Source of the DNA: Marinobacterium marinum
GTDB lineage: Bacteria > Pseudomonadota > Gammaproteobacteria > Pseudomonadales > Balneatricaceae
DNA: 39,464 bases
NCBI RefSeq assembly: GCF_013868415.1
Contig: NZ_JACEMT010000044.1
Coordinates: 1-39,464 of the forward strand
Reading direction: 5' to 3'
Shown here: in pieces, positions 1 to 39,464 of the stretch
Numbering within the stretch: position 1 is the first letter of the stretch
How the letters are laid out: every line of letters begins with the position of its first letter
Program-made: the position numbers and the translations under genes
The notes under the pieces: model-generated
Database searches by the model: none
What the model saw: the letters and a program-made list of their open reading frames with translations, nothing else
Told to the model about the DNA's origin: nothing

Positions 1-12
1 TAAAATAATGAA

Positions 13-23
13 ATGGACGCCCC
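13..23 (+). repeat. Left sub-terminal inverted repeat of the IS1111-type element
   Basis: ATGGACGCCCC is the exact reverse complement of GGGGCGTCCAT at 1320-1330. It lies 42 nt upstream of the transposase start. Confidence 0.85.
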
Positions 24-65
24 TCCTATACTGCTAGTTGGTAGCAACCAGGTGGAGGATGCATC

Positions 66-1091
66 ATGGAACAGGTATCAGTGATCGGCTTGGATCTTGC
101 GAAAAATGTCTTTCAAGTACACGGTGCTGATGAACGTGGGCGCTGCGTAATCAGAAAGTCATTGCGGAGGACACAGGTTTACGCATTTTTTGCAAAGTTA
201 TCCAAATGTACAGTTGGGATGGAAGCATGCAGCAGCTCGCACTACTGGGGTCGAGTTATTACTGACTGCGGACATGAAGTGAAGCTGATTCCACCCCAAT
301 ACGTAAAACCTTATGTAAAAACCAACAAAAATGACGCTGCTGATGCGGAAGCGATTTGTGAGGCAGTATCTCGGCCACATATGCGTTTTGTGGAGCTGAA
401 GACGCCTGATCAGCAGAGTATTTTGCTGATACACCGTGAGCGTGATGGGTTAATGAGAGACCGTACTGCTCTAATCAACCGCTTACGTGCAACCTTAGGT
501 GAATTTGGCATAGCAGTGCCATCCGGCCCGGCGCGTCTAAAGCAGTGGTTCCGCGACAGCTATGGCATAAATGAAGATCAGCTGCCGGTACTGATGCAGC
601 GCCACATTGAGCGTATGAGAGCTCGTTGGGTGGAGCTAGAGCGCTGCATTGGTGAGTTGGATCGTGAAATTGACCAACACGTGCAACACAATTCGGCATG
701 CCAGCGTTTACTTGAAGTACCAGGTATTGGTCGTTTAACCGCTTCAGCTTTGGTAGCAACCGTGGGTAATGCATTGGCATTCAAGAACGGCCGCCAACTT
801 TCAGCGTGGTTAGGCCTTGTTCCACGACAGCACTCGAGTGGCGGCAAAACAGTACTCAGAGGGATCAGTAAGCGTGGGGATGCATATTTGCGCAGGATGT
901 TGGTTCATGGTGCGCGAGCAGTGCTAAGGCATTCAGCGACCAAGAAAAATGCCGTTAGCAACTGGTTACATGCACTATCAGTGCGAGCAAACAAGAATGT
1001 GGTCATTGTAGCAATGGCAAACAAGCTAGCACGTATAGCATGGGCATTATTGAATAAAGGGCAGCGGTACATAGAACCGGCTGCTGAATAA
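66..1091 (+). CDS. IS110-family (IS1111 subgroup) DEDD transposase
   Basis: This 341-aa recombinase moves the insertion sequence through a circular intermediate, using an RNA guide. The N-terminal RuvC-like DEDD domain shows GLDLAKNVFQVHG (first Asp), GMEACSSS (Glu) and KTNKNDAADAEAI (the Asp pair). The C-terminal transposase_20 domain shows PGIGRLTASAL, SAWLGLVPRQHSSGGK and GISKRGDAYLRRML, including the conserved serine region. Length is normal for the subgroup (about 340 aa). The ATG at 66 follows GGAGG at 54-58. No frameshift or stop interrupts the frame, so the transposase is probably active. The family call is secure; a database search would be needed for the exact element name. Confidence 0.95.
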   Translation: MEQVSVIGLDLAKNVFQVHGADERGRCVIRKSLRRTQVYAFFAKLSKCTVGMEACSSSHYWGRVITDCGHEVKLIPPQYVKPYVKTNKNDAADAEAICEAVSRPHMRFVELKTPDQQSILLIHRERDGLMRDRTALINRLRATLGEFGIAVPSGPARLKQWFRDSYGINEDQLPVLMQRHIERMRARWVELERCIGELDREIDQHVQHNSACQRLLEVPGIGRLTASALVATVGNALAFKNGRQLSAWLGLVPRQHSSGGKTVLRGISKRGDAYLRRMLVHGARAVLRHSATKKNAVSNWLHALSVRANKNVVIVAMANKLARIAWALLNKGQRYIEPAAE

Positions 1092-1134
1092 ACCAATGAC
1101 AGGAACGCGCTGAGGTTTGCGTGGGCAGAACTTG

Positions 1135-1256
1135 CTGATGACAGACAGGTAGAGCCGAGACTGGATAAGGCTGCGACTAACATCGTTCGTACAGAGAACG
1201 TTAAAATGATTAGCATCCAGTCAGCGGAATTCATCAGGGATAGAGGTTAATACCTC
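1135..1256 (+). ncRNA. Candidate seekRNA/bridge RNA of the IS1111-type element
   Basis: Between the transposase stop and the right inverted repeat the sequence forms nested inverted repeats: CTGATGA (1135-1141) with TCATCAG (1231-1237), GACTGGAT (1159-1166) with ATCCAGTC (1215-1222), and CGTTC (1184-1188) with GAACG (1196-1200). A separate small hairpin GAGGT/ACCTC lies at 1243-1256. Guide RNAs of IS1111 elements are known to come from this 3' region and to expose loops that match target and donor DNA. The RNA ends are not determined; the coordinates cover only the visible structured core. Confidence 0.6.
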
Positions 1257-1319
1257 GTAAAAATCCGGATAGATGGCTGCAATACCTTCATGTCACGAAA
1301 TGTTTTGCTTGCACAAAAC

Positions 1320-1330
1320 GGGGCGTCCAT
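1320..1330 (-). repeat. Right sub-terminal inverted repeat of the IS1111-type element
   Basis: GGGGCGTCCAT is an exact 11-bp match in inverted orientation to positions 13-23. The 240 nt from here to the hairpin at 1575 show no convincing gene. Confidence 0.85.
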
Positions 1331-1574
1331 AGATGTTATATTATATCATGAAACTCTCATTGAGTTTATTCATCCATGCCCATGTCACGTACTACAGCGT
1401 AGTCGGCCACTGCCATGGCCCTCTTGCTTGTCTCTACTGAAAGAGTGGAGGCCTTGGTTTCAAATGATGATGTGGTCGTTGTGACCACCACCTGCACGGT
1501 CCCTCACCGACAAAGGCACCTGCCAGTATTTCGATTGTGGACCGAGACGAGCTGCAACTATCCAATACTGGAAA

Positions 1575-1598
1575 GGGCCTGGCGTATTTGCCAGGCCC
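1575..1598 (-). terminator. Hairpin downstream of the rhodanese gene, likely operon terminator
   Basis: GGGCCTGGC and GCCAGGCCC form a perfect 9-bp stem with a 6-nt loop, 20 nt beyond the stop codon of the minus-strand sulfurtransferase gene. On the minus strand a short TTT run follows. The T tract is weak, so the element may mainly protect the transcript end. Confidence 0.6.
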
Positions 1599-1618
1599 AC
1601 CTATGCCATGCCTGAGCT

Positions 1619-2530
1619 TTAAAGTCCTCGCCACAGCGTGCCGGCTGGGTTGTCGATCGGGACACCAATTGAATTGCCGTACTCTGTCCATGAACCATCA
1701 TAGTTACGTGCATCGTACCCGAGTAGCTTTTTCAGCACGAACCAGCTATGGCTGGAGCGCTCACCAATACGGCAATACGTGATGACCGGCTTGTTACCGG
1801 TAATACCAACGTCAGCATAGAGGGCTCGTAGGTCGTCGATCGCTCTGAAGGTGCCATCTTCATTGACCACCCTAGACCAGGGAACATTTACCGCTCCGGG
1901 AATATGACCGGCACGCATGGATAGTTCCAGAGAGCCTGGTGGTGCAATCACGCGTCCCTGATACTCGTCAGGAGAACGAATATCCAGCAGAGCTGCATCG
2001 GTCTTGCCCTCGGCCACGGCAACAACGTCCTGCAAACGAGCGCGATAACGCTCATCAGCCGGTTGCAGTTCAATATTACCCATATTGCGGGTCTGCTGGC
2101 TTACACGAGTCAAAGGACGGCCTTCCAGCTCCCACTTGATGCGGCCTCCATCCAGTAGCTTGACGTTGTCGACACCGTAGAGGTCCAGTATCCAGACGCC
2201 CCAGGCTGCGAACCAGTTGTGGTTATCACCATAGAGCACGAATGTAGTGTCCCGATTGACACCAGCACGCTGCAACAGTGTCTGGAGATCGTCTCGGCTG
2301 ACGATATCGCGGCGAATCCTGTCAACCAGATCAGTGTGCCAGTCCAGGTTGAAGGCGCCAGGAATATGTCCCATGTCAAACTGCTCAGGCACAACGCTGA
2401 CCTCGAAGATACGCACTTTCGGATCTTCAAGGTGTGCTTCCAGCCACTGCGTTGAAACCAGTGGACTGGCCAGGGCCGGGATCGACAGGAGCAACAGGCA
2501 GGTTGAAGTCAGTAGTGTTTTAAGCGTCAT
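1619..2530 (-). CDS. Exported tandem-domain rhodanese (thiosulfate/3-mercaptopyruvate sulfurtransferase family)
   Basis: A predicted periplasmic sulfurtransferase of 303 aa that would carry a persulfide and pass sulfur to an acceptor. A signal peptide covers about residues 1-21 (hydrophobic CLLLLSIPALA). The inactive N-terminal rhodanese domain spans about 25-140, with the typical GHIPGA and DGGR motifs. The catalytic domain spans about 165-300, with DIRSPDEY and Cys253 in CRIGERSSHSWF. The loop is of the thiosulfate sulfurtransferase rather than the mercaptopyruvate (CGSGVT) type. The start at 2530 is preferred over a longer frame from 2557 because GGAG sits 9 nt upstream and the signal peptide then begins cleanly. 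It overlaps the lipoprotein stop by 11 nt, so translation is probably coupled. It is the last gene of the Fur-box-preceded receptor operon, which hints at handling a sulfur-containing ligand (inference). Confidence 0.88.
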   Translation of the reverse strand: MTLKTLLTSTCLLLLSIPALASPLVSTQWLEAHLEDPKVRIFEVSVVPEQFDMGHIPGAFNLDWHTDLVDRIRRDIVSRDDLQTLLQRAGVNRDTTFVLYGDNHNWFAAWGVWILDLYGVDNVKLLDGGRIKWELEGRPLTRVSQQTRNMGNIELQPADERYRARLQDVVAVAEGKTDAALLDIRSPDEYQGRVIAPPGSLELSMRAGHIPGAVNVPWSRVVNEDGTFRAIDDLRALYADVGITGNKPVITYCRIGERSSHSWFVLKKLLGYDARNYDGSWTEYGNSIGVPIDNPAGTLWRGL

Positions 2531-3146
2531 GGGGGGTATCTCCATTATCAATAGCACGGGCGATTTCGATCAATGCGCGGGCAGTATCCTCAGTGGCCGA
2601 GGGAGCAAAGAGGGCAAAACCGCGATCGGCACCTTCCCAAGCCAGTAGGGTCGCTTCACTGCCGGCAAGCGATTTGAGGCGCTGCAGCTGCGCCGGACGT
2701 TCATTTATAAGTAAGTTGACGCTATCCGCGGGTAACGCCAGCCCTGCATATCCTGGTGTGGAGTAAAACTCACGCAGGTTGATCGGCTGTTGATTGCATG
2801 TGAAGGTCATAAGCTGCCCCGGAATACGATTTTCCCCCGTAACCTTGAGACCACAGAGCTGTGAACATTCGCTGAGCGGTGATTGTTTGACGTAGTAGGA
2901 GAGTGAGCGCATGGCCTGGTCATTTTCTTCAGCGAGCGGCCTGCGCCATTCGGTCAGCCCTGGCTCCAGTTTATCGAACCGAGGCTGATCAACCACTTGC
3001 GTTACGGTGATCCGTTCGGGCGTGTCAGCATTCAATCGCAACAGGTCCAGCGGCAAGCTGTAGGGTGACACACTGTCGGCTTGACTGTCTGAACAGCCGA
3101 CGAGGGCGATGGCCAGCAGGGCGGGTAGGTAATACTTTCTCAACAT
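2520..3146 (-). CDS. Lipoprotein of unknown function in a TonB-receptor operon
   Basis: A 208-aa protein with a clear lipoprotein signal peptide: hydrophobic LPALLAIALVGC followed by SDSQ, so Cys17 should be lipidated; Ser at +2 suggests outer-membrane sorting. I do not recognise the mature domain. It has two cysteine clusters, SECSQLCGLK around residue 90 and FTCNQQ around 115, and looks mixed alpha/beta. The ATG at 3146 is chosen over an upstream TTG at 3161 because GGAA lies 7 nt before it. It sits between the STN-type TonB receptor and the periplasmic rhodanese, so it may help capture or process the imported ligand at the inner face of the outer membrane (inference). Confidence 0.8.
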   Translation of the reverse strand: MLRKYYLPALLAIALVGCSDSQADSVSPYSLPLDLLRLNADTPERITVTQVVDQPRFDKLEPGLTEWRRPLAEENDQAMRSLSYYVKQSPLSECSQLCGLKVTGENRIPGQLMTFTCNQQPINLREFYSTPGYAGLALPADSVNLLINERPAQLQRLKSLAGSEATLLAWEGADRGFALFAPSATEDTARALIEIARAIDNGDTPHDA

Positions 3147-3182
3147 GGTCGTTTCCATCAAATTGATTCTGTGAAGTGGGGG

Positions 3183-6023
3183 TCAGAAGCGGTAACCGAC
3201 TTCGAGGGTGAAATTACGGCCGAGCTCATAGTCGATTTCGGCGGAGGTACTTGAGCTTGAGCTGCTGCCGATGGTGTTCTTATCGTTAAGCACGTTACCG
3301 ATATCCAGGTTGGCAAATAGCGTTTCGTTGCTGCCCACAGCCTTTTGCCAGCCAACACGCATATCCCATGTCAGTGCGGCATCGATGTCGTAGTCGACAT
3401 AGTTGTAAATACGCTGACCCTGATAGTCGATTCGACCATCACGAATAACCTGAGAGTAACTGGAGCGCCAGTTGAAGAAGTTGGCCAGTGTCAGTCCGGC
3501 GGCAGGGATATGCGTTTTGGTTGTCAGGCCGACAGTCCAGGGGCGGGTGTAATTGTCGACCGGAATGTCATAGGTCTTGATGGGTGAGCCTTTATACATG
3601 ACAAGGGTGTCGTCAAGGTTCTGGTTATAATGGCTACCGGTGGTTGTAACGTCACTCCAGCCCAGCGTCAGTTCGCCCTGGGTGAATGTATGCCAGAGAT
3701 TGAGTGTGCCTTGGGGGCGGATGCTCACATAATAGTTTTTGCTATCTGTGGTACCGTCATTGGTGTAGGTGTAGTAGGTCGTCGCCAGATCCTCGTGGCT
3801 ACCGTCATTACTGATGCGCTCGCGATGGATTTGGTCACGGCCCTTGCGGTCTACCACCCTGAGCGAGAACAATGTGTCGGCAAAAACCTGCTCAATACCC
3901 AGTGTTACTTCATCATCATAGGGCGTTTTCAGATCCTGCAGATGAGTGCTGTTTTTGGCTGCCAGTATGCGTTCACCAAACTCCAGTGTGTTGGGATCAC
4001 GCAGGCTGAAATAGCGCATGGATTCGCGCTGCTCACGTAGTCGGTAATCAAAAATGCTGCGACCGTAATAACGGTTAGCACCGGCGATCACGCGTGTTTG
4101 CTGGTCGCCAAATAGATCCCAGTTCAGTGCAAGGCGAGGGGCAATATTGACATTGCGCAGGTAGTCGTCCCATTCGGCTCTTATACCGGTGCGTACACTC
4201 AGATTGTGCCATTGAATGCGGTCATCAACGAAAGCACCGACAGCGGTCTGGCTGACCTTTATCTCACCTGGTACGTAGTGATAGAGACGCTTGAACATCT
4301 GCCCTGCGTCCGGGGCCCAACCACGGTAAGGAGTGGCGATAATCGGTGTGGCTGAACAGAAGGCATCATCAATATCGCCGGATGCTGTTTGACACGTATA
4401 AGTTGGTATTAAGTCCGTGCCGTTCGCCTGGGTAAACTCGGTTGTTCGGCCATAGGTGGCAGCCGTATGCTCAACGTTGCCTCCCAGATTAAAGCTGTGT
4501 TCGGCAGCTCCTGTTTGAAGTGGGAGCAGTTGCAGCTTGAAGTCGTAGCCAAATTTGTCCTGAGTTTGTTCGATATTGCCGTAACTTCCCTCCATCGTGG
4601 CATTCCAGCGCTGAGTCGGGTCAGACCAGTTTTTATCGGCGGATGCGTACCAAGCCTTGAAATAATCTTCACCATTTTGGCGTGACTGCTCGAGGCTGGA
4701 ATAATTTAATCCATGCTGCCACGTGCCCCAGTCGCCTTGCCAATCGGCCTTTAGCGTGGTCTGAAGGCCGCCGGATTCAATATCGAAACCGCCGTTTAAC
4801 GTATTGATGTTGAAATATTCTGCGGATTGAGGCGCATAGTTAAGTGTAGAGCTCAGGTTTAGCCGATCATTAACCGCCCAAACTCCCTTGAGAAAAAGGT
4901 TATCAACCTGCTGGGTGAGGTCGGTTTTTGAAGGTGCAGTAACGCCATTGTCGACGAAATTGGAGGCATAGATGTTTTTATCGTAAATGTTCGAGGTGCG
5001 GCGTACGAAACTGCCTATCAGACCGAAATCATCGGTCAGGTAGCCTTCGAGGGTTGCACGATAGGTCAACGTTCTAAAATTGGGTTGTGTCTCAGCTGTA
5101 CCATCGGCATCACTGGGGGCATGAAAATCCTCCTCGTAACGATCATCCAGGTGATACTCGGTCCAACTGTCTTGGGTCAGGCTCATGGATACACTGCCAG
5201 ACAGCTCCCGAGTGGGCGTACGCGTGTCGGCTTCCACCACGCCTCCAGTAAATCCGCCGTATTCGGCTGGGACATTGCTGTCATAAACGGTGATTGATTC
5301 CAGCAGGGATGTGTCCAGATTCATACCTTGACTGGTATTAGCGGGCAGGTCGGTCATGGAGGAGTTGGCCGTGACCGATTGACCACCGGGGTTGAGATCG
5401 TTGTTGATGCTTACACCGTCAACTGAGAAATTATTGTCCCAATACTTCGCACCATTGATCGAGATGTTTTCGGAGGCCAGGTCAGCAGGATTCTTGCTGC
5501 TGCGGGAGTTGCGATCGAACTGGACAGCAGGGTTTTGACGTAGCAATTCAGTGATCTGGCCGTGTCGGCCTGGCATGCTCCGAATGTGTTCACGGTCATA
5601 GACCGTCATACCAAGTTGTTGATCGTGCCCCAGCACTAAAACGGGTGGCATGACCATGGCCTGATCGGGTGCATCCGTAATCAGCACATGGCCTTCCGGC
5701 GTAATTCTTGCCTGCAAAAGGGAGTTGGATAGCAACAGCTTCAATGCGTCTTCAAGCCCCATTCTGCCTTTAAGCGCTGGAGACATGGTTGTTGGAAGAT
5801 CATTCGCCTGAATGGCTAATGTCACGCCCGTTTGCTCAGTCAGTTGGGTTAGCGCCTGGTCTAAGGGCTGAGCAGGGATGTTGATGCTGTGAGGTGTGGA
5901 CACATGATCGGAATGAGGAGAGGGTTGAGCAAGCGCCAGGTTGGCCGTTAACAGGCAAAAGCCAGCCAAACTGGTACGCCATCTGGGAGAGGCAAGGATA
6001 CGGTTCAGTGCTTTCTGCGACAT
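3183..6023 (-). CDS. TonB-dependent outer-membrane receptor with N-terminal STN domain (siderophore type)
   Basis: A 946-aa TonB-dependent transporter. The signal peptide ends near ANLALAQ (residue 33). An STN domain follows (about 45-115; INIPAQPLDQALTQLTEQTG and HVLITDAP), the module used by FecA/FpvA-like receptors to signal to an anti-sigma factor. The plug domain covers about 135-265 (ITELLRQNPAVQF, SINGAKYWDNNFSVDGVSI, YGGFTGGVVEADTRTP). The rest is a 22-strand-type barrel ending in the aromatic LEVGYRF. No FecI/FecR pair is in the window, so any signalling partner is elsewhere or lost. A strong Fur box lies at 6067-6086. It heads the operon with the lipoprotein and the rhodanese. It could be the uptake receptor for the thiocarboxylate metallophore encoded at 13-21 kb, but the ligand cannot be read from sequence. 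Confidence 0.92.
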   Translation of the reverse strand: MSQKALNRILASPRWRTSLAGFCLLTANLALAQPSPHSDHVSTPHSINIPAQPLDQALTQLTEQTGVTLAIQANDLPTTMSPALKGRMGLEDALKLLLSNSLLQARITPEGHVLITDAPDQAMVMPPVLVLGHDQQLGMTVYDREHIRSMPGRHGQITELLRQNPAVQFDRNSRSSKNPADLASENISINGAKYWDNNFSVDGVSINNDLNPGGQSVTANSSMTDLPANTSQGMNLDTSLLESITVYDSNVPAEYGGFTGGVVEADTRTPTRELSGSVSMSLTQDSWTEYHLDDRYEEDFHAPSDADGTAETQPNFRTLTYRATLEGYLTDDFGLIGSFVRRTSNIYDKNIYASNFVDNGVTAPSKTDLTQQVDNLFLKGVWAVNDRLNLSSTLNYAPQSAEYFNINTLNGGFDIESGGLQTTLKADWQGDWGTWQHGLNYSSLEQSRQNGEDYFKAWYASADKNWSDPTQRWNATMEGSYGNIEQTQDKFGYDFKLQLLPLQTGAAEHSFNLGGNVEHTAATYGRTTEFTQANGTDLIPTYTCQTASGDIDDAFCSATPIIATPYRGWAPDAGQMFKRLYHYVPGEIKVSQTAVGAFVDDRIQWHNLSVRTGIRAEWDDYLRNVNIAPRLALNWDLFGDQQTRVIAGANRYYGRSIFDYRLREQRESMRYFSLRDPNTLEFGERILAAKNSTHLQDLKTPYDDEVTLGIEQVFADTLFSLRVVDRKGRDQIHRERISNDGSHEDLATTYYTYTNDGTTDSKNYYVSIRPQGTLNLWHTFTQGELTLGWSDVTTTGSHYNQNLDDTLVMYKGSPIKTYDIPVDNYTRPWTVGLTTKTHIPAAGLTLANFFNWRSSYSQVIRDGRIDYQGQRIYNYVDYDIDAALTWDMRVGWQKAVGSNETLFANLDIGNVLNDKNTIGSSSSSSTSAEIDYELGRNFTLEVGYRF

Positions 6024-6467
6024 CTGACTTTCATTCTCCTGTCGGCTAAAAAGTCAGATTCTATCTGATTATGAAAATCATTATCAGTATCAATAAGTTT
6101 TTATTAGGTATTTATATTTATTTTTTAGTAATGGGTGAATAGGTGTGAGAAGACGGAGGCTTTGGCAGAGGAAAAGCTTAATTTACTGTCCGGGAATGGT
6201 TGACCACTACAAGTGTTGACTTGGGCCGTTTGAAGTCGGTCTTCGTTGTATGCCCGGCTAGTTCATTCAATAGCTGTACATATCGTAAGGATATACACCA
6301 AAATTCATACGAAATCTTCAATTTTAAGTACTAATCTAACCGATAATCATTCTTGTTTGTGGGTAGTATAGATGGTGTGCCGGGTGGGTGAAGCAAAAGG
6401 TATTGCCGCCCTTTAACACTTACTAAACGCCCCGCTAGCCAGGGCTAGACAACAAGGAGAATGATAC
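6024..6467. promoter_or_regulatory. Divergent control region between the two TonB receptor genes
   Basis: This 444-nt AT-rich stretch has no convincing gene. It holds the strong Fur box for the minus-strand operon (6067-6086). Nearer the plus-strand receptor is a weaker Fur-like site, CGATAATCATTCTTG at 6341-6355 (10 of 14 informative positions of the 7-1-7 model). A good ribosome binding site, AAGGAGAATGATAC, directly precedes the ATG at 6468. I cannot define the promoters with confidence. Confidence 0.65.
6067..6086 (-). promoter_or_regulatory. Fur box of the STN-receptor operon
   Basis: GATTATGAAAATCATTATC (6067-6085) matches 17 of 19 bases of the classical Fur box. The overlapping TGAAAAT-C-ATTATCA (6072-6086) matches 13 of 14 positions of the 7-1-7 model. 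It lies 44-63 nt upstream of the receptor start, where a repressor would block the promoter. Confidence 0.85.
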
Positions 6468-9400
6468 ATGAACGTTCCGCTGTATCGGGAGGCGCCTCAG
6501 CTCAGGCCTTTGGCGTTGGCAGTGATGCTGGCTATATCCAGCACTGCCGTACAGGCGGCCGAAGCTGCGAGAAACACCAGCACAGACTCCTCGACGCTTA
6601 ACTGTGAGAAAGGAGCCGATGCAGCGGTTGGAAAGGGTCCTAGGGAGGAGTGTGTTGACAGGGATGTCACTTCTGAGGAAGCGTTACCGGTCGCCAACAG
6701 CGAAACTACCGTTATTCAAGGCCGCGAGCTGGCCACGGAAGATGTCTTCCTGCGCGATATTTCCAACGTGCATGCCACTCGCGAAAACATTGAAAATTAC
6801 CGAGGCACCTCGGTAGCAGACCTGTTCAAGGGCCTGAATGGCGTGTACACCGGCGAGGCGCGCAACTCCGGTGCGCTGGACCCGAACATCCGCGGCATTC
6901 AGGGCACCGGTCGTGTACCGGTGCTGATCGACGGCACCGAGCAGGCCACCACCATCTGGCTGGGGCCGGGCGGTACCAGTAACCGCAGCTATGTAGACCC
7001 CAGCCTGGTGGGGGGTATTACCGCCGAGAAAGGGCCGTCTTTCGAAGGCCCCAGCGGTATCGGCGGTGCCGTGCGCATCCGTACGCTGGAGCCGGGCGAT
7101 ATCATTCAGCCGGGCAAAACCTGGGGCATCGAGCTGAAAACCGAAACCGCCACCAACACGGTGGCTGCGCGTGATGGGGCCAACGGCTGGTATGGCCAGG
7201 ATTACCGTGACGTTAAGGCGGATGGTGTACCGATCACTGGAATGGGTGGTGATTATGGCGGAATATTTGCGCCGCTTGGGGGTGGGATTACGTTGGTGCC
7301 GGAAAGCCGGAGCGACCACCAGGGCTTTAATGGCGAGGATTACGCCTGGCGTCTGGCCATTGCCGCCGAGCAGGAGCACTTCGACCTGATTGGCGTGCAC
7401 AGCTACCGCCGCAGCGGCAACTATTTTGCCGGTGAAAACGGCGCCGATGCCTACCGCACCGAGGATTGGAGTGAGGCAATGGCCAAGGCTAAAAGCAATG
7501 GGGGAGGGAACAGCAGCGAATACCGCGATTACCTGGCTAACCTGTTTCGGCCAGGGCAGGAGGTACTGAATACGCACAGTGAAATGACCAGCACCCTGCT
7601 CAAAGGTCGGCTGGAGCTGCCCCATGATCAGGAGCTGAGCCTGAGCTGGATGAACACCGAGCAAATTTACGGTGAGAGCAACACATCAATCCGTCTGATC
7701 GCCCACGACCCGGAGGGTATGATTGATATGGATGGCACCGGTGATATGGCCTATCAGTACAACAACCCTTCGTCTGAAGTGGATCAGGATACCTGGAATC
7801 TGGGCTATAGCTGGAACCCGGACAACCCGCTGATCGACCTGAAAGTGGGCGCCTGGGCAACCCAGAGTTTCAGCGTGCGGCACCAGAATGGCGGGGCCCA
7901 GTATCAGTCGATGGAGACCGACGTAAACTACAACAATTATCTGATGTGTTCGGTGTACCCGTCAGCCTGGCCAGAGAAGGCTGACGATTATGAATGGTTG
8001 TGTGGACATTGGTATAACCCTGATGCCAACCCCTATGAGCATGACCCTGACTACCGGGATGAATCTATCGATGGCACATTGGTCGATAAATCCCGCCAGG
8101 AATGGAACCACGACCGCTACGGCCTGAACGTGCGTAACCGCTTTCAGCTGAGCCCCGATTTCGCCCTCACCCTGAGCGCCGATGCGCAGCATGAAGAGCT
8201 GGATGGCTGGGATGCATCCGAGGCTCACCTGAGCAGTAACCCTATTGTCTGGGGCAACAGCCATATGGGCCCGCGTGCGGGCACTCGCCGTGAATACAAT
8301 GCCGCCATGCAGATGGAGTGGTTCCCCACGGATACGGTGATGATCACCGGTGGCCTGAAATGGAGCCGCTACTGGTCCTTTGACGATGGCCTTGATGAAC
8401 ACCGGCGCAACCAGGATTTCGGTTGGGCTAAACAGGCTGAGGTGGCATATGCCGAGATCCCCTATGGCCTTTATCTGAGCGAAGAGCAGACCGCTCAGCT
8501 TAACGCCTATCTTGCCCGGGCAAAGGAAATCGGTACAGCCAGCCGGTTCGGCACCCTGACCGATGAGCAGCGCGCCTTTGCCGCGGAGTCCAATGCCTGG
8601 CTGGCCGAACTGACCAGCGGCCAGTTCGCGGTGACGAAGGAGCTTCAGGCAGCCAATAAGGACCTGGTGTTTTACGGCACGTACGACGTCAACGCGAAAG
8701 TCCCAACCGTAGAAATCGGGGGGGCTACATATCTTGATGGTGGCGCGATCCAGGGCGATAACGAGGCATCAAGGGGCCTGGCGGCAGCGATTGTGGACTA
8801 TGCCGACGGTGATTTCAGGGGCATGCGTGATCGAAACCCCTTCTATAACGGCACCTTGGATATCAATGAAACCGTAACCACCGCCGATGGCAAGGTGCTG
8901 CCCAAGTACCTGGCTGGGACTATGGCGTACAACGGAGAGACCGGCGAGCCGCTGGGGCAAAAAACCTTCGTAGCCAATGATCGAGTAGCGAATCCTGAAA
9001 AATATAAAGACATCGATATTGTTGAAGGGCCTTGGAGTACCAACAACTATGTTGCGCAGAATGTTGATGCCACAGAGCAGTGGGTGCGCCCGCAGAAGCG
9101 GCGCAACGAGGCTTGGGCGCCGATGCTGGGCATCACCTGGTTCATGACGCCACATAACCGTGTTTATGCCCGTTACTCCGAGTATGTGCGCTTCCCCAGC
9201 CTGTGGGAAGATACCCAGTCTGCCGTTGGCTATACCTATGGATTTCAGACGGATACGAGTGGGTATTCCATCGAGCCGGAGCGCACCCGCAATATCGAAC
9301 TGGGCTATGTGCAGGACCTGACGCCTTGGCTCAGCAATGTACGCATGGCGGACGTACGCCTGAACTACTACCGCAACCGCATCGAAAACTACATCGACCG

Positions 9401-9968
9401 TAATGTCGATTACCAGGTGCTGCAGTTTGATGAAAAGCGTACCGAAGGCATCGAGCTGCAGGCCCGGGTAGACACCGGCCGCTACTTTGCCGGCCTGGGC
9501 GCCACCTACCGCTTGAACAACGACCTGTGCGATGCCGACTACGCCGCCACGCTCGACCCATATAACCTGGGGCAGTATGCCGCCTGTGTTGATGGGGGCT
9601 TCCCGCTCACCTTTACCCGCACCAGTACACAACCCGAGTTGTCCATCAACCTGGATGGCGGCATGCGCCTGATGGGCGACCGCCTGGAGTTGGGCGGGCG
9701 GGTCACCTACCACAGCAGTGCCGAAAACGAAGATGAACAGCAGTGGATCGATGAACACTATCTGTATACCGGTTACCTGAACGAAGCCTACAACCTGGAA
9801 TCGGTGCTGGTATACGACGCCTACGCCACCTACGAGATAAACAACGTGTTCAAGCTGAATGCAGGCGTCAACAACATTACCGATGAGTACTATCTGGACC
9901 CGCTGGCCCGCACCACGCTGCCGGCCCCCGGGCGCACCTTCAAACTGGGCCTGACGGCCAGGTTTTAA
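6468..9968 (+). CDS. Large TonB-dependent receptor of a Slam/hemophilin heme-uptake cassette
   Basis: A 1166-aa TonB-dependent receptor. The signal peptide ends near SSTAVQA (residue 30); a polar linker with two cysteines precedes the plug (about 80-215; VADLFKGLNGVYTGEARNSG, NIRGIQGTGRVPVLIDGT, GPSGIGGAVRIRTL). A long barrel follows, ending in FKLGLTARF. It is bigger than most heme receptors (700-900 aa), with long extracellular loops that contain cysteine pairs, for example LMCSVYPSAW with WLCGHWY. The next two genes encode a hemophilin-like protein and a Slam translocon, the arrangement known as HphR-HphA-Slam in Acinetobacter. The inferred role is to take heme from the secreted hemophilin. 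Only a weak Fur-like site is seen upstream. Heme as the ligand is inferred from the neighbours. Confidence 0.9.
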   Translation: MNVPLYREAPQLRPLALAVMLAISSTAVQAAEAARNTSTDSSTLNCEKGADAAVGKGPREECVDRDVTSEEALPVANSETTVIQGRELATEDVFLRDISNVHATRENIENYRGTSVADLFKGLNGVYTGEARNSGALDPNIRGIQGTGRVPVLIDGTEQATTIWLGPGGTSNRSYVDPSLVGGITAEKGPSFEGPSGIGGAVRIRTLEPGDIIQPGKTWGIELKTETATNTVAARDGANGWYGQDYRDVKADGVPITGMGGDYGGIFAPLGGGITLVPESRSDHQGFNGEDYAWRLAIAAEQEHFDLIGVHSYRRSGNYFAGENGADAYRTEDWSEAMAKAKSNGGGNSSEYRDYLANLFRPGQEVLNTHSEMTSTLLKGRLELPHDQELSLSWMNTEQIYGESNTSIRLIAHDPEGMIDMDGTGDMAYQYNNPSSEVDQDTWNLGYSWNPDNPLIDLKVGAWATQSFSVRHQNGGAQYQSMETDVNYNNYLMCSVYPSAWPEKADDYEWLCGHWYNPDANPYEHDPDYRDESIDGTLVDKSRQEWNHDRYGLNVRNRFQLSPDFALTLSADAQHEELDGWDASEAHLSSNPIVWGNSHMGPRAGTRREYNAAMQMEWFPTDTVMITGGLKWSRYWSFDDGLDEHRRNQDFGWAKQAEVAYAEIPYGLYLSEEQTAQLNAYLARAKEIGTASRFGTLTDEQRAFAAESNAWLAELTSGQFAVTKELQAANKDLVFYGTYDVNAKVPTVEIGGATYLDGGAIQGDNEASRGLAAAIVDYADGDFRGMRDRNPFYNGTLDINETVTTADGKVLPKYLAGTMAYNGETGEPLGQKTFVANDRVANPEKYKDIDIVEGPWSTNNYVAQNVDATEQWVRPQKRRNEAWAPMLGITWFMTPHNRVYARYSEYVRFPSLWEDTQSAVGYTYGFQTDTSGYSIEPERTRNIELGYVQDLTPWLSNVRMADVRLNYYRNRIENYIDRNVDYQVLQFDEKRTEGIELQARVDTGRYFAGLGATYRLNNDLCDADYAATLDPYNLGQYAACVDGGFPLTFTRTSTQPELSINLDGGMRLMGDRLELGGRVTYHSSAENEDEQQWIDEHYLYTGYLNEAYNLESVLVYDAYATYEINNVFKLNAGVNNITDEYYLDPLARTTLPAPGRTFKLGLTARF

Positions 9969-10026
9969 CCGAACACCCAAGCCAGCCGGGCAGAGGATAA
10001 GCCCGCCAGCCAGGGAAGACAGGGGC

Positions 10027-10048
10027 GGCCGCACCCCGTAAAGCGGCC
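10027..10048 (+). promoter_or_regulatory. Intercistronic hairpin between receptor and hemophilin genes
   Basis: GGCCGC and GCGGCC form a 6-bp GC-only stem with a 10-nt loop in the 112-nt gap between the receptor and the hemophilin gene. No T tract follows. It may act as a partial terminator or stabiliser that sets different levels of receptor and secreted ligand; this is a guess from position. Confidence 0.35.
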
Positions 10049-10080
10049 ATTTGAACTAACCCAACCAAAGGAATGTGAAC

Positions 10081-10938
10081 ATGAAAAAGTTTTTGCTTGT
10101 TTCCGCGATCGCCCTGGCAGCCTCTCCGGCGTTTGCAGCAACCGACGCGACTAAGGGCGGCTCCTCCAATACTGCCTATGTTCAGGTGGGTACGGGCGAG
10201 ATTCTGGGCGCGGGCGTTGGTATCGCCATGCCGGCAACAAATCCGCCGACTGCTGACGTGCTTGCTAAGGTTGTCAGCTTTGAAGGTGGGCCGATCGACA
10301 AGACCGACAAGGCGGTGAGCTATGCCGCGAATGGTAACGGTTATATCGATATTCAGGGGAATAAGCTGTCCGAAACCTGGAAGCACACCATCGCCGGCGG
10401 TGCCGGGGTCGGGACCGAGATCTACGCCTACCGTCAGATCAAGGAACCCATGCCGAATTTTCCTCACTTCGGCGGTGAGGTGATCGCCAAGGTGCCGGGC
10501 CTGGCCGCCAGCAACGCCGTCTACTTCGGTGAATGGGCACCCTGGGATGGCAGCACCGGCACGGCGCACGACCCTGATCTGGGCATGGACAGCTCACTGC
10601 GCACCGTGTTCTTCGTGGGTGAAAACCCGACCACCAGCATGCCGAACCTGACCAACGTGGCCTACGATGTGGTGGGTATCCAGAAATACAACCCGGATAC
10701 TCAGGCCGGTGTCTACACCGGTACCCTGACCGCCAATTTCAGCGGCACCAGCGGTTCCATCACCGGTACCCTGAACGGCGTCAACTTCAGCGGTACCAGC
10801 ATCAGTGACACTGGCAGCTTCTCTAACGGCAGCACCATCTCCGGCAAGTTCTACGGCAACCAGGCCGAGGCGCTGGCAGGCATGTATGACACCACTGGCG
10901 TGGCCAACGACATGGCCTTCGGCGGTGCTCAGCAGTAA
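10081..10938 (+). CDS. Hemophilin-like secreted heme-binding protein (Slam substrate)
   Basis: A 285-aa exported protein. The signal peptide is MKKFLLVSAIALAASPAFA, cut before ATDATKGG. There is no lipobox cysteine, so it should be a soluble rather than surface-anchored Slam client. The C-terminal part (about 215-270) is rich in short Gly/Ser/Thr beta strands (YTGTLTANFSG, SITGTLNGVNFSG, ISGKFYGNQAEALAGMYD), the small beta-barrel pattern typical of Slam-dependent clients such as TbpB handles and hemophilins. The N-terminal part would be the heme-binding domain; several His residues occur (KHTIAGG, PNFPHFGG, GTAHDPD). An in-frame GTG lies 6 nt upstream; ATG at 10081 fits AAGGAA at 10068-10073 better. 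Flanked by the TonB receptor and Slam genes. Heme binding is inferred from context and fold pattern. Confidence 0.8.
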   Translation: MKKFLLVSAIALAASPAFAATDATKGGSSNTAYVQVGTGEILGAGVGIAMPATNPPTADVLAKVVSFEGGPIDKTDKAVSYAANGNGYIDIQGNKLSETWKHTIAGGAGVGTEIYAYRQIKEPMPNFPHFGGEVIAKVPGLAASNAVYFGEWAPWDGSTGTAHDPDLGMDSSLRTVFFVGENPTTSMPNLTNVAYDVVGIQKYNPDTQAGVYTGTLTANFSGTSGSITGTLNGVNFSGTSISDTGSFSNGSTISGKFYGNQAEALAGMYDTTGVANDMAFGGAQQ

Positions 10939-11010
10939 GGCTTAAACCCCCCAGGGTGTTTGCTTGAGGGGGATGTGTGCTTATGTTTCCTGCCGTTGAG
11001 ATGTATCGAC

Positions 11011-12489
11011 ATGCACCGTTTAATACCCTGCGCACTTGTATTGCTGCTGGCACCGACGGCCGCACTGGCCGACGATGACGACACCCGCTTTCTGCTTAAC
11101 CAGATGGACCGCCAACAGCAAAGCGAAGAACGCGCCTACCCGGCACCGGCCGTGGCCGACAACCCCGATCTGTTCACCGTGAATGGCACCACCTACCAGG
11201 TGGAACAAACCCTTGAGGCGCTGGGGCCGGCCCTGTATGTGGCCATCAACCTGAAACAGTGGCACAAGGTGCGCCAGTTTGTGCAACGCTATCGCCAGTT
11301 GCCCGGTCATGATGCCAACCTGGCCCTGTTGGCCGAGGGGATGCTGGCGCGGGTCGATGGCGACTATGCCGGGGCCATCGCCGCACTGGAAACGGCACTG
11401 GCCGGCAAGCCCGAATTTGTCCGTGCCCGGCTGGAGCTGGCACGCATCTACTTTGAAGACCACCAGCTTAACGCCGCCCGCGACGCCTTCGAACGGGCGC
11501 AAGGCAGCGCCGGGCTGCCGCCGCAGGTGCTCGGCATGATCGATCAATACCTGGCCGCGCTGGATCGGCGCGCCGGCTGGCAGGGCAGCCTGTCGCTGGG
11601 GCTGGGGTACGACACTAACCTGAACCAGGGCAATGGCGATGTATTGGTCAGCCAGGTGTGTTATCTGCCCAACTGGTGCCAAACGGTAACCCGCCGCATG
11701 CCCGAGCCGCTGGAATCGTCCGAATGGGTGTACGACCTCACGGCCGAGCGCCGTTTTAACCTGAGCGGCCATCATAACCTGCTTCTGCGTGGCATTGTGT
11801 ATGGCAGTTACCCCGACAAGGCACTGGAAGGCACCGACAGCACCGACTATTTCGATGAAAACACCAGCGTGCTGTACGCCGGTTACAGCTATAAATCGGC
11901 CCGCAACGAGCTGAACCTGTTGCCGACATTCGAACATTTTTACAGTGACCGCCACACCCGCTATGAGGCGGGCGGGCTGCGGCTGGAATGGAAGCACCAG
12001 TGGTCGCCGCCCCTGCAGCTCAATACCTATCTGCAAACGCGCCGTTACCGTTTTCAGGGCGAAGATGCCGTCTATTTTGAAAACTATGACGAACACCGGC
12101 TGGGCCTGTCAGCCAGCTATCTTCTCGATCCGCTGACGGCGCTGTACGGCGGGCTGGATTATACCCGCAAGGATTTCCCCACCGATGCCGCCAGCAGTGA
12201 TGCCTGGATGCTGAACCTGGGCGTGTACCGTCAGCTGCTGCCGGGTGTCAACCTGAACGCAACCGCGTTGTACCGCGAAACGCGCAACGATGAGGCCAAC
12301 ACCCTGTTGGGCGGTCTGCGTGAGGATAAACAGCAGATCTACATGCTGAATGTGGATCTGCCGCGCTGGGCGATCAAGGGGTTTGTGCCGGTCTTGTCGC
12401 TCAAGCATACGATGAATGAGAGCAGCATTGACTGGGCCTACGGTTATCAACGTGACGAAGTAGCCCTGAAACTGCGCAAAACCTTCTGA
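11011..12489 (+). CDS. Slam-type outer-membrane translocon (surface lipoprotein assembly modifier, TPR plus DUF560 barrel)
   Basis: A 492-aa Slam protein that moves its client across the outer membrane. The signal peptide is MHRLIPCALVLLLAPTAALA. A periplasmic TPR region spans about 70-185 (HDANLALLAEGMLARVDGDY, ARLELARIYFEDHQLNAARD). A 14-strand-type barrel starts around 200 with GWQGSLSLGLGYDTNLNQG, the usual Slam barrel entry, and ends in VALKLRKTF. Length is normal for Slam1/Slam2 (about 480-520). The frame is open further upstream to 10960, but the ATG at 11011 is where the signal peptide begins. The gap to the hemophilin gene is 72 nt and contains a C-run/G-run weak hairpin (10947-10972). 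It presumably exports the adjacent hemophilin. Confidence 0.9.
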   Translation: MHRLIPCALVLLLAPTAALADDDDTRFLLNQMDRQQQSEERAYPAPAVADNPDLFTVNGTTYQVEQTLEALGPALYVAINLKQWHKVRQFVQRYRQLPGHDANLALLAEGMLARVDGDYAGAIAALETALAGKPEFVRARLELARIYFEDHQLNAARDAFERAQGSAGLPPQVLGMIDQYLAALDRRAGWQGSLSLGLGYDTNLNQGNGDVLVSQVCYLPNWCQTVTRRMPEPLESSEWVYDLTAERRFNLSGHHNLLLRGIVYGSYPDKALEGTDSTDYFDENTSVLYAGYSYKSARNELNLLPTFEHFYSDRHTRYEAGGLRLEWKHQWSPPLQLNTYLQTRRYRFQGEDAVYFENYDEHRLGLSASYLLDPLTALYGGLDYTRKDFPTDAASSDAWMLNLGVYRQLLPGVNLNATALYRETRNDEANTLLGGLREDKQQIYMLNVDLPRWAIKGFVPVLSLKHTMNESSIDWAYGYQRDEVALKLRKTF

Positions 12490-12516
12490 ACGTCAGGTTC
12501 AGGCAAGCAACTGCAC

Positions 12517-12531
12517 GGGGCCATCGGCCCC
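12517..12531 (+). terminator. Short GC hairpin after the Slam gene
   Basis: GGGGCC-ATC-GGCCCC forms a tight 6-bp stem 28 nt after the Slam stop. No run of T follows, so it is at best a weak or Rho-assisted terminator, or a pause site before the small HTH gene. Confidence 0.4.
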
Positions 12532-12544
12532 ACACTGTTAAAGG

Positions 12545-12895
12545 ATGAACGATGTGAATATGCCATGCCCGGATGTACAGGTGATCAAGCAAGCAGGTCA
12601 ACCGGCATTTGCGGTGATCCCCTATGACGAGTATCTGGTATTGCTGCGCGCCAATCAGCGCCATTTGCCCGCCCGTGTCGTCGAGATGCAAACGGAGGGC
12701 GGCTTGAGCCGCATTGCCGCCTGGCGCAGCTATCGCGGCATGTCCCAGTCAGAACTGGCCGAGCGGCTTGGGATCACTCAGTCGTCGGTGGCACGGCTGG
12801 AGCGGGTGGACGTTACGCCGCGCCAGCGCACACTGGAGCGTGTGGCCATTGCGCTGGGTTGCACGGTTGAACAACTGCTTCTCAGATCTGAATAG
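12545..12895 (+). CDS. Small XRE-family HTH protein, antitoxin-like
   Basis: A protein of up to 116 aa. The C-terminal part (about 58-110) is a clear Cro/C1-type helix-turn-helix: AAWRSYRGMSQSELAERLGI, then TQSSVARLERVDVTPRQRTL. The N-terminal part (VQVIKQAGQPAFAVIPYDEY) resembles the Phd/RelB-like dimerisation segment of some antitoxins. No toxin gene is next to it, so it may be an orphan antitoxin or a local regulator of the heme cassette. The start is uncertain: AAGG at 12541 touches the ATG at 12545, so GTG at 12554 or ATG at 12560 may be used. It follows Slam by 55 nt and precedes the Fur box of the next operon. Confidence 0.75.
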   Translation: MNDVNMPCPDVQVIKQAGQPAFAVIPYDEYLVLLRANQRHLPARVVEMQTEGGLSRIAAWRSYRGMSQSELAERLGITQSSVARLERVDVTPRQRTLERVAIALGCTVEQLLLRSE

Positions 12896-12968
12896 GCGGT
12901 AAGCAAAGGCATAGTTTTTATTGCTGATTGCATACGGATCAAGGCTTCACATTAACAGATTTTTTTAA

Positions 12969-12983
12969 TGAGAATGGTTATCA
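12969..12983 (+). promoter_or_regulatory. Fur box of the thiocarboxylate metallophore operon
   Basis: TGAGAAT-G-GTTATCA matches the 7-1-7 Fur model at 12 of 14 informative positions and is centred 33 nt upstream of the first operon start. A GGAG ribosome binding site (12997-13000) lies between. The AT-rich stretch just upstream would hold the promoter. The AraC-type regulator at the end of the locus is a candidate activator here, but I see no recognisable operator for it. Confidence 0.75.
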
Positions 12984-13008
12984 ATTCTAATCATGTGGAG
13001 TTTTTGCA

Positions 13009-14184
13009 ATGCCATTACCCCCTATAGTACAGCCTGCCGCCGAACTGACTCGAGAGGAGATCAATCGCTATAGCCGTCATCTGCTGATTCCTGATGTGGG
13101 CATGGAAGGTCAGCGCCGACTCAGAAAGGCCCGTGTGTTGGCAATAGGCGCCGGCGGGCTGGGGTCTCCGGTATTGTTGTACCTGGCTGCAGCCGGGGTG
13201 GGTACCCTGGGGATCATTGACTTCGACCGGGTGGAGGAATCCAACCTGCAGCGGCAGGTGATCCATCAGGTCAGTCAGGTTGGCGAGTTGAAGGCGGAAA
13301 GCGCAAAGCAAGCCATCCAGCGCTTGAACCCCGGCGTACAGGTTGAGACGCATACCTTTCGACTGGAGCCTGACAATGCCGTTGAGTTGTTCGCCCGATA
13401 TGACCTGATCGTGGACGGGACCGACAATTTCGCGACCCGTTACCTGGTCAATGATGCCTGCATTCTGGCAGGCAAGCCTTATGTCTGGGGCTCCATCTTC
13501 CGCTTTGAGGGCCAGGTGTCGGTGTTTTGGGAAGACGCCCCCGATGGTTTGGGACTGAACTATCGTGATCTGTATCCGGAGCCGCCACCGCCCGAGTTTG
13601 CGCCATCCTGCTCTGAAGGTGGGGTGTTGGGCATTCTGTGTGCCTCGATCGGGTCTGTCATGGCGACCGAGGCGATCAAGCTGATTACCGGCATTGGCGA
13701 CCCCTTGCTGGGGCGACTGCTGACTTACGATGCGCTAGAGATGCGCTACCGCGAGTTGCCACTGCGTCGCGACCCTCAGCGGGTCCCGGTGACAGAACTG
13801 ATGGATTACGAATATTTCTGTGGCCTGGGGCAGGCAACGCAGGAAGCGTCAAGCGTACAAGTGCCGCAGTTATCCGTACACACTTTGAACGCGAGACTGG
13901 TACAAGGGCAAAAACCGTTGTTGATCGATGTGCGTGAGCCAACCGAGTGGGACATCGTACGTATTCCTCAGGCGTGCCTAAGACCTCGTTCAGCCCGTTT
14001 GGCAAGAGACCTTCTGGACGAATTTGGCATTGATGCCGAGATGATCATCATGTGTAAGGCAGGCCAGCGTTCACAGGCAGTTGCCAGCGAATTGCAGGCG
14101 CTGGGCGCCAGCAAGGTGCGCAATCTCGCGGGTGGGGTACTGGCCTGGGTCAACGAAATCGACCCCACACAGCCATCCTACTGA
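13009..14184 (+). CDS. MoeZ/PdtF/QbsC-like adenylyltransferase-rhodanese that activates and thiolates a sulfur carrier
   Basis: A 391-aa two-domain enzyme. The ThiF/MoeB E1-like domain (about 15-250) has the nucleotide loop GAGGLGSPVLLYLAAAGVG, acidic DFDRVEESNLQRQ, DGTDNFATRYLVND and the conserved cysteine Cys201 in APSCSEGGVLG. The rhodanese domain (about 285-388) has LLIDVREPTEWD and the persulfide loop CKAGQRS with Cys349. I see no paired CxxC zinc motif, as in the MoeZ subgroup. The expected role is to adenylate the C-terminal glycine of the sulfur carrier and convert it to thiocarboxylate. The start at 13009 follows GGAG by 8 nt. It is the first gene of the operon behind the Fur box, directly followed by the JAMM peptidase and the carrier, the trio found in qbs and pdt loci. 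Confidence 0.9.
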   Translation: MPLPPIVQPAAELTREEINRYSRHLLIPDVGMEGQRRLRKARVLAIGAGGLGSPVLLYLAAAGVGTLGIIDFDRVEESNLQRQVIHQVSQVGELKAESAKQAIQRLNPGVQVETHTFRLEPDNAVELFARYDLIVDGTDNFATRYLVNDACILAGKPYVWGSIFRFEGQVSVFWEDAPDGLGLNYRDLYPEPPPPEFAPSCSEGGVLGILCASIGSVMATEAIKLITGIGDPLLGRLLTYDALEMRYRELPLRRDPQRVPVTELMDYEYFCGLGQATQEASSVQVPQLSVHTLNARLVQGQKPLLIDVREPTEWDIVRIPQACLRPRSARLARDLLDEFGIDAEMIIMCKAGQRSQAVASELQALGASKVRNLAGGVLAWVNEIDPTQPSY

Positions 14185-14200
14185 TGCCGAGGATAGAGCC

Positions 14201-14605
14201 ATGTTGAAAATCTGCAGCGCGGTACTGGATGCCGTCATCGAACAGGCCCGGCAGGATCACCCTATCGAAACCTGTGGTGTCGTGGCGGCTGATGCTGGCA
14301 GTCCGATTGCCAACCGCTTGATTCCTATGCGCAATCAGGCCGCTTCCGAGACTTTTTTCTGTTTCGATCCGCGCCAGCAATACAAGGTGTGGTGCGAGTT
14401 GGAGGAGTGCGACCAGGAGTGCCGGGTGATCTATCACTCCCATACCGCAAGCATTGCCTGGCCCAGTCGTGAGGATATCGAGCATGCCCACTACCCGGAT
14501 GCGCATTACCTGATTGTGTCCACCTGGGAGCAGGCTGACTGTCCGGTGCGCAGCTTTCGCATCGCGAACGGTGCCGTGCTTGAAGAGCAGGTGGTTCGCA
14601 TCTGA
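14201..14605 (+). CDS. JAMM/Mov34 (MPN) metallopeptidase that matures the sulfur carrier
   Basis: A 134-aa zinc peptidase of the QbsD/PdtG/Mec+ group. The full JAMM set is visible: Glu23 in PIETCG, then His79, His81, Ser89 and Asp92 in YHSHTASIAWPSREDIEHA (H-x-H-x7-S-x2-D). Family members trim residues beyond the Gly-Gly of a MoaD-like carrier, or release its product. Here the carrier two genes on has a 19-residue tail after Gly-Gly, the obvious substrate. The frame is open upstream to 14081, but ATG 14201 has GAGG at 14189-14192 and gives the normal family length and N-terminus. The gap from the adenylyltransferase gene is 16 nt. Confidence 0.88.
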   Translation: MLKICSAVLDAVIEQARQDHPIETCGVVAADAGSPIANRLIPMRNQAASETFFCFDPRQQYKVWCELEECDQECRVIYHSHTASIAWPSREDIEHAHYPDAHYLIVSTWEQADCPVRSFRIANGAVLEEQVVRI

Positions 14606-14639
14606 CGCTTTTTTATCTGTTTTTATTTTCATTGTTCAG

Positions 14640-14656
14640 TGCCGGTTATCCCGGCA
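14640..14656 (+). promoter_or_regulatory. Hairpin just before the sulfur-carrier ribosome binding site
   Basis: TGCCGG-TTATC-CCGGCA forms a 6-bp stem ending 4 nt before AAGGAG of the sulfur-carrier gene; a T-rich stretch lies upstream of it. It could protect a processed mRNA end and raise expression of the small carrier relative to the enzymes, which would fit a stoichiometric sulfur donor. This is inferred from position only. Confidence 0.4.
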
Positions 14657-14671
14657 TAGAAGGAGTTTTTC

Positions 14672-15001
14672 ATGTCCATCAAAGTAATGATTCCGTCAGT
14701 TCTGCGTCCATTCACCAACGGTGCCAAGGAAGTCAGTGCCGAAGGCAAAACCATCATGGAAGTTATTGCGAGCCTTGAAATGAATTATAACGGAATCAGT
14801 ACACGACTGTTGTCCGGTAACAGGCTGCACCGTTATATCAATATATTCCTGAACGATGAGGACATTCGGTTTGCTCAGGGGCTGGATACACCGGTGACCG
14901 GTGGTGATCGGTTGACCGTGTTGCCAGCGGTTGCCGGTGGCGCCTTTGTTCCGTCAGCAATGATGCATGTGAGCGGATGGACACAATGTTGGATTCGCTA
15001 A
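14672..15001 (+). CDS. MoaD/ThiS-like sulfur-carrier protein with C-terminal pro-peptide
   Basis: A 109-aa ubiquitin-fold sulfur carrier of the QbsE/PdtH/CysO group. The core (1-90) has the MoaD pattern: MSIKVMIPSVLRPFTNGAKE, LLSGNRLHRYINIFLNDEDI, and GGDRLTVLPAVAGG with the terminal Gly89-Gly90. Known mature carriers end at Gly-Gly, where a thiocarboxylate forms. Here 19 more residues follow (AFVPSAMMHVSGWTQCWIR), much longer than the two-residue Cys-Phe tail of QbsE. The JAMM peptidase encoded upstream should remove it. The tail-coding DNA overlaps the start of the next gene by 25 nt. The start has AAGGAG 6 nt upstream. No alternative frame ends right after Gly-Gly, so I do not think this is a simple sequencing error. 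Confidence 0.88.
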   Translation: MSIKVMIPSVLRPFTNGAKEVSAEGKTIMEVIASLEMNYNGISTRLLSGNRLHRYINIFLNDEDIRFAQGLDTPVTGGDRLTVLPAVAGGAFVPSAMMHVSGWTQCWIR

Positions 15002-16794
15002 CGCTCACTTGGTGCGGTCGTCCCGCCCATGATGGTTGGGCTTCTTTTGTGGCGGCAGTCAATCTGCTGGCACAGTCACTGAATATTCGGGTGGTGCATG
15101 CTGAAGTGCAGCAGGCCGAACCGGACTGTCTGGCGTTTGGAATACAGGCATCAGGCATGAGCGAGGTAAGGGTCACCGCCGCCAGCGGTATCCCGGGTGT
15201 GGTGCCGTCCGAGTCTATCCTGCAGGCTCAGTGCGGCATCATGTCGGTACATGGCCGTTCAGGTGGCGGTGCGCAGGCGCTTGGGGTGCCTTATGTATCC
15301 GCCCTGTCTGCCATATTGGCGCTGCAGGGCGGACTGGCTGCACTGGTGTCTGCCCAACAGGGACGGCCCTATCGCGAAGTCTGGGTGTCAATGCTGGGGG
15401 CGGGGCTGATCAGTATCGGCCAGTATCTGGCGGGCGCTACCGCGGTAGAGGAAGGCGAGTCAATCCTGCCGGGTTCTTCTTCGCCGTTATTGCGGCCCCC
15501 GTTCGTCTCGTCCGACCGGGTAAGGTTTGAGCTGGAAACTCTCTCGCCGGAACCCTGGCGGCAGTTCTGGGAGCTGATCGGCTTGCCCGGCGAGGTGGCC
15601 GGCCATGCATGGAGGGGTTTCCTGATGCGCTACGCTCGTGCCGAATCGCCTCTGCCGGAGGCTTGCCTGCAGGCGTTGGCTCAACTGCCTTATGCCCATA
15701 TATGCTCATTGGCGGAAGCTGCCGGCGTAGCGGTCATTCCATTGAAAAACTGGCGCGAGGCAGGGGGTGGCACCTTGGCGCCAAAGCTGTGGCAGGTGCA
15801 GCAGGGGCCGGTAGCTCCAGCGCTTAGACAGACTGACGAGGATGCCGCTCTGCCATTGGCCGGGATTCGGGTGATGGAGTCCTGCCGCCGGATTCAGGGC
15901 CCATTGGCCGGGCACCTGTTGAGCCTGGCCGGGGCCAAAGTGCTGCGCCTTGAGCCCCCCGGCGGCGATCCGTTGCGGGCGATGCCGCCTTGTGTCAACG
16001 GCTGTTCGGTCCGTTTCGATGCGATCAGTGCCTGCAAGCAGGTCACGGAAGTGGATATACGTACAGCGGAAGGGCGGGCGGCCATCGCTGCGTCGTTGCC
16101 GGAAACCGATGTGTTTCTGCAGAACTGGGCGCCGGGCAAGGACCAAACACTGGAACTGGATTTTGACATGATGAAGTCCCGCCAGCCGGGACTGGTGTAC
16201 GCCTATGCCGGTGGCTGGGGCTCCGAACAGACCGATTTGCCCGGTACTGATTTCGTGGTTCAGGCCTGGTCGGGTGTGGCTTCGGTTATTGCGGAGCGAT
16301 CCGGTGAGAGGGGCGGTTCCCTGTTTACGGTACTGGATGTACTAGGCGGTGCAATGGCCACCCTTGGGGTAACGGCGGGTCTGTTGCGCCGCGCACTGGA
16401 CCTGCGGGGTGTGCGTGTAGAAAGCAGCTTGCTGGGAGGTGCCGAGCTGTTGTTGCATCTGGTGCGGAATTATCCGGTTCAGGCCGAATTCGAGGCTATT
16501 GTGCCGACCGAGCAGGGACTGCTGGCGATTGAGTGCACGACAGCCCGTGAATACGGGGCGCTGTGTGACCGGCTGGATGTTGAGCATTGTTCGAAGAGTG
16601 AATTGCGCGCCCTGCTGCCGGAAAAATTGTCCCGGATGAGCGCGTTGGATTGGGAGTTGCGCATGCGTGCGGCGCGGATACCGGCAGCAGCCGTTATCGA
16701 GCATCTGGAGCAACTCTGTTGCCGAGACACTACGGCACCTTACCTGATACGCCATGACTATGCGGCGGTCCAATCACCATGGAGGTTCATATGA
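14977..16794 (+). CDS. Double-length class III (CaiB/BaiF-type) CoA-transferase-like protein
   Basis: A 605-aa protein. The C-terminal half (about 290-600) is a recognisable CaiB/BaiF domain: LPLAGIRVMESCRRIQGPLA, GAKVLRLEPPGGDPLR, and the catalytic region TDFVVQAWSGV with Asp425. The N-terminal half (about 1-270) looks like a worn copy of the same fold (ESILQAQCGIMSVHG, REVWVSMLGAGLIS) but lacks an aspartate at the matching position. Its job may be to move CoA onto or off a carboxylate before or after sulfur transfer; no CoA acceptor can be named. ATG 14986 is an alternative start, with GGATGG as ribosome binding site. It overlaps the carrier gene by 25 nt and the ligase gene by 4 nt (ATGA), so translation is coupled. 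Confidence 0.82.
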   Translation: MDTMLDSLTLTWCGRPAHDGWASFVAAVNLLAQSLNIRVVHAEVQQAEPDCLAFGIQASGMSEVRVTAASGIPGVVPSESILQAQCGIMSVHGRSGGGAQALGVPYVSALSAILALQGGLAALVSAQQGRPYREVWVSMLGAGLISIGQYLAGATAVEEGESILPGSSSPLLRPPFVSSDRVRFELETLSPEPWRQFWELIGLPGEVAGHAWRGFLMRYARAESPLPEACLQALAQLPYAHICSLAEAAGVAVIPLKNWREAGGGTLAPKLWQVQQGPVAPALRQTDEDAALPLAGIRVMESCRRIQGPLAGHLLSLAGAKVLRLEPPGGDPLRAMPPCVNGCSVRFDAISACKQVTEVDIRTAEGRAAIAASLPETDVFLQNWAPGKDQTLELDFDMMKSRQPGLVYAYAGGWGSEQTDLPGTDFVVQAWSGVASVIAERSGERGGSLFTVLDVLGGAMATLGVTAGLLRRALDLRGVRVESSLLGGAELLLHLVRNYPVQAEFEAIVPTEQGLLAIECTTAREYGALCDRLDVEHCSKSELRALLPEKLSRMSALDWELRMRAARIPAAAVIEHLEQLCCRDTTAPYLIRHDYAAVQSPWRFI

Positions 16795-18440
16795 ATACGG
16801 CAGGCATTATTGATCTGGTCCCTTGGGCGGTGCGGCAGCAATGGAAAGACGAAGGCATTTATCCGAATAAACCGGCTTTTGAGTTGTTTCGGGAGCAAGT
16901 GGCAGCGCATCCTGACCAGGCTGCGGTGATCAGTCCTGATGAACGCATGACCTATCGCGAGCTGTATCAGGCTGCCTTGCGTCTGGCGCGCGGCTTTCGT
17001 GATGCCGGCGTGGTGCCGGGCGATGTGATCGCCTGTCAGCTGCCCAACCATTGGGCCTGTTGCGCCATCGATCTGGCGGCGGCCGCGCTCGGCGCGGTGG
17101 TTGCACCCTTTCCGGCCGGGCGTGATCGGCTGGACATACAGTCGCTGCTTCGACGTTGTAACGCCCGCGTCATTGTGGCCCCGGAGGTCTACAACGAGGT
17201 GGATGTGTGCGCGATAATCGAGTCGCTGCGGCCGTCGCTGCTGTCGCTGCGTCTGCTGGTCGTGCAGGGCGCGCCACGTGCGGGCTGGCAGACGCTGGAC
17301 CGGCTGCTGGCCGCTGAGCCCCTGTCCGAGGCAGAGTTGCCGTCAGTCTGTCCCGATTCTCCTGTGCGCCTGCTGGTGTCGTCCGGTACCGAGTCCGAGC
17401 CCAAGCTGGTGGCCTATTCCCACAATGCGCTGGTTGGTGGTCGAGGGCGTTTCCTGCAGCGTCTTCAGGCTGAGGGCGAAACCTTTGTCGGTTTCTACAT
17501 GGTGCCGTTGGGCTCAGCCTTCGGGTCCACGGCCACTGTCGGTGTACTGTGCTGGCTGGGAGGCACGGTGGTGATTATGCCGAAATTCAGCGTTTCCCGG
17601 GCGGTTCGGATTATCGAACGTGACAAGCCCAATTATCTGCTTGGCGTGCCCACCATGATGCAGCGTATCGCGGCAGAACCCGCCCTGCAGCAGGTCGATC
17701 GAAGCGGCTTGCGTGCCCTGATCTGTGGCGGCGCCGTGATTGATCGAGCCACGGTTCAACGCTGTACGGGCGCTTTCGGTTGCAGCTTCATCAACCTGTA
17801 CGGCTCGGCCGATGGCGTCAACTGCCATACCCTGCCGGATGATGATATCGAGGCGATCCTGACAACTGCCGGCAAGCCCAATCCGAGCGTATGCGAGATC
17901 CGGATTGCCGATGATGAGGGGCAGGCATTGCCACAGGGCGAAATTGGCGAGGTGTTGGCACGTGGCCCCCTGAGCCCGATGCAGTATGTCAACGCCCCTG
18001 ACCTGGATGCTCGCTACCGTACGCCCGAGGGCTGGGTCAAAACAGGTGACTTGGGCATGATTGATGCCAAAGGCTATCTGGTGCTGAAGGGGCGCAAGAA
18101 GGACATCATCATTCGCGGCGGGGTCAATATCAGCCCGGTGCAGGTCGAGGGGCTGGTGGCCGAGCATCCGGACGTGGTGTCGGTCGCCTGTGTTCCGGTC
18201 CCGGATGAGGACATGGGGCAGCGCATCTGTTTGTGCGTCACGTTGAAAGAGGGCAGCACGCGCTTTTCATTACCGACCATCCGGGGCTTTTTACAGCGGG
18301 CCGGGCTGGATGCCGGCAAGCTGCCGGAGTATCTGCACTTTCGCCGCCAATTGCCGATGACTCCGGCAGGGAAGGTCGACAAGCGCACGTTGACGCAGGA
18401 TGTTGCCGCCCTGGCGGTACCCACATTGAAGGCAGGTTGA
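16791..18440 (+). CDS. AMP-forming acyl/aryl-acid ligase of the metallophore operon
   Basis: A 549-aa ANL-superfamily ligase that should activate a carboxylic acid as acyl-adenylate, possibly dipicolinate or a similar aromatic acid (inference). Motifs in order: LLVSSGTESEPKLVAYSHNA (ATP loop), FINLYGSADG, GWVKTGDLGMIDAKGYLVLK, GRKKDIIIRGGVNISPVQVE, and the catalytic lysine region MTPAGKVDKRTL. The SSGTESEPK loop departs from the usual SGTTGxPK and resembles siderophore aryl-acid ligases such as DhbE and EntE. The start is set at 16791, with GGAGG at 16781-16785; a longer frame from 16779 would run through that site. It starts within the previous gene's stop (ATGA). Overall similarity suggests PdtJ/QbsL-type enzymes. 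Confidence 0.87.
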   Translation: MNTAGIIDLVPWAVRQQWKDEGIYPNKPAFELFREQVAAHPDQAAVISPDERMTYRELYQAALRLARGFRDAGVVPGDVIACQLPNHWACCAIDLAAAALGAVVAPFPAGRDRLDIQSLLRRCNARVIVAPEVYNEVDVCAIIESLRPSLLSLRLLVVQGAPRAGWQTLDRLLAAEPLSEAELPSVCPDSPVRLLVSSGTESEPKLVAYSHNALVGGRGRFLQRLQAEGETFVGFYMVPLGSAFGSTATVGVLCWLGGTVVIMPKFSVSRAVRIIERDKPNYLLGVPTMMQRIAAEPALQQVDRSGLRALICGGAVIDRATVQRCTGAFGCSFINLYGSADGVNCHTLPDDDIEAILTTAGKPNPSVCEIRIADDEGQALPQGEIGEVLARGPLSPMQYVNAPDLDARYRTPEGWVKTGDLGMIDAKGYLVLKGRKKDIIIRGGVNISPVQVEGLVAEHPDVVSVACVPVPDEDMGQRICLCVTLKEGSTRFSLPTIRGFLQRAGLDAGKLPEYLHFRRQLPMTPAGKVDKRTLTQDVAALAVPTLKAG

Positions 18441-18449
18441 GGATCAGTC

Positions 18450-19616
18450 ATGACAACATTAACCGGCCACACACTGGCCGAGCGGGTTCGACACTTTGTC
18501 GATACCCGCGTCATCCCGCGTGAGACCGAACTGGCCGCGGAACAGGATGGCGCTTCGCAGCTGAGCGATCAATTGACGCAGGAAGCACGACAGGCGGGGC
18601 TTTCAGGCCTGTTCTTTCCCGACCCCCGGGGTGGGGAAATTTCCACCCTTGGCGATTACCTGCCGGTGGCGTTTGAAGAGGGACGGTCCGAGTTCGCGCC
18701 CGCGATCCTGCGGGCGGACCTGGCCGTGGACGCGCACATGCTGCACCGTTTCGGCAGCCCGCTGATCCAGGAGCGTTTTGCCAAACCTCTGGCGGCCGGT
18801 CTGGCGGTGGCCGGTTACGCCATGTCGGAACCCGACCGCAGCGGTTCGGTGCCGGCAACGCTGGCGTTCGATGCGCGCAAGGCCGCTGATGGCTGGTGTT
18901 TGAACGGACGCAAATGGTTCATCTGCCGCTCAGGGCGGGCGCAGTTCTTCACTGTGGTGGCGCGGACGGCCGAGGATTCCCTGTCCATGCTGCTGGTGCC
19001 CGCCGATACGCCGGGTTTTACCTATGAAGGCGGCTTGAACATTCTGGGGCACTGGCAGGGACAGGGGGCACTCAGCTTCGATCAGGTACGGATTCCGTTC
19101 AGTTACCTGCTTGGCCGGGAGGGACAGGGGCGGCAGGTGATGCAGTCCCGCCTGTTGCTGGGGCGGATGCTGAGATCGGCGCACTGGATAGGTCTGGCCC
19201 GGCGCTGTTCGGAGTTGATGCACACGCGTATACATTCCCCGCGCGGGAGTCTGATTCCGTTGGCGGACAAGCAGCTTGTACGGGCGCGGGTGTACGACGT
19301 CTACCGGGCAATCGCCAGTGCCGAAGGGCTGCTGCAAACCGCTGCGGCCGGGTATGACCGCGGTGAAACGGACAGCATCGCGGTCAATGTGGCCAAGCTG
19401 GCCGCCTCCGATGCCCTGAGCAGGGCGGTGGACAGTGCGATCCAGGTGCATGGCGCCGAGGGGCTGGGCGACGGCCTGCCGCTGGCGCGTATACATGCGC
19501 TTGCAAGGGCTACGCATATTCTCGATGGCGCCGATGAAGCGCTTGTCAGCAGTATCGGTCGAGAGCTGCTGCGCGCAAGTGCAGCGGGCGATGCCCCGGA
19601 GGCGCGTCATGCATAA
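18450..19616 (+). CDS. Acyl-CoA-dehydrogenase-like flavoprotein of the metallophore operon
   Basis: A 388-aa member of the acyl-CoA dehydrogenase fold, normal length, with the FAD-binding middle domain (VAGYAMSEPDRSGSVPATLA, GWCLNGRKWFICRSGRAQFF) and the C-terminal helical domain (AIQVHGAEGLGDGLPLARIH). The catalytic-base region reads ATHILDGADEAL, so Asp359 replaces the usual Glu of YEGT, as in ACAD10/11-type members. In this operon it is unlikely to serve beta-oxidation; it may desaturate or aromatise a ring precursor such as dihydrodipicolinate (inference). It follows the ligase by 9 nt and overlaps the transporter gene by 8 nt. Confidence 0.85.
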   Translation: MTTLTGHTLAERVRHFVDTRVIPRETELAAEQDGASQLSDQLTQEARQAGLSGLFFPDPRGGEISTLGDYLPVAFEEGRSEFAPAILRADLAVDAHMLHRFGSPLIQERFAKPLAAGLAVAGYAMSEPDRSGSVPATLAFDARKAADGWCLNGRKWFICRSGRAQFFTVVARTAEDSLSMLLVPADTPGFTYEGGLNILGHWQGQGALSFDQVRIPFSYLLGREGQGRQVMQSRLLLGRMLRSAHWIGLARRCSELMHTRIHSPRGSLIPLADKQLVRARVYDVYRAIASAEGLLQTAAAGYDRGETDSIAVNVAKLAASDALSRAVDSAIQVHGAEGLGDGLPLARIHALARATHILDGADEALVSSIGRELLRASAAGDAPEARHA

Positions 19617-20799
19617 TCGAGTCAGGGTCTCCGAACCTGTCCTGATGGCGCTGCTGCTGGCCGCCATGGGAATGCCGATGATGGTGTTTTACGCGGTGGG
19701 GGTACTGGGTCCCGAGATTCTGCGGACTCTGCAGCTGCCGGTGGCTGCGCTGGGATGGCTGACCACGGCCACCTTTGGCGTGGCGGCCGCCGCGTCACTG
19801 GTGGCCGGGCCGCTGGTGAGCCGTATTGGCGTGCAGCGCAGCCTGCTGGCCCTGTTTGTGCTGGTGGCGCTGTCTTTCTGTCTGATCAGGCTCACCCCCG
19901 GATTTTATGGTCTGTTAATGGCGTTGCTGGTATGCGGGTTGGCACAGGCACTTGCCAACCCGTCAACCAACCAGGCCATTGCGCACTGGGCCGATCCGGG
20001 GCGCAAGGCCTTTCTGGTTGGCCTGAAACAGTCGGGGGTGCAATTGTCCGCCCTGCTGGCTGGTGCGTTGATGCCGTTGCTGGCGGGTTGGTTGAGTTGG
20101 CAGGATGCCTTTCTGTTCTGGGTGCCGGTGCTCATCGTGTTGGTGCTGCTGGGGGCCAGGATGATTCCGCGTGATCAGAGTAGTCGGTCTGCACGTCCCA
20201 TGAGCGTGATGCGACCGGGCCGGGCATTGATTCTGCTGGCGCTGGTGCAGCTTGGGGTCGGGCTGGCCCTGTCTTCGTTCATGACTTATCTGGGTGTCTT
20301 CGCCGAGGAAATGGGAGTGTCGCCAGAATCGGCAGGGTTAATGGTGATGCTGTTCGGCATCACCGGTGTGCTGGCCAGGACATTGCTGACACCGTTGGCC
20401 CGCAACTGGCCGGATGAGTCGTTGATGCTGGGTGTGTTGATCCTGGGGGCCTGTGTGGCGTTAAGCGTCATGCGGTTGACGACACCGGCGCATCATCTGC
20501 CGCTTTGGTCGGCGGTCACGGGCATCGGGGCTACATTGGTGGCCACCAACGCCATTGCCATGAGCATGCTGTTGCATGATCCCGGTTTCGGCGAGGTTCC
20601 GCGTGCTTCCGGCTGGTTGTCGGCCGGTTTTTTCGCCGGTTTTGCGCTGGGGCCTCCCGGGTTTGGTGCACTGGTGGCGAATTGGGGCTTCAACACTGCC
20701 CTGTGGGGGCTGGTGGCGTGTTTGTTGCTGGCGCTGGTCGCAGTGATGGTCCTCTCGGAGCACAGACGTTGCCAAGTGGCACAACCTCCCATGAATTGA
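19609..20799 (+). CDS. MFS transporter (12 TM), likely metallophore exporter or permease
   Basis: A 396-aa major facilitator protein with about 12 hydrophobic segments, for example VLMALLLAAMGMPMMVFYAV at the start and LWGLVACLLLALVAVMVL at the end. Typical loop features are LVSRIGVQRS after TM2 and WADPGRKAFLVGLKQSGVQ in the TM4-5 region, as in CynX/NimT-like or siderophore MFS proteins. ATG 19609 is preferred because GGAGG lies 6 nt upstream; the longer frame back to 19435 lies inside the previous gene. Context suggests export of the product, or passage of the metal complex through the inner membrane, as proposed for PdtE in the pdt system. Direction cannot be told from sequence. Confidence 0.88.
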   Translation: MHNRVRVSEPVLMALLLAAMGMPMMVFYAVGVLGPEILRTLQLPVAALGWLTTATFGVAAAASLVAGPLVSRIGVQRSLLALFVLVALSFCLIRLTPGFYGLLMALLVCGLAQALANPSTNQAIAHWADPGRKAFLVGLKQSGVQLSALLAGALMPLLAGWLSWQDAFLFWVPVLIVLVLLGARMIPRDQSSRSARPMSVMRPGRALILLALVQLGVGLALSSFMTYLGVFAEEMGVSPESAGLMVMLFGITGVLARTLLTPLARNWPDESLMLGVLILGACVALSVMRLTTPAHHLPLWSAVTGIGATLVATNAIAMSMLLHDPGFGEVPRASGWLSAGFFAGFALGPPGFGALVANWGFNTALWGLVACLLLALVAVMVLSEHRRCQVAQPPMN

Positions 20800-20818
20800 A
20801 GTTGTGTACAGCACAACT
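20800..20818 (+). promoter_or_regulatory. Small hairpin between transporter and hydrolase genes
   Basis: AGTTGTG-TACAG-CACAACT forms a perfect 7-bp stem directly after the MFS stop codon. There is no T tract, and the next gene begins 23 nt on with GGA before the ATG. It may lower read-through into the hydrolase gene or act as a protein-binding palindrome. Confidence 0.35.
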
Positions 20819-20841
20819 GCCTGAAAAAGGAAAAAGACGAA

Positions 20842-21735
20842 ATGATTAAAAGATTAGGTTTGGTGATGTGTTTCATGATTTCGTCTGTACCTGCGGCTGC
20901 AGGGGAGAATTTTACTCCAGTAACGGGAGAGCCCTTCGTTGCAAACTACAGTCCCGGCAACCAGCCAGGAACATACGGTGTCATTGTGTTGGAAGGCTCA
21001 CGGGGTGGGCTGTCAAATCGCTTGGCCAGCAAGGTGGCTGGCCTGGGGTATCCGGTTTTGTCATTGGCTTATTTTCGTGAATCAGGTCTGCCACCGACCC
21101 TGGAGAAATTACCACTGGAATATTTTGATGCGCCGCGCCAATGGCTGAGCCAGCAGCCAGAGACTCGCTCGGATGGTGTAGTACTTTTGGGCTGGTCAAA
21201 AGGAGCTGAGCTGGCATTGCTGTTGGCTTCGAATGAGGCGGAGTACGTTGGGGTTGCGGCAATCGCACCAAGCTCGGTTGTGTGGTCGGCACGACGCTCG
21301 TCACCACAGGACATCGCCGTCAGCAGCTGGAGTCGAGCAGGTAAGGGCGTGAATTTTGTGCCCTTGAACGAAGCTGTCATTCAGCAGGAAGGTCTGTTGA
21401 GCGGTTTTGTTTTGGGTCTGGAGCATACTTCAGCCGTATCACAGGCACGTATACCCGTTGAGCGGATTGCCGGGCCGGTTCTGTTGCTGTCTGGTGAAGA
21501 CGATCAGGTTTGGCCCGCGGCAAGGATGGCAGAGCAAATCTGCGCCCAGATGTCTACCGACACCTGTCAGCATGTGCGCTATCCCGGCGCCGGGCATCTG
21601 TTAGACCCTGATTTCAATATGGGAGGGACGGCTGATGCCAATGCCGCTGCGGAGGGTTTGGCTCGAGATGAATTGGCACGCTTTTTACGGCAATTGAATG
21701 GCCAGCTGCAAGAGGCTAGCCATTATGGCCCATGA
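20842..21735 (+). CDS. Exported alpha/beta-hydrolase, acyl-CoA thioester hydrolase (BAAT C-terminal) type
   Basis: A 297-aa protein with a signal peptide (LGLVMCFMISSVPAAA, cut near residue 20). The mature part follows the BAAT/dienelactone-hydrolase pattern: VIVLEGSRGGLSNRLASKVA, GYPVLSLAYF, LEKLPLEYFDAPRQWL, nucleophile Ser119 in LLGWSKGAEL, acid Asp220/221 in LLLSGEDDQVWP, and His252 in YPGAGHLLDP. The complete triad suggests an active thioesterase or esterase outside the cytoplasm, where CoA esters are not expected. In this operon a plausible role is to hydrolyse the thiocarboxylate product or its metal complex, or finish it after export (inference). Its last 20 nt overlap the convergent regulator gene. 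Confidence 0.82.
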   Translation: MIKRLGLVMCFMISSVPAAAGENFTPVTGEPFVANYSPGNQPGTYGVIVLEGSRGGLSNRLASKVAGLGYPVLSLAYFRESGLPPTLEKLPLEYFDAPRQWLSQQPETRSDGVVLLGWSKGAELALLLASNEAEYVGVAAIAPSSVVWSARRSSPQDIAVSSWSRAGKGVNFVPLNEAVIQQEGLLSGFVLGLEHTSAVSQARIPVERIAGPVLLLSGEDDQVWPAARMAEQICAQMSTDTCQHVRYPGAGHLLDPDFNMGGTADANAAAEGLARDELARFLRQLNGQLQEASHYGP

Positions 21736-22675
21736 CGGATTTGGGTGAACGGCCAAAGTAGCGGGTAAAGGCAACACTGAAATTATTGGGATAACGGTAT
21801 CCAACCATCCAGGCGGCCTGCGCAACCTGGTGGCCGGTTGTCAGCAGAGTATAGGCCTTTTGCATGCGCAGCTCCGTTAGCATCTGACTGGGCGTTGTAT
21901 CGTACAGCTGCTTGAATCCCTGTTTCAGCTTGTGCTGACTCAGCGAAACCTGCTGGCTCAGTGAGGCCAACGTCAGAGGTGTTTCCAGGTGCTCACTCAT
22001 CAACTGTCGCGCACGTTCAATACGCTCCAATTCGTGTACATTCAGGGAAGCCTGACTTTTGAGGTTTTCTGGAGCAATACCGTCAAGTTGCTCACACAAA
22101 ATACTTAATGCATGAATGTGAGTATTCAGTTTGTTGGGAGAGTGATGCATATCGGTCTGAATATGGCGGCTGAGAGCCAATGCATGCGTTCGGGTATTGC
22201 TGGTGCTGGAGTGGTTTGACAGTAAATACAAATGGCCATTTCCCAAGACCTGTTCACAGCGCTCAGCCCCCAAATAGCGTTGCAGCCAGGGTTCATTCAC
22301 GATCAGTCGAAGTTGGGAGACCGGTGTGTTCGCCTGATATACCCGCTCGCCAGGGGTGTTGGAAAAGGTTGTAATGGTGGTATGGCCGGCTTTGAAAGCC
22401 AGGCTGTTTTGATTGGTTTGATGAAAGTCTGATTCGCCAGTCAGGCCTAGCGTGATGACCAGTACACGTTCTTTGTGCGGGCAGGCGGTTTCTTCGATCA
22501 GGTGGCATTTGGGCTGGTAATTGACTCGGACCAGTGACAAGCCGGACTCAAGTTCCAGATGATCGGAATAGCAGTGACCGAGGTCAATGGGCAATTGCAG
22601 GCGTCGCCAACCTTCCCCCATGTCGGAAACGTCTTTGGGAATGTCCAGCCCAAGGCGCAGGGCGTTCTGTTTCAT
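21716..22675 (-). CDS. AraC-family regulator, PchR/PdtC-like
   Basis: A 319-aa transcription regulator. The N-terminal ligand-sensing part (about 1-210) resembles PchR-type sensors. The C-terminal AraC DNA-binding domain (about 220-315) has both HTH units: LTLASLSQQVSLSQHKLKQG and QVAQAAWMVGYRYPNNFSVA, ending FTRYFGRSPKSV. PchR-like members activate siderophore genes when they sense the ferric siderophore; PdtC plays that role for pyridine-dithiocarboxylate. A Fur box (22705-22719) sits 30 nt upstream, so the gene should itself be iron-repressed. It is convergent with the metallophore operon and overlaps its last gene by 20 nt. The start ATG is preceded by AGGAG 6 nt upstream. Confidence 0.9.
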   Translation of the reverse strand: MKQNALRLGLDIPKDVSDMGEGWRRLQLPIDLGHCYSDHLELESGLSLVRVNYQPKCHLIEETACPHKERVLVITLGLTGESDFHQTNQNSLAFKAGHTTITTFSNTPGERVYQANTPVSQLRLIVNEPWLQRYLGAERCEQVLGNGHLYLLSNHSSTSNTRTHALALSRHIQTDMHHSPNKLNTHIHALSILCEQLDGIAPENLKSQASLNVHELERIERARQLMSEHLETPLTLASLSQQVSLSQHKLKQGFKQLYDTTPSQMLTELRMQKAYTLLTTGHQVAQAAWMVGYRYPNNFSVAFTRYFGRSPKSVMGHNG

Positions 22676-22704
22676 GAGGGGCTCCTGAAAATCAATTAAT
22701 TAAA

Positions 22705-22719
22705 TGATAATCATTAGCA
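22705..22719 (-). promoter_or_regulatory. Fur box of the AraC-type regulator gene
   Basis: TGATAAT-C-ATTAGCA on the plus strand matches 13 of 14 informative positions of the 7-1-7 Fur model. It lies about 30 nt upstream of the regulator start, within an AT-rich promoter-like stretch. Confidence 0.8.
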
Positions 22720-22791
22720 ATAATTAGTCAAGTCAGCCCGGTTATCTCGTGTTTTATAGGCCTGCCGGTAGAAGCTGGAGGTTGTTAGAGA

Positions 22792-22825
22792 CCGGGCGTG
22801 TGCCGAAATAATCGGACACGCTCGG
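22792..22825 (-). terminator. Long hairpin downstream of fadA
   Basis: CCGGGCGTGTGCCGA and TCGGACACGCTCGG pair with two mismatches around a 5-nt AT loop. The stem lies 20 nt after the fadA stop on the minus strand. No clear T run follows, so it may stabilise the transcript end or terminate with help. Confidence 0.55.
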
Positions 22826-22845
22826 CCAGGGGAGACAGGGGAAAG

Positions 22846-24036
<1,191 letters not shown>

Positions 24037-26184
24037 TTATCCAAAATAGGTCTGGCTGTTGGCGGCCATGGTGCGCATGGTATCGGTTGGCTGGTAAAGC
24101 TTGCCCAGTCCGGAGTACTGATCGGCCAGATCACAAAAAGCCTGCAGTCCCATCTGGTCAATGTAGAATAGAGCACCACCACGGAACGGCGGGAAGCCGA
24201 TGCCGTAGATCAGCCCCATATCAACTTCGGCGGGTGTGGTGACAATGCCATCTTCCAGGCAGCGTACCGCCTCGATACAGAGCGGGATCATCATGCGGGC
24301 AATGATCTCCTCGTCACTAAACTCGCGTGCCGGTCCGACCACGCCTTCGAGCAGGGATGGCAGTGACGCGTCGATAGATTTTTTCGGTTTGCCTTTGCGG
24401 TCCAGTTCGTAGGTATAAAACCCTTGGCCATTTTTCTGTCCCAAGCGCTGTTGCTGGTAGAGCCGGTCAATTGGAGTCTCGCCATCCTTTGCCATTCGAT
24501 CAGGAAACCCTTCGGCCAGTACAGAACCGGCATGGTGTGCGGTATCGATGCCGACTACATCCAGCAAATGCGCAGGTCCCATGGGCCAGCCAAAACCTTC
24601 CATGACCTTGTCGATCTGACGGTAGTCGGCACCATCACGCAGCAGGGCGGTAAATCCGGCGAAATAGGGGAAAAGCACGCGGTTGACTAAAAACCCCGGG
24701 CAATCGTTGACGACGATAGGCGTTTTGCCCAGTGCCCGTGCGTAAGTGACGGTACGGGCAATGGCCTGCTCGGAACTGTGTTCACCTCGGATGACTTCCA
24801 CCAGAGGCATACGGTGTACAGGGTTGAAAAAGTGCATGCCACAGAAATTTTCGGGACGCTTTAACCCCTGGGCCAGCTGTGTGATGGAAATGGTGGAGGT
24901 GTTGGAGGTCAGAATAGCGCCCTCCGGCAATTGTGTTTCCACCTCGGCCAGGACACTCTGTTTGATCGCCGGGTTTTCAACCACGGCTTCGACTACCAGG
25001 TCCACATTGCCGAAATCGCCATAGCTCAGAGTGGGGCGAATGCGTGCCAGGCTGGCGGCCATTTTGGCACCATCCAGCTTGCCGCGAGCCAATTGTTTAT
25101 TCAGGAGTTTGGAGGCCTCACTCAGACCCAGCTGAAGAGCATCTTCGTTAATGTCCTTCATCAGGATCGGCGTGCCACGTGATGCACTTTGGTAGGCAAT
25201 GCCGCCTCCCATGATCCCTGCGCCGAGTACGGCGGCTTGCCGAACAGGTGCCGCGTCCGCCTCATGACGCTTACCGGTGCGCTTGATCTGCTGATCTTTG
25301 AGAAAGAGACCGACCAGGGCCGGAGTGACCGCATTGGTAGCCAGTTTGGCAAAGCCTTTGGCCTCTACAGCCAAGGCCGCATCGCGGGCCATATTGGCAT
25401 GTGTCTGAATGGTTTTGAGCGCAGCCATCGGGGCCGGATAGTGGGGGCCAGCCTTGGCTCCGATCATGCCCTTGGCGGACTCGAACGCCATCATTTGCTC
25501 AATCTGGTTCAATCGGATGGGGCTTTGCTTCTCGGCGCGACGAGCCTGAATATCGAATTCGCCCGCCAGACAGCGGTGCAGCAGATCCAGCCCGGCTTCA
25601 CGCAGCTGTTCCGGAGCGACAACGGCGTCCACGGCTCCTGCCTTTAACGCCGTATCGGCGCGCTGCTCATTGCCACCGCAGATCCATTCGTTGGCATTAT
25701 CGACCCCTATCAGGCGAGGCAGACGCACGGTGCCGCCCCAGCCGGGATAGATGCCCAGTTTGACTTCAGGCAGGCCCACTTTGGCATCGCTTGCCATGAT
25801 ACGGTAATCGCAGGCCAGACAAAGCTCGAACCCGCCGCCCAGTGCTACGCCATTGACGGCTGCTACCGTTGGGCAGGGCAGATCCTCGATACTGTTGATA
25901 ACGGCGTTCATCTGTTGCAGGGCTGTAGCGATCTCTTCGGGACCGGCCGAAAACAGACCAACAAATTCGGTAATATCGGCACCAACGATGAAGCTGTCCC
26001 TGTCACTGCGGATGAGCAGTCCGCGCAGTTCAGGTTGGGCAGAGAGTGTGCCGATCGCTTGTTGCAGCTCGCCCAGAGTGGCCTGGTCGAGTTTGTTGAC
26101 GCTATCGTCCCGGTTGGCAAAAACAAGCTCGTAGAGCCCGGGCTCGATTGCGGCAATCTGTATTGTTTTTCCTTCCATCAGCAT
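24037..26184 (-). CDS. fadB: Fatty-acid oxidation complex alpha subunit (enoyl-CoA hydratase / 3-hydroxyacyl-CoA dehydrogenase)
   Basis: A 715-aa multifunctional enzyme, the length usual in Pseudomonas-like FadB. The N-terminal crotonase domain (about 1-190) has [26 protein letters not shown] and both catalytic glutamates ([15 protein letters not shown] and ANEWICGG). The dehydrogenase domain starts near 310 with the NAD loop [20 protein letters not shown], then [19 protein letters not shown] and [16 protein letters not shown]. The start at 26184 is chosen because GGAG lies 7 nt upstream and the N-terminus then matches FadB; the frame is open 18 nt further. A 232-nt gap separates it from the upstream crotonase, so a promoter for fadBA may lie there. 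I see no clear FadR or PsrA operator. Confidence 0.97.
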
Positions 26185-26383
26185 GGTCAGACTCCAAGGC
26201 AATCGCGGTCGAGGGGATACGACCGAGTGTTGTTGTTATGTGTTCTGCTTCTCAGTCTAGTGAACTGTGCCTCTGCAACAATGACAGGACACGCCAAGCT
26301 ATTTGACGTTATCGGTCATAGCTTTTGTTCGTGGTACATTGCGTGGGTTTTAATCATGACAATTTCGTGCAGAGCAGACGAAC

Positions 26384-26401
26384 TCCCGGCCGTGGCCGGG
26401 A
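26384..26401 (-). terminator. GC-rich palindrome after the upstream crotonase gene
   Basis: TCCCGGCC and GGCCGGGA form a near-perfect palindrome 15 nt downstream of the crotonase stop (minus strand). The loop is very short and no T run follows. It probably separates the upstream gene group from fadBA. Confidence 0.45.
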
Positions 26402-26416
26402 ATTGGGGGGAGGGCA

Positions 26417-27163
26417 TCAGCCGGCCTGGAGAAAGGCCATAAACGCCGCCTGAGCTTCGGGTGAAGACAGGCGGGCGGCAAACTGGCGAGCTTCCTGGTC
26501 GATAACGGCGTGCAGCTGTTCCTGCTGATGCGCCTTTAACAGACGTTTGCTGAGTCGGGTGGCTTCCGGTGGTAGCTGGGCAATGCTGATTGCGCGTTCC
26601 AGGGTGCTCTTATGCAGTAATTCGGGGGTGACAATCTGATTGACCAATCCCAGACGCTGGGCGCAGGTCGCATCAAAGGGTTTGCCTTCAACCAATAGCT
26701 CAAAAGCCACGCGATGCCCCAGGATTTGAGGTAGCAGCAGTGAGCTGCCGCCTTCCGGGACCAGGCCCAGACGGGTAAAGGGCAGGCGACAACTCAGATC
26801 GCTGGCTGCAATGACCAGATCGCAGTGCAGCAGCATGGTTGCCCCGATCCCGACGGCATCGCCCTGTACGGCCGCCAGAAGGGGTTTGGGGAAATCAATC
26901 AGCGTATGCAGGAATTGAACAATCACGCCAAGGGTGTCAGGGTCCTGAGCCCGAGTCAGAAAGTCGGCAATGTCATTGCCGGCACAGAAGCTGTCACCCT
27001 CTCCGCTCAAACAGACGGCTTGAATGGTATCGGTCTTGGTAGCCCATTCAAGCTGAGCGATCAGGGTAGAGTACATTTCCAGCGTCAGCGCATTTTTTTT
27101 CTCGGGGCGAGACAGGCGCAGCTCAAGCACGGAAGAATGATGGATGTTGGCATCAATGCCCAT
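26417..27163 (-). CDS. Crotonase-family protein, likely enoyl-CoA isomerase/hydratase
   Basis: A 248-aa crotonase with the oxyanion-hole segments SFCAGNDIADF and AVQGDAVGIGATMLLHCDLV. The catalytic segment reads FTRLGLVPEGGSSLLLPQIL, which lacks the first hydratase glutamate but carries the PEGGSS glutamate common in delta3-delta2 enoyl-CoA isomerases and PaaG-like enzymes. An isomerase role for unsaturated fatty acids fits the setting (inference). The start overlaps the upstream nitronate-monooxygenase-like gene by 11 nt, so the two are translationally linked. Confidence 0.88.
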   Translation of the reverse strand: MGIDANIHHSSVLELRLSRPEKKNALTLEMYSTLIAQLEWATKTDTIQAVCLSGEGDSFCAGNDIADFLTRAQDPDTLGVIVQFLHTLIDFPKPLLAAVQGDAVGIGATMLLHCDLVIAASDLSCRLPFTRLGLVPEGGSSLLLPQILGHRVAFELLVEGKPFDATCAQRLGLVNQIVTPELLHKSTLERAISIAQLPPEATRLSKRLLKAHQQEQLHAVIDQEARQFAARLSSPEAQAAFMAFLQAG

Positions 27164-28139
27164 GGCCAGCCCCTTCAGTCATGTAGGTGTTATTGGTGGC
27201 GGTAAAGGTGTCGGCAGCGGCAGAAAATTCCTGGCGCAGTTGAGTGATCAGTTCGGCGACGGGAGGCTGATCATGGATAGAGCCGACGCCCTGACCGGCA
27301 GACCAGATGGTTTTCCAGGCACTGGCACCGTCCTTGGGCGCTGTCAGCTCCTCGCCCAGATTAATCTCTTTGTCAGATCCGGTATCGGAGTCCAGCCCGG
27401 CTTCGATCAGGCTGGGTTTCAGGAAGTTGGCGGGGATACCTGAAATTTTGGGGGTATAGATGATATCGGCGGCCGTTGCCTCGCGAATCATCTGTTTATA
27501 GCCATCACTGGCCTGACTTTCTCGCGTATTGATGAAGCGTGTACCGACATACGCCAGGTCCGCACCCAGCATGCGTGCGGACGCGATATCACGTCCGCTG
27601 GACAGGCAACCGGCCAGCAGGACCGTGCCCTTGAAGAACTGCCGGATTTCGTTCACCAGGGCAAAGGGGCTCAGGGTGCCGGCATGCCCGCCGGCACCGG
27701 CACAAACGGCAATCAGCCCGTCAACGCCAGCTTCAGCGGCCTTGCGGGCATGACGAATGTTCGTGACATCGTGAAACACCAGTCCGCCGTAACTGTGTAC
27801 GGCGTCAACGACTTCGCGGACAGCACCCAGGGATGTAATGACCAGAGGAACGCGATGTTTGACGATCAGTGCCAGATCAGCCTGCAGACGCGTATTGGTT
27901 GGGTGAACAATCAGGTTGACGCCGAAGGGGGCTGGGTTATCTGCCTGCTCAAGCGCGGCATGGATCTGTTCGAGCCATTGTTCAAAGCCCTCGCTGGTGC
28001 GTTGGTTAAGGGCCGGGAAGGTACCGACTACACCGGCTTTGCAGGTTTCGATCACCAGATCCGGTCCTGAAATCAGAAACATGGGTGCTGCCACCAGGGG
28101 CAGACTCAGACGGTTTTGGAAATGTTCCGGCAGGCTCAT
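27153..28139 (-). CDS. Nitronate monooxygenase (2-nitropropane dioxygenase) family FMN protein
   Basis: A 328-aa TIM-barrel flavoprotein. Typical segments are SLPLVAAPMFLISGPDLVIE at the N-terminus, GTFPALNQRTSEGFEQWL, GVNLIVHPTNTR, the FMN phosphate loop CAGAGGHAGTLSPF (about 145-158), LLAGCLSSGRDIASARMLGA and GADLAYVGTRFI. Members oxidise alkyl nitronates, though many in lipid operons have no proven substrate. It lies in the beta-oxidation block between the DUF2889 and crotonase genes with 4-nt and 11-nt overlaps, so a role in fatty-acid or related acyl-CoA metabolism is likely but undefined. Confidence 0.88.
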   Translation of the reverse strand: MSLPEHFQNRLSLPLVAAPMFLISGPDLVIETCKAGVVGTFPALNQRTSEGFEQWLEQIHAALEQADNPAPFGVNLIVHPTNTRLQADLALIVKHRVPLVITSLGAVREVVDAVHSYGGLVFHDVTNIRHARKAAEAGVDGLIAVCAGAGGHAGTLSPFALVNEIRQFFKGTVLLAGCLSSGRDIASARMLGADLAYVGTRFINTRESQASDGYKQMIREATAADIIYTPKISGIPANFLKPSLIEAGLDSDTGSDKEINLGEELTAPKDGASAWKTIWSAGQGVGSIHDQPPVAELITQLRQEFSAAADTFTATNNTYMTEGAGHGH

Positions 28140-28741
28140 GAATGCCTCCTTGATGATTGGTCGGGTATGGCAGAATCCTGTTCGTCCGACACGTGGGTGT
28201 CTGCAGGCACGTACAGGTGTGGAATGTATTTGCGGATCAGTTCCTGATGGCGAGACCAGCCATGACAGCGGTCCAGCATCACGTTGGCGGCCAGCTCCAT
28301 GATTTCACTTTCCTCACTGGGCCACAGGGTTTGGATAGCAGTGGTTGCCAGGGGTGCCAGCAGCTCGTGCAGATGTGTACAGCCCTGGATACCGCTGAAG
28401 GTCTCGCGTGCTTGTCGATGCCAGCCCGGCCCGATGCGGGTGCCTTCCAGCTGGCGAAAACGCCCGGCAATACCGGGGCAGTGCGGGAAGGGCGAGGCGT
28501 CGATCACCGCTTCCACGTGATGGATGTGCATGGAACGGTCCAATGTCAGGCGCATCCACATATCGTGAAAAGGTTCTCCCGCACCGACATAGCCGCCGCG
28601 TTCGGCATTATCCACGTTGTGGGTTTTGACATCGGTAATATGCGCCTCAATGTCCCATAGGCCATCTGTACGCTCAAATCCCTGGCACTGCACTTGTCGA
28701 GTGTGCAGGAGCTGGCGCCGAACCGGTTTGCTTAAGGGCAT
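28136..28741 (-). CDS. DUF2889-family protein
   Basis: A 201-aa cytoplasmic protein without signal peptide or membrane segment. It matches the DUF2889 pattern: an early RTDGLWDIEAHITDVKTH, then HDMWMRLTLDRSMHIHHVEA, FPHCPGIAGRFRQLEG, and GCTHLHELLAPLATTAIQTLW. The function of the family is unknown; conserved His and Cys residues (SPFPHCPG, GCTHLHEL) could bind metal. It is placed between fadD (12-nt gap) and the nitronate-monooxygenase gene (4-nt overlap). AGGAG lies 6 nt before the ATG. Confidence 0.85.
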   Translation of the reverse strand: MPLSKPVRRQLLHTRQVQCQGFERTDGLWDIEAHITDVKTHNVDNAERGGYVGAGEPFHDMWMRLTLDRSMHIHHVEAVIDASPFPHCPGIAGRFRQLEGTRIGPGWHRQARETFSGIQGCTHLHELLAPLATTAIQTLWPSEESEIMELAANVMLDRCHGWSRHQELIRKYIPHLYVPADTHVSDEQDSAIPDQSSRRHS

Positions 28742-28753
28742 ACTGATCTCCTG

Positions 28754-30418
28754 TCAGGCGACGTCCTGGTCGTGCTGCTTCAACATGCGGCGCAGAATTT
28801 TGCCGACGTTGGATTTGGGCAGCTCGGACACAAATTCAATGGTCTTGGGGACCTTGTAACGGGCCAGACGGGCCAGACACCACTCCCGCAGAGTGTGTTC
28901 GTTAAGCTGATCATCGCGACGTACGGCAAACAGCTTGACGACTTCCCCACAGACGGGGTCGGAGATGCCAACGGCGGCACACTCGATCACACCGGGGTGA
29001 GCCGCAGCCACATCCTCCACCTCGTTCGGGTACACATTGAACCCGGACACAATGATCAGATCCTTGGCGCGATCGACAATGCGCAGGTAGCCTCCTTCTT
29101 CACGCACGGCAATATCTCCCGTGATCAGGTAGCCATCATCCGTGAAACTGGCACGAGTGGCGGCTTCATTCTGCCAATAACCGGCCATGACCTGAGGGCC
29201 ACGGACACAGAGTTCGCCCGGAGTGCCGTCCGGCAAGTGTTCGCCCTGGGGGCCGATAATGGCAACATCGGTTGCGGGAACCGGTACGCCGATCGTGCCG
29301 ATCCGAATGGCGTCAGGCGGGTTGATCGCAACAGCGGGGGAGGTTTCCGTCAGCCCATAGGCTTCAAGCACCGCGCAGCCGGTGGTCTCGAACCAGCGTT
29401 CTGCGGCTGCATGGGTCAGTGCCATGCCTCCGGACAGCGTCATTTTGAGCGAGCTAAAATCCAGAGCCTTGAAGGCGGGATTGTTGCATAACCCCACAAA
29501 AAGTGTGTTCAGGCCAATAAACGTGGTGGTTTTCCAGCGGCTGATCTCCTTGACCAGTCCGGGCAGATCCCGCGGGTTGGGAATCAGAATGCTGTGTCCA
29601 CCACAGGCCAGAATAATCTGGGCAACGGTAAAAGCGTAAATATGATACAGCGGCAGGGGAGAAATGACGTTCTCGGCCCAATCGTTGCCAACCTCTCGGA
29701 TCACGGCGACACCCTGCAGCATGTTGGACAACAGGTTGGCGTGTGTAAGCATGGCGCCTCGGGATACGCCCGTCGTACCGCCAGTGTACTGTAGTACGGC
29801 AAGGTCGCCCGGTTGAGCATCAACGGGCGCGGGACGCTGATCCAGATGGGCCAGCAAGGCCTCGCGCAGACTGATGGCATTAGGCAAATGGAAGTCGGGT
29901 TCCATTTTCTTGATGTATTTGATCGCCGCGTTAAGCAGGTGGCGTTTCACAAAGCCATGAAGATCCCCCACCTGGGTCAGAAACAGGTGCTGAATGTCGG
30001 TATTGGCGATAATACTTTCAGCCTTGTGTGCCATGCTCTTGTGGATCACCAGCGCCTTGGCACCGCTGTCGCGGAACTGATGCTCCATTTCCGCTGATGT
30101 ATACAAGGGGTTTGTATTGACCACGACCAGTCCCGCCCTGAGTGCGCCAAAGAGCACAACCGGGTATTGAATCAGGTTGGGGAGCTGGATGGCGATGCGG
30201 TCGCCTGGCTGAAGGCCGGTTTCCTGCTGCAGGTATACGGCAAAAGCAGCCGACAGGCGGTCCAGCTCGGTATAGCTCAGGCTGCGGCCAAAACTGGTAA
30301 AGGCCGGTCGGTCGGTATACCGCCGGCAAACATCGATAAGAAAGTCGGGAATCGTTCGGTAGCTGTCAGGATTCAGCGCCGTCGGTATTCGCTGACCGTT
30401 CTGGTTGACGCTATTCAT
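28754..30418 (-). CDS. fadD: Long-chain fatty-acid-CoA ligase
   Basis: A 554-aa ANL-family enzyme that activates fatty acids with ATP and CoA for beta-oxidation. Motifs: LQYTGGTTGVSRGAMLTHAN (ATP/AMP loop), EAYGLTETSPAV, GYLITGDIAVREEGGYLRIV, RAKDLIIVSGFNVYPNEVED, and catalytic lysine in PKSNVGKILRRML. The start ATG at 30418 gives the FadD-type N-terminus (length usual 555-565); the frame is open upstream but that part has no family character. It is placed after the large acyl-CoA dehydrogenase gene (103-nt gap). The symbol fadD is by family; another acyl-CoA synthetase paralogue name is possible. Confidence 0.92.
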   Translation of the reverse strand: MNSVNQNGQRIPTALNPDSYRTIPDFLIDVCRRYTDRPAFTSFGRSLSYTELDRLSAAFAVYLQQETGLQPGDRIAIQLPNLIQYPVVLFGALRAGLVVVNTNPLYTSAEMEHQFRDSGAKALVIHKSMAHKAESIIANTDIQHLFLTQVGDLHGFVKRHLLNAAIKYIKKMEPDFHLPNAISLREALLAHLDQRPAPVDAQPGDLAVLQYTGGTTGVSRGAMLTHANLLSNMLQGVAVIREVGNDWAENVISPLPLYHIYAFTVAQIILACGGHSILIPNPRDLPGLVKEISRWKTTTFIGLNTLFVGLCNNPAFKALDFSSLKMTLSGGMALTHAAAERWFETTGCAVLEAYGLTETSPAVAINPPDAIRIGTIGVPVPATDVAIIGPQGEHLPDGTPGELCVRGPQVMAGYWQNEAATRASFTDDGYLITGDIAVREEGGYLRIVDRAKDLIIVSGFNVYPNEVEDVAAAHPGVIECAAVGISDPVCGEVVKLFAVRRDDQLNEHTLREWCLARLARYKVPKTIEFVSELPKSNVGKILRRMLKQHDQDVA

Positions 30419-30521
30419 GATATGCCCACATGTTTTATTGTTGTTGTCAAGGCCCACGGCTCTGACCGGTGTGGTACAGGCGGCAGGCCAGGCTTGTTTC
30501 ATATCAGTATGGCCCAGGCAC

Positions 30522-32321
30522 TTATGCCGGTGCGAACTGTTCCTCCGGTATATCCATCAGGTTATCGGCACCGGACAGCATGGTTTCTACCAGACCGCGA
30601 GTACGTGGCAGAATACGCTCGAAATAGAAGCGTGCGGTTGCCAGCTTGGTGCGATAGAAAGCGGCATCGCCATCCCCGGCAGCCAGCTTGTGCTGTGCGG
30701 TCTGGGCCATGCGTGCCCAGAAGTAGGCCAGTGTGACATAGCCGGAGTACATCAGGTAATCCACCGAGGCTGCGCCGACCTCATCACGGTTCATCATGGC
30801 TTTCATGCCGATCTGTTGAGTCAGGTCGCCCCATTCTCGATTCAGCTTGGCCAGCGGTCCTGTAAAGGCGCGGAGTTTGGGCTCCTCTTCAGCTGCCTGA
30901 CAAAACTTGTGAATGACCTTGGTAAAGCTTTTCAGGGTTTCACCCTGAGTCATCAAGACCTTGCGGCCGAGCAGATCCAGTGCCTGGATTTGCGTGGTAC
31001 CTTCATACAGCGTCGAAATACGGCAATCGCGCACGTTCTGTTCCATGCCCCATTCGCTGATATACCCGTGGCCACCGTAGATTTGAAGTGCATGATTGGC
31101 GCATTCAAGCCCGGTTTCGGTGAGAAAGGCCTTTGCGATGGGAGTGAGCAATGCCAATTGGGTATCAGCTGCGGCCTTTTCATCGGCGCCAGCGTACTTG
31201 ACCTGGTCAACCAGCATGGAGCAGTAGTAAATCAGTGCTCGCCCGCCTTCCGAAAAGGCTTTTTGGGTCAGCAGCATTTTGCGCACTTCCGGGTGCACAA
31301 TGATCGGGTCGGCAGCCTTGTCGGGTGCGGCTGCACCGTTCAAAGCACGCATTTGCAGACGCTCGCGGGCGTAGGTCAACGAGTTTTGCAGCCCCCACTC
31401 GGCATGAGCCAAACCCTGCAGCGCAGTACCCAAGCGAGCCGTATTCATAAAGGTGAACATGCAGTTCAGGCCCTTGTTGGGCGGGCCGATCAGATAACCG
31501 GTGGCATTATCAAAGTTCATCACGCAGGTCGCGTTGCCATGAATACCCATCTTGTGCTCGATGGAACCACAGCTGACTGCGTTGCGTTCACCGATCGTAT
31601 TGTCGGCTGTTGGCATATATTTGGGCACGATGAACAGTGAAATACCCTTGGTGCCCGCCGGTGCGTCCGGCAAGCGGGCCAGTACAATGTGTACGATATT
31701 ATCGACCATGTCGTGTTCACCGGCCGAAATGAAAATCTTGGTGCCACTGATGGCGTAGCTGCCATCCTCGCGGGGTTCGGCTTTGGTGCGCAACAGTCCC
31801 AGATCCGTTCCGCAATGGGGTTCCGTCAGGCACATGGTGCCGGTCCATTCGCCGGATACCAGCCGGGTCAGGTAAGTGTGCTTCTGCTCGTCGGTGCCAT
31901 GTTCTTCCAGTGTATTCATGGCACCGTGGCTGAGGCCCGGGTACATGCTCCAGGACCAGTTGGCGGTGCTGCTCAGTTCGTTGATGACCATGCCCAGAGA
32001 GTCGGGCAGGCCCTGACCGCCCCACTCAGCGGCATGGGAAAGGGAAGGCCAGCCGCCTTCAACATATTGCTGATAAGCCTCACGAAAGCCTGTCGGGGTA
32101 CGCACTTCACCGTTGTCAAACTGACAGCCTTCACGGTCCCCCACCTGGTTCAGTGGCGAGAGTACACGTTCGGCAAAGCGTGCACCTTCCTCGATAATGG
32201 CGCTGACCATATCCGGTGTGGCGTCCTGTCCGCAGGGCAGTCGGCTGTAATGCTGATCAAAGGCCAGCACATCATCGAGCACGAAATGAATATCTTGCAG
32301 GGGTGCTTTGTATTCGGGCAT
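30522..32321 (-). CDS. Acyl-CoA dehydrogenase, large (about 600 aa) subfamily with extra C-terminal domain
   Basis: A 599-aa FAD enzyme that makes the trans-2-enoyl-CoA in the first step of beta-oxidation. The N-terminal extension and DMDC-like layout (MPEYKAPLQDIHFVLDDVLA) mark the long subfamily. Then come WPSLSHAAEWGGQGLP, TGTMCLTEPHCGTDLGLLRT (FAD domain), the catalytic glutamate in ISTLYEGTTQIQALDLLGRK, and a C-terminal helical domain of about 130 aa. The start has AGAGG upstream. It probably begins the transcript running to fadD and beyond, with its promoter in the 313-nt gap on its 5' side. Confidence 0.94.
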   Translation of the reverse strand: MPEYKAPLQDIHFVLDDVLAFDQHYSRLPCGQDATPDMVSAIIEEGARFAERVLSPLNQVGDREGCQFDNGEVRTPTGFREAYQQYVEGGWPSLSHAAEWGGQGLPDSLGMVINELSSTANWSWSMYPGLSHGAMNTLEEHGTDEQKHTYLTRLVSGEWTGTMCLTEPHCGTDLGLLRTKAEPREDGSYAISGTKIFISAGEHDMVDNIVHIVLARLPDAPAGTKGISLFIVPKYMPTADNTIGERNAVSCGSIEHKMGIHGNATCVMNFDNATGYLIGPPNKGLNCMFTFMNTARLGTALQGLAHAEWGLQNSLTYARERLQMRALNGAAAPDKAADPIIVHPEVRKMLLTQKAFSEGGRALIYYCSMLVDQVKYAGADEKAAADTQLALLTPIAKAFLTETGLECANHALQIYGGHGYISEWGMEQNVRDCRISTLYEGTTQIQALDLLGRKVLMTQGETLKSFTKVIHKFCQAAEEEPKLRAFTGPLAKLNREWGDLTQQIGMKAMMNRDEVGAASVDYLMYSGYVTLAYFWARMAQTAQHKLAAGDGDAAFYRTKLATARFYFERILPRTRGLVETMLSGADNLMDIPEEQFAPA

Positions 32322-32634
32322 GGTTCGACCCTCTTTACGTTATTGTTATCGTTTAGTTATGGGGCAAGAACCGGCTTGCCTGTCTTGTATTGAAGGATCG
32401 TCCAAAGCGCTCGAGTGGCCAATGACAAATGACACCAGTTTCAGTGGCAAATGCGGCCAGCGCTTCAAAAAACCGTAATATCAGTTAGATAGACAGGGGA
32501 AATTGATCATTCTGGGTGACATATTCAGTCAGCCGAGAGGAGAGGCGTGATTGGCAGGGACCGCGCCTCAAGGTGTGCAGCTCAGGGGAGGTATTAATAC
32601 TCTATACGTAAAGTGTATTTATAATACCTATTGA
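32322..32634. other. Intergenic region between crotonase and acyl-CoA dehydrogenase genes
   Basis: No gene is seen in these 313 nt. The right part holds the AT-rich hairpin at 32589-32629. The left part, rich in A/T near 32335-32360, should hold the promoter of the acyl-CoA dehydrogenase gene. I see no Fur box and no convincing FadR or PsrA palindrome. Confidence 0.6.
32589..32629 (-). terminator. AT-rich long hairpin after the crotonase gene
   Basis: AGGTATTA (32589-32596) pairs with TAATACCT (32622-32629), and the inner parts ATACTCTATA and AAAGTGTAT extend the stem with mismatches. It starts 6 nt beyond the crotonase stop on the minus strand. AT-rich stems of this size are unusual for terminators; it might be an operator or transcript-end structure. 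Confidence 0.45.
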
Positions 32635-33465
32635 TTAGCGACCTCGGTAGTTACCTTCCCGTTTCTCGACAAAAGCATTGACGGCTTCTGCATGATCATC
32701 AGTATTGTGCAGCATACCTTGCCAGGCCGCACACAATTCGAGGAAGTCGGGCAGTTCGTGTCGCTGTGCCTGTTTCATCAGCCGCTTGCTCATACGCAAT
32801 GCATGGGGAGGCTTGGAGGCCATTTGACGTGCCAGCGTCAGAGCGCGTTGCATCAGCTGATCCGCCGGTACCTGCTCCATCATGAGCCCTAGTTGGACGG
32901 CCTCTTCCGCATGTACCAGGCGGCCTGTCAGGGTAATTTCGGCAGCGCGTTGATACCCGATCAGGCGCTGTAAAAACCAGGCGCCGCCATCCCCTGGAAT
33001 AATGCCAAGGTTGACAAAGGTTTCACCAAAGGTGGCGCGCTCCGAGCCCAGGCGGATGTCGCACATGCAAGCCAGATCGCAACCGGCACCAATGGCCGGG
33101 CCGTTGATGGCGGCAATAATCGGAATTTCAGCCTGATGCAGTGCCAGGGGAATGCGTTGAATACCGTGTCGGTACTTGTGCTCCAGTTCCAGTGCCGTGC
33201 CGCCGAAAGGTCCGCTCCGGTGATCACCATCCCGGTACTGCATTTCCTTGATGTTGCCGCCTGCACAGAAGGCGCTACCCTGGCCGGTAATAATCAGTAC
33301 TGAAACCTGGGGAGAACGGTTCGCCCACGTGACAGTGTCGACAATGTCATCGATCAGGTCGGTGCCGGTCAGAGCATTACGCAGGTCGTCACGATCCAGG
33401 GTGAGTACAGCAACCCGATCTTCCAGGTCAAGGCGTGAATCCTTGAGAGTGGGGGTGTTATCCAT
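32635..33465 (-). CDS. Crotonase-family enoyl-CoA hydratase/isomerase
   Basis: A 276-aa crotonase. The oxyanion-hole segments are GSAFCAGGNIKEMQYRDGDH and NGPAIGAGCDLACMCDIRLG. The catalytic segment FGETFVNLGIIPGDGGAWFL lacks the first hydratase glutamate, but the second (RAAEITLTG) is kept and an Asp stands in the PGDGG turn. Such PGDGG crotonases are common but of varied activity, so hydratase activity is not certain. The start at 33465 gives the usual N-terminus (MDNTPTL); the frame is open to 33519 without family character. It forms its own unit upstream of the acyl-CoA dehydrogenase. Confidence 0.88.
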   Translation of the reverse strand: MDNTPTLKDSRLDLEDRVAVLTLDRDDLRNALTGTDLIDDIVDTVTWANRSPQVSVLIITGQGSAFCAGGNIKEMQYRDGDHRSGPFGGTALELEHKYRHGIQRIPLALHQAEIPIIAAINGPAIGAGCDLACMCDIRLGSERATFGETFVNLGIIPGDGGAWFLQRLIGYQRAAEITLTGRLVHAEEAVQLGLMMEQVPADQLMQRALTLARQMASKPPHALRMSKRLMKQAQRHELPDFLELCAAWQGMLHNTDDHAEAVNAFVEKREGNYRGR

Positions 33466-33648
33466 GATTCTGCAGTGCCCCTTCGTTATTTTTATCAGCT
33501 GTAACAATTGCTTGAGCAATCAGCATATCAGAACTGATGCACGAAAGGGGGCTTGCTTCCAGGTAAAAATCCGCCGATGATGCCGCCCGGCAAGGGAAGC
33601 ATGTGTGTACAGGGAAGTGTATCCACCTCTCTGTAAACGGTAGTATGT

Positions 33649-34374
33649 ATGCGCCCGATTGTTGGCCTTGTGGCCCTTCTTTCGGTGGCGTCGGCAGTTG
33701 CTGAACCACCTTCATCCTTCAGTTCCGCCAAGAAAATTCTGGCTCGTGATGTGTATCAGGCGGAAGATCGCGTGACCTTTTATTGTGGCTGCAGTTTTGA
33801 TGAGCAGCCTGTACCCGCCAAGCCTAACCGGACGCGGCTGACACCCGCAGCCGCGTCCTGTGGGTTGCAACCACGCAAGAACGCCAACCGGGCGGGTCGT
33901 ATCGAATGGGAACATGTCGTACCGGCCTGGGAATTTGGTCATCAATTACAGTGCTGGCAGGAAGGGGGGCGCAAAGGGTGCCGCAAGGACCCGGAGTTCC
34001 GCCGCATGGAGGCCGACCTGTATAACCTGGTGCCTGCCGTAGGAGAGTTGAACGGAGATCGCAGCAACTTCCGCTTCGGTATGATTGCGGGTGAGCCGCG
34101 AGCCTACGGCGCCTGTGATTTTGAAGTGGATTTCAAACAACGTGTGGCGGAACCTCCCGAACAAGTACGTGGTGATATTGCGCGTACCTACTTTTATATG
34201 GAAGACCGTTATGGGTTAAGGATCAGCCGCAAGCAGCGCCAGTTGTTTGAAGCCTGGGCCAAAACGGACCCGGTGGACCTGCCGGAGTTACAGCGCGCAC
34301 GTCGTATTGAGGTTATTCAGGGTTACGCCAATCCCTTCGTTGAGTCCAAGGCGATGCAGGCAACGGGACACTGA
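33649..34374 (+). CDS. Exported endonuclease I (EndA/Vvn/Dns family)
   Basis: A 241-aa secreted or periplasmic non-specific nuclease with signal peptide MRPIVGLVALLSVASAVA. The beta-beta-alpha metal fold is clear: catalytic His in GRIEWEHVVPAWEFG, and the metal-binding Asn region ADLYNLVPAVGELNGDRSNF. Several cysteines (YCGCSF, ASCGLQ, LQCWQE, GCRKD, YGACDF) fit the disulfide-rich family. Length is normal (about 230-245). It is monocistronic, with a good terminator 13 nt downstream, and stands between the divergent crotonase gene and the convergent radical SAM gene. Likely used for DNA scavenging or competence control. Confidence 0.94.
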   Translation: MRPIVGLVALLSVASAVAEPPSSFSSAKKILARDVYQAEDRVTFYCGCSFDEQPVPAKPNRTRLTPAAASCGLQPRKNANRAGRIEWEHVVPAWEFGHQLQCWQEGGRKGCRKDPEFRRMEADLYNLVPAVGELNGDRSNFRFGMIAGEPRAYGACDFEVDFKQRVAEPPEQVRGDIARTYFYMEDRYGLRISRKQRQLFEAWAKTDPVDLPELQRARRIEVIQGYANPFVESKAMQATGH

Positions 34375-34386
34375 GAAAATATGGCA

Positions 34387-34420
34387 GGGTGCGGGCACAC
34401 ACATGCCGGCACCCATTTTA
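34387..34420 (+). terminator. Rho-independent terminator of the endonuclease I gene
   Basis: GGGTGCGGGCA and TGCCGGCACCC pair with one mismatch around a 6-nt loop, followed by ATTTTA. It lies 13 nt after the stop codon. Confidence 0.75.
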
Positions 34421-34513
34421 CTCAGTCATGGAATTTTCCCCCAGGAGGGCGAGTTGCGTTCCATCCTGGGTTTTATAGGTGTCAATAATGATGCTGGATG
34501 CAGTATTGTAAAG

Positions 34514-36445
34514 TCACTCACTGCTGATAATAAGGTTATTGACTGCTTTGGAAATAAGATCCTTGTTAATCTGCGTGCGTGTCACAGGCTGGGAAAACCA
34601 GAAGCTCATTGGTTGATCAAATCCAATGCCATGCATGTAGTTATAAACGGCTTTTCTCAGCCCCTCACCCAGCATTTCATGATCTACTCCCGTGGGGTCG
34701 ATAAAATCAACATCGTTCTCTGCAAACAATATGTCAGGGCGTTCTGCCAAGGTAATACCAAATTGTTCAGGGTTCATGCCTATAGGGCTGTGAACGGTGG
34801 CAACAAAACGGTGCCAAAAGGCTGATTGGAAGCATCCCTGGTGCATCATCTGTCGCACCATTTCCAGCGAGTCGATGGTTTCCTGCTCGGTTTGTGTCGG
34901 GAAGCCATACATTAAATAGGCGTGAACCAGTATGTCAGCATCACTGAAGGCCTTGGTTACACGAGCGACCTGCTCAACACTGACGCCTTTTTGCATCAGC
35001 TTCAGCAAACGATCTGATGCCACCTCAAGCCCACCGCTCACGGCGATACAGCCGGAATCGGCCAGCAGCTGACAACGGGCCGGAGTAAAGGTCTTCTCAA
35101 AACGGATGTTGCCCCACCAGCTGATCACGACGTTGCGCTCAATCAGGCGTTGTGCCAATGCAAACAGGAGTTTTGGCGGCAGGGCCTCATCGACGAAATG
35201 GAAGCCGGATTGACCGGTCTCTTCGACGAGCTGTTCGATGCGATCCACCAGCACATCAGCACTGGCCGCATCATAGCGGTCAATGTAGTCCAGGCTGACA
35301 TCGCAAAAGCTGCATTTACGCCAATAACAGCCGTGCGCGATCGTCAGTTTATTCCAGCGCCCATCACTCCAGATGCGATGCATGGGGTTCAGCATCTCAC
35401 ACAGGGACAGATATTCGCCCAGAGGAAGGCCATCATATACCGGCGCACCGACTTCGGACTGTGGGATATCCCGGAGTTCCTTGTTCTCATTGAAGTGCAC
35501 ATAGGCCTGTCCGTCCTCATTCTCGGCGAGAAAGTAGGTGCGTACCAGGTCGTCAATCTCACGTTGCCCTTCAAGGTATTCCAACAACGTCATAAAGGGA
35601 CGTTCGCCGTCGTCCAGGCAGATAAAATCGACAAACTCGAATACGCGAGGGTCCTTCAATGCGCGCAGTTCGGTATTGACAAAGCCGCCACCCATGACGA
35701 CAGGGATATCAGGATTGATGGCTTTGCAGGTTTGCGCAATGCGCAGTGCACCCAGCATATTGCCGGGAAAGGGCACGGTTAATGCGACGACGCTGGGCTG
35801 CGTTTCCTCCAGATACAGCTCGACCAACTGTGCCAGAATTTCCGCGCTGAAACTCGGCTCGCCCATCAGGGTATCGTAGAGGTCGTCGAAGCTCGGGTTG
35901 GCCGCCGCCAGTTGTTCGCCATAACGGCTCACTTCAAAGTAGGGATCCACCCCTTGGGTAATGACCGCCGATAGATCATTAATAAACAGGGTCGCCAGAT
36001 ATTTGGCCTTGTCCTGTGCGCCAAGATTGCCGAAGGCCGCTTTCAATACGTCACCGGACACGGCTTCCATTTGGGCAATGGCGTCAAAAGCCGGTCCCTC
36101 CGGCAAGAAGCGACGGGAATTGATGCGCAGGGCCAGGCTGGGGTCCTTGCCCTGCAGAAAACGGATGGCGGTCTCGACGGTCTGGTGGTAGCGATCAAAC
36201 TCGGCCAGAAAGTTGAAGATGACATCCGGCAATTCGTCATCTTCAAACTGTTCGTAGTTGGCTTCCACATGCTGACGAATGATCTCCAGCGCGGGTGCCG
36301 TCATCATTTCCAGGAAAAGCTCAATGGCAGGATCGCGCTGCACCGCCTCATACCCCCGAGAACGTAAAAAACCCGTCAAATAGGCGGTTGCCGGGTAGGG
36401 CGTGTTCAACTGGGTCATCGGGGGAGTCATGAGAAGAACGGTCAT
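34514..36445 (-). CDS. B12-binding-type radical SAM protein with CX4CX2C motif
   Basis: A 643-aa protein with an N-terminal cobalamin-binding-like domain (starting VLLMTPPMTQLNTPYPATAY; core VVALTVPFPGNMLGALRIAQ and VVMGGGFVNTEL near 220-290), then a radical SAM domain (about 360-560). The cluster motif is HGCYWRKCSFCDVS near residue 370: the first two cysteines are four residues apart, not the usual three. Further radical SAM features are HFVDEALPPKLL, ISWWGNIRFE, GGLEVASDRLLKLMQKGVS and HAYLMYGFPTQTEQE. The substrate is unknown; the domain order suits anaerobic methyltransferases, RiPP enzymes and similar. No precursor peptide gene was seen next to it. Transcribed alone, divergent from the ABC-F remnant. 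Confidence 0.87.
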   Translation of the reverse strand: MTVLLMTPPMTQLNTPYPATAYLTGFLRSRGYEAVQRDPAIELFLEMMTAPALEIIRQHVEANYEQFEDDELPDVIFNFLAEFDRYHQTVETAIRFLQGKDPSLALRINSRRFLPEGPAFDAIAQMEAVSGDVLKAAFGNLGAQDKAKYLATLFINDLSAVITQGVDPYFEVSRYGEQLAAANPSFDDLYDTLMGEPSFSAEILAQLVELYLEETQPSVVALTVPFPGNMLGALRIAQTCKAINPDIPVVMGGGFVNTELRALKDPRVFEFVDFICLDDGERPFMTLLEYLEGQREIDDLVRTYFLAENEDGQAYVHFNENKELRDIPQSEVGAPVYDGLPLGEYLSLCEMLNPMHRIWSDGRWNKLTIAHGCYWRKCSFCDVSLDYIDRYDAASADVLVDRIEQLVEETGQSGFHFVDEALPPKLLFALAQRLIERNVVISWWGNIRFEKTFTPARCQLLADSGCIAVSGGLEVASDRLLKLMQKGVSVEQVARVTKAFSDADILVHAYLMYGFPTQTEQETIDSLEMVRQMMHQGCFQSAFWHRFVATVHSPIGMNPEQFGITLAERPDILFAENDVDFIDPTGVDHEMLGEGLRKAVYNYMHGIGFDQPMSFWFSQPVTRTQINKDLISKAVNNLIISSE

Positions 36446-36492
36446 TAGCCAGCCTGCAGATCAAGAGCATTGAGAACTCGGGCATCCCGAGC

Positions 36493-37653
36493 ATGGCAAC
36501 CCAGACGGCTACCAAAACAGGTGTGGATCCTAGCAAATACGCTATGTCCGTACTACTTCAATATGCTGTGTCTAGGGCTTGCCATGCCGGGCATGAGCTT
36601 GCCCAGCAGCCGGTACCCCGGGATGAGAGCACCCTGGCGGATCTTGCAGGTGTGCAACGTATCGTAGAGCTGTCTTCGCTGGGGTTGAGCAGTTATGGGG
36701 AAAATTACACCTTCTATGTCGAGGCCCGGGAGCAGGAAAGGCGGAATGCCCTGCAAAATCTGGATGCGCTCAAGCATGAGCGACGACGTTCCGAGCAGGC
36801 GATGCGGCTTCAGCGGGAGCGACAGGAGCGGCGCCAGACGCGTGGGAAACAGCTGAGCAAGACGGCTAATCAAGCCAAAATCCTGCTGGATCGTCAGAAG
36901 GAGCGCAGTGAATCCGCTTCCGGTGCGTTGCGTAAGCAGCAGGTCGGCAGTCAGGCAAAGCTGAATCAGCGCATACATGAAGCGGCGCAGGCGGTGGCAA
37001 CCGAGACACCCATAGCCGTGCACGCAGCTCCTGTGCCACGGCCATATCGGCGCACTCTGGCGGAGCTGATCGACGTAAAGCTGCCCTATCTGCCGGATAC
37101 ATCAGGGCCAGTCAGCTTGACCCTGAGTGGGCAGCAGCGAGTGGGTGTGGAAGGTAACAACGGGTGCGGAAAATCGACGTTGCTGCGCGTTCTGTCAGGT
37201 CAGCTGGCGCCTGTGGACGGGAAGATCAGAGTGACTGACGAGGTTGCATACCTCGATCAGGCGCTGGAGGTGCTTGACCCGAATCAGACGATACTTGACC
37301 AGCTGAAGCGCGCGAACTCAGGTGCGGCAGAGGCTGGTCTGCGCACGCGTTTGGCTCAGTTGGGGCTGGATGCCCAGAAGATCATGGTGCCCAGCGGGGT
37401 GTTGAGCGGGGGCGAGCGGCTTAAGGCTGCGCTTGCCTGCGTACTCTATGCCGAGCGTCCAGTGCAGCTGTTGATGCTTGATGAGCCAAGCAATCACCTT
37501 GATTTACCGTCGCTGGAGGCACTGGAAGCCATGTTGAGAGAGTATCGGGGCGGATTACTGGTGGTGTCTCATGATGAGCGCTTGCTGGAGCGCATACAGC
37601 TGACCGACCGGCTCAGGGTAACGGAAAAGGGATGGCGCCTGCTGCCATCGTGA
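36493..37653 (+). pseudogene. ABC-F ATPase lacking the first nucleotide-binding domain
   Basis: The frame codes 386 aa. From about residue 46 it matches an ABC-F protein from the end of its first ATPase domain onward: DLAGVQRIVELSSLGLSSYG, the charged linker (YFVEAREQ-like start at about 75, then Arg/Glu-rich helices to about 175), and a complete second ATPase domain with Walker A GNNGCGKSTLL, signature LSGGERLKAAL, Walker B LLMLDEPSNHLD and switch His in VVSHDERLL. The first ATPase domain (about 200 aa) is absent. MSVLLQYAV at 36544 may be the original N-terminus, joined to the linker by an internal deletion. ABC-F proteins need both domains to act on the ribosome, so this is probably non-functional, though the frame is intact. 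Confidence 0.75.
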
Positions 37654-37736
37654 CTGAGTGGTCAGGTAGCGAAAGGGATCTGGTTGAGCACGCCGGTGCA
37701 TATGTGAAAACGCTAGTGAGCAGGCACATCTCCTGA

Positions 37737-37760
37737 ACCCGCATCCGTGTAGGAGCGGGT
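37737..37760 (+). repeat. REP-like palindrome
   Basis: ACCCGC and GCGGGT flank a 12-nt loop, and the segment contains TGTAGGAGCGGG, the typical core of Pseudomonas REP sequences. Only one copy is seen in this window, in the gap between the ABC-F remnant and the GFA gene. Confidence 0.4.
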
Positions 37761-37781
37761 GGCATCCGGTGCATGGCATGG

Positions 37782-38216
37782 TTATGCATTTGTATCTCTG
37801 ACCCTCGATTCACTGCCTGGCCAGCCTTCAAACTGTGGCAGTGAGTCTGTGATTTGATGCCAGCTTGCCTTTGAACCAGTAAAAATATGTGCCTCCGGCC
37901 CACTCTGAATGTCACCTTCCAGACCACCAAGCGGGACACCGATAACTTCGGGACGGTCTCTATAGGTGCTGATCAAAGGCGAGCCACACGTTTTGCAAAA
38001 ATACTTGGTGACGTTTTCTGACGAACCGTACCGTGTGAGATTTTGCTCACCCGACAACCACCGAAACTGATCACTACCAATGGACGCTCGAGTGCGGAAA
38101 GCCGCGCCATGCCACCGACGACACTTGGAACAATGACAATTGAAAATTGGACCGAGAGGACCTTCAATTTCATAGCTCACTATTTCGCACAAACACTTCC
38201 CTGTTAACTTGCTCAA
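37782..38216 (-). CDS. GFA-family zinc protein (glutathione-dependent formaldehyde-activating-like)
   Basis: A 144-aa single-domain protein of the GFA/Mss4-like fold. The zinc cysteines are visible: GKCLCEIVSY near the N-terminus, FNCHCSKCRRWHG in the middle and YFCKTCGSPLI further on. C-terminal parts GVPLGGLEGD and HIFTGSKASWHQI are typical. Family members are named after S-hydroxymethylglutathione formation, but most have no proven activity. I set the start at TTG 38216, because AGAGG lies 7 nt upstream and the family usually begins just before GKCLC; a longer ATG start at 38264 would add 16 atypical residues. It borders the IS110 element directly. Confidence 0.85.
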   Translation of the reverse strand: MSKLTGKCLCEIVSYEIEGPLGPIFNCHCSKCRRWHGAAFRTRASIGSDQFRWLSGEQNLTRYGSSENVTKYFCKTCGSPLISTYRDRPEVIGVPLGGLEGDIQSGPEAHIFTGSKASWHQITDSLPQFEGWPGSESRVRDTNA

Positions 38217-38328
38217 AGGTTTACCTCTCTGCACAACGGCGAGCAAAGCGAGTCCGGCAGCCATGGGCTGCGTATTGCTGCCACTTGTATGGATAATTCT
38301 CTACGTTTTCCGGGTAAATTGGGACCCA

Positions 38329-39433
<1,105 letters not shown>

Positions 39434-39464
39434 ATATTTAACTAGACACCACAGTCACTTGTTA

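Follow-up and report, generated by a model that had tools for sequence, protein, structure and literature searches.

The closest described systems are the pdt loci of Pseudomonas stutzeri KC and P. putida (with a predicted one in P. kilonensis F113), the qbs locus for thioquinolobactin, the PtmA3/PtmU4 thioacid cassette for thioplatensimycin and, for secretion and uptake, the hemophilin-type type 11 secretion systems (T11SS), namely HphA-HsmA-HphR of Acinetobacter and the systems of Haemophilus and Xenorhabdus (hrp). The regulators PdtC and PchR sense their own metallophore. The cargo of type 11 (Slam) secretion is known as protein-binding or heme-binding nutrient catchers, and to our knowledge the hemophilins known so far all bind heme. 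The type of thioacid locus described below is already in print (row 4a of the available part of PMC1779556; excerpts of PMC6006322), the gene order of strain F113 is given as pdtCKPELMFGHIJON in excerpts of PMC7415375 and PMC3570484, the enzymology of the homologous PtmA3/PtmU4 pair is known (PMC6006322, in part), and Acinetobacter takes up heme by means of HphA, Slam and HphR, HphA using two His (PMC8560813, in part).

The whole stretch of DNA analysed, 39,464 nt of Marinobacterium marinum (hereafter the window), likely carries a thiocarboxylate metallophore locus of the pdt type, for which a Slam/hemophilin-like/TonB module probably serves as the uptake arm. This best explanation rests on gene content, motifs, conservation, trees, linkage and promoter boxes; the enzyme steps are inferred from named homologues, and the product, the metal, the ligand of the hemophilin-like protein and the role of the hydrolase are proposed by inference only. 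The features are the following:

6072-6086, unstranded: Fur box with 1 mismatch, between divergent receptor genes and nearest the gene of a 946-aa TonB receptor
6306-6355, + strand: promoter region of the TonB/Slam module, CATACGAAA, and 35 nt on CGATAATCATTCTTG; AraC-type repeat degenerate
6468-9968, + strand: TonB-dependent receptor of 1166 aa, heme/hemophore-receptor-like (TIGR01785 below cut-off), candidate receptor of the locus
10081-10938, + strand: secreted hemophilin-like protein, predicted Slam cargo, with a C-terminal TbpB-type barrel and, by eye, a signal peptide without lipobox
10960-12489, + strand: Slam, type 11 secretion outer-membrane protein (PF04575 and TPR_Slam)
12545-12895, + strand: small HTH regulator (in Marinobacterium iners the hydrolase gene comes directly after)
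12909-12934, + strand: AraC-type direct repeat GCATA-N16-GCATA, proposed regulator box, the window's only exact copy, 100 bp before E1
12969-12983, unstranded: Fur box of the biosynthetic operon, before E1, 2 mismatches to TGATAATNATTATCA
13009-14184, + strand: E1-like adenylyltransferase with rhodanese, PdtF/QbsC-like (E1 GAGGLG, rhodanese loop CKAGQRS)
14201-14605, + strand: JAMM peptidase, PdtG/QbsD-like (HSH-x7-SRED)
14672-15001, + strand: ThiS/MoaD-like sulfur carrier, PdtH/QbsE-like (...AGG, then a 19-aa tail after GG)
14977-16794, + strand: two-domain CaiB (GTDFVVQA)
16779-18440, + strand: acyl-AMP/CoA ligase, PdtJ/PtmA3-like (SSGTESEPK)
18450-19616, + strand: acyl-CoA-dehydrogenase-like (ACAD) flavoprotein
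19609-20799, + strand: MFS transporter, probable exporter
20842-21735, + strand: exported alpha/beta hydrolase, BAAT_C/DLH (GWSKG/SGEDD/GAGH; signal peptide by eye)
21716-22675, - strand: AraC-family regulator, PdtC/PchR-like
22705-22719, unstranded: Fur box of the AraC regulator gene, 1 mismatch to TGATAATNATTATCA

The eight + strand genes from the E1-rhodanese to the exported hydrolase (13009-21735), which the original prediction had described as one operon, were all located with their motifs intact; the functions attached to the E1, rhodanese, JAMM, carrier, CaiB, ligase and hydrolase motifs are those that we take them to mark. Intergenic gaps across the locus range from -25 to +66 bp, as computed with an MFS start at 19606 (the start is probably 19609, and the longest ORF begins at 19435). 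The genes of the E1-rhodanese, the JAMM peptidase, the carrier, CaiB and the ligase are contiguous in this order, those of the ACAD and the MFS transporter follow directly after the ligase, and CaiB contains two PF02515 (CoA-transferase III) stretches, the C-terminal GTDF Asp being kept in 4/4 aligned sequences.

The operon had also been held to be distinct from pdt, a claim that the comparison does not support. Indeed, judged from the loci compared, the biosynthetic core is not new but is shared with dozens of proteobacterial loci, some of them in the published pdt order: E1, JAMM, carrier, CaiB and ligase occur together in 53 of the 55 proteobacterial loci examined, the ACAD and the MFS transporter are also in the locus in 45 of these 53, in varying position (e.g. 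L016, L067), and loci L025 and L029 fit the F113 order. Comparison of gene content and order with pdt and qbs, as originally suggested, gave the same order from E1 to MFS as in Pseudomonas pdt-type loci, through which, and not through the KC sequence, the window is likened to pdt; on the qbs side, the locus contains no kynurenine-pathway gene. The window ligase is placed inside a 56-row proteobacterial clade with pdt-type loci (SH-aLRT 93) and the qbs-type locus L012 outside it, in a tree made by a quick method in which L012 is a long branch, and the AraC regulator, also shared with pdt, is 46-53% identical to the AraC of five pdt-type loci. Unlike pdt, the window has no PdtK-type receptor, PigD/PigE-like genes, methyltransferase or second MFS transporter, and has instead the TonB/hemophilin-like/Slam module and the exported hydrolase. 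Compared with the PtmA3/PtmU4 cassette, it has two CoA-transferase III domains with a conserved C-terminal Asp, and its operon encodes the carrier system itself, with Fur boxes and TonB receptors adjoining.

By analogy with the named homologues, the locus could work as follows: (i) under iron starvation, Fur would leave the promoters of the operon and of the regulator, and the AraC regulator, like PdtC/PchR, would activate through GCATA-N16-GCATA; (ii) the JAMM peptidase would cut the carrier tail to free the GG end, on which the E1-rhodanese would form the carrier thiocarboxylate; (iii) the ligase would convert a pyridine-type acid, dipicolinate being the most likely one, to its acyl-CoA, and the ring of that acid is probably aromatized by the ACAD (from the dihydrodipicolinate to the dipicolinate level); (iv) the two-domain CoA-transferase (CaiB) would exchange CoA for the carrier sulfur, giving the thioacid; (v) the MFS transporter would export the product, most likely pyridine-2,6-dithiocarboxylic acid (PDTC); and (vi) Slam would secrete the hemophilin-like protein, which together with the 1166-aa TonB receptor would return the metal, in the simplest case as the metal-thioacid complex.

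PDTC is the likeliest product, with chances that we consider about even, and a different thioacid, derived from another acid chosen by the ligase and the ACAD, is a serious possibility, if one that falls somewhat short of even. Indeed, the window ligase is just 61-67% identical to those of the Pseudomonas loci, the Marinobacterium ligase pair branches outside the other 54 rows of the clade, several genes of the Pseudomonas loci are lacking in the window (PigD/PigE-like, methyltransferase, PdtK-type receptor), and F113 itself is reported with PDTC derivatives, not PDTC, in the available excerpt of PMC7415375. In favour of PDTC, the seven genes are the same and the operon encodes no further enzyme that would form a skeleton, dipicolinate would be one oxidation away from a lysine-pathway intermediate, and what the missing PigD/PigE-like genes make is probably alkyl-dihydropyrroles rather than the thioacid. 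The absence of the latter genes was first adopted as an argument against PDTC and then set aside.

The TonB/hemophilin-like/Slam module (6468-12895) lies directly upstream of the operon, so that the thioacid genes sit between the HTH and the hydrolase genes; the original prediction had not tied this module to the locus. In M. iners, the gene series runs TonB receptor, hemophilin-like protein, Slam, HTH regulator and hydrolase, and judging by this context the exported hydrolase belongs to the Slam module. The hydrolase, which the original prediction had called unfamiliar in pdt and qbs, is not part of the biosynthetic core. No match to it was found at E 1e-4 in the stretches searched of 82 loci (the M. 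iners copy lies mostly just outside its stretch); given this result and its position with the M. iners Slam module, its reading as a new biosynthetic step was set aside. Slam, an adjacent cargo with a TbpB-type barrel and a TonB receptor are all present, which is the make-up of a T11SS cargo module, as in the hemophilin T11SS with their SPI-type cargo. Unlike those systems, the window module is linked to a thioacid locus and to an AraC-type box, and sequence comparison gave no solved hemophilin that matches the N-terminal part of its cargo. For this protein, an AlphaFold2 model built from two sequences had a mean pLDDT of 33.5 and was left unused.

Linkage of the two parts recurs elsewhere. 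Among eight genomes carrying the genus label, a full-length CaiB, strong TonB-receptor and Slam matches and the hydrolase are found only in this genome and in M. iners, in which the thioacid and Slam modules are about 7 kb apart. Related Slam modules adjoin the AraC gene in five Pseudomonas/Stutzerimonas pdt-type loci, which have no other receptor between the AraC and methyltransferase genes. The PdtK-type receptor of L126 has no match at E 1e-5 in either window receptor; since these five pdt-type loci carry the Slam-module receptor beside AraC instead, the PdtK-type receptor is treated as a variable, non-defining trait of pdt-type loci. Neither the PdtK-type nor the c10-type receptors found in other pdt-type loci have a similar protein in the window. 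A separate comparison bearing on the window's 1166-aa TonB receptor covered 36 of 38 loci, all but L026 and L063. Two other receptors were dropped as candidates, namely P0010, a TonB receptor beside the M. iners cluster (best match in the window genome 22 bits), and c10, found in 17 loci (no match in the window genome). No Slam-thioacid link was found in open-licence PMC articles.

In 5/5 of the Slam-linked Pseudomonas/Stutzerimonas pdt-type loci, both the receptor and the biosynthetic side are preceded by the exact repeat GCATA-N16-GCATA, and in a sixth genome it precedes a Slam module that is unlinked; it is absent from 13 control loci, which span 201 kb and contain 15 other Slam modules. 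L024, L025, L027 and L034 also have exact copies about 104-107 bp upstream of where their E1 match begins, and the 55 proteobacterial loci together contain 12, against about 2 expected, the copy in L053 being away from the cluster promoters. Upstream of the TonB gene, the repeat is degenerate in the window and has 1 mismatch in M. iners, in which no copy at up to 1 mismatch precedes E1. In L117-L120, the longest AraC reading frame takes in the biosynthetic-side repeat, but similarity to the window protein begins only after it. The repeat was noticed in promoters first and counted afterwards: it was defined on those of the window, M. iners, L116, L119 and L120, so that the only fresh tests are L117, L118, L121, the E1 promoters of L024, L025, L027 and L034, and the 13 control loci, and the boxes of L116-L120 are not independent because these loci are close kin. 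Because the repeat precedes both the receptor and the biosynthetic side in these five loci and has no exact copy around 15 other Slam modules, the Slam-secreted hemophilin-like protein appears, on promoter sequence, to belong to the thioacid metallophore regulon.

It is nevertheless quite possible, although we lean against it, that two neighbouring iron systems, a thioacid operon that makes the metallophore and an ordinary heme-acquisition module, share an iron-acquisition island and a regulator. The window TonB receptor matches TIGR01785/01786 (below cut-offs), the cargo protein matches the hemophilin structures 8glo, 7re4 and 6om5 (E 1e-13 to 2e-10), and heme uptake is what HphA, Slam and HphR perform in Acinetobacter (PMC8560813, in part). 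In an order-wide search of 390 genomes, Slam modules without thioacid genes were found in 10/388 genomes besides this one and M. iners; no thioacid gene was found in their flanks at E 1e-6, several of these flanks being shortened by contig ends (L134 has about 1 kb before Slam; L136, L138, L139 and L140 stop shortly before or after theirs). Moreover, M. iners also has a c10-type receptor and the cluster-side P0010, 27% identical to the PdtK-type, so that there the module receptor need not be the thioacid receptor. Against a separate heme system stand the AraC-type box before the receptor and the biosynthetic side (and at the unlinked module), the relatives of the module, of which the pdt-linked ones and that of G072 are the closest in the set compared, and the match to the PDB structures, which covers only the C-terminal half of the cargo. 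A hemophilin would be marked by a His that ligates heme in its N-terminal clamp. Nine aligned cargo proteins have no invariant His, against two in HphA; this argument was dropped because cargo-position proteins outside pdt loci are likewise His-poor (3 in L128, 1 in L129). FRAP/NPNL boxes mark heme-type TonB receptors. Matches to F[RK][AV]P or NP[ND]L are absent from 8/8 module receptors, which does not discriminate because the unlinked Slam-module receptors of L128, L129 and L130 lack them too.

Iron control of the locus is supported by the Fur boxes, which had been predicted at the head of the operon (12969) and before the PchR-like regulator (22705). With up to 3 mismatches allowed, the 15-base Fur pattern matches the window at 7 sites, three of which overlap one another at 6066-6092; 0.65 would be expected, and 0/100 shuffles reach 7. 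Across the 3.28 Mb genome, allowing up to 2 mismatches gives 25 forward sites, whereas the reversed pattern used as a control gives 3. Just two sites of the genome have 1 mismatch, 6072 and 22705, and both are in the window. Against this, when up to 3 mismatches are allowed, the 19-base consensus GATAATGATAATCATTATC misses 12969 and 22705 and matches only the 6067-6091 cluster, no site at up to 3 mismatches to the 15-base pattern was found in L117, L118 and L119, and CGATAATCATTCTTG has 4 mismatches to the 15-base consensus. The block CTAACCGATAATCATTCTTG of the window TonB promoter region recurs before the M. iners gene. These boxes on operon and regulator, the adjoining TonB receptors and the PdtC-like regulator make it improbable that the thioacid serves as an antibiotic or a toxin, or as an intermediate of a biosynthesis, as in the platensimycin and yatakemycin clusters, although such CaiB/ligase pairs occur in actinobacterial loci without a match to the three carrier-system genes (PMC6006322, in part). 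That the locus is a thioquinolobactin (qbs) locus is most improbable, as originally predicted: it shares the carrier-thiolation trio, CaiB and ligase, with an E1 61% identical to that of the qbs-type locus, but its ligase is outside the qbs-type branch (39% identical to L012), no kynurenine-pathway gene is among its genes, and tryptophan dioxygenase (PF03301), present in L012, had no match in this genome (G000) or in G006 (the control matched in 2/14 named genomes), which refutes it at the sequence level insofar as this enzyme is required.

With the pdt-type metallophore locus as the preferred reading, its link with the Slam/TonB module is more novel than its biosynthetic core. We tentatively suggest that a Slam-secreted hemophilin-fold protein may have been recruited as an extracellular carrier of a thiocarboxylate metallophore, catching the metal-thioacid complex and passing it to a dedicated TonB receptor of 1000-1170 aa under the same AraC regulator as biosynthesis. 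If true, two fields would meet in a Slam cargo that serves a small-molecule metallophore made by the cell itself, and the return of an unstable, diffusible thioacid-metal complex to its producer would have an explanation. The linkage offers a candidate receptor for pdt-type loci without a PdtK-type receptor beside AraC, and the GCATA repeat a DNA box with which the regulon may be sought.

The eight-gene set of the original prediction is encoded on the forward strand (13009-21735), with close spacing and a convergent AraC-family regulator gene next to it (21716-22675, reverse strand). Indeed, Pfam and NCBIfam domains identify (i) a ThiF plus rhodanese protein (E1-rhodanese), (ii) a Prok-JAB protein (JAMM), (iii) a ThiS carrier, (iv) a CaiB-like protein matching CoA-transferase III in two stretches, (v) an AMP-binding ligase, (vi) an acyl-CoA dehydrogenase (ACAD), (vii) an MFS transporter and (viii) an exported hydrolase with BAAT_C/DLH. 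The sequence motifs expected of such proteins are intact. The carrier has 19 residues after its GG; carrier tails vary among the relatives' loci and in many GG itself is the terminus, so the JAMM step would be needed in the window and is perhaps dispensable in some loci. With a 15-base pattern, Fur boxes precede the E1 and AraC genes (12969 and 22705), as predicted; the window sites are far above chance and the pattern is sparse genome-wide. A 19-base pattern did not pick these two boxes. In Marinobacterium iners DSM 11526, 15-base boxes occur in the E1 promoter (3 mismatches) and the AraC promoter (1 mismatch), and none was found at up to 3 mismatches in loci L117, L118 and L119.

When genome contigs were scanned with an alignment of CaiB, 307 relatives were obtained; the 80 loci kept comprise 55 taken as proteobacterial and 25 as actinobacterial. 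Among eight genomes bearing the genus label, full-length CaiB is present in two, M. marinum and M. iners. The core five (E1-rhodanese, JAMM, carrier, CaiB and ligase) are complete in 53 of the 55 proteobacterial loci, the remaining two (L033 and L072) being short contigs. ACAD (>150 bits) and MFS (>100 bits) accompany the core, at any place in the locus, in 45 of the 53. The actinobacterial loci, 25 in all, gave matches to CaiB and ligase and none to the carrier trio (E1, JAMM, carrier). Excerpts of PMC1779556 describe a siderophore operon type of the same family in Pseudomonas, Ralstonia, Nitrosomonas and Hahella, and excerpts of PMC6006322 demonstrate the ligase/CaiB chemistry for PtmA3/PtmU4. 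Judged by sequence comparison, the biosynthetic core is thus of the pdt type, an already-known kind, and the claim that it is distinct from pdt is not supported, since the core is common and the operon type is in print.

The argument against thioquinolobactin (qbs) was borne out. No tryptophan dioxygenase was found in the M. marinum and M. iners genomes, and their ligases fall inside a 56-row proteobacterial clade (SH-aLRT 93, quick method), outside which lies the ligase of a qbs-type Burkholderia locus (L012), on a long branch of unsure exact placement. L012 is a qbs-like cluster on a 2.4 Mb replicon of Burkholderia multivorans; besides tryptophan dioxygenase it has genes for an FAD monooxygenase, an aminotransferase, and ABC and TonB transporters.

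Regarding the product, either pyridine-2,6-dithiocarboxylic acid (PDTC) or a new thioacid chelator had been proposed, with a comparison of gene content and order against pdt as a check. Pseudomonas loci L025 and L029 share the order AraC, TonB receptor (683 aa in the genome of L025), methyltransferase, MFS, two large genes and core. This layout matches the order pdtCKPELMFGHIJON reported for F113 in excerpts of PMC7415375 and PMC3570484, the correspondence of single letters to genes being presumed. The window lacks the two large genes. In S. kirkiae (L016, 15658-20582) one of these genes is like PigD of prodigiosin synthesis, below the cut-off (621 of 950 bits), and the second is PigE-like, above it (1411 vs 850 bits). 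In Pseudomonas pdt-type loci this large pair, situated close to the core, makes up clusters c13 and c12 and is probably pdtL/pdtM. Alkyl-dihydropyrroles, identified against the spectra of Hildebrand and Budzikiewicz 1986, are reported in the same excerpts of PMC7415375. The PigD/PigE-like pair probably makes such an alkyl-dihydropyrrole as a side product, and its absence from the window would therefore be no argument against PDTC. ACAD is the sole skeleton-modifying enzyme remaining in the window operon and could perform a single oxidation of the lysine-pathway dihydropyridine to dipicolinate. Overall, the chances that the product is PDTC appear evenly balanced. Another gene (cluster c6, ~390 aa, e.g. 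L018 15769-16887), without Pfam match and weakly matching unsaturated glucuronyl hydrolases, occurs in 36 loci, often 3' of MFS, and is absent from the window.

The exported hydrolase had been singled out as unfamiliar from pdt and qbs; in M. iners it stands at the end of a Slam-module series. There, the genes run TonB receptor, two hemophilin-like genes, Slam, HTH and, last, the hydrolase (64% identical), which begins 5 bp past the end of the HTH match. Among 38 relatives, only M. marinum and M. iners have this hydrolase. In the window, TonB receptor, hemophilin-like gene, Slam and HTH follow the M. iners order immediately 5' of E1, and the hydrolase lies 3' of MFS, which places the seven biosynthetic genes between the HTH and hydrolase genes. 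Slam module and thioacid operon lie ~7 kb apart in M. iners, with amidohydrolase, ThrRS-like, CobW, DksA and PIG-L genes between. The first four of these (L103, 1115-6277; DksA with a single Cys) resemble, together with a Zur-like box (6580, 1 mismatch) ~300 bp 5' of the DksA gene, a zinc-starvation cassette, which hints at a zinc role. Further features of the window are as follows.

66-1091 and 38483-39433: transposase genes of the IS110 family, one close to each window end
1334-1348: Zur-box-like palindrome TGTTATATTATATCA, 1 mismatch, between IS110 gene and sulfurtransferase gene
1619-6023, reverse strand: a tandem-rhodanese protein (3-mercaptopyruvate sulfurtransferase-like), a lipoprotein-like ORF (213 aa, judged by eye) and an STN/TonB receptor (946 aa) preceded by a strong Fur box
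34514-36445, reverse strand: radical SAM protein of the B12-binding type, weakly matching PhpK/RiPP C-methyltransferases
36493-37653, forward strand: short ABC-F-like ATPase gene, adjoining the radical SAM gene

The module receptor was searched in the M. marinum genome and in 35 genomes behind thioacid loci, and strong relatives (>400 bits) were found in seven of the 35: M. iners, G058, G059, G060, G062, G063 and G072. Five of them (G058, G059, G060, G062 and G063) have an uninterrupted series of AraC, receptor, hemophilin-like gene and Slam that diverges from the biosynthetic side; the G072 module lies away from the thioacid locus. Slam of these six genomes (6/16 non-Marinobacterium thioacid genomes searched) is 50-51% identical to that of the window (515-531 bits). 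When 390 genomes of the order were sampled, Slam reached E 1e-40 or better in 12 of them, and the best score outside M. marinum and M. iners was 376 bits. Control flanks (12 Slam places in the other 10 of these genomes and 3 paralogue modules, several ending at contig ends) gave no match to E1, JAMM, carrier, CaiB, ligase or ACAD at E 1e-6; AraC matched once, weakly. Among the receptor sequences compared, those of the window and of M. iners form one clade with six from Pseudomonas/Stutzerimonas (91/86, moderate). The tree of Slam sequences joins these eight members and two unlinked modules in one clade (100/99).

Furthermore, a box GCATA-N16-GCATA, a proposed site of the AraC regulator, occurs as one exact copy in the window, 100 bp 5' of E1 (5/100 shuffles reach one match). 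Each of the five Pseudomonas/Stutzerimonas loci has two exact boxes, one in the space from the AraC gene to the receptor gene, the other separating the AraC match from the biosynthetic side. Exact boxes also lie 5' of the receptor in the unlinked G072 module and ~104-107 bp 5' of the E1 match in L024, L025, L027 and L034; 13 control loci (201 kb) contain none. M. iners has a 1-mismatch box before the receptor and none in the E1 promoter, where the half-sites are closer together. The window receptor promoter reads CATACGAAA, with a Fur-like sequence 35 nt on and a degenerate second half-site. In both Marinobacterium species, the promoter of E1 and that of the receptor carry CATACG followed 35-38 nt on by a Fur-like site (<=4 mismatches; 0.055 expected in block shuffles). 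From the shared box and this pairing, we read the thioacid genes and the Slam module as one regulon under a PdtC-like AraC protein. PdtC reportedly responds to PDTC, in 2006 work of Morales and Lewis.

The cargo may serve either of two ligands. That the module is a heme system merely neighbouring the thioacid operon is a serious possibility, short of even. The cargo profile matches solved hemophilins in the C-terminal half only (profile 115-273, E 1e-13 to 2e-10), the half thought to direct secretion according to excerpts of PMC8406197. HphA ligates heme by two His (excerpts of PMC8560813), whereas nine aligned cargo proteins share no invariant His; cargo-position proteins outside pdt loci are likewise His-poor. 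Besides its module, M. iners has a c10-type receptor divergent from the module receptor, a position held in the window by the 946-aa STN/TonB receptor instead, and a PdtK-like receptor (27% identity) adjoining the cluster. These additional receptors slightly raised our estimate for heme and slightly lowered that for a metal-thioacid complex as cargo ligand. The thioacid reading, a hemophilin-like protein serving a thioacid metallophore, is put forward tentatively. No literature on a Slam-thioacid link was found in open-licence PMC, including in excerpts of PMC12282271 and PMC8406197. The novelty of this locus would lie in the coupled Slam/hemophilin-like/TonB module, which is apparently co-regulated with the thioacid core.
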